Origin: Polytrichum commune
Taxonomy: Eukaryota; Streptophyta; Polytrichopsida; Polytrichales; Polytrichaceae
Direction: 5' to 3'
Assembly (NCBI GenBank): GCA_950295325.1
Contig: OX485804.1
Span: 10,724,001-10,788,000, forward strand
Length of the DNA: 64,000 bases
The notes under the pieces are model-generated. The model was not told the origin of the DNA. It saw nothing but the letters and a program-made list of their open reading frames with translations, and did not search any database. Made by a program: the position numbers and the translations under genes. Below, piece by piece: positions 1 through 64,000 of the stretch (position 1 is its first letter; each line of letters opens with the position of its first letter).

Positions 1-231
1 GAGGGAGGATTTTCACATACTAGCGTACCTCTCGTCCATTTGACATGAAGCTTCACCTCCTATAAGTTTGTGGCCGATAAATCTCAAATAAGTCAGAGTA
101 GGCCAATTTGAGGTCTTTGAGCTAATTTTGATGCTAAACAATGAAAAAGACACAACATCTAGGTTGCATATTACTTTGAGATGTTTATGTTGGGTGAATG
201 AGAGGTACACTCATATGTGACAACTCTCTCT
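1..231. repeat. MITE-like inverted-repeat element, copy 1 (left edge cut by window)
   Basis: The first ~40 bases (GAGGGAGGATTTTCACATAC...) reappear as an imperfect reverse complement at ~191-231, ending in a CT microsatellite. The interior (CTCCTATAAGTTTGTGGCCG) matches the interior of the neighbouring element at 291-529, so both belong to one family. No transposase is encoded. A target-site duplication cannot be judged because the left edge is at the window boundary. Confidence 0.6.
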
Positions 232-290
232 CTCTCTCTCTCTCTAGGAGGTGTTGTGAAAGTCCACTTTACCCTTGCCAATATCGACAA

Positions 291-529
291 AGAGAGGGAG
301 TTATCGTATACAAGCGTACCTCTCATCCATCCAACTTGACCCCCTATAGGTTTGTTGCCGATTCATCTCAAATAACCTTGAGCAGACAAATTCAGGGTCT
401 TTGAAGCTAATCATAGTGTCGAATCAACTCTAAAAAAGTAACATCCGGATTACATACTACTGGAGGGCTTTCATATTGGACGGATGGATGATTGAATAAG
501 GTACGCTTGTATATGAGAACTCCCTCTCT
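291..529. repeat. MITE-like element, copy 2, ~30 bp terminal inverted repeats
   Basis: The left end AGAGAGGGAGTTATCGTATA (continuing CAAGCGTACC) pairs with the right end, whose reverse complement is AGAGAGGGAGTTCTCATATA continuing the same way: two mismatches in 30 bases. The length is 239 bp, there is no ORF of note, and the interior is shared with copy 1. A diverged end of the same family appears near 7040-7100, and a shared interior near 47200-47260. No clear target-site duplication was found. Confidence 0.7.
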
Positions 530-560
530 CCAATCTCGATTGTCCGTGGAATTGGGAAAG

Positions 561-591
<31 letters not shown>

Positions 592-594
592 CAA
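561..594. repeat. (AAAAC)n microsatellite
   Basis: A direct run of AAAAC units, purely simple sequence. Similar short arrays occur at 869-893 (GCCAA units) and 6917-6942 (GGAAA units). Confidence 0.9.
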
Positions 595-699
595 GGGAAT
601 TTGGCTTTGCCCTAAAATGACATAGTGTAAAGGTAATAATTTTAAATTGAAAAAATTTCACTGCGCTTCACCCAACGTTATTCATTAGATTGGAACGTG

Positions 700-1281
700 C
701 ATTACATGGACCCTATGACCACTCAAAGACAGTCTCTCCACCATACCTCGATCCCATAGCCAACAAAAGTAAGGCAAATGAGACCGGAAGGGAGGTCCTT
801 GAGTTAGCAGCGGAATGAATGAAGAAGGAAGGGCGAGTGAAGGAGGCGAGAGGAAGGGAAGGGGAAAGCCAAGCCAAGCCAAGCCAAGCCAAGCAAGGGA
901 AAGCAAAGCAAATGATGAACAGGGAGCAGGGCACACGCGTGCGGTGGGAAAGCCGGGCCACGCTTGAATCACGGGCCGTCAGTCGCGGGCGGGCGGGCGA
1001 GAGGGGAGGGGCCGGGCCGGGCGTGGGCGGGCCGGCGTCCTGAGCGCATATGAGAGCCTGCGCCCTGCCGTCTTCGGTCCCCCTTTGATTCTCTCTCCCT
1101 CTCTCTCTCTCTGTCTGTCTGTCCCTTTGCTCTGCTCTGCTCTTCTCCCCTCTCTTCCTCCTCGTCTGACGCAAGGTAGCCATAGCCATCCCTTCCCTCC
1201 CACTTCTCCCTCTCTCCCTCTCTTCGCCACTCGTACCTTAGTCGGTGCCATTGTCGCCCCGCGCTTGTAAAAAACCTCCAG
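700..1281 (+). promoter_or_regulatory. Probable promoter and 5' leader of the FLZ gene
   Basis: This stretch is markedly GC-rich (~960-1060) and then CT-rich (~1085-1240), unlike the AT-rich surroundings. Pyrimidine tracts just upstream of transcription or translation starts are common in plant genes. The CT tract ends at CCTCCAG|GTAGGT (1281/1282), a good donor, suggesting that a non-coding first exon ends here. Long ORFs on both strands here are composition artefacts of the GC- and purine/pyrimidine-biased sequence. No TATA box was assigned. The transcription start is inferred, not seen. Confidence 0.4.
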
Positions 1282-1759
1282 GTAGGTGTATATTGCTTAT
1301 CTCTACAAAACACGCTTCTCAATCTCACACCTCGTCTCTGCTTCTCTTCTTCTTGCACCCTGTCTCGTAGGTTTTTCGCAGTTCGCGCTCACCCGAGTGG
1401 AATATGAACTAAGAAGAGAGAAGGACAGTGTGAGTGTGTATGACGGACGAGGAGAACTTCTTAGAGCTCGAGTATTGTTATGTGTTTGCGGAGCGCAAGC
1501 GGGGGATCGGGGGTTTGAGTTAGTGACGAAAGTTATCTGATATGCAAGGAAGCGAGTGGTGAGCTCGAGAGCGACGAGAGGCGCGAGGTTTGAAGAATTT
1601 TTGCGTGAAGTTGAGGAGCCGGTGTTGGAGTGGAGTGGAGTGGAGTGGAGTGTCGATCGGGTGATATTGTTATTATTATTATTATTATTATTGTGTGTGT
1701 GTGTGTGTTGGAAGCGACTAGAGGGAGGAAACAGAAACAGAGGTAACAGAGAGTAGCAG
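1282..1759 (+). other. Putative 5'UTR intron of the FLZ gene
   Basis: The donor GTAGGT follows CCTCCAG at 1281. The best acceptor before the ATG is GAGTAGCAG ending at 1759. The segment holds several short upstream ATGs (for example the two-codon ATGAACTAA at 1404) and simple repeats: GGAGT units at ~1627-1651, TTA units at ~1669-1692 and GT units at ~1692-1708. Removing it as an intron would take those uATGs out of the leader. The model is inferred from splice consensus only. Confidence 0.4.
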
Positions 1760-1772
1760 GACGGGGTCGAAT

Positions 1773-3239
1773 ATGACTGGGAAGAGGACACGGGCATTGA
1801 CACGCACAGCGAGCGTGTCACAGCTAAGCTCGGGAGCGTTCTCGCAGGAGTTTTCTCCATTGCTGGAGAATCCAAAGGAGAAGCTCAAGCCAACCACCAT
1901 TGGTAACAGGGAACAAGCTTTCTGTGCACCCCGCGTGGTGATCGGCTTCGAACCCAAACCTGCTACCTGTGACCGTGCGTTATGCACGAAATCGGCTCCT
2001 TCGTCACCGTGCTATTACCAGGAGAAGGCAGCCTCGCCTCGCAGCGGGCTCAACAGCTTGTTGTCACGGCAGCAGCGGGGAATGGGGGCTGGGAGTGTGA
2101 ACGGGAGCAAGAAGGCAAGCGAAGGCGTGGGGCTTGGTATTGTATTGCATGGAACTGGAACTACTGCCACTACAGCACCGACGCCACATCCTGATGATGT
2201 TGTGTCTGCGGTTGAGGATGTCAAAATCAATATATTGGAAAGAGAGAATTATCATCACCATCATCATCTTCAGCAGGGCGGTGACCACACTATTGTTCCT
2301 GTTCGTGAGGACATCATTACCACTAGCCCCCAAAGATCGAGGTTTACCGTCAGTCAGCAAACTCCTCCGCCTCGCAGACATAGCCATCCGATCCCTATCT
2401 TGGCTGCAGGCTCCAGCTATGTGCAACCCAGTGGTGATGACGTTGTTGAAGTTTTACAACCAGTGCAAGGATCGCAGCTTCCTCAACAGCCAGTTGTAGT
2501 ACGTCCTCCGATTGGTTGGATGGAGAGGGAGGATCTCATGGTAGACAGGCATGACACATTCTTACTTGCACCTTCACCAGTGAGGAGCGGCCACATGGGT
2601 GGAGGAGAAAATCATCGTAACAACAGCGCTGCTTTGCAAACTGCACTTACTGCGGCCGTGCACTTCCTCGATGAATGCTCTTTCTGTAAGCGTCACCTTG
2701 CGGAAGGAAAGGACATCTTCATGTACAGGTATCGGCTCCCATCCCATCCTCATGCTTTCTTAAGATGATACGATGAAGGGACCAAAGAGTCTCTTAAGAT
2801 CCGTTTTAAAGACATCATGCTGTGGTGGTGGCACGTAGGAAATGGATCCGTACATGAGTATAGCCTTGTTGCATCGATTTTGTTGCCTTCATGTTCTGTT
2901 TTGCATAATTTCTTTCAGCAAGTGGTTGTTAGGTGAATTTGGTTTTTGCGTCTGAAGGTTTCAGTTGCGGAAATTGCTGCTGTGGATGGATGGGAACTTG
3001 GGTTTACGAAGTGTATGGAATTTGAAAAGAGTTCGGTATGTTTGACTGATGGGATGTACTGGTACTTGGTTTGGCTGTTCAGGGGAGATAAAGCTTTCTG
3101 CAGCCCGGAGTGCAGGTCTAAGCAAATCACGCTGGATGAGCGTAGCAGGAACTGTTCTTCTGCGGCGCTAAAGACGGGGGGAGGTGCACCATCTCGCCGT
3201 TCTCGGGTCTCTGCAGCATCATCTGCCGCAGCTGCATAA
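1773..3239 (+). CDS. FCS-like zinc finger (FLZ, DUF581) protein
   Basis: Two coding exons: 1773-2728 and 3083-3239 (donor ACAG|GTATCG, acceptor TTCAG|GGGA, phase 2), giving 370 residues. Near the C-terminus lies the FLZ signature: FLDECSFCKRHLAEGKDIFM, then after the intron GDKAFCSPECRSKQITLDE. This is the Cys-x2-Cys...Cys-x3-Cys zinc finger with the FCS triplet. The N-terminus (MTGKRTRALTRTASVSQLSS) resembles the basic, Ser-rich start of many FLZ proteins. The middle is low-complexity, including a His-rich patch near the YHHHHHLQQ sequence. FLZ proteins are plant-specific adaptors that bind the SnRK1 kinase. The intron inside the finger is typical of the family as I know it. The ATG is the first in this frame after the probable 5'UTR intron. 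Which FLZ subgroup it belongs to cannot be told. Confidence 0.9.
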
Positions 3240-4589
3240 GAAGACCCTCAATTTTGCTGCATGTCCGCCATTTGGAAAACACATCAAAAGCCATCACGGA
3301 TGTACTAGAGGATACTTTTTTCTTAAAGTATGTACAGTGGAAATCATCATCATCATCAAGAGGCTTCATCTGCCGGGGTTTGTAATGTACGCATCATCTT
3401 TTTAGGAGGAGGTGAAGGAGGAGCAAGACGGCGACGACGACGACTATATAATGTAGAGGCGGAGACCAATTTTTTGTGCTAATGGAGGAGTCGAAAAAAT
3501 TAAAAAAGTGTACAATGACACTGTAGATAGGGAGGGGGTTAGATGATTTCTTCTCATCAGCTGCCAAGGGCTTGTGAAAGAGGAAAAAGCAGTTTTGTAC
3601 AGTCACCATTTGCTCCTGCATCCATGACATGCCATCTCCAGCAGCAGCTGCGGAGAGGCGTCAGGAAGGTTTCTCGAGGGCTGGCTTCTTGAAGACTGTT
3701 TATTGGGAATCAGTCATGCAGTTTGTCTTCGAGGAAACAATAAGGGCGTACGTACATGTCCTTTGAGGGTTGTAGCAGGCACCGATAGTTTAAAATGGAT
3801 GAGGGAGAGCTGATTGTAGCTAGCGATGATACACATGATGGCTTTTGTTGTCAACATGCATTGAAAATGCAAGTAATTTGATCATTTTACTTGTCTGTCA
3901 GCGTCAGTCGAGATCTCCTTTGTAGCTCGGTTCATACGCAAGCTCCTGTTTTTCAAGGAGATCTCCAACACCTGACATGGAGAGCGAGAGAGAGAGGGAG
4001 AGGGAGAGAGAGAGAGCTTGTAGGATTTTAGCGACTCACATGCAAGTCTTTGTAGGAAGACCCGTGATATTCATGGAAACAGGGTGATCTGTTTTCGGGG
4101 TTGTGATACGTCACCCCACTATCTGTGTGAATAACGTAACTCTTCTTATGAGAGTATTTCCATGCCTCAGAAGTATCTATTGCATGCGAATTGATTGTTT
4201 CCGAAGTAAGAAGAAACATTGAAACCGATCTACTCCCTTGCACTTCCTTCTCTTTGATGCTCTCTACGTCTATTGTACCTCCATCACTATTTTGCAGTCA
4301 TATGAAACTGAAAACACATGGATGATTGGAATCATTAGTGTGTCACAATGTATTCATGTACTACTCTGCAGGACACACAAACTTCTAATGAAAGCTGTGG
4401 GCTATTCCTGAATTGCGAATCAGAGGGCTTGACGTCCTCAAGGAGGCAATGAGATGAGTTTAGGGGTCCTTGATGCGAAAGCTGTGACCAATGGTAAGGA
4501 AAGATGCTCTGCAGCTACTTTGTTTATAGTTTTGTTGACTTTGCAGGGTTTCTATCTATGACAACTCTTGGGCGACCCACAAAAGGCCA
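3240..4589. other. FLZ 3' region, no gene seen
   Basis: The early part is probably the 3'UTR of the FLZ gene. It contains a GA-rich run (3976-4015) and short random ORFs only. No polyadenylation signal was assigned with confidence. Confidence 0.5.
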
Positions 4590-6690
4590 GAATCTGTAAC
4601 TCCAGTTTTAGCTCAGGATCTTCACTTTGGAAAGTTTACAAGCATAATAACATACACCTGGGCTGGAACAATCACGGAGTGTTGGGTTGTGATGTCTTTG
4701 TTGAATTCATTGATGATTTGATTGATTTGAAAGTAAATAGAGAGTTAGAAATAGGTGTAAGATGATGCAGAAGGTGATCCTTGTAAATACTTTCTGGGTA
4801 ATCTTTGATATTAGAGGTAAAAAACTTCAGGATTAGCCCTGGCTCCGGCATCTTGCACTTTATAAATGTTATGGCTGTAATTGTAATAAACTGGGATGGA
4901 ACAAATATGGAGGGGTTGTAGGGGTGTGATGATGTTTATTTGTTGTGAATTCATCTATGACTTGATTGATTCGAAAGTAAAGCGTGCACTGCATGGAGAG
5001 TGATGGAAAGCCTACGATGATGAATAAGAAGATCCTTGTAAATATTTGCTGGTTGTCTGCCAGAAGAGGTCAGAATCTGTAACTCGCAGGTTTAGCCCAG
5101 CATCTTCACTTCATGAGTGTTACGTCTGTAATAGTAATAAACTAGGATTGAACAATCACGGAAGAGGTGTTGGGTTGTGATGGCGAAAGTAATGTATGTG
5201 CTGCATTGAGAGATGGACTCAGGCGTTTTTTTTAATTCATCTTGGCGTTGGCCGGGTTGGCCTTCTGTCTCAACAAAAAAGGAAAAAAAGGAAAAGAAAA
5301 AAGAGGGATGGAATCAGGCGCACGATGACATATAAGATGATTGATCCTTGTACATAAATTGGAACTCCCAGTTTTTTAGCCCCTTCAAGCATATGAGCCC
5401 TGCAAATTTACTGCTGCGGTAAAAGTGTATATTCTTCTAGTGATGCATGACAATTGCTGCGGACTCCTATATATGCTGGCAGTGGGCCCAACTCCTTCCA
5501 GTACTTTGGAAAAGTTATGACTGTTCTAAAAAATAAAATGGGATGGAATAATTACAGAGGGTGTTGGGTGGTGACGATGTTTGTTGTGGATTTATCTATG
5601 GTTTGATTGATTTGAAAGTAAAGATTGTGCCGCATTGAGACTTGAGAGTGATGGAGTTAGGCGTACGACGTCTGTCTGTCGTACAAGATGGGATCCTTGT
5701 AATAATTTGGAACTCCCAGTTTTAGCCCAGCATCGTCACTTTGGAAAAGTTACGACTGCAACGAAAAGGAAAAGAAAAAGGGATGGAACAATCACGGAGG
5801 GTGTCGGGTTGTGATGGCGACGGTTGTTGCACATTCATCTCCTTGATCGATGTGAAAGTAAGAGTGCGCCCCTCATCTAGAGTGATGGAATTAGGCTTAC
5901 GACGACATGTAAGACGACTACTCCTTGTAAATAATCGGAAACTCGCATTTCTAGCCAGCACCTTCACTTTGGAAATGCCGTGACTGTACTATTAAAAAGA
6001 GAGGGGATGGAACAATCACGGAGTGTGTGCGGTTGGGATGACTGTTGTAAATTCATCTATCTACGATTTTACGGATTCGAAAGCAAAGAGTGATGGAATT
6101 TCACATACGATGTCTCTCTGTCTGTTGGTCGTACGAGATGGATTCTTGTGAATAATTCGGAACGCGCAGTTTTATCCCAGCTTCTCCACTTTCGAGATGC
6201 TCCGACCGGAACAATAAAAACCCTGGGAGGATGATGTGCAACAATCAATCACAGAGCCGGGTTCGCTGTCGGGGGTTCGTGTGATGATGTTTGTAGTGAA
6301 ACCATCTCCGATTCGATCGATTTGAGGGTAAAAGAGTGCTATAAAACAGCCGCAGTTAAACAATAATTAAGAATCCATTTCTTGGAAACAAAAAAGAGAG
6401 GCACACGGCCACCTAACTACTACTGTAGTTTTTCCTCGTCTCAAACACACAGAAGATTTCACGGTTGGGAATCGAACTGCCTATCACTCCAGTCTTCGTT
6501 CAGTTCGGTTTCGGGTACCTCTCCATTCTCCTCCGATCCGACACTAGTTTAGGGTCACCTCCGACCTGCGAAACTTGCTGCATCAAGGGTGACAGAATTA
6601 GGCCCCAGCGTACGAGAGTCGAGTCTGTTGCGGGCCTGTCGTATAAGGTGGTCGGATCCTTGTAAATATTTTGGTGGTTGTCTGGACTCT
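4590..6690. repeat. Degenerate ~230-250 bp tandem repeat array
   Basis: The same phrases recur in order: GGGATGGAACAATCACGGAG, then TTGATTGATTTGAAAGTAAA, then GATCCTTGTAAATA, then CCCAGCATCTTCACTTTGG. The landmark TCCTTGTAAATA falls near 4776, 5031, 5344, 5691, 5922, 6140 and 6657. Spacing is ~218-255 bp where units are clean; wider gaps hold insertions or an extra unit. That makes about eight to nine diverged copies. No coding potential is shared between units. Confidence 0.8.
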
Positions 6691-7199
6691 GGTGGTGGAG
6701 TATAAGTGCCATGTGTAGCACAATGATTGAGGTGTGTATATTTAAAGATGCCTTACAAGGCTGCAAACTGGACAAACAGAGGGCCCATCATTGTTGGTGG
6801 CCTTGATCTGCAATATTGTGGTTCTCCCATCGCCCTGACATTCTTCGCAGTGTAAGAAACAGACTGGTACATAGACCTTCTCTGCAATCAGTGGTCCCTC
6901 TCGCTCAGGTGGGGAAAGGAAAGGAAAGGAAAGGAAAGGAAATTAATTACCCACGATTTTTAACCCTCAATGCACGCCGCTGCCTGGGAATGTTGAGGTA
7001 TTTGCCCGCTCTTTGATTCACTTCAGTGGGCCGGGGTAAACTGCGAGAGGGGGTATTATTGCATACGAGAGCGTACCACCTCCCCTCATTCATCCAACAA
7101 CAAAAACGTCGTGAAGTAGTACTACGTCATGCACAGGCTACTTTTATAGAGTTGGGTTTTCACATTGAAATCAGTGTGAAACGACCCCGAATCAGCCTA

Positions 7200-8000
7200 C
7201 ACCGTTCATGGTGGTTAGCGTCACGTACATTATTTGCGAGGGGTCTAAACTAGATGCTCAGAGGTCTCAAAGTGTCACGTTGGCTGGTTGTTGATGTGAT
7301 ACTATTCGTCGACGTAAGTAACTCTCTAAAGTGAAAAATTACTTAGATTATGACATTTACTGTAGCACTTTGGGGTACTTAAGATGGTAGTTTTGTGGTT
7401 TAGTGTGCAAGGGGGAAGATATATAGTATTGAGCATACTAATGGTAAGTGTATGTGTTTTATAATTCAATGTGCAAGAGGAAGATCATTTGTGAACACTT
7501 TAGTATGAGACCATTGTGTAACATGGGGATACACCTCATTGCACTATTGAACAAACTCATGCCAAGGTATTAGTACGCACACTTGAACGCCAAGTGTAAT
7601 GAGGTGACACTAGAGGTGTAGTTGTTGATCATTAGCGTAACCTAGCATATGTCTCAAATTAGGGTAAGTGACATTTACGCACGTGACACTAGATACCATG
7701 AACGGTGTAGAGAGATGTAATTGAGATAAAGTTAACCATAACCAGTTGCTCATCCAAGTGCAAGGCACTTCCCACAACTTGCGCGTTCTATCCACGTAGA
7801 CGACACTTCATCCATAATGTTTTTGTTCGCGTCCACGAGCAAACGGGCCATGTCCCATAGTGGGCTAAATTCGACGGATGTCTTGATACTATCGCAAATC
7901 GTCATTCACTCTCCTCTCATCATTCATGTAGTCCCTAACCGGCTGCATAAGGGCTATCATAACGCGACATAACTTTTCATCCACGAAGGGGAGATACCAT
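7200..8000 (-). repeat. Dispersed repeat, inverted copy of the 62-63.7 kb family
   Basis: Read on the minus strand this segment matches 62390-62790 and 63120-63580. Shared phrases in order include a trio of short blocks: ATCAACAACT near CACCTCGTGACACTT, then AAATGTCATAATGTAGAT, then GACACTTTGAGGCATCTAGT. It has no coding capacity. An 80-base stretch just before it (7040-7100) resembles the MITE end seen at 291. Copies are too diverged to fix element ends by eye. Confidence 0.6.
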
Positions 8001-9387
8001 CCATAAATCTCAAATTTTGTCCATGAGTTGTTCGGTTGTGATTGACAGCGAAGCTCGAATGGGTGAATGACTCGTTACACCAACAACTTGTCATCCACCC
8101 TCCTCTCCCCGATTATCTAGTCCATAAACCCATAGAGGACATGTTTTTTATTGGCTCTATATGTAGGACAGAGACTATGCATCAACTTCTTCGTTTCAAG
8201 AGTAAATTTCCTAACCACTTTGTGTTCACACTTGGACGTTACTTGTTCTTGTTATTTTTGGTCCACTTTATGTAATGTGGATGTTAACTATAGTTTATAT
8301 ATATATATACAAGTGCTCCCTAAAGTGCATTGAAAGAAATCTAGTTAACTATAGTTATTTCAGCAGTTCTTGATTATTCATTTAAAAAATTTCGGGTGAT
8401 AAATGAGTAGCTTCAATCCTTGACCCGTATTTGAGAAGAAGGTGCACAAAATCCAAGAAAGGTTTGGTATAGTGAATAGCCATGGATTGGCATGAGCAAA
8501 GTAATTAGCTACAATTATAGACTTTCATAGCAAAGGACAGAGCCTCACGGTTCTACTGTTTTCTTGTTATTAATATAGATGGATGAAAGGTGTGCTCACA
8601 TGCAACACTAGACTCACTATTGCTTTGCAATGGGACGAAGTCCTTTCTCCTCTACACTAGACGATCACCCGTTTCGCCGTATGGAAATGTCTAATTAGTG
8701 TGGGCCACATCAATACGGCAATGCCGACTCAAATTTCTAAGCCGGTGGGGTCACTAAGGATGTGCACCTTCCACATTATAGTTTGGGACTAGATATTTTG
8801 TGTGACAATCTCGTGTCAATGCCACCTGAACGACGGAACGCCACTCTTCTCATTCTCTGGGCCACTAGTTTCCCACTTGTACTTCTATTAAAGAGAATGG
8901 GGTGTGTTATTTATTTATTAAGCTTTCGGTTACACGGAGAGGCGGTCAAAGCATGATAAACTGCAATGTATCCAAATTCCAGGCTCCTTCTCGTCTCAAC
9001 CTTTGGACACTTTTTGAGGCTCACAACGGCCCTCACTTCGTGTTGTTTGGGGACCTGTGCCTGCAAGCAAGCGGCCTTGCTATATATCACCGCCCAACCT
9101 CAAGATAATAATAGCTTGGGTGGTGATAGGCATACTACCTTGCTAGGATGCTCATACGCATACCGTACTACACTCATAATGTACATGTTGTATTGAGATC
9201 CGCATATTTTCTAGTGGAGTTGTTTCTACATTGATTTATCTTATTAGTGTGGGTTAATGTTTGGAGTTAAACGTTGATGTAGCTGTTTTTTTTTTAAAAA
9301 AAAACTTTTATATCAAAGATATTACTTTATGCCGGGGCAACATAAATAGCTACACTTAACATTTGATTAAGTACGACCGACAATATT
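8001..9387. other. No gene seen
   Basis: AT-rich sequence with only short unrelated ORFs and a (TA)n run near 8297-8310. A small inverted repeat around TCACCGCCCAAC (9087) and GTTGGGTGGTGA-like sequence (9117-9128) may be a tiny mobile-element remnant. Confidence 0.5.
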
Positions 9388-9735
9388 CACTACACTAAAT
9401 AGGTAGATTAGTGTTAGATGAAGATTAGTGTTAGATGCAATAGTTACCTAAAACATTAATTTTCAACTGATATTACAATTAGTGTTTGAATAGGGTTTGA
9501 ACAAATTATACCTTTTACGAGGTTCTCATATTCTTCTTCCTTCAATTCTTCATTCCAAGATTTATAAAATATCATCTAACACTAAATGCGCTCATGTAAA
9601 TATTTAAAGTTACTACTTGGTACAAATAGTGTTAGAGTTGACATTTAGTGTTCTAACACTATAGAGACAATTTACATTTAGCGTTTTCGTCGACTATTAG
9701 TGTTTCCAACACTAATCTACCTATTTAGTGTAGTG
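9388..9735. repeat. CACTA-like MITE with ~30 bp terminal inverted repeats
   Basis: It begins CACTACACTAAATAGGTAGA (continuing TTAGTGTT) and ends with the exact reverse complement. The 348 bp interior carries many copies of ATTAGTGTT or its complement in both orientations near both ends. A CACTA start plus repeated subterminal motifs is the hallmark of En/Spm (CACTA) non-autonomous elements. The flanking 3-base sequences (ATT / AGC) do not match, so no target-site duplication is visible. Confidence 0.75.
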
Positions 9736-9882
9736 AGCCACATCAATATTCTTGCAATCACTAGGTGACAACTAGAGAAGGTGTCATAAAACGTTTGCTA
9801 CTTCATGAGAAGTCATTAAAAACCACTTTAATTAACACGTGGCATGAATTTCAATGCCACACTAGATCGAATGCTTAGTGTA

Positions 9883-10344
9883 TCAAGGAATAGGAGATAA
9901 CTTGGATAAAGAATGGCACTCTCCATGAAAAGTTGTAACAATGTGTAACTCCAAATGGTAATTCACACTAATGGAACAATTTGGTGGAGATTCAAGTGAT
10001 GTTGGGGGGGGGGGGGGTACTGGTTCTTGTTTATTGTTGAGTTTTCTATTATCAAGAACTAGGCATGTGAGATATTTGATGGCTATTTGGTGGATGGTTT
10101 TCATTGTTTTTTTAATAGGTGATGTGGGGATATGTAGGTTCTCAAGGAGTTCTATGCTTCTTGTGTGAATGACTCCCCTTACCCTTGCGGTGATAACTAT
10201 GAGAGGTCTAATATTCCAGCCATGTGTTCTTATTGTGTCTATTAATGGGTTGTATTTGTCTTCTTTTATTTGTATGACAGATTTGTACATATTTCTAGCC
10301 ATGGTTCTAGAGCAAGACTCTTTGTGGTGGCCACAAAGGTGCAT
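9883..10344 (-). pseudogene. Probable non-LTR retroelement C-terminal remnant
   Basis: This 153-codon ORF contains KYNPLIDTIRTHGWNI, then PLIVITARVRGVIH, then a helix-like stretch with LLENLHIPTSPIKKTMK. The pattern KY-x2-L-x4-GW, hydrophobic strand, R-x-G, then L-x-x-(L/M)-x-I resembles the tail downstream of the reverse transcriptase in many non-LTR retrotransposons. No RT core is found upstream on this strand. A proline run near the C-terminus is encoded by a G12-13 homopolymer at ~10005-10017. The family assignment is from memory of the pattern and is tentative. Confidence 0.35.
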
Positions 10345-11501
10345 TTTGTGAGCATTTATAGCTCAACAAATATTTGAGGTGATTTGACACTGGGGATTCA
10401 CCCATTTCTTTCAGTTAGTTGTGGATTGCCATTCAAGATTATTATGCAGTGCTATGTATTTTTAAACAGAGGATGCAATTTTTGACAAATACAATACAAA
10501 AAGATAGATAGCATGCACTTTTATAAGATGTACCAAAACTTTGACGAGGAGTTACATTCTTTATGAGATGTTAGAACACTTTGTGATTCCAAATGGTTGT
10601 CCGCAACAATGGAAATAGCGGTGTAAGGTAGATGAGGCTGATTTGATGAACTTCCTTAATCAGACACCTATTTTTGGCTCTTAATCAATGGTACAGTTGT
10701 TTAATTCGGTGGGTGGGTAATACATGGTGATTTGGCTGTTGTATTGATGATATTTGGGTTAGTAACCTTTGTAAAAAGTCAAACTACATGCACCATCCTC
10801 CATAATGAAGAGTGCTATACATCGAGTTGACACACTTGAGTTTTGTGCCCAAGGTGGGCAAATTAGGAGGCAATGTGTGGTTGTGAGGTGCCAACCAACT
10901 TGTATTGTGCGTATTCTATAATGAAAAAACAGTTCGGCAACATTTTATCTTATATGTGACCGCTTTAGAGACATGACACAACCATTATTGACATGCAACT
11001 TGGTTTTCATTGGCATATGACCCATGTAGAATCTTTTATTTTTTGTTGTTCACTTAAACAACATTGATGTTAAAAGAGTTCCTTACTATAACACCATATT
11101 GGAAAATAGAGAATCTTTGATTCCAAAGCCTAGATCAACAACTTCCTCAACTCCAATTTCAACAATTTCAAATTCTTTGTTCTTGATTTGCATTTGCTAA
11201 CATACTCAAACTTTTAATGCTCAAATCCATCGGCTAGATGGTTCTATAGAGTTGGAGGTGTCCATGTTAGCCTCGTCTACCTTAGCATAAAACCTCTTTA
11301 GAGGCCATGACCGCTGCTACAACAATAGCCTTTTTTTCAATAAATATGTGAAAACTTTAAATTCCTAGCCTTTACAAATGGTAGGAGTTGAACTTGCCAC
11401 CTACATGATTTGAAAAAGTGTATTCGTTAATATGCATGGAAGTTTGTAATGCCACTCCCTTGACCTTTGGAAAGCATATCCTATTTCTCTACAACTACAC
11501 C
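10345..11501. other. No gene seen
   Basis: AT-rich sequence without supported ORFs, repeats or RNA genes that could be recognised by eye. Confidence 0.5.
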
Positions 11502-11902
11502 GATTATCCCAATTAGTGCATGTGGTGTAAATTCCCCCAAAATGCACTATTTTTCCAAGTCTCAAAATTAGTGAGGGCTGAACCCTTTACTAAATTGTAC
11601 TAAATTCATAAAGACATGCCCATTTATAATATATTTCAAGAAAATTAATTTGTTCTCTAAGGTGTTTGTGGAGTGATAAAAAAAAAATCATATGCAAAAG
11701 TGAATTGTTCCAAGATGAATAGTGTTTCTACTTTTAATGAGTGCTATGAATGGTGTTGATATTAATAATATTTTTAGTAAATAATGCTAGGATGAACAAT
11801 ATTTCATAGATCTTTTGGTGGCACTAATTTCATAGCATAAAGAAATTTCATATCACCTTTCCCACACTCACTATTAGCCCTCCCTCACTAATTAGGATAA
11901 TC
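11502..11902. repeat. ~400 bp MITE, family B copy 1
   Basis: Termini GATTATCCCAATTAGTG and CACTAATTAGGATAATC are inverted repeats with one mismatch over 17 bp. The interior shares GGTGGCACTAATTTCATAGC and the surrounding ~100 bp with the copy at 14614-15008, as well as the stretch after the left end (AGTGCATGTGGT...). It is non-coding. No clear target-site duplication is visible. Confidence 0.75.
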
Positions 11903-14613
11903 AATGTAGTCAAACCAAGAAATTACATTGAAAAAATTACACCATTCATTACAATGAGTGTGCACTTTGGAATAGTCTAGGCAAAAATTGGAGTGGACCA
12001 CATCAATTTGCAAATTTCTTAGATTTAAGTGTTGCATGTATAGTGTGGTTACATCAACAAAAACACAAGTTAGATGAACGTCGCTTAGCTTGACATGATT
12101 CACACATTAATGAAGGTGTAATTGTGATAAGTGGCATGGTGTAATGCATATTGATGTCAATGGTGGTGTTGTATACATATAATGATGTCACATTACATTG
12201 ATTTGACTTCATATTAACTTATATTTTGACCCCAAGAATATCTCATGCCAAGTGGTTTGGTGTGATGCATACCAATGACAAGCTTGATGTTGTCAAATGA
12301 CACATACAAAAGAAATATCACATTGATTGACTTTACAATACATCGTGTTTTGAACATTGAAACATCTAGTGTGGTATACAACACTTTCTTTGTAAGCAAG
12401 AAATAGTGCCAATCTAATTATAACCATGCTCCACTTTAATTTTCAAACATGGATGCTTAGATTAGGGTTTTACACAAGTCTTATAAGAATAACTGGTGTA
12501 GCATTGAAGAGTACTAAGGAGCTACACTACACTACCAATGGCTAACGTGCACTTGATGTGTTGTACCAATTAAGTCTTATTTGACTAAAATTGAGTTTTG
12601 GGCACCACAAGTGAATCTTGCAAGTTTATTGGCCTAGTCAAAGGAAACTTCACATGTTTGCTTGGTCACCCTATGAAAATAAAGGTGATATGGGCATGTC
12701 ATACTTATTTACCTTTCATATCCAATCTCTTGTATCCATTGCAACCATCCACAATCATTATTATTGTCCATTCATTCTTCCAAATCTACTTAGCACATAC
12801 GTATTAGTGCTAGTTGGTGAAACTTATTGTGCACAATAAATGGCTAAATGCCATGACAACAAACATTTCCCCTATCATGTACTGGTTTGACATTTTAGGA
12901 TTGCAAATGTTCTAGACCCTTATGATCATATTCCCAACCACTCGAGCTATTGGATTGATGCTCCAATATAACTAATGCTAAACTTGAGTACTACCATGCA
13001 CATGTGATGCCCAAAGATGCCACTGTATTGTTAGGTTTAAACTTGACATACTGTGTGTTATAGGCCACCCATACAACCACCCCCCACTAGAAGCTCCTAC
13101 ACCATAACACATCATACAATTCATAGAATTTACATATTGCATTGATAGATTTGCCACAAAAACCCTTGATAGAAAAACAACAAAATATCAACCGCTCATC
13201 AACAACATCATAGCAAGAGGATGGAACATAGTCCCACTCGTGGTCTTAGTTGCAAGTACAAGAGCTACAACACACATCCCATCAATGAAAAGCTTGGAAA
13301 CAAAACTTAAAGTTCTTATTATGAACATCAAGAGTACATTCAAACAAATCAACATAACTGTCACACAATATGCACATTCTATACTAGTCCATTAATGAAG
13401 ACCAGAGAATTGACAACCTATCACAAACCTCCAAAACCCGTCATAAAATTAAATTCCACTATACCATACTCTCGAAATGGTACTACATTCTCAGGTGAGT
13501 CCTACTAACAAGCACATGCTACCGGTTATTGTTAATGGCTACTAGTTATTAAATGTAGCGTCTACTCCCTGCAATTGTCCTTTAGGGCGTGGCCAAGGAT
13601 GTTCTACAAACAAACACTCTATTCACTCCGGCCTCTTTTGGAGACCAGAGTTCTTCTACTAAACTCGAGCATAATCCAATGCCCAGGAGCCAAAATTCTA
13701 CACCCAATATATTTGACGAAAAAAACCCCTCACAATGGCTCTTACAACTAATTTCAATTTTGCCAAAATTAGCGTACGTTCTTTATCTTTTAAATTATAT
13801 TAATCATCAATACAAACAATGTATGATAAAGATTTGCTAGAGTTTTATCATTCTTATTAAAACATACTAATTTTTACTTGAAGCCTCATGGGCTTAGTAC
13901 TTTGAAACTACTATTGTTTCAATGATTGAAATCCAATGAAGTTAGGACATTGTGAGAGTAGAGAGTTAGCATTTGAAAGGATGTCTTGAAGAATATCTTG
14001 AAAATAAATTTGAATGACATGCATCCAATAACAAGACTGATAAGGTAGATAGCCTATTCTAGATACTTAGAATCTGTACATATTAGAGTTATCTTTTAAG
14101 TCTTTCAGAAACTAATGTTTTGGTAGGAAAATTTCATCCAACTTTTGATGTATATAAGGTTAAGGAGTGTTCAAGTGGTGTCGGAACCTCCAATTTTGGT
14201 GAATGAAGAAGGTGCGTTTGACTTTGGCCAAAAGACAACTACACAAAATTTGAGTTCCTAAACTTTTGAGAGCACCAATTTTTGGTGCCTTCAAAGGCAC
14301 AAACTAGTTTCAACGTTCTAAATCCTTGGTAAGTATTCTAGACTACCTAACACATTTGTCTCATCACTTGTCTTAACAAGGACGCCTCAAATCGCTAGGA
14401 GGTGTAGATGCCCACCACCTAGTGTCGAGATGCCCCATGCAACATGTGGCTACCTAAACTCAAACGCAAAGGACCCACAAATGCTCCCACCTCTAGTAAG
14501 ATACTAGGATCCAAACAAGATAATCACAAAACCAACACGACCATGGTCTTTAGAAAAGTGTTCAACATCATGTTGTCAAGAGAAACCCCCTCCCCTCCCC
14601 TTTCTACCACACT
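11903..14613. other. No gene seen
   Basis: AT-rich intergenic DNA with short scattered ORFs of 60-83 codons that show no recognisable domain, splice context or composition change. Treated as non-coding. Confidence 0.5.
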
Positions 14614-15008
14614 GATTATCACATTTAGTGCATGTGGTATCGATGCCTAAAACATGCACTATTTCGCCAAATCTCAAAACCAGTGAGGGTTAAAAACTTC
14701 ACTGAGTGATAATGAATTCATAAATACATGCAAATTCACCATAGCTTTCAAGAAAATCAATGCGTGCTCTAAGGTGGTTGAAGAATGCATAATCTGTTCT
14801 AGCTTCTCTTCAGTCAGAGCCACTCACCCCCGAGGCATCTCCTAGCACTAGAATCTGAAGAGAGCTTGCATTACATGTTGCCAGCACTTTGGCCTCCCAA
14901 AACCCTAGATCTTCTGGTGGCACTAATTTCATAGCATAAAGAAGTTTAGCATCACCTTCACTAATTTCCCACACGCACTACTACCCCATCCTCAGTAAAT
15001 GGATAATC
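14614..15008. repeat. ~395 bp MITE, family B copy 2
   Basis: Termini GATTATCACATTTAGTG and CAGTAAATGGATAATC mirror each other imperfectly. The sequence is collinear with the 11502-11902 copy at both ends. The middle differs: a ~100 bp stretch near 14800-14900 has no counterpart in copy 1. Both copies lie in the same orientation, 3.1 kb apart. Confidence 0.7.
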
Positions 15009-16290
15009 ATCTGCTGTGCATGCCCAGAGGCTGACTCACAGGGCCACTGGCCTACATTTTTTGCACTCAAACATGATATGTACTCAAGTTTCAACTTGCT
15101 ATTTATCTAACTTTAGTGGGGCATTTATAAAGTATCATACCCATAAGTATAAGGTCAAACACATGCACCTAAAAGCAAGCGTGTAATCACCTGTTGCTGA
15201 GTTCTATGTTGGGCAATCCCGACAGAGCCGACAGAGATGCCCCCATGCAAGCAGAATAGGTCATGTGTAGGTACTTCTCACTTTGAAAATCGATAATCAA
15301 ATCAAATTAGTGGCGAATATTTTGATTTGGGGGAGAGTAGAATTGCCTTTGGATTCCTAACTCCAAAAGTTTAATCGTATGTGCACTGGATCAAAATGAG
15401 AGCCTCCACTCACCAAAGTGTCAGGAATAGGAGTGCTTACCTTAGACCTTAGGCGATCCAAGAAAACAATGTGGGTCTTTATGTGGGAAAGAAGGTTGAT
15501 GCTCCTGAGGCCACATCTGATGAGCACATTACAAGCAATTGAAGACATGAAATATGAAATTGTCAAATGCTGGGATTGATTGAGTGTTTTGTGCACTTTG
15601 GGCTATCAATACCCAAAACCATACTGCTGAGCACTTAAATGCCTGGAAAAGTAAGGCAAACAGAGATCAGTCTACATAAGTCAATATTGTACAATTAAAT
15701 TACGCTTGGGTCCTCTCTTGTGATATTAATTTTCCATTAGCTGTCAGATGAATTACCTACTTCATTTACATTCTTAAAATCCAGACAAGCTACTGAGACA
15801 TGAAAGTGTACAACCACTCAAATGCAACAATTCAAACTTCACAGGTTTGACTTTATTTTCTGTAGTTGAATCAGAGCAATCTATGTGCCTACACACTTGT
15901 CACACGTGAATGCGAAGTGATTACACTTGAAAGGCCACAATCACAGACCCCCTTCTCGTTGAATTTTGCAGTCACTCTAAAAGAGAAAACAATTTGTCCA
16001 GTGAAAAGGCTTACCTCTCTGCAGGGAGACTGAATTCAAGAAGAAAGTCATAATGCTTCCAGATCTCCAAAGGCAAGTGTATAAAACTCCACATCTGATG
16101 GTACAACAACACCTATGCAATGGTGACAAGCATTGTGCACCTAAAGCATCCCAGGACCTTTCTCAAAAGACTGCTATTATTCGTGCACTGGCAGCTTACC
16201 ATGCTTTCTTGATCATTGCATAAAGTTGTAGGAACAGCCCCAAAGGCATATCAACCACAAGCTTTACCTCGTCAATATCTAATTTATAAA
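15009..16290. other. IDH downstream region, no other gene seen
   Basis: The part nearest 16290 is likely the 3'UTR of the minus-strand IDH gene. The rest has no ORF with recognisable content. Confidence 0.5.
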
Positions 16291-19200
16291 CTAGAGATGT
16301 TCGATAAGTGCTTTTGTGTAGTCAGATGTGGTGGATTTTCCACCTAGATCAGCTGTGAGGTACTTGCCATCAGCAATTGTGTCGAGGACAGCTTTGTGGA
16401 TCTGGTCTGCAATGTCGTTTAATTTAAGGTGCTGTAGCATCATTACTGAGCTGAGCAACAAAGCTGTTGGATTTGCCATGTTCTGTCCACCAATAGCCAA
16501 AAAGACATGAATAGCACACAATGATATTTAATATCAATGTCCAATCATTTTTCAATATAGGACGAGCATACTACAACAAAAATAGCTAGAAGAGCACCTC
16601 CTAAAACTCCAACATAGTAACACAAAAATAAAAAACCTCAGAAATAAGCCGGAACAGAAACTCCAAGTGCTACATAGAACATTAACATACTCAAAACAGG
16701 ACAACAAAGCTCAGTAAACCATCATACCCAAGAGTAAAATAAAACCTATTTCTGAGAGCTTCGAAGAGTGTCAAGCAAAAGTGAAACCAGTTTCTGAGAT
16801 GGTGTGTATGTTAGGCACTCTCAACAAAACATGTATCGAAACTATGGGTTGAGTTATCAACCTTGCCAGCAATGTCAGGGGCTGTTCCATGAACAGCTTC
16901 CATCAGAGCCAACCCATTCTCTCCAATGTTGCCACTGCCACAACACCACAAGTAGAAATGTAAGACCAAATTCATTTTTATGGAGGTCCCATGTCTAATA
17001 TGGTCAACATGAATCCACCTAATGAATCCATTAGCAATAAAGCTCATTGTCCCTATCTGCAAATTTCAAACAATGAGGAGAATCTTATCTGACACTAGGA
17101 AGAGGGAAAGACTGTTTAAAAGTGGCTACATTCTGATAACCAAGCCCTTGTTTGAGAAAATTCGGAACTTCTGAGGCCTGGAATATTTATGGAAGGGTTG
17201 GTGTGCATTACTTTGGGTAGATTGAAACAATGTACAGACACCCATACTTGGCATGTGTAAATAACCTAACATGCTCAAATATCTGCTGTCCAGTCCGGGT
17301 ACATAGAACAAACATTTAGAATCCTGGTTTCTATGAATTAGAATTAAGGATTTGACTGGTCTTCAAGTGCGCTTCCAAGTTTGATTCAGGTGAGCAGAAT
17401 TTACATTGTCGAAGCTAAGTGCAGCAGGGGCAACTTTCAAGGTCACCACTGCTAAGTACAAGAATTTGATATCTTCTCACTCCACCTTCTCAAGAAAGGT
17501 TAGTTAGAAGATATCAAATTCTTGAAGGTCATCAATCTGGATGGTCTCACTTAGTCATCTAACAACACAAAGTGCCTTACCTGGGTGTCAACCCTAGACC
17601 ACCAATGAGACCTGCACACAAATCGCTAATAATATCACCATATAGATTGGGCATCACGCATACATCGAACAATGCTGGGTTCTTCACCAACTGCAAGAAG
17701 AACACATCAATGCACGGTGAGGTAGTGACAATTTTACCTTTCACAAGATAATTATAGGATCCCAAACATGCATGCAACTAAAGGTGAGGATAAAGACCTA
17801 GAGGCTGAGTCAAGGTAATATTTTTAGTCAGCTGCTGTTTGAAATATCCAACTAATACCATCAATGATTTCAGGAAGAGATAGATAGATCTCAAGGTGGT
17901 TAGTGAAAATCGTTTACCATCATGCAGCAATTGTCTATGATCACCTCCTCATACACAATCTCTGGATATTCTTCAGCTACTTCCCTACAACACTGGTAGA
18001 TCACCCCAGCCAGCAATACGATACGTTAGCTCCTCATGGATACCTTGCCGAGTTTAGATGACAGTTTCAAAAATTGGGCCTGGCATTCTTTTGCATTGTT
18101 CCACAGATACCCATCGTAGTGCCACCTAGCTGAGCAACACTAGGAAGGATTAAGACAGCTTCAATTGGAAATGTTCTCAAAGCAAAAACCATTACAATAT
18201 GCTGCAAACACTTACCTCCAAGAAGAGCCCATCAGTTTTCTTCATGATATTTGCTTTGTGAATGGCTGACACGCGCTTCCGGCCATGCAGCTTAGCATAA
18301 TGGAATGCATATTGAGCAACTCGCTTACTTGCCTGCCTAGTGATGATTTTCAAGCTCTCCACCACACCACTCACGACCTGAAAAACTATCACATCAAACT
18401 CAGCCAGTGCACTTCAAGTGGCAAGATGTGCATTGAACAAAGTGATGATGCAATTAATGTCTAAAAGATGATGTTATATGGTTCCTAGCACCTCCTGATA
18501 CTGCAAAGACTTGCAATGATGACATATTGACAATATGATCCTGTTAGAGGTTCCTAAGCTCCAATCTGCTCTTCCATTTCTTCCAATTCCCTCCATTTCC
18601 AAACAAACATTATGATTGAATTTGCTAAAGAGGATATCTGCATTGGTAAGCCTAGGGCGCTTTATAAGATTTGTCAGGGATTTGCTAGGTTAGATGACAT
18701 AAAGGTTAAAGGTTTAGGGTTTAGGTGTACGTATTCACAGGAAACGAAGATAAATGCACATCTCCTTTCCTCCAAGTGTTGAGAGCCATATCCCTCTCTG
18801 CCTGAAATGTGTGTCCTGTTCTAATTTCTGTGCAGGACTCACCTGATGTTCCAGCCCACTGTATTCTCCTTCCGTATTTTCTCGGATTGTTACAAGATCA
18901 ACATTGTCATACCGTGTCTTGTACCCAGGAATGCTCAGGCATGGTCTGACATTGGCAAACAATCCAAGCTCCTTTCTCAAGGTTAGGTTCAGGGACTTGT
19001 GCCCCTTTCCAATAGGAGTAGCCATGGGACCCTTCAATCCTATCCCATTCCTCCGTACAGACTCCATGCTCTCCCACGTGAGAAAACTACCTGTCCGCGG
19101 GTCCACTTTTGTATCCACATAGTGTTCCTCCCACTCAATTGGAGCATTTACAGCTCTAAAAATCTGAACCAGGTTGAAAAACCAAATACATTCAATTCCT

Positions 19201-20842
19201 AGATAAGACAAAACAAGTTGCAGTACACCAACGCAGAGACAGCCAGCCATGCAGTATCCTTACTAGTCGTGCAAGTATGTAATCTTAAAAAAAAAGGAAA
19301 TACAGAAGATGAATCAATGCTACAAACATTGTTTGTAGTAATCCAATAACAGCAAGAATTCAGTAACACTCATCCAACCTTTATACAGAAAATTAAGACA
19401 CACAAAACCTAGTATTTAGCTAAAATATTCCCTTTCAAAGACGTGAAGCACAACATGCACCATGCTTCACAGGCGCTTTTTGCGACCTCCACACAGCAAG
19501 GCGATCCTATACCATCAGAAAATCCAAAAACGATTGGGAAGACACATAGCCATACAACGCCCTTACTTATAGGGCAAGTACGTAACCTAAGAAAAAGGAA
19601 AATAGAGAAGACAGAGCAGCAGTACTACAAACACTGGCAGCCACCTTAGGTACCTCTACTAGCAATCACATTACGTGAGAACAGGACACACACAGTCCTC
19701 ACGACATCAAAATTATCCACCTCCAGTTCACAAATTCAGTACCACTAATCCAACCTTTAGAAGGAAAATCAAGACAGACGTAGACTAAAACCAGAACAGT
19801 AAACATTCCCTCGCAAAGGCACGAGGCACAACATCCACCGCATTTCACAGGCACTTTTCACGACCTCCACACAGCAATGTGATACTACAGCACTAGAAAA
19901 TCTGGAAACGATTATGAACGCAGACAGCCATGCAATCCCCTTACTAGTCAGGTAAGTATGTAACTTAGCAAAATAAAAAATAATAGAGGAGACAAAGCAG
20001 CAGCACTACAAACAAACAAACAGTGGCAGCCACTTTAAGTTCCTCTATTAGAAGTCACATTACAGAGGAGGACAAACACAGTCCTCACAACATCTGCATT
20101 CTCTGCGTCCAGTTGACAAATTCAGTACCACTCATCAGACCTCTAAAAAATTTATTACAACATACAAGACCTAGAACCAGAACAAAAACATTCCACCATG
20201 CACCACGCTTCGCAGGTGCATTTCGCGACCTCCACACAACCATGGAATCCTACCGCACTAAAAAATCCGGAAATGATTGCGAAGACAGACAGCTATGCAA
20301 GCCCCTTACTAATCGTGCAAGTAGGTAACATAAAAATAAGGAAACAGAGAAGATAAAGCAGCAATACTACAAACAAACAATGGCAGTCACGTTCGGTTCC
20401 TCTATTGGCCATCACATTGCATATGAAGAGGACACACACGGTCCTCACGACAACAAAATTCCCCACCTCCCCTTCACAAATTCAGTACTAGACAAGACAG
20501 GCCTCCTCCTCACGAACTACCCACTCAACCGACCTTAAGAAAAGAAAATATAGACACAAACAGGAAACGAGTCCCTTACGATTGCGATGACTCCTGGAAC
20601 GTACTACTCACCTCTTTCACAGACTGGGCAATCTCGGGCCCAATGCCGTCCCCGGGGAACAAAGTGGCCGTGATGACCTTGTTCTCCCCATCAGATTCTG
20701 AAGAGTACGATCTTCGACTCGTTGGAACCGAGAACTCATCTTGGCTCATCCTCGATGAGGATCTTCCTGCCCCAGCAGCCGCGGCGGAAAGGTATTGACG
20801 CCATGCCGTGCGCACACCCCCACAAGCCGATCTCATCGCCAT
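16291..20842 (-). CDS. IDH: NAD-dependent isocitrate dehydrogenase, catalytic subunit, mitochondrial
   Basis: Seven exons, all GT-AG: 20612-20842, 18843-19163, 18216-18377, 17918-17992, 17581-17690, 16862-16934, 16291-16482, giving 387 residues in one unbroken frame. The enzyme oxidises isocitrate to 2-oxoglutarate with NAD+ in the TCA cycle. After an Arg/Ser/Ala-rich N-terminus ([18 protein letters not shown], likely mitochondrial presequence) come [90 protein letters not shown] and [13 protein letters not shown]. These are the substrate, metal and nucleotide segments of the beta-decarboxylating dehydrogenase fold. The C-terminal [14 protein letters not shown] matches the catalytic (Arabidopsis IDH5/6-type) rather than the regulatory subunits. 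Intron 1 is long (1.45 kb) and repeat-filled. The gene appears intact. Confidence 0.95.
17459..17524. repeat. Perfect 19-bp hairpin in IDH intron 5
   Basis: CAAGAATTTGATATCTTCT (17459-17477) and its exact reverse complement (17506-17524) are separated by 28 bases, inside the intron between exons 5 and 6. It could be a small foldback remnant or an RNA structure. Nothing more can be said from sequence. Confidence 0.7.
19235..20560. repeat. ~370 bp tandem repeat, about four copies, in IDH intron 1
   Basis: Landmarks recur: CTTACTAGTC-GTGCAAGTATG-like at ~19258, 19563, 19939 and 20306, and GACCTCCACACAGCAA-like at ~19480, 19859 and 20225. Periods are ~305, 376 and 367 bp. Copies are ~75-85% alike by eye and non-coding. 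The array accounts for nearly all of intron 1. Confidence 0.8.
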
Positions 20843-23735
20843 CGCTCCAAATCAATCGATCAATCAGTCGATCGAATGGTTCAATCCAACCCTAGGTGCT
20901 TCTACTCTCCGTTGCTAACACTCATCCTTGACTGTCCCGCACCCTAACGCTCCTCTGCACTTGGCCAGGTGCTTCAATCTAACTCACTGCTTGTTTTGCT
21001 TGTTGGTTTTGTTGTGCTTGCGCTTGTGCTTCTGCTTCGGGGTTCTTCCCCGCGTGCAGTTTGCGAATCTTGTGAAGCGGGCACCGCGGCTACCCTTTCA
21101 TGGCCCCCAAGGCTTGCTAATAGCCAAGTACGCTAAGCTAAGGGCATGTTCACACATTGCACACCAAGCGCAAACACAAAGGCGTGCTAAATCGGGTAAC
21201 ATTCATTCTTTTAGAGGGGAGTAGTCTCATTATATGTATGTCTTGCATGTTTCACTCTAAGGTAGAAATACCATAACCCGTGAAAATAAGGTGATTCGCA
21301 TTGAAGATTTGGTATGACAATCATGGGATTATTTTCCAAAATGAACGAGAAGGATTCATGAATATTTTTCTGCCTTGTACAGAAAATTCCAGAATTCTTC
21401 AAAGTGGAAAGTTTGTTCAACCTCCTACTCGTTCACGAGATTCTCCCTACACTGAACACGGTACTCCGCATTTCCATACAAAACATCACCTAAATCAGTT
21501 ACCTCATGAGTACATTAACACTTGACTCCCATTGGCTACACTAAGCGTGCACTCATTGAAGTTGCCGCCGAGCCATGATCCGTTTCATGAATGGTATTTC
21601 ACCGTTCTAGCAGCGGTCTAGTGCACGGCTAGAGGGTGGTTAACCGCTTGTGGTATTTTTCTACCTTATATGAGCTTCATAAATTGTGAGTCATGTGATC
21701 AACATTTATTACTTACAATACACAAGGTTTTACGTAGAAATAATTGAAGCTAGGATTCTTTTTGGGCAAAGATTATGAGGCCTTGATAGTTGATTCTCTT
21801 ATAGAGGAGTTGAAAGTTGGGTTGTAATAGACCTAAGCTATGTTGGCCCGGGAGAGCTTTTCGGGCCCCACCAGTGTTACAATAACAAATGGGCCTAACG
21901 CGTGGGTCTAGCTCCTGGGCTAAAGCCGGCAATGTTCCGTTGTAGGGCCACATCTTGATAATAGGTGAACATTGCTATGAGAGCGTCTCCCCCACTCGTG
22001 GAGCCGCAAACGAGCCTTTGTCATTGGCTTTTTAGAAGGTCTTATGGGAGTGGTTTTGGAGTTGTGCGTAAGGTCTTGGCATCAAACTCCCGTTCAGTTG
22101 GCTAGGACACGAGTTTGAGAGTGTGTTCATAAAGTCCTTCGAGTTTTCTTAAGATTTAAATCCATATGTTCAAAGAGTGGTGTTGGATTATTAAAAATCG
22201 GCTTTCTAGTTTGTCATACTGCAATAAGTGGGTCAACCTAGCCTTGGATAAGTTGATATAGGGTTTAGTGTGGTGGGTTCCATGGTTAAACCCTATTTTA
22301 GATCCTAATTTTTTTCTTCAATTTCTTTGGGACGGCAATTGGGCATGACATTACTTGGCACTAGAATGTCGTACCCCTAGTACCGGGAAGTTTGGGAAGT
22401 TGAAGAGAACAAGAGCAAGTTGTCATGTAGACCACTTGCCCATCACATTCTAGTGGGATATAAGGGCAAACCCACTCAAATGTAGATGGAATCTAGTGGG
22501 GTAAGGTTCGTATGCACCAACTAGTTGCTCTCGTCTTCTCAAATCCAAGTCCACCAATTAACGTCCTCTTCATCTTAAAACCGGTCTTCAATCCTTCAGT
22601 GACTGACACTTGTAGGTAAAAATGTTTTAGTGGACGCATGAAAGTCTAGCAGATTGTGTCCACATCCCTCCACATTTTAGTAGGCCACCAAAATGTGGTT
22701 AAGTTGGCAGCTTGTGCTTATTTACAAGCGAACACCTCCAACCCACCAACCTATTATCTAGAATCTAGTGGGTGAGCAGCCTACATGGAAACTCACCCTA
22801 ATTCACGTCGATAGTTGGGGCCAACCTTGCAAAATGAATAGTATTCATCTTGAGTATTGTTCATTTAACAAGAGCAAACCTTTAGATGTGCCGGACCATG
22901 GTTCATCCACCAGACACTAGCTATATTGCGTAATCTAGTGCATGCATGTCTACCAATTGTGGGGTCTCAACACACAATGTGCAATTCGTGGAGGTGCGGT
23001 CATTTGAAGTCAACACAAGTACATGCATCTCCTAGCCTTGATTTGAGTCTAGCAAGATGACCTACACCCAAGTTGCCCCATTTGGTAAAGGGTGCACATG
23101 CTATGGTATGTGTATAATGTTATGGGGGTCCAAGGAGTTCCACCCAACTCTCAAAATAGGCTCCAACACATGATGAGCTAACAAACTCTTAATAAGAAAA
23201 TCTCTCAAAGTAGGATCAAACCATAGTTTTGTCTCTCTTCAAGGGACTTTATGCGTAACTCTATTAGATATCTAGATGGACGAGACTTGTATGTGAGCCT
23301 AGAGCGGAGAGCGGAGAGCGTAGATGAAATAAAAATAATAAACTTGCAAGACTAAAATTATGATATTTCAAAAATAGACAGAATATTCTAGAATATTCTA
23401 GAATCTGCCAATAATAGTAAAAATTGGACCTATTTCCGTGGGATGTATATGTCATAAAATTTAAAAAATGGCCCTGAATTTGGAATGGTCTTATTAAGTT
23501 TGGAAACCGTGAGGTGGTTGAATTATTAAAACCAAGGATGATCACAAGAAAAAATCAATGAAAATGGATTTTCAGAGATTGGTATAATTGAAGAATGAGT
23601 CAATCAAAATACAAAGGAATCAAAATAATGAACTTCCTTCGTTTTTATTCATCACTTTTCTCTTTGTCTTATATGTGAGTCTACTCTATAGCTTGGACTT
23701 TAGCAATTATCGTATGTGGCCGAATAGATTATATA
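20843..23735. other. IDH upstream region and gene-free DNA
   Basis: 20843-20930 is the probable IDH 5' leader. Beyond it there are no supported genes. The 98-codon plus ORF at 20928 is a low-complexity Leu/Cys stretch with no domain. Sequence around 21540-22950 has transposon-like wording (short repeated phrases) but no element ends could be fixed. Confidence 0.45.
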
Positions 23736-24248
23736 TTGGACTCATACCCAACATCATTGTATATACACTTGCATACAATGGGTGATGAGAGAGATATGTT
23801 TGCTGGATTAGGATGGGAGAAGGAAATTAGGAGTCTAGCAGATCCTCATATTCTGGTTAATTTGTCGCCGGAATTTTTGTTTGCTGCTGGAAATCGAAGT
23901 AGTGATGACTACGACCTGACTCCATTTTCGCAGTTTACACAAACATGGAGGTGGAGGACGCGGGAGGAGCAAAAATAACGTGAGTAAAAAGAAAAGAGGC
24001 AGGAAGATGTGCCGGAGAAGGACGTTGATTTGGATGAAGACAAATCGAACGAAACGGAGGAGGAGAAGGTGAAGGTTGTAGGGGAATCTTCGAAGTCTCT
24101 TTCATTTCGCGAACGGATGAGAGCCTTGCCGCCACATCATCTGCCGTTGAAGGATCGAAAGAGAGATAAGACAGTTTCTTATATGGATTTGCTTAGACCG
24201 GGTCCACCTCCCTCGGATTCATCCAAGAAGTATGCGAAACGGAAATAA
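23736..24248 (+). pseudogene. Broken ORF of unknown function, Lys/Glu-rich middle
   Basis: One frame runs from an ATG at 23736 through GLGWEKEIRSLADPHILVNL and WRWRTREEQK, meets TAA at 23976-23978 and again at 23985-23987, then continues in the same frame. The later part includes FRERMRALPPHHLPLKD and YMDLLRPGPPPSDSSKKY, to a TAA at ~24246. Both halves have coding-like composition and share one frame. The simplest reading is a single ORF with two nonsense codons in a GAA/AAA-rich stretch. An alternative is an intron using AAC|GTGAGT at 23980, but no matching short-range acceptor was convincing. Family not recognised. Confidence 0.4.
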
Positions 24249-24357
24249 AGTTGATAGACATAGGAAGCATTGTAATCATACCTTTATTATATCAATCAAT
24301 TATTGCAATTGGTTTTGGCGGTGACAGTTCTTGGAAAGGAAGGATTTGGAAGAGATA

Positions 24358-24512
24358 AGAGTACACAAAATGTAGTGAACTATGAAAGGAACATGGTTGA
24401 AAGAGGTATGGCCAAATTCGATGACTCCCAACTTCACCTTGCGAGTCATCGAATTTGGCCACACCTCTTTCAACCATGTTCCTTTCATAGTTCACTACAT
24501 TTTGTGTACTCT
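24358..24512. repeat. Near-perfect 70-bp foldback (hairpin)
   Basis: 24358-24427 and 24443-24512 are reverse complements over 70 bases with a single mismatch, around a 15-base loop (CCAACTTCACCTTGC). Transcribed from either strand this would form a very stable stem, like a young miRNA/siRNA foldback. It could equally be a recent inverted duplication or a foldback transposon remnant. The short ORFs that cross it are symmetrical artefacts. Confidence 0.85.
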
Positions 24513-24827
24513 ATGCGAAGTGGAGCTACAGATGAAGAGTCACTTGAATGCGCTGGAGGCCGAAGAGAAACGTCATGTATCTTAAATTGTTAATGCTTGA
24601 ATGTATTTACAGAAAATTTAGGCAGTCTTGTAAATAATTATTTTCTGCCTAAGCTGCTAGTAACATGCGGTAGCCGTGCATAGTCTATATAGTATGAATG
24701 ACAAAACACTTTTTATTGAAAAAAACAATATGAATATTGTCTTGCTGACTCAGTACATGTAATGACAAGGGAATTTTGAGTGGCCACCGTCCATTGAAAA
24801 GAATCTAGGCTGTTTGTGGGTTGGCTC

Positions 24828-27800
24828 CTAGTTGTTCGCCAAAGGGTGAGTCAAGAGTCCGCTTTCTAGGACTAGCTTGACCTCGTTGAAACTAAAGGTA
24901 GGCGCGTGAATGAAAAGCTCTGCCTCGGGATCACGGTGGCAAACCTTCAAAATAATGAAGTACACATGCTTGCAATAAGATAATTGGGTCCTCCCTCTGA
25001 ACTTAGTCATCGTCTTCTTGAATGCAGGGCAAGTGCAACCCACGAAAGAGCTGATGGTGACCTGATACTGTGTGATGGCAGGAGAAACACCCGAATCTAG
25101 CCCGATGATGCAGCCATGTCTTGGATGAGGTATCATAGTGATGGAACGGATGCAAGCTTTCAGAGAGTCGGAGGAGGCCATGGAGAGTCGCTGCACGGGA
25201 TTTGGACGAGTGGCAGTGCGTTTGACCATCTTGCCGTCTCTTTTGCCAGGGTAGCGGTTTGCTTCTGCAGGAATGGGCACCGCGCTAAGATTTGCAGGCG
25301 GTGGGGCAGAAGAGAACAATCGTCTTGGAGAGACCGGCTTCTTAAGTGGGAGTTGGAATCCAGCTGCTTCAAGTGCAAGAATTTCGGTAGGCTTGAGGTT
25401 TGTGCTTAGCTTCACCGGCCAAACGTCTGGTATTGGCGGCATTTCATGGTCTGCTGAGTGCTTAGCAACCCATTTGCGCCTTGTGCCCTTCACACAGCGG
25501 TCGATGTCATCGGAACAAAAGAAGAATTTTGTCCTATCTGATAAATTCCTGCGTATGTTAGTCCAAACTCCGGTGTAGGTAGGCGCGGCAGTCGAATTGG
25601 CACCCCTCACAATTCTCTCAGTACACTTCTTCTTCGTGACAACTCTCTGGGCCCAACAACACTTCGCCGAGGTCTTGGGAAGTCTTGATATGTGCCACTC
25701 CTTGACGTTAACCTTTGTCTCTTCGACAACATTGACATGACGGATCCCCCCCTCGTTGGGCGGGGACGCAGGGATGCTATCAGGCTCAGGCTGAGGATGA
25801 ATTTCTTGGACGTCAGTATCATCTTCAGTATCTTCAAGAATGATGGGCATCTGCACAGGACGAGCCCTCACAACACGACCTGAACCTCTTGGATGTGAGA
25901 AGTTAACCTTGTCAGGCCGATGAGACTCCTCTTCAACTCCAAGAGGTAGATCTGCCTTCCGCTTCGTGGACCCGAATACCTCTTCTCCAGCCATGCAAGG
26001 AACACGGGTACAAAATTCTTCTGCTCCAGGCATGTCCAACATGGGGTCTTCAAGGACTAAAGGATTACCTGTTTGCTTCGCCCTGCGCTCTGCCATCCTT
26101 AGTTTGAGCTTTTTCTTCGTAGGGCATGTACCGCCGACGTCACCTTTCAGGAACTGGTAGTAATTGACAACCTGTAAGAAGCCTCGAACGAAGTCGTCAA
26201 CTGTAGCAACGTAGAGGTCACCGCCGCTATTTCCAGACGCTTGAAGCCACTTGTTGTGTATTGTTTCAGCTAGATTACATGAAGGCATTTCTGCTAGTTC
26301 TTCTTCTGAAAATTTCTGCAAGTACATAGTGCAAGTAAGTAGATATTAGAGAAGAGTTCTTTCAGATTGGAGTAATGTGAAAAGAAAGAAAACAATATGA
26401 AGTGTATTGGAAAAACATACCCCAGTCATGAAGCCTCCCCATTGGCGATAACGGAAGTGCCAGAATGCAAGCCAGAGCTCTAGTTTGTTTAGGGCATTCT
26501 CTGTCACTGCCCCAGCTGACACCCACCATGCACGTAGCCCGTGGTACATACTCTCCGCTTCGTCCATGGTCCTCGCCGTCCTATACTGGTGGCACATCTT
26601 CTTGTGCTGCTCCCAGAGTTCTTCGGGAATGTACTTCTCCGTATACTTAACCATGGACTGGGTCCAGTGAAATTGACAGGTTCTCTCGCGGTCGTCCATG
26701 CGGTCCTCCTTCTTCCCGTTGCCATATATGACCCGAACTGCATTCCAGTTGGCCTGGGCGCTGTCGGCCATGAAACCCTTGAAGTTGGGCTTGACAACGC
26801 CATTTCTCTCCATGATAGCATTGAGATTTTTCCAGAAAACGATCTGGGCATCAGAATCCTCAGATTGCATGTCACAACTTGCAATGATCATGACACGACA
26901 ATATGTGGAGTCGTACACGTGGCATGCCATGGTGGTCCATTGTTTTACACGTTTCACATGGTCAAACATCATCCAGACATTCTCCAAATCTTCCCCAGGC
27001 TGCATACGCTTCACCAAATCTACCCCACTACCAGGCCCGACTTCAGACATCTTGAAGACAAAAACCTTGTCAAGTTCAGCCCCTTGACCGGGAAATTTGT
27101 TTTCCTGAACAAAGGCCCATAAACTAATTCCACGAAGTTTGGTGATAGAGTCCATGACATCATACCTTCTAAGGAAACGGAAACTCATGACCTTGTTGCG
27201 GATGTTTGGGGAAGCCATGTCCTTGCAGCGGTCAAGTACATGAACAAGTTCCTCTAGAGTAAACTTCTTTGGTGGTGCATCATCGAGTTGAAGAAGATAG
27301 TTGCCAATTAGAACTTTGCTAGCCTCCAACACCACTGCACTCTTGGTAGCCTAGGGAGTCTTCTCGATCTGTTCTTCAATTAGGCCACTGATCTCAGCCT
27401 TAGTGTCTCTGTAGTCGCCCACCGTGACTGGGTGATCATGTGTTCCTATGTGGATACATGCTCTTGTATGGTTGATTTTGCCAGCAACATAATAAATCTT
27501 AGCTCCACATGTGGAAATACATGCCGGGGGTTCTTTACATACCTTGCAAACAAGCGTGGACTCAGTTGGGGGTGTTTGATCCACTACAAAGGCTTGGAGG
27601 GTACAACCTTCAAACTCTGTCTCGTTGACTTCGAGAATACGAGGTTGGCGGAACAGATATTCACACTCCTTGTTGTTGCAACGCAAGTGTCCAACGCAGG
27701 TGGAAGAACAGAAGGACAAACCAAAATCGTTTGTGATGTTGGTGGTGATGGTCTTCGTCCACACATGGCCGTCGTAACGCTTGTCCATTCCTTGCATTGA

Positions 27801-27920
27801 CTTGGCCTGTGACCGGGCGGCCGTGTGACCAGCGGGTGGCAACTCAAATATGACGGCACCATCGAACACAGGAGGAAGGTACTCAACTCTTTCGTGTCTA
27901 ATCACAGAGTAGTCTATTTT
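24828..27920 (-). pseudogene. MULE-like transposase with SWIM zinc finger, one nonsense codon
   Basis: Minus-strand reading frame of two exons (core to 26421; GT-AG intron 26316-26420; exon 24828-26315). In order: a zinc-binding N-terminal region with C-x5-C-x4-C (GHLRCNNKECEYLFR) and HTRACIHIGTHDH, like WRKY/GCM1-type transposase DNA-binding domains; a transposase core with YDSTYC, FMADSAQANW and CQFHWTQS (candidate DDE aspartates and the C-x2-H of Mutator-like transposases); and a C-terminal SWIM finger (SSFVGCTCPAF...SYCKHVYF, C-x-C...C-x-H). An in-frame TAG at 27349-27351 separates EEQIEKTP from ATKSAVVLEASKVL, most likely a decayed Gln codon. The upstream 200-residue module lies in another frame (see 27923-28525). 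No terminal inverted repeats could be fixed. Confidence 0.75.
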
Positions 27921-27922
27921 TT

Positions 27923-28525
27923 TTAGAATATTTTTTTCCCCGGCATTGTCGCAAGTTGTTTAAGTAATGGTAATATGCTAACAGTATCTTGCGACAAAGG
28001 CTTTAGGGTAGGAGTGTTCCCACTAACTATGACCTTAGGCGGGGCCTTTGTGGGACTGCCCTCTTCATCAGAAGAAAGTGTTATTACAGACTGAAATCTA
28101 ACGTTCTCTACAATTGGCGTCTCAACACCGGGCTCGAGCTTGACCTTCACATCACGTGGCAAAGGAGTTTGAATAGTGCACGTAGAGGAATTACGAGGAG
28201 TGAGGATCTCAGTAGACGCAGCCATCTGAGAATCACTGAGGCCATAGACTCGGTAACTACTTGGATGAAGACTCCAAAACAAGTTATTGTTATCATCTCG
28301 CTGCGATACCTGACCAATTGTGTGTGTAAGTTCTGACGTGACAACGTCAAAAATCTCCTCGTCAACAATAATGGTGTCCTCTCTGAAGCCAAACCGAATA
28401 CTCAGACGTTGGGACGTCACGTAAGCTAGACCGTCCTCCTGCATCCGAAAGGTAAGTGGGACTCTAACACCATCTGTATAGAGGACAGCAAAACCCAAAT
28501 CTCCAATAGCAGGTATATGAGCCAT
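27923..28525 (-). CDS. N-terminal module of the MULE-like transposon ORF, frame-shifted from the transposase
   Basis: A 200-residue ORF beginning MAHIPAIGDLGFAVLY. Residues ~20-95 form a beta-rich module (LTFRMQEDGLAYV, SIRFGFREDTIIVDEEIFD, HTIGQVS) that is repeated in the separate ORF at 28990-29430. Residues 147-155 read VITLSSDEE, a textbook SUMO-interacting-motif pattern. The ORF stops just after an A7 run (27930s). A one-base shift there opens into the transposase frame without any stop, so the two were probably one protein. Decay, programmed slippage or a homopolymer sequencing error are all possible. Confidence 0.5.
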   Translation of the reverse strand: MAHIPAIGDLGFAVLYTDGVRVPLTFRMQEDGLAYVTSQRLSIRFGFREDTIIVDEEIFDVVTSELTHTIGQVSQRDDNNNLFWSLHPSSYRVYGLSDSQMAASTEILTPRNSSTCTIQTPLPRDVKVKLEPGVETPIVENVRFQSVITLSSDEEGSPTKAPPKVIVSGNTPTLKPLSQDTVSILPLLKQLATMPGKKIF

Positions 28526-28989
28526 GATGAGGGAATGAGCCAGTGCGCAACGACGGAATTATGAAAGAGGATTCTGAACATTGTGGGATTCCTATTTATT
28601 ACAAATGTGTTGCCAACGACAACAATGGTGGACAAGATCCACATGACGGATGAACTCTGAATGAAAGCATGAATATTATTTTTTAAGTTGTAACACCCTA
28701 AAGAAGGAGTCTGAAAGTGAGTGGTAACGCTGTCACGATATACAAAATGATAGCGTACAAGTCATGGAAGACATTACACTAGAAGAGCAATTAAATATTA
28801 GTAGTTTGTTCCAACTTAAAGCATGATTCACTACCACGTTTAGTTTTAGAATTGACGCTTCAGAACAAGAATAGGTAGAAAGCCGAAAACCCAATTAGAC
28901 ATTTAATATAGTAATGTTCCTCTTGAGTACACTTGGAATGGATATCGTGATACTTGTCCAATATGATTTAATACCATAAGGCATGGGTT

Positions 28990-29430
28990 CTAGAGTGCCG
29001 TAAGGTGTGTTCGCTTGAAGGGAGGGTTTTGCAAGTATTGGTTTTGAGGGAAGTTATATTTCAGTAGCACGAAGGCATTGAAGACGAGCAGAATGGGGAG
29101 AAAAAAGTTGGCGCATGAAAGATATGAGAGTGAAGGAATTAACAAAGTTTTGGATTTTGACGACATAGACGATCCAGGGAGCAAGAACCAAACTCTACCA
29201 TCGTCGATGCGACAGGACACCTGGAGGACAGTGTGACTCAAGTCACCGTTGTCATGAAAGACCTCTTCCTCGACATGAATTGAGTCTTCCTTCAATTTAA
29301 ACCTCATACTAAGGAACCACCCTGCGACTTTGGCTAGACCATCATCGCCTAGAGGGATCATGCACGGGATGGAATGGTTCGGTGCACGGATGGTCGCCAT
29401 TGTAGGAGGAATGTGAATGCGAGGACACAA
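28990..29430 (-). CDS. Second copy of the transposon N-terminal module
   Basis: Starting at the internal ATG (MATIRAPNHSIPCM), it aligns with the module at 28525: DGLAKVAGWFLSMRFKLKED / SIHVEEEVFHDNGDLSHTVL against DGLAYVTSQRLSIRFGFRED / TIIVDEEIFDVVTSELTHTI. Both genes are on the same strand, ~500 bp apart. The C-terminal third is unrelated and Leu/Phe-rich, so the original reading frame probably ended or spliced near residue 95. Function unknown. Confidence 0.45.
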   Translation of the reverse strand: MCPRIHIPPTMATIRAPNHSIPCMIPLGDDGLAKVAGWFLSMRFKLKEDSIHVEEEVFHDNGDLSHTVLQVSCRIDDGRVWFLLPGSSMSSKSKTLLIPSLSYLSCANFFLPILLVFNAFVLLKYNFPQNQYLQNPPFKRTHLTAL

Positions 29431-30178
29431 AAGACAGTGGCCAAATGGGCAATGGACTTAAGCTAAGCAGAAAGTGGGGTTGTGTATATAGTAATGTGAT
29501 AAGCAGGACATGACAAGAGGGAATGTGTGAAAGACGGCGGAGACTTGGATTAGTAGAGGAAAAATAAGCCAACTCAGGATAGCAATATTGATAAAAATTA
29601 AAAATGGACTGCAGTAATTACTTAAGTTAGTCATGAAGATATGTCAATCCAATGTAGATATACTAAGAACAAACATGAGGCTGAATGCCGAGTGCCGTAA
29701 CTAAAAATACACCTGAGACCACGTGAACCATTTAGTGGATGTAAGGGACACCCAAAAGGAAAGTGTATATTTTTCAGGGGAGGCTTGAAATGGGGAAGGG
29801 CAGAGCATGCAACTTCAAGGAGAAGCTTTTTATAGGTTACTTTAGTTGGAAGAGTATAGTTAATTTATGGCTACACAGATTGTTAATTTCAATAAGTTTA
29901 GTTTAAGTTTTTTATTATCATTTGTACTAGCATTCTTATTGTTATAAAACTTGATGCTCTTCATTTTGAGAGTATTTCCGGATTATTTTTATAAACAATG
30001 AGAATACATTCTTTATTGGTTGCTTGTTATGATTCCTTATATGTTAACTTTTAGCTAATCCCAACCTGTAAATCAGGTGAGACACAAACACACTAATATT
30101 CCATCCCATAATCTCGTTGCACATAATCCTGATACACAAAGGAGGGAAGTGTAGAATTGGTGAAGGCGGTTCAGTTAC

Positions 30179-30490
30179 ATGACAGGGTCTTCGACGACAG
30201 AGTTAGTGAAACTGAAGGCAAAGAGGAGAAGGAAGGCACTTTTCTCAAGCAGGAAGCAAATAATTGCATCTAGGATGCGACAACAAAAACAAAGATATGA
30301 TAGCTTAAACAACACAGTGAAGGCATTGGAATTTTCCCCAGACCGAACACGGTCAAGGTCTCGTATACAGACAAGCCAGACGTATTGCGGTGAAGATATT
30401 GATAGCAAGGGAGTTGGAGTGGGTACGACCACACAAGTGGAGTTGCCAATATCACGTGATCTATCAAGAATTTGCGAGACCCAGGTATGA
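30179..30490 (+). CDS. Small basic ORF, possible first exon, unknown function
   Basis: An ATG-started frame of 103 codons, strongly basic at its start (LKLKAKRRRKALFSSRK-like, Arg/Lys/Gln rich). It reaches CETQ followed by CAG|GTATGA, a good donor at ~30483, suggesting an exon that continues elsewhere. No downstream exon was recognised. Could be a transposon accessory ORF. Confidence 0.25.
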   Translation: MTGSSTTELVKLKAKRRRKALFSSRKQIIASRMRQQKQRYDSLNNTVKALEFSPDRTRSRSRIQTSQTYCGEDIDSKGVGVGTTTQVELPISRDLSRICETQV

Positions 30491-30523
30491 ACCTAGAGTG
30501 GATGTTAACATATATGCAGTAGA

Positions 30524-30891
30524 AAGTTAGTGTTGATTTTCTGAAATTGAAAGTGGTTGTGAAGCTTAGAATGGTCTGATGTTAGGGGAAGGGGGTGGAT
30601 TTTAGGCTGGTGGAATAGTCTGTGAGGTCAAGAGGGAGGTCCCTGGGGGGCTGTCGGATCCGACAGTCCCAGGGGGCCTCTCCCTTGACTTTTTTTTTAT
30701 TTTCAAATTTTCATTTTGAGTGTGCTTATTTGGATTGTGCAAGGTCTGATGTGATGGGTAAGGCAAGGAAATTTGATTTTCTGGTTCTAGTTAATGCTAG
30801 AAAATTCTAATGTGAGGGGCATTAGTTGGTCTCTTTTCAAGTTGTGGTTCATAAGTTAGTGTTGATTTTCTGAAATTGAAAGTGGTTGTGA
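30524..30891. repeat. Exact 39-bp direct repeats flanking a ~290 bp segment
   Basis: AAGTTAGTGTTGATTTTCTG continuing through GAAATTGAAAGTGGTTGTGA occurs identically at 30524-30562 and 30853-30891. The spacer contains the GC-rich hairpin at 30627-30689. Direct repeats flanking a short insert could be a duplication or solo ends of a small element. Confidence 0.75.
30627..30689. repeat. GC-rich palindromic hairpin
   Basis: The centre CTGTCGGATCCGACAG is a perfect 16-bp palindrome. Outside it, GGTCCCTGGGGGG opposes CCCAGGGGGCC and GTCAAGAGGG opposes TCCCTTGAC, imperfectly. It resembles the style, not the sequence, of the H1-H5 hairpins further right. Confidence 0.7.
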
Positions 30892-31537
30892 TGCTTAGGT
30901 AGTGGAAATATAGGGTTAAGCAATTGTTAGGATTGACAAATTCAATGTTGTTTCGTGACTCTATGGGTGGTGGTGCACGGCCGTTCTTAGTTGCTGGAGT
31001 AATTTGACTGGTTAATTCCATTAAAGAGCGAGAACTGAGCTTGCTAACTAGTTACGGGATGGAATATCTACTTTGGGGCTAAATTTTTAAAGGGACTATC
31101 GAGGTCTAGACGCAGGAAGTTTGAGACAAAAAAGCTCTGTGATGCTCTCAGATGTTCTTGCAATTGGCCGCACAAGCATTACACTGATTTTTCAATGTGT
31201 AAATAACCTGGGCCAATATGCCGGGGTTATCTTCTGAAATTCCTTCGTGACGGTGATAGATCATTGGAATTAATTATCTTCAAGGGGATATTACTGGTAA
31301 GCGCGACTCATCATATCGGGTTGACTAAGTCCCTGCCCTTTGTACACACCGCCAATCGCTCCAATCGATTGAATGGTCCAATGTAGTTTTTGAATGTAGC
31401 TTATCCTCAGAACTAGCTTAGATCTAGGGTTTGGGTCGCCATCTTCATCTTTCTTGGGTTGCAGATCGGTTTTCGAATCGAAGGAGCTGAGGGTGAGGCG
31501 TTGCGAGGCATAGCTAGGAGAGCAAGAGCAGGAATCA

Positions 31538-31738
31538 TGGCTGGAGGCGAGGTTGCGAGAGGAGGAAGACAGGGTAGGCGAGGCCGCGATGGCGAGGGAG
31601 ATCAGATTGCGGGAGCCGAGGGAGCGGTCCCATGATCCGAGGTTGAAGGAGAGGACGACGAGAGCCTGGACGAAGAGGGAGGAGGAGCAGTGGGAGCTGG
31701 AGGTGACAGCGAGGGTGAAGACGAAGAAGAGGACGATC
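31538..31738 (+). pseudogene. Acidic first-exon-like fragment with internal stop
   Basis: ATG at 31538 opens a Gly/Arg-rich frame (MAGGEVARGGRQGRRGRDGE) that hits TGA near 31636. It then continues in the same frame as an acidic stretch (DESLDEEGG, GEDEEEDDQ), ending at a good donor CAG|GTGAGC. GC content is far above the neighbourhood. It looks like a captured host 5' exon that has decayed; the parent gene was not recognised. Confidence 0.35.
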
Positions 31739-31927
31739 AGGTGAGCTTCGCGGGGTTTGTGGGTTGATTGCTTGTGTTGATTGCGGGTTTTGTAAATTGA
31801 TTGAACGTGTTGGATGTGGGTTGAATTTGATGCTTGGGGATTTGGGTCTTGCGGGATGTTTGCTTCCTTGCCCCGTCGATCCTTCAAGTAGTCCTGTGTT
31901 GGGAGGTTTTGCGACATTTGTTTAGGG

Positions 31928-32004
31928 TTTCGAGAAATAGGAGAGGGAGAGGAAGTGCTTTATGCTCCAAAAGCATTTCCGAGGACCCCCCCTCCCCCGG
32001 GGTC
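31928..32004. repeat. GC-rich hairpin element H1
   Basis: GTTTCGAGAAATAGG, then GGAAGTGCTTT...AAGCATTTCC stem, then a C-rich arm ending CCCCCGGGGTC. The G-rich left arm can pair with the C-rich right arm. It is ~95% like H2 and shares the same plan as H3-H5. It sits immediately 5' of an open exon-like stretch (32009-32118) that I do not recognise (includes NPGHWTEDMREDALEPADL). Confidence 0.8.
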
Positions 32005-32008
32005 GATG

Positions 32009-32223
32009 TTGAGCTTAACCGTGTATGACCATATCATCAACCCCGGCCACTGGACCGAGGACATGCGTGAAGACGCTCTGGAGCCTGCGGACCTTCAGCT
32101 ACGCAGCAAGTACAAGAGGTGACAATTACAGTGTTGGGCGAATTGGCGTCGGCAAAGGACCGGCTGTAGCTGCCCGAACTGCTTGTGGATTCGCTAACCC
32201 GCTACAGCCAGGAATCATGTTTG
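32009..32223 (+). pseudogene. Unrecognised captured exon fragment(s) after H1
   Basis: One frame reads YDHIINPGHWTEDMREDALE and on to SKYKR before AG|GTGACA. The sequence up to AAG|GGTGAG (~32230) stays open in another frame (SVGRIGVGKGPAVAARTACG). Composition and splice-like edges suggest host-gene origin, but no family is recognised. Confidence 0.3.
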
Positions 32224-32486
32224 CTACAAGGGTGAGTTGGGATGTTTGATTGGTCAGTCGAGCAAACCTTGAACGAATGTGGCAGAGCAATAAAACTTGG
32301 GCATAGCTTTGACGACAATGCAGGCCAATGCTACAGCATGGTCGATGCACACATTTTGTTTGGAGGGATTTTCCGGATAGTAGTTGCAGGTTTCTTTGGG
32401 TAATCACAAAAGACACTGATTAAGACGACACAAATGCTTATTTGCTGTGCACTTACTATGGTCTTTCTATGTGGTACAGCAGCACA

Positions 32487-33436
32487 ATGGCTTCGCAAGC
32501 GATGCCAACAAGGGGGCTGAAAATGGTGGCAAAGCTGCAGTTCCAGCCAAAGGTTTGTGTTTCCCAGCTGCAAGTGTTGTGTATGCTTTCAGTAATGTGA
32601 CGCCTTTGACACATACTATTTCTTCCAGCTCTATCGGATAATCAAGAAGATACGTGAGTGGCAGTTGTGTTAGTGGAACACCATAAACCATACATGTCAA
32701 CAGACAACAGGAATAGACCAGGGTTTTTCAGGATTGATAGAGGAGCCATGAACGAGAAATTATTCCTTCGAGACGCTTGATGTTTAAGAGCAGAATCTAT
32801 ACTAAATCACATTGCTAAAAGGTATTGCTAAAACCAATTTTCAGGTGTGGCCGCCAACATGCAACCAGAGCAGCACAAGCCACCAATCGTAGAGCACTCG
32901 GTGACATTGGCAATCTCGTGGGTGCTATGTATGTCCGATGCAATGTTGGCAAAGATGGCATCTTAGAGTAAGTACATGTTGCGATTTTTCGCCTCTCCAA
33001 GTTCCATCGTGCTTCAATTGCACCATTCTCTCCAGTTCTATACTTTGTACGATGTCCATATAATAGGGATCCAACACGCGAAACTTTGTTTCAACTCCAT
33101 TTCATTGTACTTTCAAATCTGTTCGGTGAAAATCAGTATCCTCATGAGGATTGTGAACGCAAAAATGCCGTTGTCAAGCAAGCTGTCGTGCATGCGGAAG
33201 GCATTACGCGACCCAACACAAGGTATGACTATTTTGAGATTCATTCCCATTAAAGAACTACTTGGCATGTTAATTTGTTTATTTCTCGACATAAGAATCG
33301 ACTTTAAATCATCAGCTGCTGCACAGCAATCCCATTGCCTTCGTTGCTTGCATTGATATTCCTATTGTGTTTGGGGTTTAGGAAATTTGAGGCCAGTCTC
33401 CAGAACTAGGCTGCTGCGAGAATTCCCCAACCAGCG
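32487..33436 (+). pseudogene. B-type cyclin N-terminal gene fragment, decayed
   Basis: Four exon-like pieces with GT-AG edges: from ATG 32487 (MASQAMPTRGLK), 32845-32967 (AAQATNRRALGDIGNLVGAM), 33137-33222 (KNAVVKQAVVHAEGITRPNT) and 33382-33436 (KFEASLQN stop AAARIPQPA). NRRALGDIGN is the conserved N-terminal motif of mitotic B-type cyclins, and a RP-x-TR plus FxAxL segment follows in plant B cyclins. The cyclin boxes are missing. A TAG interrupts the last piece and the second piece runs to a stop in the wrong phase at its donor, so it is not functional. Flanked by H1 and H2. Confidence 0.6.
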
Positions 33437-33644
33437 GTATGCATCTTCCTGCTCGTATTGATGCTTTCTATTCCAACATGGCGTTAACTGTAATGTATTT
33501 CATTTCTTATTCGATGTACTGGACTTCCTGTGGCATTTATTAAAGTGTTAGTAGATACTTTGGAGCAATTGTAGACGTTTGTAACCCATCATTTTGCTGT
33601 TAACAGGCTTCAGAAGCAACATACGAGGACATTTTCATTTTAGG

Positions 33645-33722
33645 GTTTCGAGAAATAGGAGAGGGAGAGGAAGTGCTTTATGCTTCGAAAGCACTTCCGA
33701 GGACCCCCCCTCCCCCGGGGTC
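33645..33722. repeat. GC-rich hairpin element H2
   Basis: Nearly identical to H1, with the better stem GGAAGTGCTTT / AAAGCACTTCC, and ends CCCCCGGGGTC. It lies between the cyclin fragment and the permease fragment, immediately 5' of the latter's coding sequence. Confidence 0.85.
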
Positions 33723-33725
33723 AAT

Positions 33726-33803
33726 GTAAACCCTAACCACCCCGAATTGCAACAAGAGGAGGATTCCGGTGAGCGCCGCCTCAACGAGCTCGGATACAAG
33801 CAA
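33726..33803 (+). pseudogene. Amino-acid permease (BAT1-like) N-terminal fragment
   Basis: The frame reads ELQQEEDSGERRLNELGYKQ. DSGE-x-RLNELGYKQ is the cytosolic N-terminus of plant bidirectional amino-acid transporters of the APC family, just before the first membrane helix. The similarity stops abruptly after YKQ and no transmembrane segment follows, so only ~26 codons were captured. It is joined without a gap to H2 on the left and sits ~90 bp before the M3 peptidase fragment. Confidence 0.5.
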
Positions 33804-33890
33804 GATTCCTTGCACATTGTAGGCTCTTTCGCTTTCGCTCTTTGTAGGCTGCTAAGCAGCATTGCCCGCCATATATTGATATGTATACAT

Positions 33891-35074
33891 ATGTACTTGG
33901 ATTTGCATGCACGACATGGGAAGTTTCCTGGTTGTGCGCATTTTACACTGAAGGGTTGTCGGCAGACTTCTCCCTCTGAATATCAGCTCCCAGTATGTTT
34001 TAGACTGATTTGTTATTACTGATAGTGCTTTTGTTGAACTGTTGTGACAAAAGAGATATAATGTGGATAAGTGCAACTTATGTATCTTAAATATTTGTAT
34101 ATTAGGACTAATCTGGTCGTGGAAGTTTGAGAAGGCAACCTATTGATTGTACACTGTTACGTGCACAATATGAGATATGTCTGCTAATTATGTTGAGCCC
34201 AAGTTCTGTAGTTCTGGAAGTCAAACAACAGTTTATGGCTCAAATGGCCAACCGAGCTAAGCTTGTTTAAAACCTCTGTTGGGTTTTGAGATCCTGAAGG
34301 TTATATTTCTCAGAGGAAGGTGTATAGAGGGCACTTCATAGACTTTGATTTTGTAAATGTGCATATTTGGTGGGTTCATGTTGTGGCTCTGGTTTGTAAC
34401 TTTACAAGTCCTGATGGGAATCTTCCTCCAATATTGAATCACTGGGAAGTTGAGACTCTTTTCCACGAGTTTGGCCATGCTGTGCATTCATTACTGTCTC
34501 GCACGGTACGTTGACTCCACATTTAACCTTTGTGAAATTTGATCATTCTCTGATTTAGTTGGTGCATTATCTTGTCAATTCAACCTTTTTCAGTAACTTA
34601 CTTCTGCACACTTCTCATATCAGCATATAGAATGAGGTGATATTGTACAGGACATCTCATATGTTTTGATCTATTTTGGGCTATAGGACTACCAGCATTT
34701 TTCTGGGACTCGAACAATACTTGATTTTTCGGAGATTCCATCACAACTCTTTGAGTGAGTACAACCTTGACCATGTTCTATTCTTACTACTGCTGAAAGC
34801 AAGTGGCATATGTTAGATTTGAGCTTCCATATTTGATTCACCAAGGAAACTTGCCTCCTTGTAATCCTTGGCTTGAGGTAGGGAACTGTGACTAATGATG
34901 CTTGGTGATTGTGACTACTAATTGTCTAATTTGTGCAGGTATTATGCGTGGGATTATCGGGTTCTTAGTAAGTTTGCTAAACACTATCTTACAGGGGAGG
35001 TCATTCCTGAGAAGATGGTTGCATCTATGAACGAAGCCAAGCGAATGTTGTTAGCCACTGAGATTCAACGCCAG
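33891..35074 (+). pseudogene. M3-family oligopeptidase (mitochondrial intermediate peptidase-like) gene fragment
   Basis: Four consecutive exons. 33891-33992: MYLDLHARHGKFPGCAHF...EYQLP. ~34383-34505: ALVCNFTSPDGNLPPILNHW then LFHEFGHAVHSLLSRT. 34687-34754: DYQHFSGTRTILDF...SQLF. 34939-35074: YYAWDYRVLSKFAKHYLTGE...ATEIQRQ. HEFGH at 34464-34478 is the zinc-binding HExxH of thimet-type metallopeptidases. The N-terminal half and the end of the enzyme are absent. No AG acceptor is visible just before the second exon. This is a captured internal fragment with introns, hence copied at DNA level. Confidence 0.7.
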
Positions 35075-35653
35075 GTCAATATGATCCTTATTGTTGTCAT
35101 GATTTTAAATGAGCCTGATACTTTAGGTGTTCTTTTAAGGTTGGATGGTTATCATTCTTAAGTAAACTCTTTAAGTTCATATGCAAACGGAATATCTCTT
35201 AGGTTATCCAGATAACCTATGAATGATTTCATTGGGGACGCACATCTTCAATTGAATCTTGGTAGATGGAAGACAGCTTTGTGTCTGAAGATAAGCAGCG
35301 TATATTAGGCAGTGTATATTGATATGTATACACACACACACACACACACATCTATATATAAAAATACATATAGTCCATTGTTCTTTGTAACACCTATTAA
35401 GACCTATTATCAGCAGTTCTGTTTGAATGGGTGGAGGTTGAATCTCAATTCTGTTTGCAAGTCATTATTGCCTTTTTTTATTGCATTTTTGGCCTGCTAA
35501 CATTTTTGCATTTATTGGGATGGTGTAGAGTCTGTACTGAGGGCAACAATATTAGAATGATTCTGGACAGTTGTCTATCCTCTGGATGCTCTGCATTTTG
35601 CTTGTCTATTTAAGCTTAATACATATGACCCGAAACTTGGTTGTAACTTGCAG

Positions 35654-36226
35654 GTAGGAGATGTTACAGAGTTGATGCATTCATGCTGCGTGGATAGCAA
35701 GTTTCAAGAAGCAGATGTAGCTAGTGGACCGTTTAGTAAGGTAATCACTCTTACAAACATTGAGCCTTGACATTGATAATAGGAGTGCATGCAATTTAAA
35801 CAGCAAGAACACCTCATATAGACAAAATAGTGAGTCTTAACAAGCTTGTTGTGGGCATTACACCTAGAACATTCAGCTTGTGCTAAAATGAAGCACAGCT
35901 AAATGTATGTCTTAGTCAATTGGTGTATATCTTTGGGTCCTGTGGCTAAAAGTTTGTGCATGATCTCCATTGAAATCTTGAAATCTGCTTATTGGCTGAC
36001 AATGCATCATGTGGCATTCAATCTACTCTATAAGAATAGATGTGCAGGTTAAGTGTTCTTAAATAACCTGATTCTTACCTGCTTGGACCAGAGACTGATA
36101 TATGAGTTATTCTATATGTAGAAAGATGCAGGAAGTCTACGTAAGCTGGCTGTCAACTCCAACAAACGGGGTGTTCCAACTCAGGAGCCTCAGCATAGGA
36201 AAGTACAAAGGAAAGAGAAAATGTGA
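35654..36226 (+). pseudogene. Unrecognised exon pair ending in a stop
   Basis: 35654-35740 (AG|GTAGGA ... AAG|GTAATC) reads VGDVTELMHSCCVDSKFQEA. In phase with it, 36122-36226 reads KDAGSLRKLAVNSNKRGVPT and then a basic tail to TGA. Exact phase and consensus splice edges suggest a genuine 3' end of some gene, possibly another captured fragment. It does not match the end of M3 peptidases. Confidence 0.35.
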
Positions 36227-36911
36227 GCAAGTTTGTAGACAGCCGTTCTTGAGGTTCTTTTGTGTCAATTTCCAATGAATTTCAAGGTTTTTGTCCTTAT
36301 CTTCAAAGTTAGTCCACTTTTGTGCTGCTGGCTCTCATATCCTTCTTTTTAAGTTGCCGAAATCTCCGAAGATGTTCTTTCAAGCTCTTAAATTACAGAA
36401 GATTTCTTGCATGCAGTTATAGTCCAGTTTCTATGCAATATATTTTATGAGAGCTGATGAGAATTTTACTAGTATGCGAAGTATATCTTATCTTGCTATT
36501 TCCAGAAACTGAGCGCTTGTGCGAAATATTAAAGATATGTATGTCATCACTGCAGTAGTAGAAATACATTCTTGGGGAAGCATAATGGCTGCATAACATT
36601 CTCGAGTATCCTATCTAGGTTCTGGTGCAAATGTAATAATTCTTAGGTAATTCTTATTGTTACAAATGTGAATTTTTATTGTTACAAATCCAGATATACC
36701 ATTTGTGCTCATTGTTACAATCTGTGCTACTCAATATGCAGATTAGGGTGCAGAAACCCTTAGACCCTTGCGATACCAATTTCCCAAACAAGAGAAGTCC
36801 TCTGGTGCATCATAGCCGGCTGCTGATTTTATGGACTGAATAGTAAACAAGACGATGTTTAATACAGGATCTTTCAATCCTACAATCTTCGGTGAACCAT
36901 TGCAAAGGGTG

Positions 36912-36991
36912 GTTTCGAGATTTGAGGGAGGGTTAGGAACTGCTTTCTGCTCCGAAAGCAGTTCATGTGATCCCCCCCCCTCCCCCGGGTC
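36912..36991. repeat. GC-rich hairpin element H3
   Basis: The core GAACTGCTTTCTGCTCCGAA continues AGCAGTTC, an 10-11 bp stem with an 8-base loop. It has a GAGGGAGGG left arm and a CCCCCCCCCTCCC right arm, ending CCCGGGTC. First of three tandem units (period ~240-250 bp). Confidence 0.85.
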
Positions 36992-37164
36992 ATTGCTGAT
37001 TTTGCAAGTCTATTTTTATTTCAATGTGATATGGAGAGGGGTTGCGTTTTATTTTGATTATGTGTTGGGTTCCGCGGTGGTGACATTGCATTGTGTGCCT
37101 TGTGTGTGCCGTGTTCCAAGGACCACCTCTGTGGAGGTGACGTTCTCCATGTTTATATTTTTTA

Positions 37165-37242
37165 GTGTCGAGATTTGAGGGAGGGTGAGGAACTGCTTTC
37201 TACTCCGAAAGCAGTTCCTGTGACCCCCCTCTCCCCCGGGTC
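37165..37242. repeat. GC-rich hairpin element H4
   Basis: Same plan as H3 with stem GGAACTGCTTT / AAAGCAGTTCC. The ~150 bp following it (TTGGGTTCTGCGGTGGTGAT..., CCTTGTGTGCCGTG) is a diverged copy of the sequence after H3, so hairpin plus tail is a tandem unit. Confidence 0.85.
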
Positions 37243-37399
37243 GTTGTTTAGTTTCTTGAATTTTGAATTTATGGTATGTGAATTGGAGAGAGGGGATGTT
37301 GATTATCTGGGATGTATGTTGGGTTCTGCGGTGGTGATATTGTTTTTCGTTCCTTGTGTGCCGTGTAGAAAAGGACGGTGCTGATGTTTTTTGACTTCA

Positions 37400-37476
37400 G
37401 TTTCGAGATATGAGGGAGGGTGAGGAACTGCTTTCTGCTCCGAAAGCAGTTCCTACGACCCCCCCTCCCCCGGGTC
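37400..37476. repeat. GC-rich hairpin element H5
   Basis: Same stem as H4 (GGAACTGCTTT / AAAGCAGTTCC, loop CTGCTCCG) with flanking GGGAGGG/CCCTCCC pairing, ending CCCGGGTC. Lies ~100 bp upstream of the first recognised exon of the ParB-methyltransferase-like gene. Confidence 0.85.
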
Positions 37477-37572
37477 TTTATTTAATTTGCGCATTTTTTG
37501 GTTGAGTTGCTTGACTCTGTTCATTGATATAGTATTCTCATGTGTGTTTTTTAATTACTGTTTGTAATTTAG

Positions 37573-40500
37573 GAGTCATCGGATCAAAACGTGGAGATGG
37601 AAGATCCTCACCCTACTCAAGAAGAAACAGAGGTATTTTGATGTAATATTGTTGAATTTCATGCATACTGTACCTTCTTTTTTTGAATTCCTTCGGATTT
37701 GTACATGTTTTGAGCAAAATGGCAACAGGTACGCAGATCTGGGGCATCCCAGGGGGTGCCGTAAACGACACCCTTTTTTTGTGTAAATTTCGGGGGTCAT
37801 TGTTTTGAGCAAAATGGCAACAGATACGCAGATTAGGGCTTTGTACTTGCAGGTGCTGGGGCATCCCAGGGGGTGCCGTTAACGGCACCCTTTTTTGTGT
37901 AAATTTTGGGTTTATGAGCCAACCCGGTTTATGAGCCAACCTCGCCGGGTTACATGCCCACGTCTCCTCGCCGGGTTACATGCCCACGTCTCCTCGCCTG
38001 GAAACACCACCGTCGTCTCCAGTTCCTCCTTCTTCACCTTTGGTGATGAGGAGGCCAGCTCATGTCGTATTTGGCCTCCCGGCAATATCACGTCGTACTG
38101 CCCCAATCACAAGGCGTATTTGGAGGGAGCGCCTTCTTTGGACTAGTAGAGAGTCTAGGGATTACTACACACGTGCTCCACGTAGATTGGCTCGCAAGTG
38201 ATACTTAGGGCCGACTACGATGTTTGAGTTGTTCTCATAGTATTTTATTAATGAGAAGGTTTTGAGATGATTTTTATGTGATTTAATTATTTTGTTTTCA
38301 CTTTCTACAGTGTTGTGTTCTAGTATTAATTTGCATGACATTTGGCAGGAAATTCAAACACAAGACGTGTTGCAAAAATCATCTTGCCCTTCAACCTTGA
38401 CGAATGCTGTAGATAGCGAATTGCAACATCGAACACAACACAAGGTGGACTCCATCAACGTTATCAACAGCGTTCGATTTCAACCCCTGAAGAAGTCCCG
38501 GTTGCTTGTCCCCTTGTATAGGATGATATCAATGGCTAAAGTGAGACCAGTCGGTGAAATGGGGATACAACATCTAGAGCGGGAGTTTGTGAAGGGATAT
38601 CGAGATGGGGACCGAGTCATGTACATTTCTATGTACAACAACGAAGAGTTGTCATCGGATGTTACGGAGGAGGTCAAGGCCGATTGGAGCCCATGTTGGG
38701 AAAGGGAGAATCAGTCTTTTGAAGACGAGCTTCAAGCAGACCCTGATTTGAAGCAATTCTTTGGCAAGATGTTCTTTGTCTGGAAAGGTAACCATCGCCT
38801 GGCCGCATGGTTAAGACATATTAACAATCATCATGCCGAGGATCCCGAATGGCACATCTTTGTGCATTGCATTATTTTAGACCCACACGGCCAAGTGGGC
38901 CTACTTCTTAATGCCATGTACGATATCAACTGGTGAGTATCTTCCTAATTCTATTTCTCCAACCGTATTGATACATATATTGTTATTTTTCATTATCTAA
39001 TTTTTGAATTCCATGTTCAGGTCTACTGAAAATGACCACGTAAAGAATAATATTCAAGCGAAGCTTTACCGCATCCGCTCTTTCGGTGTGATGAAGTTGG
39101 AAGAATTCAAGGATCTCCTCTGTCCAGAAGAGTTCGATGTCTGCAAGAAGAACAAACTAGCTAAAGATCGATGGTTTACCTTAACAACAAAAGTATTCAT
39201 TGCGTTCCTATACCGGGTAAGAATTACTTCCAAGAATTGATTACATTACCTTCTTTTCTCAAAGGTTTGAAGTTGTGTTCTCTTTCTAAATATTGTTCTC
39301 CTTCTACAGCGGGAGATTGCAGTGGCTTCGGATGAAGCCGCTAGGGCCTACATTGAGAGAACCCCAAAGGAGGACCAAACTGCAACCGGTGTCAAGGAAA
39401 ATGTGCACTATCCGGTAAGCGCCGGGCTTTTATTTTATGATAGTGTTTAAAAAAAATATAGTAGCTTTCCTTCTCCTACACTCTTGATGTAAATTTCTCT
39501 CAATGTGGTCCCTCTAAACTTCAGAATAGTATAACTCAAAACCAACTCATCTTCTTCAAGTGAAATTTGGTACACTTATTAAGTACCTTATTAAAAACAC
39601 TCCCACTAAATTTGAGCACAATCAGAGTTCATATGCAAAAGTTATGCATTATATTCTAACTCTAACTACCTAGCATGAATGCTGTGATAAACACCGGTCA
39701 CTAAAACCTTAATAACTTCCTATTCTTATGTCCAATAAATCTCAGATTTTAACACAAGATAAATGTGTAAGTTCGGAAGGTAGTGTCAAATTTTGGTATC
39801 CATATCTATAACCCTCTAAAATATACATATTTTCAAACCTTGCTAGTTTAGTTGGCTTTGTTCCTAGACACCCTTCCCTTCAATTCTTAATAATTTTTTC
39901 ATGCCAATGACTGAAGCTCTCAAATTTTTACCACAACTTTCATAACTTATAATAAACAATTTTTCAATTTTTCATATCCATTGAACACTCCGATAATCCA
40001 TAATTGACAAATCTTTCACTATAAAGTTCTGCTCAAGTTCATAACTAATAAACTCAACAAGTAGTGCACCTAGTGCAATCTAGTCACTCTAAATGCCACA
40101 CCTCCACACCCTTTTGTGTAGATGAGCCTCCTAAGCACTTATTCCTCTCAAAATGCTCTAAGCTCCCTCGATCCTACACAAGTATCCACTTCAAAATACT
40201 AATGGTCCTCCTAAACACTTCTCTAACACCCCTTAAATAGTCTTCCACCTTGTCCCCCTTCGGCCAATAGGAAACCATCGAGGTAAGGTCCTCTAGAACC
40301 CCTCCAAGTGGCTTGCTAATGGGTGACCTTTGGGGTTAAAGGTTTCTAGAATCCTTATCCTACTAGAAATAAGAAAGATATGGGCAGGGGTATAGTATCC
40401 CAAAACTCTCTTGTGATTAATTTAATTATTCTCCATTCGGCTCGATCCATACTCGTCTCTAATCAATTTAATTTTCTCTTCTAGTTGGAGGAAGCCGTCA

Positions 40501-42951
40501 TCCACGAGTTCGAGGATATATGCAAGGCGGAGAAGCTCGTTATCAACTGGAAGGCATCTCCAAATGTTCTGCGACCGGGCGCATATGTGGATTGTTGGCG
40601 TATTCTATTATGGGAGAAGACATTCTCTACATTCCTAGGTTCCCGGACTGAGAAGGTTTTCGATAAGAAATCCAATTTCACCAAATTCCCGGGAACGACA
40701 GAGGTTGTTAGGCGGGTTATATACCGGTATGAATATAAACTCAACCTCCCTTGCTATATCAATCATGTTTATTTCTCTTTATATCGTTAATGAGCCCTAT
40801 AACATATTGTATTTGTCATTTTTTAGGTACTTCAAGAGGGAGCTAGTTCCCAAAGGTGCCATCGATATTCAAGCACTCCCGAAGTACTTTGCTGCATGGA
40901 TTCAGAAAGGTTCAGGTCAGTGTATCTATACTGCCCAGCAGTTAAAAATGTACAAACAACCACACTTGCATGTAGGATGTTGGTATCTCGACTGTGTTCG
41001 TGGTTTTCTCTTTGATTCAGAGGCGGAGGTGAAGACCTTACATGATGGCGGAGTAGAGGTGGAAGAAGATACCACGCAAGTTACAGAAGATGACGAAGGG
41101 CACCATGATCAATCCTCTGCACCACCACCGAAGCCCAAGAGAGGGCGTCGTTTGCGTCAAGGGACGGACATTGTTTCCTTGGGTTCGGAATCACAAGCAT
41201 CAGAGCTAGGGCAGACGGAGTCATCCGCTCCCTTGTCGCAGACACTCCTTGCTTCTCAATCTAAAGTCGTTCTCGAGACTGCTCTCTCTTCTACGACCGT
41301 GCCTTCCTCGGTCAGTGCATTGGAGATGACGAGAGGTCTCATTGAGCAGAGGAAGGCAAAACTATTTCCCACGAGTACCTCTTCCAGTGGAATTCCACAT
41401 TCCGCCCATGTTTTTGTCTCCAGTATATCTGTGGAGACGTTGATGACTTCACATACGAAGTTGTCTGACAACGGTGGCGATCCAAGATGGGTTCAGATTC
41501 TAGACTTCATTCGCAAGGTACAATCCATTGATTCGACTCGATTTGGATGCATCAAGTTTTTTACATATTATAAAGTCTAACTTTCCTTCCTAGTTTCTTC
41601 AAGATGGGAGAAGGCCGCCAAACCCAAGTTCCAGAACGGTGCGAAAATGAGAAGCACTTTGGGATCGACTTGATCATTGCCGACATCCCTGAGAATCTAC
41701 CCGTCCCTTCCGTATCCAATCCTCCATCAGTTGTTTCACCTTGGAACTCCTGGGATCCCGAATATGTGGTGTCTATCTTCGAATTTGCAAGTCATTACTT
41801 GCAAAACGATGGTGCTCTCCTCCTCATCCACAACAATGATCGAAAGCTCACTGCGGACATTTTCGATCAGGCTGAGACTTACGACTTTGTGATGCACAAG
41901 GACTGGTGGGGCATCAATGACCTCGAGTTGGCTTCTCCTACGGACCCCGACTCCAAGGTATTTACACCGTAATCATTCCTTGTTTATGTTTAGTGATAAT
42001 TTTTTATTTTATTTACTCTCACATGTTTTGGTTGACTGCAGTCTATTCGGTTCTGGATTCACGTCTTTATTTGTGGTGGCGACGTGACATCTAATTTCTC
42101 ATTCCAGACGAAGAAATCCGAGGTGATACATGACGACGTTAATATAACCAAGAATGATGCCCTGTTCAACCTCACCACTGCGGAGACTCAGCTCATGAAT
42201 GGGAACGTTCCATGGAGAGGACCAAGGGAGAAAGCCCCTTTGTTCATGCAGACCCTCATTGAGCAGCTGACCAAGCCCGGCGACATAGTCCTCGACTGGA
42301 AGGCAGGAATAGGTAACCATTCATTAATTAGTTCTGAATTTCCATTCCTCTCATATTCTCAACAGAGTCTCACATCTTTGCGATGCTTTGAATTCAGGGG
42401 CTACCATTAAGGCTTGTCAGGAGATTGGTCGTCATGTTGTGGCGTTTGAGGATGACGAACCCATCTTCAACGCCATTCTCCGTCCATATATCGCTTCAAG
42501 ACCTGTCATGGGCCTTCCTAAACATCCCAGACCTGCATCTGCTGATGAATCGCGCCCCAAAAAACAAAGACGCAATAAATGGGCTTGTAAGTAAGTCTTA
42601 CTTTATATTTTTTACTTCTAGTCGATTTATCTTAGCTTTGCTTTTATTTGCATCTCCACGTACTCATTCTAACCACTATCGGGTTTCTATTGCAGAGTAC
42701 TTGCATCAACACCGCGACCTATGCCAAGACCCATACCCATTCCATCATGGCGTGTGAACTCCAGTCCGATACAGCCTTATATTCTTCCAGAGTATGCTGA
42801 GGAATTAGCACAAGCGCTTCAATCCGGTGCCGTTAGATATGTTCCTAGTCGAGCTACTACTTGTGATCCTAGGGCCCTTGTATTTATGGATACAGAGGCT
42901 GTAGAAGGAGATTCAGAGTCCTCAAGATCAGATAGTGGAAGTAGCGATTAG
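37573..42951 (+). CDS. ParB/Srx-like domain plus beta-class N4/N6 DNA methyltransferase-like protein
   Basis: Exons by GT-AG and phase: 37573-37632, 38349-38932, 39021-39216, 39310-39414, 40485-40726, 40827-40915, 41021-41517, 41604-41957, 42042-42312, 42398-42590, 42696-42951. Together ~950 open codons; the start may be ATG 37597 or lie in an unseen upstream exon. The acceptor at 41603 is a weaker AAG. The N-terminal half has a ParB/sulfiredoxin-type loop FVWKGNHRLAAW (38775-38810). A low-complexity acidic/Ser linker follows (41020-41300). The C-terminal half has beta-class methyltransferase order: FGIDLIIADIPENL in the motif IV position, a strand with LQNDGALLLIHNN, then KPGDIVLDWKAGIG|ATIKAC (motif I) and GRHVVAFEDDEPIF. 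The catalytic DPPY appears as DIPE and the DPFxGSGT loop as DWKAGIGA, so SAM binding or catalysis may be lost. Such ParB-methylase proteins are known from bacteria and phages. Introns make bacterial contamination unlikely. Confidence 0.7.
37708..37997. repeat. Tandem hairpin repeats in intron 1 of the ParB-methyltransferase gene
   Basis: Two units (37708-37800, 37801-37915) each contain TTGAGCAAAATGGCAACAG, GGGGCATCCCAGGGGGTGCC and a GGTGCCGTTAACGGCACC-type palindrome followed by T6-7 and GTGTAAATTT. They are followed by a 26-bp direct duplication (CGCCGGGTTACATGCCCACG, ~37950-37997). Hairpin plus T-run looks terminator-like but is in a plant intron, so that reading is not supported. Confidence 0.75.
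37980..38201 (+). CDS. Small Pro/Arg-rich ORF within the intron, doubtful
   Basis: 73 codons from ATG 37980: Pro/Ser-rich start (MPTSPRLETPPSSPVPPSSP), Arg-rich end (RAPRRLARK). Its start lies in the 26-bp duplication. The composition is coding-like, and it could be an alternative terminal exon of the surrounding gene. No family recognised. Confidence 0.25.
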   Translation: MPTSPRLETPPSSPVPPSSPLVMRRPAHVVFGLPAISRRTAPITRRIWRERLLWTSRESRDYYTRAPRRLARK

Positions 42952-43599
42952 AGCATATCATGAGTATTGGAAGGACGTTTCGGTCTTTTGTTGTTTTCAT
43001 CTGATTTGATTTGATTTGACTGGATTTGATTACATTTTCCTCTAAGGTGTCTTTCGCACACATCTTGCATTTTTGTACGCGACCATCGGGTTTTTTTTAT
43101 AATTTTTCCATTTGATATTCGTGTATGTCCAGTTGTAGGACTTTTTCGCTGTCAATTCTTATTTGTTCTTTATACAAGATCATAAACATGTGTTATATTT
43201 TTGATTTTTTTTAACTATTTAATTTGATGTTCATGACCTCATGAAGGAAATACATATCATGTGCCAAAGTGATTCTGAAATTCCCAATAAAATATTTACA
43301 GACTACTGGAGCCTAAAAAAGTGAAAACCACATTAGTCAAAAAGTTGGTTCTTTTATATAGTAATAGCAATGAAACCAAAAACAATAATGTGGACATATA
43401 ATTGCAATAGATAACAATTATATGTTCAAAAAATATACAAAACTATAATAACTTTTTATAAAGGTCAATAGCCTTTCTCATCCCTAAACCCATCTCATCT
43501 ATTCTTGGGAGAGACCCAGATACCAGGTCTTGGAGAAATTTTCTCTCCTGGCTGCACATCCAAAGACTGGTTCTCATTATCCCTTAGCAATGACCTCAA

Positions 43600-44067
43600 C
43601 TAATCTAACTCAGGGCAACTAAGTTCGCCAAGGGACGTTGTCTCTAACCTGTCGTTGTTAATTGGATTTGCTAGTGACCAAGAAGTCCTAAAGACGTTCC
43701 AGTTCAAGTTGAATCGGTAAGCTTCATATTCGTCCTTTGGAGTCCAATGGCGACCCGAGTACGAAACGTAATCCCACTTCGCTAGCCGGAGGCATGCGTA
43801 TTCAGGACTGCTGTCAATCTCACGTTTCCAAAGCTTCGACACAGCACGAGCATTCTCGACGTCTTCAAATGTGATTACCGATGGAGGAGTCCAACACTGT
43901 GTTGTACTGCTACCTATATGATCCCAGGGGTCAGGCCCATCCGCCATCCGCTGAAGCAAATCCTGTAGAACCGTTTCACAAACAATGACCTCAAAGGAAT
44001 CGCCCATTCTCTCTAAACACTGGTTAACAAGTACAAGGTTAAGTTCTAAAGAAATCGATGAGCTCAT
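43600..44067 (-). CDS. F-box-like ORF, convergent with the ParB-methyltransferase gene
   Basis: A single-exon, 155-residue ORF from ATG 44067. ETVLQDLLQRM, then after a ~25-residue insert, ITFEDVENARAVSKLWKREI and DSSPEYACLRLAKWDY. This follows the F-box pattern (L-x-D-LL-x-x-(I/L), then A-x-x-VSK-x-W-x-x-x-I). The insert splits the motif, so either the box is atypical or the match is partial. The C-terminal half is Trp/Tyr-rich (FNLNWNVFRTSW) without a known repeat. If real it could be an SCF-type adaptor. It lies 650 bp beyond the methyltransferase stop on the opposite strand. Confidence 0.4.
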   Translation of the reverse strand: MSSSISLELNLVLVNQCLERMGDSFEVIVCETVLQDLLQRMADGPDPWDHIGSSTTQCWTPPSVITFEDVENARAVSKLWKREIDSSPEYACLRLAKWDYVSYSGRHWTPKDEYEAYRFNLNWNVFRTSWSLANPINNDRLETTSLGELSCPELD

Positions 44068-47000
44068 ACGAGTCGAAGGAATGTTAATAAGGCTTATATA
44101 GATTGTTCCTTGACAGCAAAGCTGGCAGTGCTCTTATTCAACGACGGAGAAATCTTCGATGAAGACAAACACTCTGTCATGGAATAAATCTTGGTTTCAA
44201 CAGTACCATTATTGTACACGAACTTTAAAAACGACCATCGGGGTTTTATTATAGTTTTTCTATTTTATATTCTTAGAATTGTCCACGGTAATAGGTGTTA
44301 TTATCTTTACTTCACTCCATTTCCATAATTGATCTCCCCAATTATAACCAGAATCTTCCATTAATAATCTATAAATCATGGGTGAATTATGAATTTATTT
44401 CATTCGTTAACATTTATGAATAGGGAAATGTTGGCCTATTTCCACGGTAATAGAGTCCATAACTCCCAAAACATTCAAAATGAAGCTTGAAATATGTGCA
44501 AAATCCGCGGTCATAAGGGTCCTAACTTTCCGACAATAGAGTTTTAAACTAACATTTTCTGCTCACGAGATCTGCTCACCGCTCACCGCTCACATCGTAG
44601 CATTCCTGATATCTAGATCTCCATATTATAAGAGTATGTTCACATGCTATTAATATGAATGCATGTAAAACCATACCGCCGAATTGAAGGTGAACTTCGA
44701 CAAATTAGAGTCTCGTGTGTTCTCATTACCACTAATTTTGAGGTATTTTCTTCCTTTCAAATGTGCAACTTTTAGAGGGACGAGTTTCAACTCCTCTACA
44801 CGGGAATCAACTATCAGTTTTTATTATTCACAATTTTTGACCAGATATAATCTTAGCTTAAACTAAATCTAAGTAAAGTCTTGTGTACAATACGATATTT
44901 ATTTTGATTACAAGAACCATAATTTATAGTGCTCATATAGAGTAAATGTGTGGAACACATAGTGGGAATACTCTTCTTTAAGTATCGTTACCCAATTTAG
45001 CACCCCTTTATGTTAGCATTTGGTGTCCAACATGTTCTAATGTAGACGTGCCTAAATTGATCATAGAAATAGTTTGCACACCTATATATATTGAGTTGTT
45101 TGTGGTAAAGTAAGAATCTAAGAACGGACACCAAAAAATATGATTTTAAAAGAGATTGGACTACGTCTTCAAAATATGTTAACCATTCTAGGATCAATAA
45201 TTGACATAATGGGGGGGGTATGCAATAATTTCATGAGCATGAGAATATGTGATTTGAAAGTAAATAAGATATTCATATGAACCCCCCAAAATTTTAAGGC
45301 AAAATGCTATGTAAACAAATTGAATTTGCTAATAATCTCACATCAAGTGTGTGTTTCATATCATACGAGAAATGGGTGCTTGGAAAGAGAAAAATATCCG
45401 AATAACACACGTCTGCCTATGTATGTGCTCATAACTTGCTAACCAATCTAGATCAGTTGTTAACACAATTGGGGAGAGGCCTATGTGTAATATGATCACT
45501 TAACCACTATATACATTTGGGGTCATATATGACCCCAAGTTTCATATAAACTTTCATTTTGTATAATTAACCTATCCAAAATGGCATTAAATTTGGTCAA
45601 AATTTACTATAGTAATGAAGTATATTCTCTTGAAAATTGTTTTGAGAAATATTAATTTAATGAGAAACCTAGGGATTTTGTAATGTGGAAAGGGAGTTGC
45701 ACCATCCGGTTACGTCATGTGCCTAGACTAACACAAATCAACAAGTCAATGAATATTGTAGCGACACCTTCCCAAACCAATGGTAGTCTAGGTTGGCTAA
45801 TATATTAAGGTTCCACTTGTTAATACTTGATTTCACATAGCAAATATTGGCTGATTGGGTTGAAATTTTGATATGGTTCTATTGATTGGCCTTTGAAAAA
45901 TGTTCACCATTTGAACTTGCATTTTGCAATGTCCATCATTGGAGGCAACAATTTGGGTTATGGCATTGCAAGTAACAGAAAACCATCACATTCAAGTGAA
46001 TTATTGATATTTTTTTTGCAATGCATTGATATTGAGATTATAAAGATTCCCAATATATTCTTTACAAAATTCATTGATTTGATAGGGAAGTCATCACTTT
46101 TCCACCCCTCAAAAAAGTTGCCAATGTTGCCCATTTCATACCACATGCTATAAAAATTTATTATAATCTACCTAAGTATGACATTAGTAAAATTTAAAGA
46201 CTAAAAACAACTCACATTTGTACAATCAAATTTTACCGAGCATGCATTGATTGCCTTCAACAATTGCCTACATCCAAGTTACCGAATTAGCTTGTTTTCA
46301 CCCCAAAATGCCCAAGTGCATTTAGAGGGAGAGAGAGAGAGAGAGAGTCTTTGCTTTGGCCTCCAACTTTTGGATCTCAACTCAGATACTGATACCCAAA
46401 ATGAAGATATGTAATAAGATTCCAACTCAATTTAAGATGAGCATACCTTGAATGAACACTTATAGCTCTACATCCACTTGTTGCAGGTGATAAAACACAT
46501 GCAATTGGTGCAAGATGATAAGCAAATGCAAGTTGTGCATGTAGCCATTTTCCTCGTATTTTTTTGGATCTCACATGAATATCTTATTAATTGAAAATGA
46601 AGGTTATCTTTCTTATTAAGTGATCATTGAGGTCAAACCTCCCAGATTTGTGACTTTTGAGCCCATAATAGTCAACATATTTTGAGCACATAATCCAATC
46701 TTGTTTAAACACGTTCCCTCTTTCTTTTCTTTTCCGTAGTTTCCGTTCTCATATCCACACCTAACCACACATCACTCAAAGACAGGTGTCCACATTTCGG
46801 GGTGTTGGATTAACATGTCGGTCTACCTCATATGGCACAGTGTATATGTACTTCCAAATAAATAAACAACGCACTCCCCAATTTTGACCAGTGGATCGGA
46901 TGGAGAATTGTTTCATTCAACTAGCGATTGTGAATCACGAAGATTTTTGGTTCCAGTTTTAGAATCGAAGTTGAGATGCAGGAGACATAAGAAGCCAAAG

Positions 47001-47905
47001 TGAAGATTCTTCTTCTCTCTTTAAGCGATCACGTAGGGCCCTCCCATTTGTGTCAATAGCTTACCCTAAAATGGTGTCCAAAGCAGTCATTTATTTACAT
47101 CAAAATTGTATTGCTCCACGTGGTTTTGCCATGTGAACATCTCACATTGGGTGGGAAATTCAATTTGGTTTCCTAACACTTACCGCTGGGGTAATAATAA
47201 AAGATTACCCTTATAAGTTGGTTGCCAATTCATCCCAATCTAAGCTCACTAGACTAACTCAGGGTCAATCATCCCAATGTAGGAATTCATTTGGCAAAGA
47301 AATACTAGGCCCCTAGGTCACAAACAGACAATCTGGGTCCCTGGGCCATCAATTCTAGTGTGAAGTGAACTTGGACGGTCTTGGCCTTTTCGACCAATGA
47401 GAGATTTAAGAATGCAATGGTCACGGGGACATTCAGACTCATGTGTGAAGTGACCCTTATTGTGAGGAGGCTCGAACAATCGCACTTGACCCTTTTCACA
47501 GGGAGGCCTTAAGAAAAAGAAAAAGAAAAACAATGGAAGAGAAATACAATACCGACGAGAAGATTGAGCTATAACCAACATTGATGTTCTTCATGAATTT
47601 GTTGGAAACTTCCAACAATTCACTACAAAAACTTCAGATACATTGCTTTCAAGAGCAACTGATAGAATGAGGATTGGTAAGTTGGGATCGTGTGAAGTGA
47701 ATATGTGTAAAAATGTACATATTGTTTGGACCCTTTTCTTCTAAACTCTACGAAAGTGCATAGGCTTCTCTATCATCCTCAGGGGCAAACAATTGTTAGA
47801 ATTGTTCTATGTTACAATGTTTCTTGACCCTATTTTTGTACAAGAAAAAAAGTACAAAGTAAAACTAAGCCTAGTGTCGACCTGTTTGGTTAGGTGATCT
47901 CACTG
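44068..47905. other. No gene seen
   Basis: AT-rich DNA with short ORFs only. A (GA)n run lies at 46329-46347. Sequence near 47196-47260 shares the interior of the 291-529 MITE family (TTGCCAATTCATCCCAATCT). Confidence 0.5.
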
Positions 47906-50900
47906 TCATAAGTCGATCCTCGGAGAGGCATACGAGTTTTGAGATCTTCGAAACGTGTGCGCATTGTCTATGCGTATCGGTGGCTTCCTTGATACTGGGA
48001 CGTCATTTAATGTTGAGTGCACACCATTTGCATCATCAGGAGCACCTTTCAACCTAGGATGGTGGTCCTCACATCCGTTCTCGGTGTAGGTCAAGTCAAT
48101 TTGATCGACCTTCGTTGCTCCTACATGATGCAATCCATTTTGCTTGGCTTTGGTAACTCCATTATCGTAGCACGGACTAAGATGGTCATCAGTAATACCA
48201 TTTGCATGTCCATTCGCATGCCCATTCTCATGCCCATTTTCAAGCCCGTTCACATGCCCATTTACAAGCCCGCTCACATGCCCATTCTCGTGGCCGCTTG
48301 CAAGCCTGTTTGCATGCCCATTCTCGTGGCCGTTTGCAAACCCGTTCGCATGCCCATTCCCATGGCCATTTGCAATCCCATTCGCATGCCCATTCTCACG
48401 GTCATGTGTGATCCCATACGCATGCCCATTCTCGTGGCCGTTTGTCATCCCATTCACATGCCCATCCTCATGGCCATTCTCAATCTCGTTTGCAAGCCCA
48501 TTCGCATGCCCATCCTCATGGCCATTCTCAATCTCGTTTGCAAGCCCGTTCGCATGCCCATCCTCATGGCCATTCTCAATCTCGTTTGTAAGCCCATTCG
48601 CATGCCCATCCTCATGGCCATTCTTAATCTCCTTTGCAAGGCCGTTCGCATGCCCATCCTCATGGCCATTCTCAATCTCGTTTGCAAGCCCATTCGCATG
48701 CCCATCCTCATGGCCATTCTCAATCTCGTTTGCAAGCCCGTTCGCATGCCCATCCTCATGGCCATTCTCAATCTCGTTTGTAAGCCCATTCGCATGCCCA
48801 TCCTCATGGCCATTCTTAATCTCCTTTGCAAGGCCGTTCGCATGCCCATCCTCATGGCCATTCTCAATCTCGTTTGCAAGCCCGTTCGCATGCCCATCCT
48901 CATGGCCATTCTCATCATGCCCTTTTGCAAGTCCATTTCCAGGCCCATTCTCAACATATCCATTTGCAAGCCCATTCTCATGTCCATTAGCATGTGCATT
49001 GACCTTCGGTTGTGGAGGTTTGTATGTTGAATGATAAGATCCGTTGCTTGTACCATTTGCATGATCATGGGAGGCTTTCGTAAGTGGTACCTCAGTTTTT
49101 GCATTCAAAAGTTCTTGATTATGCTGATTGCCAAAAACTTGCACACTAAGCTTTTTACGATGCAGTCCATTGAGCTTGATCTTTTGGGAGAAAAATTCTT
49201 GTAGATCCTCTTTCTTCAATCTTTGTAAAACATCGACCTGCAATATGCTCAATGATAGTAACAACATCAAGAACTTATCATGAAGTTATAGATAATTAAA
49301 AACGCTGAAGTAGTTTGTCTGATCTAAAACATGAGAGCTTCTTCACTTGTTAAAAACTGTTCACCTAAGCCAATGTATGGGAGACATAACCTGGATGTAT
49401 GGGAGAAATACAACTGCAGTTATTCCCTTGCAAAGAAAAATTCCTTGGTGCCCAAAGTTTGTCAACAATAGTCATCAAACGTTGTAAGCCCAAAAACAGA
49501 ATACATTCTGCTACTCACATGCATGTACAATGAGAGTTTTGGGGATCAATAGAGTCCTTACCTCAATGTCAACTCTTTCAAATTGAAGAGATCCACCAGA
49601 AATTTCTCCCCAGTAGAAGTCACTCTCTTCCCAAAGGTTTTTGTGTTTTTCCCTCTTCATATCCGTGAGAATTTTCACATGATTCTGCATGGCAACAAGT
49701 ACTTATTTTCATGGTCGTACACAGATTTGTGCAAACCAAATCAATCACACAGAAAAGCTCTTTAATCAGAAGGTTTCAACTTTGACCCAAAAATGTCAAG
49801 GGTCTATTTGGAGCGAACATGAATGTGCAAGCTATATTACAGAATGGAAGGCAACAATAAACCTTACCTGAAATTCATACTCTGTCATGTCACGTAATTC
49901 TCTTTCGTACATTATAAAGAATGCCTCCACTCTTTGATCAAGCTGAGTAGGATCCTGGAATAACCAAATCACAAATACAACATGAATATTGTAAGTCATG
50001 TATTGCATAAAAAGAAGCATTCTTTTTATCTATATTATTTAATGGCATCCTTCTACAACCTTCACTAATTCTGATCTTTTGGCCTCGTTATGATGGCTCC
50101 TCTCAAGGGAGGACGGGTTCAATATTCATTAACTTGGTTAAGCAATGCATGCTAATTATTTATATTTCTGCACCTCCTCGTAGTGTTGTGATCCATCGTC
50201 TTGCACGTCATGAACTCGTATAAAGTCCCTTGTTGACAATATTATGCAAACTGGCTGATACAATGAAAATTTATTGCATTAGGCATATGATGTAATCGAA
50301 TATACCTTGATTGTTGATTGGATCATGACCTGGACACCTCGTATATTTTCATGATACCTGCAAAAATTAAAGTCAATTCTATGGACAACAGAAAATTGAC
50401 ATTAAATTTCTTACATTGAGTTATACGCATGCGATCTCTGAGGATATTAGGTGCTATAAATAACGTTGACATTTGAGGCTTACTTCTCAGAAAGCTCAAC
50501 ATAGTAGCCAAGCTGTTCCACTGTTCGGAGTTGGTTGAAGAATTGCTCCTTGGCAGTCAACGTGAAAAGCTCAAGCAACACATTTGAGTTGGAGTCATCT
50601 ACTCCAACCTGAAATAGATTGTTTTTAATATAAGCGCATTGACTCAAAAACTGAAACAGCGTAAGTGAACCAAGGAGAAAAATGATTATGCCCCTAGTAT
50701 TTCTAAATGATGTAGATCAATCAGACTCGTCTATTTGAAACTTAGACTGGGCGAACTATCTACCCATCACAAGTGCAATGATGTGTTGGATTGTTAGTGA
50801 TCGTGCCAGTTTCTACAATAATGTTTGTCCCTCATGCACACATAGAGAGCACATGGATCGATGGAGTAATTTATACCTGAAAGTAGATGCCAATAGCAGA

Positions 50901-53900
50901 ATTCTCATCATCTGGATTCATACCGGCTACAGGATAGAACCACTCTATCCCTGGCTCCAAGCAAGTGATCCTTCTCTCTGACAGTTGCGAGAAGCAAGGG
51001 GCTTTGACATCAACCAAGGGGCCAGATTTGAGTATGCCTTCAATGTTCTCCATCATCGATCCTGCCTCCCTGCTTGTGACATTACCTGCTCCTCGCATAC
51101 AAAGTTCGCACGACTACTAGTGAGACATTTAGCAAAGAATCACAAACTTAAAATTGTCTCTCATCAAGGTCCTTCGTTTTAATTTAAAACTAAAAAGAGT
51201 CTACCTTAATACTTTCCTCACAATTGTCTTGTTGAAGCTGCACCTTTGCAATAATAAAGATATCGGACTTAGTGGTGACGAAAATATCTGTGTCGGTGAT
51301 CTTGATTTTCGTACAAGTGGATATCGTGCATTCAATTATACCTCAAGTGGTTCCCGAGAGAGAACTGCACATCCATTTTTTGGTTGCATGCAACTCAAGG
51401 ATAAGTCATTTTAAAATGACCAAAACTCTAGACTAACCTTTCCATGACTCGTTGTGTCGTACCAACTCCTTGTTTACTATAAACCATCAAAGTGTGCGTT
51501 GCTCGAGAATAAACTACCAATACATCGGGTAAGCTGACACTGGATATGTTTTCTCATATCTAATCAGAGCAATCTTTTCAGTACCAATCCAAAATTTCAT
51601 ATTGGTATCTGTGTAAAAGAGATGAACCTCCAATGAAAGCCTCAATAAACACTCGAGAAAGAAGACGAGGGAAGAATACTGTGAGAGCCCGGGCGTCAAG
51701 GGATGGCAGAACGTCCAGGCACTCTGTCAAATGCCAGCTGGTGTGCTGCAGAAGATGATTGATGTTGTAATTAGCTTGCGCTTGGGGTTGCATGAATCGC
51801 ATATTTACATAATTTCTCACCACCAACTCCTGTGTTGACCACAGAAAGAATATCAGATCAATTGAGAAAGCGCCAGTTTGAATTCAAGGTAGAAACATGG
51901 AGCTACATTGTGTTGCTCAGAAAATTGTAAAAACATTGTCATCCTTTGACAGCTGTGTTGTAGTCTTACTTTTACGAAATCAAATCGATCTTCCTTGATC
52001 TGAAAGCCCACAATTTTCTCCACAATCATCTCCACCAGAGACATCAACTTATGATGAAAGCCTTCCACTACCACCTGAACCATGAGAGGTTTGACTTGGA
52101 CACGTAAGAATCCCATAAAAGTGCATCTTGCTACAAGCTTTTGCTGGACTCAGAAGATTGGACCCTCTTTGCACAATCATGCAATTCTTCATGAAGTGTT
52201 TGTACCATAATATTAACCTGCATCTAATCGTCTTTTTCCTACCCTTGTCCTACTTCAGTAATCTGGCAGGGAGTGCATCAGAAGTTGCGTTTCTTTCACA
52301 CAGTTTGTATTCCAAAACACCTTGACCTATAAATCATCTTCACATTTGTTTGTAGATCCATAAACTTATAACTATAGAACATTCGAAATGAATTTCCGTT
52401 TATGTGTACATGTACAGAAGAGAGCCATTACAATGTGAAAATAGGAAGTGAGTAATCTCTACCTCAAATCCATCTTTGCTGCAGGTGATACAATAGTGCA
52501 GCCCAGCTAGAGAAGCATAGCATGCTGTGGAGACAAGACTGTATGTTATGAGACTAACCGTTGCAAAAAGTATTCCGACTCTCAAAGAAATGAGCCTATC
52601 CCTAGGCAGAACTTTAAATGTGCCAATCTCTGACCACGATTATAACTTTGGATTCAAAATTGCACTACTACTCAGATTAGAACTGGTGCAGTCTCATCAC
52701 ACGTATGTCCTCTTACTTCATTACATTAAAACTTAGTTCATTTTTCAAAACTTCATAACCCAGTAGGGCTCTTAGACACGATATTTACAACTAAAAACCA
52801 TAATACTTGAATGAGAACACATCTTGGATATTGTATAATTTCATTAGGGAATGTCCAAATTTTCAAGTCAAACAATCATTTTGGAACTAAACGATTAACC
52901 AATGAAAAGAAACCATTCGTAAACTCACTGTCGTCTTATCAAACTGTCTACTTCAAGAGAACAAAAAAAATAAAAATCGATTGCCACTAAATGGTTTCTC
53001 TGACATGAATGTATGGTCTACTAATCCTAAAGATACAAATGTGTCTAGTGATCAATATACGCAATAGTATATTGCGAGTGAGGATATTTGTGAACTTAAA
53101 AAAAAACCCTGGACACTGCAAATATACTCAGGTGGCTCAGATTTTAGAGCAGACATTTACTGAGCTATTAAGGGATATCTGAAAATGTGCTTACCATACT
53201 CATTCATTTCGTCAGCAAACAGCCGAGTGAAGATGTATGTCAGTAGGGTGGCTTCTGGAGAGTAATTGGCTTCAGGACAGTTAAAACTCAAATACACATA
53301 AGCCTTTGGCGTCTTGAATTTTGTGTCGTGCTTATACCAGAGTTTAGATATGTCAGTCTTCCTCACGATGATCGGGTGTTCAAGCTGCAACGGTAAAGTG
53401 AGAAGACAGTTATAAATGTGCCAAATTCAGCAGTATGAAAACGTGCGCCTGTCAGCCCTTCACATTGGCATGAATAAATGAACAGGAACTAAGTTCAAAG
53501 GACTGAAAGTGGAAAGAAGACTTCTCGAAATAATGAAAGAGAAGGTCATGACTTACTTCTGTTTCTGGACTAATTAGCCTGAAGTCGGAAGGTAGAAACA
53601 CATTCTGTGATGGCAAGTGGAGCCTTGCATCTATAGTGGCATTCTCCCATTTCTGATACATATAAGAAGTATATTTGTCAAAGATTCATTGCACTATCTA
53701 CAGGATAGCGTTGACTCCATTCAAAGGGAAGACCGCGGAATGTTTTGAACACTCGGGGACAAAATCCTTCATGCACGGGTCCGCATCTTGGTGATAGATA
53801 TGATATCTTCTCCATTTAACAGTACGACCTACAGGGAGAACATTGCGTCAAAATGAACTTGCATATTCACATCATGGGGGGTTCACTTAAAAGGCTGTAC

Positions 53901-56900
53901 TCGGCGCATACCTTCACTAGCATGTCGCCTATCTTCTCGACAGAATATAGGGTTCCATACCAAGGTTCAACATCGGTTGTTTCCTTCTCAAATTTCTTTG
54001 AGGAACAGAATATCCTGCACAATCATGCGGCATTGTTGTAATTATCTCCACTGCTTCCTTGTTGACAACATCATGCCAATGATTGGGCAATGGAATCATC
54101 CAGCATGAAGTCGATCACAGGGATGACGAACATTCTAATTACTTGCCAGCAGTGAACTTCTGACGGACACTTGGTGTGGTTGGAGAACGAACCTAACATG
54201 CTGAGGCTGGAGCTCATGAGCGAATGCAGAGATCACTTCAGCATCGAAATCTGAGACCAGCGCGTTTGTGGCCAACCAGTCTTCTGGAGGGTAGGTCTGT
54301 TCCAGGTGTATTCATGAGAGTATGTTTGCAAATCAATATTGACATAGAATAATAATTGGACACTTCAACTATATCTAGTCTTGAACCACATAGAAAGAGT
54401 GGAGCGCGTCTTTTCCTTGTGTTGGAAATATAAGAGGGAGACATACATGCATGACGTCGGAAAGGTTGACAACGTAATCGAAGGGATCGCTTTTGTCTCT
54501 GAAATTGAACCATGTCGCCATCATCGCACGTTTCTGGAACAATGGAATCGTCATATTTTTAGGAACAGGAGCCTGAAGCTCAAAATTTCAAGTCCATTTC
54601 CACATATAAAACTCCCATGATAATCCTCCAGGGAGTACTAGACATTCTGCAAATACGTACGCGTGATGACTTTTACCTCTTCGAAGAACCATTCCACAAT
54701 GCCGTCGTGCTGCAAGAGCTTGATGTGCTGGAATGTGAAGTCCAAAATCTCTTGTACATGTTCTGCACACCCCAAACTCCTCTATGTAAGCTCTTCAGAT
54801 TCTTACTTTCATCCTTATGCCCATCCCTCAACTCACTTCATGTGATTTATTACTGGAACGACCTCTCATTAGTCCTATTAACAGTAATCAAAATTGCACA
54901 AATCAATTCTTCGATGCCAAAATTTTATCTAAAGTGGGTTTTCCAAGCTGATAACTACACTGGATGCTTGTATTCATATGGAAGCCCACCTTGACCAGAA
55001 TTTGTGAGTTCTAGGAATAGGCTGAAAAATGAGTAGTCCAAATTTCCATCTTCGTTCGAAGAGAGACTGTTTGCCCATCCTGCATCACATCCCAGGGTAA
55101 TATGTTACGACCAAACCCAGAGATGACCAAAAAACCAAATGTAGCCCTGGCGTTCTCAGACCTTGGTTGCTCACAAAGGCGACGCTCCTCTCAAACTTCA
55201 TGAAAATTAACCAATTTTGCACTCACCTAATTTCTTCAAAAGCGCAAAGAGTGATCCTTCAGCTTCATGCTCCAGAAAGTGCTGGACGTAAGTTGAGGCT
55301 CCCTTCTTGTAGTTCCTCATACTGGGGGAAACAGGCCAATAGAGTCCAAGCAGATTCTGATCCCTCAGTGGAGTGGATTTCACCACTATCTGCAATGCCA
55401 TGCACGAGGAGACGCATTTTCAATTCACTGTTTCTCCCTGTTTCCTTGATATGGCCAGTCGAGGCACGTGTGAACTCCCCGTAGATGACTCGTAAGTGAT
55501 TCCTAAGACTAATAGTTCTTTTAACTAAGAATTTACTGATCAAGAATGGACAATCAATGGTCGCAGCAGATCAGTTATTGTCTGCTTGGATTACATCCAC
55601 ATCTCACAGCGATCTCCAACTGGCTGCGACGAGTGCTGTCTATATTGCTTACCGGCATATCGGCAACTGTAGTTCTACAGAATTCCAAAAACCATAATTA
55701 AAAAACCTCCCACTACCTAGTTACACCCCCCTTTCGCTTGTGGCTACAGCTGACTTCGGTCATGCCGTTTTCTGATCCTGCAAGTGGTACCGTTGACAAG
55801 TGAAAGGATTTAAGAGATTCTGGGTGCACTTTTCTAGAACTTGATTGAGTGAAGGTTGTATATATTCATCACTTGCAACCAAAGGTGAGGCTCTGTTAAG
55901 GTCTCACCTGCAAATGCTCTGAATGGCATGGGGGACCAAGGAATCTTGGAGCTTCCACGTTGTTGTTTCTTATTGCAGAAAATTTGTCCCGTACCAGCTC
56001 TTGGAGTTGCAAGATTGGTTCTGATAGTATTCACGATCAAGCATTACCCAATTATTCTTAAAAATACTCTGAAACATACGATGAGACGAAAAATATTTAT
56101 AACATGATTTGCTGACTGAGCTCTCTAAGTTGATGGACTTCCTGACAGGTGAGGTTCAAAAGGGTGAATGTCTCTATGTGCATTGGCGCTTTTCCTCTTT
56201 CTAACAAAACATCTTGGGAAACAGGAAATTAATAGAAATTTCCTCAAACTTCGGAAGCGATACATTTGATTGAAGAAATAAAGACTCCATGAACATTCGA
56301 TAGAGGATTCCGGTTGAAATGCACAACCATTACATAGTAAAAGGAGTACAGAGGTGAATTTGAGGGGCAACTTTTTCCCAGAAGATCTGAGGCTAAGAAA
56401 CTCTTTGACCGTACGTGCATGTTGAAGAGTAGGCATACGGGAAGGTTTTCCGAGTGAGGTTTTCTTTCAAAATGAGAACAACAGCCAGAACTTAATGCTT
56501 TGAGAGAATTCAAGCGGGGATATACCTTTTCCATACACTGCGAGACACATGACTCCAGCTGAGTAGTAGGTGTTGTAAAATTTGAGCAGCTCTTCTCGAA
56601 TGTCTATACCCCTGGCCGTCGGTATTGTATGAAGTGTATCCTTGTTTCCTGCATTCAATTTTTGTTTAGAAACCTCGACACCAGATTAAATATTCGTACG
56701 CTTACGTGACGTTTCCACTGGAAGAAGTGAAGTAAAATTGCAGAGAACCAGTTCCAATTTTTAATGTGCGATGAAGGGGCTGTGATTACCTGTTGCATAC
56801 TTGTGATAAGGATGGTCTTTGGAGCTTAGATGCTTCTGGAGCTGCAGGTTTCAAACGTAAGAGCTCGTTATTAACATGCGTCTAAACAGTATACTTAAAC

Positions 56901-59423
56901 TTGTACCTGAACATGATAACAGGCCTACTAAAAAGTTGAGGAACGAACTACTTCAAAGAATACTCATTCAAAGCAGGAGTTGGACACCACCTGCAACCGT
57001 GAACATCACCAACAATAATCTCAAGATTGACATTATAATCAAGTGGGTTGTGAGTTGTACAACAAATGCTTGAAGTTTGGGTAATGGTTGTCCCCGAAAT
57101 GTCAAGGTTGCAAAAGGTCCAGTATGTTTAATCCATTGAGCACTCTATATAGAACACTGGACACTTAGGAGTTTGAAAAGACCTAACTCACCTGACCGAG
57201 CCGCCATCCATCTGACGATAAGTTCTTACTGTTCTCTGAAGCAATACAACAAACAGTGAAGGCCGTCAACACATCACAATGATCAGGGTTCTCTACAGAG
57301 AAATGTTGTTACACTTGGTGACAAGCATCATCTTCTGCAACCTAAGCTACTAGTACTCTCAGGTTTGGAACATTGACATTTCGAATTTTAGTCATACAAT
57401 CTTGGAATTGGGTAAGTTTTTCTTGAGTGATAAACACTTTTACCGATTCATCTCTTCCAGACATTAAGGTGCAAACTCAGAGAACTTCAATCCAAATCCA
57501 TATATTACCATAGATTTTTTTTTTTTTAAAAGGTTACGGAACAATAGAAACTTTTGAAGTGTTGAAAGACTGAAGGGCACGAGGGGCTACTGAGGGGCTC
57601 CTCAAAAAGTAGGAAACAAAATTCAATACCAGAGTCCACTGCGTGTATCTCTCTTGAAGTGGCCTCTGGCGAGAGCAGCGGGCATATAAAGAACTGTGCA
57701 AACCTACACAGAAGAAAGTATGCACAGTAAATGCGAGTCCAAGACACCGCTAACGTTAGGTTAACCCACACATAAACCAATGTATTAACTCTCTCAAATG
57801 ATTTTGCATGCCGCATCAATTTGCAAGACCTTCTTGATGGATACACGGGGCCAATCACCTACTCACCTATCCAGCGCTTCGTCCAAGTGGTTCGCATTGA
57901 CATCGAAATGATAGTTAGTATGTTCTGCTGCTGTGTAGGCGTTTGTATACCCTCCATGCTGCACCCGCCGCGTTTCAAACTTTTCAAATTCCTCAACGGC
58001 TACAGATGACTTAGACTCTGCAATTACTACTCCTAAACCGAAACATGTAATATTGGTGCGTCAATGAGTGCAACCTGCTACGCCCTATCAAACTCTGCTA
58101 GACAATAATGGTTTCTGACAATTTATCTATGTAAGCCCTGAACAACACTGTACCTCACTGAAGAACTTTTTATAAGTCCCTTCCTTCGGATACTTTTCGT
58201 TTGCATAAAAAAGCATGTGCTCTGCAGTCACAAGCAACACACTTCAATAGTTAACCTAACTATATCTTTCCCAGCTACCTAGTGTGCCTTCCTCAACAAA
58301 TGACGGTTACTTCATCACAGCCTAACACATGATTGTTTCTCCATAGTTCGGGAAACATTAAATGAAGGGAATTCGAGGATAAGAGCATTTTCCTTCCCAT
58401 TCAAGTCTGAGTCAATAAAGCTAGTGCGCATGTGTACATAGTCATCAGGACGTGAAATAAAACCAGTCTTCTGATGCTTGGAGTACAGAATGCAGTTCAA
58501 ATGATTGCAAACATGATATCTTGCGCTGGATAAAGAGAACGCTGATTGAATTTCTGTACTTGAACTGGTGCACTGACTAACTAAGCACTGGTAACAACAC
58601 TTTCTAAAGTATTGAAGGAGTGGAGCAGTGGAGCAATGGCTAGCTAACTAAGGAGCCTTTCTAGATACCACTCTTGCTCTAGAGGAATTTGTAGAGGAAA
58701 AGGAAACAGCAACCGGGATATAGATCAGGTTGCAAAGCAAGAACAAACAAACAAACAAACAAATAAAACGAATACAATTTCAACAATGGAATTTCGGTAG
58801 GGATCCAAACCTAGAAAATGAGCCAGGCCTTCTATACCCTCAGGGTTGCTGAAAGAACCGACGTGTACATCCATCGCTGCAGCTGCCTACAATAACCTCT
58901 CAAACAGCACAATGTTCAATTAAGTACCAAAATCTGACTGATTTTTAACTGTCGACTTCTTCAAACAAGCCTAAGCTGCTTCAATTCGGAAGTGAGTCGT
59001 GCACGTCTTTTGGAAGGTACAACGTATCAAGATTTTAACAAAAACATGTGCGCCTTAGATTATTAGGCTCCTGGTTATGCAGAATCTGTAAACTCAGTTG
59101 AGCAAGACTAAGTATAGCAAGAAACTTGAGTGGTTCTTTGCCACCGAGAAGGACAGGTGAATAGTCAAAACTCATATAGATATCTCGCATTCTGGTGAGA
59201 AGGGTGAAAATAGTTATCAGTATTAGCTGAATGTATAATCTCAATCGTCATCAATAAAACACGACAAAGTAATCCATTAAAATGGCTAGCAGAGGCGAAC
59301 CTTATCGGTGTCTGGATCACTGACAAGCAAAACTTTCAGTCCATTTGAGAGCATAATCCTCTTGTACTCCCGTTTGTCATTCAAGGGCTTCAATATCACC
59401 GAAGCAGCACATCCGTCCATCAT
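47906..59423 (-). CDS. Insulysin-type zinc metalloprotease (M16A, insulin-degrading-enzyme-like)
   Basis: Twenty-six exons from ATG 59423 to the stop at 47906, modelled by GT-AG sites, all in frame (~1344 residues; usual family length ~970-1020). Exon 1 59301-59423 ([20 protein letters not shown]); the inverted zinc motif HxxEH is HFL|EH, split by the intron between 58811-58886 and 58159-58221. The downstream Glu ligand lies in IHAVDS|EN (57630-57703 / 57192-57235). Other family landmarks: [106 protein letters not shown]. The last exon (47906-49237) holds [17 protein letters not shown] and [14 protein letters not shown]. It then has an Asn/Gly/His repeat insert and a closing [20 protein letters not shown], which resembles the usual family C-terminus. 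Exon 3 end and exon 4 start are the least certain boundary. No clear organelle presequence; a cytosolic or peroxisomal peptidase role is plausible. Confidence 0.92.
48449..48922. repeat. 48-bp coding minisatellite, ~9.5 units
   Basis: On the plus strand the unit begins CCCATTCGCATGCCCATCCT; on the coding (minus) strand each unit is 16 codons, [16 protein letters not shown]. Units alternate in a fixed order (NEIE, KEIK, T-NEIE, NEIE, NEIE, KEIK, T-NEIE, NEIE, NEIE), implying duplication of a four-unit, 192-bp block. Looser N-G-H repeats extend from ~48190 to ~48990. It lies inside the last exon of the insulysin-type gene. Confidence 0.95.
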
Positions 59424-61960
59424 TTTGACTTGAGATCAAGTGTTTGAGTGAGCTTAGAAGAGAAAATAAAGAAAATTCACAGCAGCAACACTGTAAACTC
59501 TTGAACCTGAGCTTAAGAGGCATCTACTACTTAGCTAGTCGCTCAGCCTGACAACAACACCTAGACTAGACTTGCTGCCAAAGAAGCTAAGGTAGATTTC
59601 AAATGAGCGCAAATGCAGAAGTGTCTGGGTTCCGGGAACTATCTGCTCACTAATGATGTGCTCCGATTGTATAAAGGAAAAAAGCAATGAGCTCGTGGGA
59701 TGAATCATGCAGGCGACTAACTTAAACGAACTACCACAGCTCTCGCACACTGTTAAGTAGACGGTGTGGCTAGCTTTTGAGTCCAACTAACTTATGTGAG
59801 CAACCTGGACCTTGCCCGAAATTCGTTGCAATTTTTACTTCTTCCTAGAGCGCGTGCGTGCGTGCAGATGAAGCAAAGCAAGAGGACCTTTAGTATCAAG
59901 TCCCCGTGAATCTGGTCCTTGAAAGACACGTCTCTTTGTGATCAGACTTCGCATCCTAAGAGCTCCATATTGCGTGCAGCAGGATTAAGCTTATCTAGAC
60001 CAAAGTTTCCAGCCTCACATTGTTGTCTGTGGACATACATAAAAACTCAACAAAAAGCTGGCACAACTAAGTTCTGCTAGACTGGAAGGAAACTAACTGA
60101 CTCAGTGTTGTTTGTGATGCGGAATAGTGAAGTTTCTACGTCTGGACGCTCGCTCTAAAATGATCCCGATCCGTCCATCATCTTACATATTCAAAGATTA
60201 TCTCCAATTTCTCGGCTCAGTTCCTTATAGGCTACCAACCGACTCTTGTATCAAAGTCAACTATATACATACTTGTTTGGAAAGGGATGCAGGTTACTAG
60301 CAGTAAATATACTCGAACTTTCTTGAAGCGCAGGTGCTTTTTAGTTCCTGAATAGACATGAAGTTATTCAGATCAATTGCGGGGGACATCATAGCGAATG
60401 CCATGTAGCTAGCCTCGGGACAATGTTAGTACTTCGAGATCCTCGTAGAAAGTGCGGCTCTGGCTTAGCTTGCTTCCAGCGGCCACGTCGAGTAGGTGCA
60501 AGCCTGCCAAGCCAGAAGACTGCTCGAAGACATGCATGATAACGTCATCGTCACCCTGGGAGCCCGATATTTGCATCCCATAATTCACTGTGAGCTTTCC
60601 CTCTTTCTCTGCCGTCCTACTACAGTAACGAAGATCTATTGTTCATCTTGGAAAAAGAAAGAATGTTTAACACACAGGTTTCGTCGGCGGGAGACACTAC
60701 AACGAAATAAACTTGAAGACTTCATTATATGACGTCGTCCCCAGCCTTTGTCCTGTGTTATACCAGCTATGACGGCATTCCTCACAGTTTCCTCTGACAA
60801 AAGGTCGCATGAATGGAATCTTATGGTTCGACGTAATGCCTAGTAACGACAGCCTTTCGAGTCCTGGCGCTTTTAACTTCAAGCCACCAGATAAGACATT
60901 GTTCATTTTAAAACTGCGCAATGAGCAGTAGTAGTACATCGGCAAAAGTGTACCTGCTGACAATACTGTTGCTTTCTGCCAATTATGGAATAATGAAGCA
61001 GCAAGACACCATTTCATGAATTGCAGCGACTAGCTCCATGGAAAGAGCTAGCTAGCGGAGGACCAAAGGTCTCTTAACAAAATGGCCCTACGGCGCCTTG
61101 TTAGCGCTAAAGGCAGCTTCCAGACAAAAATATCACACCTATTCCCTCTCCCCTACCCCCGCTCAATTCCTCAGAACTAAAAAACACTAAAAAACTAACG
61201 CTAATTCCATGACATGTAGTTAACTGATAAGTAGCCGAACTCCGTTCCACTGGTGCTTATCCCCGGTTTCTAGTTTTCATCACGACAGCTCAGATCGGCA
61301 CGGAGTGGTCACTGCCGGTGGAAAGAATGACGAAATTTTCTGCACAGACCTCACGGCAAGTTCGCATTACACCTCCCGCGCCATGAAATGCGGGGAACAG
61401 GGGAAAAGCTAGTCCCTCCCTCCTTCCCTTCTCCGCCAGAATTCGCGTGATGGTGATAACCACAGGCCATTGATCATCGCACACAGCTAAATTTTCTTTT
61501 ACAATTATGGCTGCACAACTTACTTACATTCCGGTGGCATGCAGCTACCTCCGCTCCTTGAATGGCCACGCTTCTATCTTCCTTGTGGTCGCTTGGAGCG
61601 AGGCACACGTTCAACGCAATCCACAGAGAGCGCCGTCCAGAGTTTCCCACCTTGCGGGCGCTCAGATTAGTCAGTCACACCTAACATCGTGGTTTCACCG
61701 GCCCCTATTCCCATCGCTTTAGGGTTTCCTCTTTTCGAACAAATCCATAAAGTTCCCCATTTGCAGGCCACCCCCCGTCCTTCCTGCGCGACAGCGCCCG
61801 GGCCCACACCCACCAGCACTTTTCATGTGGTATAGTAGCTAGGAGCAGCATACGCATACCCATTATTATACATACGCGGTAATATATGTGTATACACTGT
61901 ACAGTATTCTATGCGTCTGTATACATACTACCTCTCACGCATGTACTACACGTATACGGC
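59424..61960. other. Upstream region of the insulysin-type gene, no other gene seen
   Basis: Probable 5'UTR and promoter of the minus-strand gene. The 106-codon minus ORF at 60697-61017 and others have no recognisable content. The stretch 61130-61800 is GC-richer than its surroundings and could hold the distal promoter, but no element is identified. Confidence 0.4.
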
Positions 61961-63720
61961 TAGGGGTTCGTAGTGTCTAAGTGAACCTCATCCGCTGCAA
62001 AGGTGAAAACGCAGTGAATTATATTATAGCATGTTGTAAATTACTCTGGACATAATTTCAATATAATCTACATATTATAGTAGATAGGATTGACTCTGGA
62101 AATAGAGTCAAAGACTCACAAGTAAACTATTGGCGTCGAATTGGAATGAATCAACCCTCGATCTTGTAGGGGATTTCTTTTACATGAGCGCTTCATCCAC
62201 ACTGGATGAGGTTACGTAGACGCCACGAATCTTAAGCCATGTAAACAGCTTGGGATTCAGGGTTGGGGCCAGGGATTCATGGTGTCTACATAAATCCATG
62301 CATTAGGAAGGTGAAAACGAAACGAACTACACAATTCATGGCATTTAGTATGGCGTGTGTAATAATGTCATTTATCCTATTTTTAGGTGTATGCTAGGTT
62401 GCATTGTTGATTAACAACTTCACCATAAGTGCCACCTCATGACAGTTGGCGTTCCAATGCGCTTACTTGGCATGAGTATGTTCAATAGAATTTGAGGTGC
62501 ATGCTTATGTTACACATGGTCTACAAGTTGACTAAAGTGTGCACAAAGGACACTTGCCATCGGTATGCTCAAGAATATCTTCTCCTTGTATACTAAAACA
62601 CAAGACTATCATCTAAAGTATCCCAATGCGCTACTCCAAATGTCATAATGTAGATATTTTTTCATTGGAGAAATTACTTATGTTGACAATTGGGATTATT
62701 ATATTGGCAATTAGTAGGCATGACACTTTGAGGCATCTAGTTTAGGCCCTTCACAAACAATGTGCGTGACTAAAATGGTGTACTCTATATTTCTTGAAAA
62801 TAAACGTCTTTAGAGAATTCAACTCCCGGAAAGGCCATCAAAGACACCAGTTTACTTAAAGTGGGGTCTAGTTGTAATGAATTAGTCCTCTATCTTGAGG
62901 GGGCGTGTTTTTACTGTAATCCCTTCATTCACGATGAATGAGTTTACCTGAAAGCCCCAAGTTTGGGTTGCGTGGGTTTAGGGTTTAGGCTTGACATCAC
63001 TTTTCATAATGAATTTCGGAGCTACAAAGGTTCTTAATGTCTCCACCTTCACCCACATGATTGCTACGTATCCATGGCCTATGTGCACACATTACACTGT
63101 TTAAGGTAATTTGTGTTGTTTTATCTTCCTTTGAGACATACGTTACGTTACACTAATGATCAACAACTTCATCATTGGTGTCACCTCGTGACACTTGGCA
63201 TTCAAGTGCGCTTACTAGCATATTGACATGAGTATGCACAATAATATTATGAGGTGTATGCCTATGTTACGTAATGGTTTACAAGTTCATTATTAAAGTG
63301 TACACAAATAACATGTGATGTTAGTATTATGCTCAAGAATATCTTCCTCTTGCGTACTAAAATATAAACAAATGACACTTACCATTAGCATGCTCAATAA
63401 TGTTTTTCCCTTGGATATTGAAAGCATAATTGTCATCTCAAGTAACCCAATGTACTAATGCTAAATGACATAATGTAAAAAAAAAATTCACTTAGAAAAG
63501 CTACATAAGTTGCTGAACAATATCATGTAATTGGCAATTCGTGGACGCGACACTTTGAAGCCTCTATGGCATGGGCTTGAGAGTGGGCCTGAGGTTTCTA
63601 GAGAGCCAATGCATGGATCTATTTGCCATGCATGCACCCTTTCACCATTGCGTTCCGCTAGGGGTGAGATAACAAGTGTGCAAAATGCAATAGACCCCAA
63701 TCATAATGTCATGCATGGTC
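61960..63720. repeat. ~0.75 kb repeat family, two to three tandem diverged copies
   Basis: Copy X (~62100-62690) and copy Y (~62830-63500) share, in order, a TCGATCTTG(T/A)-GGGG block with TTCATCCACACTGGATGAGG-like sequence, TTGATTAACAACTTCACCAT-like sequence, GGCATTCAAGTGCGCTTACT-like sequence, GCATGAGTATG, CTCAAGAATATCTTC and AAATGTCATAATGTA. A third partial copy starts at ~63500. An inverted copy is at 7200-8000. Non-coding. Confidence 0.65.
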
Positions 63721-64000
63721 CCCCGGAGCCACAAACATTTGTTGTTTTAAGTTTCCCAAAATAGCACACAAGAGCCTTGCACGAGGTTGTTAAGATTACA
63801 TAATTATCACCAAAGAACCAAATCGGCATAGATGAAACCGATTCGGGATGAATCGAACGCAAACCCATGGGAATCATGGTTGTATTGGACTCCTCATCCA
63901 CAAATGGATGAGAGGAATGAATATCCCACCTCTAGATGCAAATGGTCGTTGATGTCTTCCTCCCCCCACATGGGCTTTATTGCAACACACACGCATGTTG

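Follow-up and report, generated by a model that had tools for sequence, protein, structure and literature searches.

A methylase-like and plausibly ParB-like fusion gene with introns lies inside a multi-copy inverted-repeat transposon of Polytrichum commune

The gene and its transposon

The window, that is, the whole 64,000-nucleotide stretch of the Polytrichum commune genome analysed here (contig OX485804.1, positions 10,724,001 to 10,788,000), contains an inverted-repeat transposon of ~21.3 kb (23278-44607), in which a transposase gene (- strand) and a methylase-like gene (+ strand) are arranged divergently. The features, in window coordinates, are:

23267..23277: left copy of the putative target-site duplication, GATATCTAGAT, 10 or 11 bp (the element's first base is 23277 or 23278)
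23278..23440, +: left terminal inverted repeat (TIR) region, GGACGAGACTTGTATGTGAGC, GAGCGGA-type repeats, then CCTATTTCCGTGG
24828..28525, -: transposase gene, MULE-like, four open blocks, with a C-terminal SWIM zinc-finger trace
31921..37493: array of 5 repeats of ~100 bp, palindrome GAACTGCTTT-N8-AAAGCAGTTC
37573..37632, +: exon 1, first in-frame ATG at 37597
38349..38932, +: exon 2, putative ParB-like domain, GYRDGDRV and GNHRLAAW
39021..39216, +: exon 3, 52% identity to the C4 copy
39310..39414, +: exon 4, without an aligned counterpart in the C4 copy
40485..40726, +: exon 5, 40% identity to the C4 copy
40827..40915, +: exon 6, 42% identity to the C4 copy
41021..41517, +: exon 7, low-complexity linker
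41604..41957, +: exon 8, region of methylase motif IV, DLIIADIPENLPVP
42042..42312, +: exon 9, WRGPREK, then the beginning of methylase motif I, KPGDIVLDWKAGIG
42398..42590, +: exon 10, remainder of the motif I block, GRHVVAFEDDE
42696..42951, +: exon 11, ending in the stop, likewise without an aligned C4 counterpart
43600..44067, -: small ORF of 155 aa within the element, F-box match not significant (E 0.11)
44435..44607, -: right TIR region, ends CTGCTCACCGCTCACCGCTCACATCGTAGCATTCCT
44608..44618: right copy of the putative target-site duplication, GATATCTAGAT, the 11-mer repeated at both ends

In the predicted model, the 11 exons of the methylase-like gene are bounded by GT donors and AG acceptors and join in one frame on the + strand (37573..42951), giving 949 codons from 37573, or 940 from the ATG, up to the stop at 42951; exon 8 must start at 41604, as the alternative at 41594 breaks the frame. 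The model bears out the sequence-only reading, which had proposed about eleven in-phase exons and ~950 codons, with GNHRLAAW in the N-terminal half and LIIADIPEN and KPGDIVLDWKAGIG..GRHVVAFEDDE in the C-terminal half. The gene is not a product of chance, because exon 2 has 26 relatives in the protein database at E <= 1 (best 1.4e-117), the methylase piece has 16 at E <= 0.1 (best 1.2e-51), and exon 2 recurs in its own 408-Mb genome (150 places scored of 1222 candidates, itself included). A search with the whole-length protein scored 7999 candidates and returned nothing at E <= 1. Bacterial contamination was rejected, given that the gene has introns and its copies are chromosomal.

An 11-bp repeat, whose + strand 11-mer occurs just twice in the window, sits at both ends of the element, and we take it as a target-site duplication. 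The match between left and right TIRs is short and weak (24.7 bits, E 0.001), and L078 matches the left element end at 91% identity across 892 bp. Target-site duplications measure 8-11 bp in MULE elements, 4 bp in Sola and 8 bp in KDZ, so the 10-11 bp found here fits Sola and KDZ less well. TIRs together with an 8-11-bp duplication were found in the window copy only, two young copies, C4 and C1, having yielded no clean target-site duplication. The transposase, with blocks 41-62% identical to those of the C4 copy, gave no match to MULE or KDZ Pfam profiles at E 10, and its SWIM score (E 0.0096) is below the cut-off. The element is described as MULE-like, a superfamily assignment that is not proven. 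The C4 copy has no match to the small ORF at E <= 0.01, and the bases that follow its right end recur ~270 bp to the left of its left end, the insertions being nested. Candidate termini for the C1 copy, marked by the 9-bp GGCCTCACA near both ends, were dropped because the left side was cut inside the transposase gene.

Copies and constraint

The family is many-copy, and some of its copies are nearly identical. Besides the places found for exon 2, the transposase scored at 122 places of 1813 candidates in the same genome, and 12 of 29 other loci (L050, L051, L052, L054-L059, L064, L066 and L067) are 98.98-99.52% identical to the reference locus, L053, over 3.5 kb. Five of six close copies, among them the one in the window, have a divergent transposase within 20 kb, as does the C4 copy; at least one of 500 shuffles also produced five divergent linked pairs (mean 0.5). 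Of the six, one has no listed transposase nearby, and exon 2 of another is interrupted by two stops. Eight of nine between-subfamily pairs have saturated dS (dN 0.22-0.42), and the ninth has dN/dS 0.08; values among close copies (0.20-0.88) are based on few changes.

The sequence-only reading had left two fates open to the gene, carriage by a mobile element and domestication. The element ends, the target-site duplication, the linked transposase and the many copies support the former, and for the same reasons domestication is unsupported. An intact 11-exon frame is what a domesticated, single host gene would have, but this frame is flanked by TIR regions and a target-site duplication, beside a transposase gene, and both exon 2 and the transposase occur at many places in the genome; we therefore rejected this explanation as extremely improbable. 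Alternatively, the gene could be a captured fragment that does nothing for its carrier, gene capture being frequent in MULE-type elements (Pack-MULE, named in PMC12477816). Exon 2, however, is common to many copies and subfamilies, the protein is constrained and conserved, and the two domains recur in a transposon from algae that belongs to a different superfamily (PMC12477816); a passenger without a role was likewise rejected and is very improbable.

A methylase-like domain with altered motifs

Profile and alignment matches support the assignment of the C-terminal half to the beta-class N4/N6 DNA methylases, as the sequence-only reading had suggested. The PF01555 (N6_N4_Mtase) profile matches above its curated cut-off (7.6e-8; 33 bits vs 26.7), protein residues 762-817 covering positions 163-218 of the 221-position profile. 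CcrM (6pbd), a beta-class methylase as the C-terminal half appears to be, aligns over 209 residues of the methylase piece (E 3.6e-7); it carries the canonical catalytic motif. The order of the sequence also agrees with the expectation that motif IV precedes motif I.

The catalytic motif IV of N6_N4_Mtase, (D/S/N)PP(Y/F/W), is absent and DIPE stands in its place; all 16 rows of alignment A2 that cover the region read ADIPEN, the 17th (P0028) being without it. Motif I usually carries a phenylalanine, which the gene's motif I does not have. Catalytic activity is doubtful on account of both departures, and the methylase half may by now be a pseudo-enzyme, yet a conserved one. More of the usual motifs survive in two related chromosomal frames (DIPY with LDLSVGTG in L022, DIPD with LDLFVGTG in L021), and an active ancestor is therefore likely. 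The protein could itself be an active methylase that deposits 4mC or 6mA on the element's DNA and tolerates the changed motif IV. The PF01555 score and the probable active ancestor speak for activity, as does the Ectocarpus counterpart, predicted to yield 4mC or 6mA (PMC12477816); the Tyr, however, is gone from all 16 covering rows, and N4CMT lost its activity when Ser and Tyr in SPPY were replaced by Ala (PMC8885841), so that we consider present activity unlikely. N4CMT of bdelloid rotifers and a liverwort 4mC methylase are likewise prokaryote-type amino-methylases in eukaryotes, but the former carries SPPY and a chromodomain, and the latter has no extra N- or C-terminal domains (PMC8885841).

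A plausible ParB-like domain

In an AlphaFold2 model of the N-terminal domain (pLDDT 77.5), the order of strands and helices, judged by eye, is one that we take to fit the ParB/Srx fold. GNHR is near-invariant among exon 2 relatives and agrees with the GxxR phosphate motif (Box II) of ParB/Srx, as defined in PMC12704722. Motif and model together make a ParB-like N-terminal half plausible. The PF02195 profile had no match in 27 exon-2 members at E <= 10, nor in a partly overlapping set of 19 at E <= 1, and no ParB sequence match was significant: the best PHROG value was 0.056 and the best Pfam value 0.076 (CB_ParB_C), with unrelated families scoring equally. An hhalign comparison with a ParB alignment gave 0.6% (control 0.2%), too weak either way; this alignment was limited to just two sequences because a Spo0J query meant to collect ParB proteins of viruses gave 45 pattern matches, none of which was confirmed. 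The proposed ParB-methyltransferase fusion is thus supported in its methylase part (PF01555, CcrM), and its ParB part is plausible but unproven by sequence; of the two families proposed for a profile search, N6_N4_Mtase (PF01555) exceeds its cut-off and ParB/Srx (PF02195) finds no match.

The same domain pair, a ParB-CTPase fold fused to an N6_N4 methyltransferase, is described from phages, in a survey that used the PF02195 gathering cut-off, at which our branch would not appear (0/27 exon 2 relatives match even at E <= 10), and in which Srx is named the most common eukaryotic representative of the fold (PMC12704722). If the exon-2 branch is ParB, then PF02195-based surveys of the fold would miss it. 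Our searches of phages, plasmids, viral contigs and prokaryote contigs found no close prokaryote relative to which the horizontal acquisition suggested by the sequence-only reading could be traced. In tblastn searches, the methylase piece had matches in 522 phage records at E <= 1, the best being 4e-5, and in 1935 plasmid records, the best of those listed being 4e-3, all below 60% identity, and P0005, an exon 2 relative, hit one phage record (DNA binding protein, E 0.4) and one plasmid record (E 3). Exon-2 patterns gave 11 matches in viral contigs and 109 in prokaryote genome contigs, none confirmed as a relative, and a Pfam scan of eight selected phage methylases detected no ParB fusion.

In algae, ParB-plus-methylase transposon proteins are already known, and the gene is a further variant. 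Sola1-1_Ec32 of the brown alga Ectocarpus, a 21.5-kb element, encodes a 1104-aa protein with ParB-like and N4/N6 methyltransferase domains, and similar proteins are cited from green and red algae (PMC12477816). By description these are the two domains found here, where the ParB part is plausible only, in a gene likewise set opposite to the transposase within a transposon; the Ectocarpus element, however, belongs to Sola-1, whereas ours bears a SWIM trace and a 10-11-bp duplication, and the passages on Sola1-1_Ec32 make no mention of palindrome arrays (PMC12477816). The sequence-only reading knew of no described nuclear plant gene of this architecture; among eukaryotes in general such genes are described, in the algal transposons (PMC12477816), and for land plants our literature searches found none.

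Palindrome arrays between the genes

Palindrome cores in the window lie at 31952, 33670, 36937, 37190 and 37425, the first two with 2 mismatches (5 sites observed vs 0.01 expected). All six close copies have a palindrome cluster 0.8-2.8 kb upstream of exon 2, the six clusters comprising 27 distinct repeats, and in the five copies to which a transposase is linked the cluster sits between both genes. A different exact palindrome, GAGGCCTCGGATCCGAGGCCTC, occurs 25 times in the C4 copy, always between the transposase frame and exon 2, and 32 times in the C1 copy, and is absent from the window. The two subfamilies examined at length thus have arrays of different sequence, specific to each and located in non-coding element DNA. 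At eight further loci we looked for perfect unspaced palindromes of at least 18 bp within the 1.5 kb ahead of exon 2, and five had none.

One explanation, for which mudrB of MuDR is the model, is that the protein would assist transposition (cutting, target choice or replication) rather than counter silencing, the palindromes being transposase or replication sites. The divergent pairing with a transposase gene and the position of the palindromes between both genes are consistent with such a helper. Transposases usually bind element ends, however, and the palindromes lie between the genes instead; we judge a helper role to be improbable, to about the degree given above for an active methylase.

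A candidate role in escape from silencing

We favour, with a probability of roughly 60%, an accessory protein that binds its own element's palindromes in the manner of VANC and marks or protects the element from silencing. The N-terminal domain, as a putative ParB/Srx-type nucleotide-binding module, would settle on the palindromes as ParB does on parS, and so place the methylase-like domain on the DNA of the element itself, where this domain would either write an amino-methyl mark or, a role considered because motif IV reads DIPE, bind DNA or S-adenosylmethionine without catalysis. Either route would keep the element's genes unsilenced, which is the logic of the Arabidopsis VANC proteins. VANDAL elements, which encode VANC, are of MULE type, and VANC has a different domain make-up. 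VANC, likewise a transposon accessory protein, binds tandem arrays of family-specific motifs in the non-coding DNA of its own element and brings about a loss of methylation, but these are arrays of a 9-bp motif (YAGTATTAY) in a single orientation rather than of a long palindrome (PMC5735166).

More tentatively, and with appreciably less confidence than in the accessory role itself, one may picture a eukaryotic, ParABS-like system of transposon self-recognition. A ParB-type clamp with an altered or non-catalytic methylase fold would load at subfamily palindromes, its own parS, and spread over the divergent promoters to shield the element from silencing, protein and palindrome changing together as subfamilies split. 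Silencing escape by DNA transposons in plant-like genomes has been detailed for few systems, VANC among them, and a prokaryotic-type protein and a visible palindrome array in one element with many young copies offer a testable protein-site pair.

A transposon gene in many copies

The gene under study, the accessory gene of a transposon, occurs many times in its own genome (407,808,757 bases, 64 contigs searched). Exon 2 was scored at no fewer than 150 places among 1222 candidates, the window's own included and some with stops, which bears out the carriage by a mobile element that a sequence-only reading had offered. Six of these places (hereafter, the close copies, one being the window's own) share 90–100% identity with the window; the other 144 share 45–52%. 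Twelve of 29 other loci are 98.98–99.52% identical to locus L053 across the full 3.5 kb compared, and a further locus, L061, is 98.98% identical to it across 3.1 kb; the family has therefore spread recently. For a young-subfamily copy on contig C4, the last 200 bp at the right end were scored at no fewer than 40 places of 309 candidates.

Features of the window
18735–19250, minus strand, outside the element: isocitrate/isopropylmalate dehydrogenase gene fragment (PF00180, 4e-22)
23267–23277 and 44608–44618, directly outside both ends: target-site duplication GATATCTAGAT
24828–28525, minus strand: transposase, four open blocks matching the 763-aa frame of the C4 copy and blocks left of that frame (41–62% identity)
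28990–29430, minus strand: open frame like the N-terminal part of transposase block 27923–28525 by eye, an apparent duplicate
37573–42951, plus strand: accessory gene, 11 exons
43600–44067, minus strand, between accessory gene and right end: 155-aa open frame that hits no family significantly and is not matched in the C4 copy
47906–49270, minus strand, outside the element: open frame of repeats on a 48-bp tandem array

From the repeat GATATCTAGAT, which occurs on the plus strand of the window only twice, at the element ends, the element is 21,330 or 21,331 bases long with a 10- or 11-bp target-site duplication. At their left ends, the window element and the C4 copy are 91% identical across 892 bp; each opens with ACTTGTATGTGAGC and continues into GAGCGGA-type repeats. 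On the right, the window element carries the inverse motif CACCGCTCACCGCTCACAT; compared with each other, its two ends share short matching stretches only (24.7 bits, E 0.001). A clean target-site duplication was not found for the C4 copy or for a second young-subfamily copy, on contig C1. Three features suggest a probable MULE-like element: the duplication length, the inverted repeats and, in the leftmost transposase block, a SWIM zinc-finger trace (0.0096, below the cut-off). No MULE profile matched even at E 10.

Gene structure and conservation

The in-phase exons described in the sequence-only reading, about eleven by its count, are present: eleven join into 949 open codons in one frame, or 940 when counted from 37597, where the first in-frame ATG lies. 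Exon 8 starts at 41604, directly past the AG at 41602–41603; a start 10 bases upstream loses the frame. Protein database searches returned 26 matching proteins for exon 2 and 16 for the methylase portion, and this conservation stands in, partly, for transcript support of the model. Six collinear stretches of the accessory protein, from exons 2, 3, 5, 6, 7–8 and 9–10, align to the C4 copy at 29–52% identity; the same comparison found no aligned stretch for exons 1, 4 and 11.

A beta-class methylase with altered motifs

The C-terminal half is, by its sequence, a DNA methylase of the beta class, as had been proposed: it matches PF01555 (7.6e-8), phrog_3008 (7.1e-11) and CcrM (3.6e-7). The present protein reads DIPE at motif IV and DWKAGIG at motif I, and ADIPENLPVP stands at motif IV in all 16 covering rows of a 17-row alignment of relatives. 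Two mutually close chromosomal relatives found by the PF01555 search carry VDIPYGMP with LDLSVGTG (L022) and VDIPDGMP with LDLFVGTG (L021), motifs that make an active methylase ancestor likely. In a rotifer N4 methylase, replacing the Ser and Tyr of SPPY with Ala abolished activity (PMC8885841). Both relatives belong to a related methylase subfamily and have open frames of 567 aa (L021, C4:44110240–44113398, motif IV DIPD; L022, C1:9660650–9664297, motif IV DIPY); they are the only large-contig members among five PF01555 places listed. The strong matches L018, L019 and L020, on contigs C10 and C12 (47 and 61 kb), are perhaps microbial sequence within the assembly.

An N-terminal ParB/Srx candidate

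The N-terminal domain is well kept among relatives (GYRDGDRV, GNHR..AW). None of the sequence methods used gave it a significant ParB link. A ParB-like PHROG was touched by seven of 27 exon-2 relatives (best 0.056) and, in a second set that overlaps the first, by four of 19; Pfam CB_ParB_C was touched by three and two of these, respectively (best 0.076), with unrelated families equally good, and PF02195 by none in either set. PDB searches returned unrelated chains only (best E 0.015), and hhalign against a poor ParB profile of two sequences failed. An AlphaFold2 model from 27 sequences (mean pLDDT 77.5, pTM 0.70) has strands at 49–55, 59–61, 91–94, 142–146 and 171–177, and helices at 70–81 and 148–161, the latter starting inside GNHR. 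We take this order to be that of ParB and sulfiredoxin. The ParB-like half of the sequence-only reading is plausible from the modelled order, which fits by eye, but is not supported by the sequence searches, and we put the probability of a ParB/Srx domain at roughly three in four.

Divergent genes and palindrome arrays

In the C4 copy the accessory gene is divergent from the 763-aa frame, and a nested insertion splits the transposase. When at least 150 exon-2 places were set against at least 122 transposase places, a transposase lay within 20 kb of nine listed exon-2 places, five of them divergent; 500 rounds of shuffled transposase positions gave a mean of 0.5 and a largest value of 5, so that the observed five was equalled at least once. 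Stronger than this bare count is that all five divergent pairs fall within the six close copies. The sixth close copy, on C1, has no transposase among the matches listed. Low linkage in the other copies says little, because the transposase places listed were those most similar to the subfamily of the window.

Upstream of the accessory gene, the window holds five repeats of about 100 bp with the core GAACTGCTTT-N8-AAAGCAGTTC, exact in three and with two mismatches in two (shuffles 0.01). A whole-genome search with the 100-bp repeat, which skips very common words, returned 31 rows (27 distinct places and four reverse-strand self-matches) in six clusters. One cluster lies 0.8–2.8 kb upstream of exon 2 in each of the six close copies, and between both genes in all five with a linked transposase. 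The young subfamily has a perfect 22-bp palindrome, GAGGCCTCGGATCCGAGGCCTC, with 32 exact occurrences in the C1 copy and 25 in the C4 copy, these all between transposase frame and accessory exon 2; 50 mononucleotide shuffles yielded none, even allowing three mismatches. GAGGCCTCGGATCCGAGGCCTC is absent from the window, and neither young copy contains the window's palindrome, so that the two subfamilies followed over long stretches have different arrays.

Eight further loci were checked, over 1.5 kb upstream of exon 2, for perfect palindromes of at least 18 bp with no spacer, unlike the spaced type seen in the window; five had none. L071 has an AT-rich palindrome, and the near-identical loci L049 and L063 have a third, AATCCCACGGATCCGTGGGATT (position 1086), in common. 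AATCCCACGGATCCGTGGGATT and GAGGCCTCGGATCCGAGGCCTC share the core CGGATCCG.

Proposed self-recognition

Divergent genes, intergenic palindrome arrays and a conserved ParB-like DNA-binding candidate lead us to propose that the accessory protein would recognise its own element through subfamily-specific arrays of long palindromes between the divergent genes. The methylase half may either write a mark or only bind. Algal proteins of this kind are reportedly described in sources that include Petroll et al. 2025. VANC of Arabidopsis VANDAL, which binds tandem short motifs in non-coding parts of its own element and induces loss of DNA methylation, is a known case of such self-element recognition (PMC5735166). 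A ParB-plus-methylase accessory protein of a brown-algal transposon is likewise proposed to bind and modify its own element (PMC12477816), and ParB-PF01555 fusions are documented in phages by a study that names sulfiredoxin as the form of the ParB fold met most often in eukaryotes (PMC12704722). Such proteins are therefore already known. The sequence-only reading knew of no described nuclear plant gene of this architecture; for eukaryotes at large that view does not hold, while for land plants our literature searches found none. New, as far as the literature found goes, are the SWIM/MULE-like element type for such a protein, a motif IV whose tyrosine is consistently lost, and palindrome arrays specific to a subfamily. 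Of these arrays we found no literature description, though algal papers cited in PMC12477816 may hold one.

Selection on exon 2

We estimated dN/dS for exon 2 in nine between-subfamily pairs, in the 15 pairs among the close copies and in young pairs. Eight of the nine have saturated dS with dN of 0.22–0.42; the ninth has dS 1.7, dN 0.15 and dN/dS 0.08. Among the close copies, one pair is identical and 14 have dN/dS of 0.20–0.88 from few changes; young pairs have too few changes for dN/dS to be read. The pattern is as expected if the protein is needed while the element spreads and is free to decay later.
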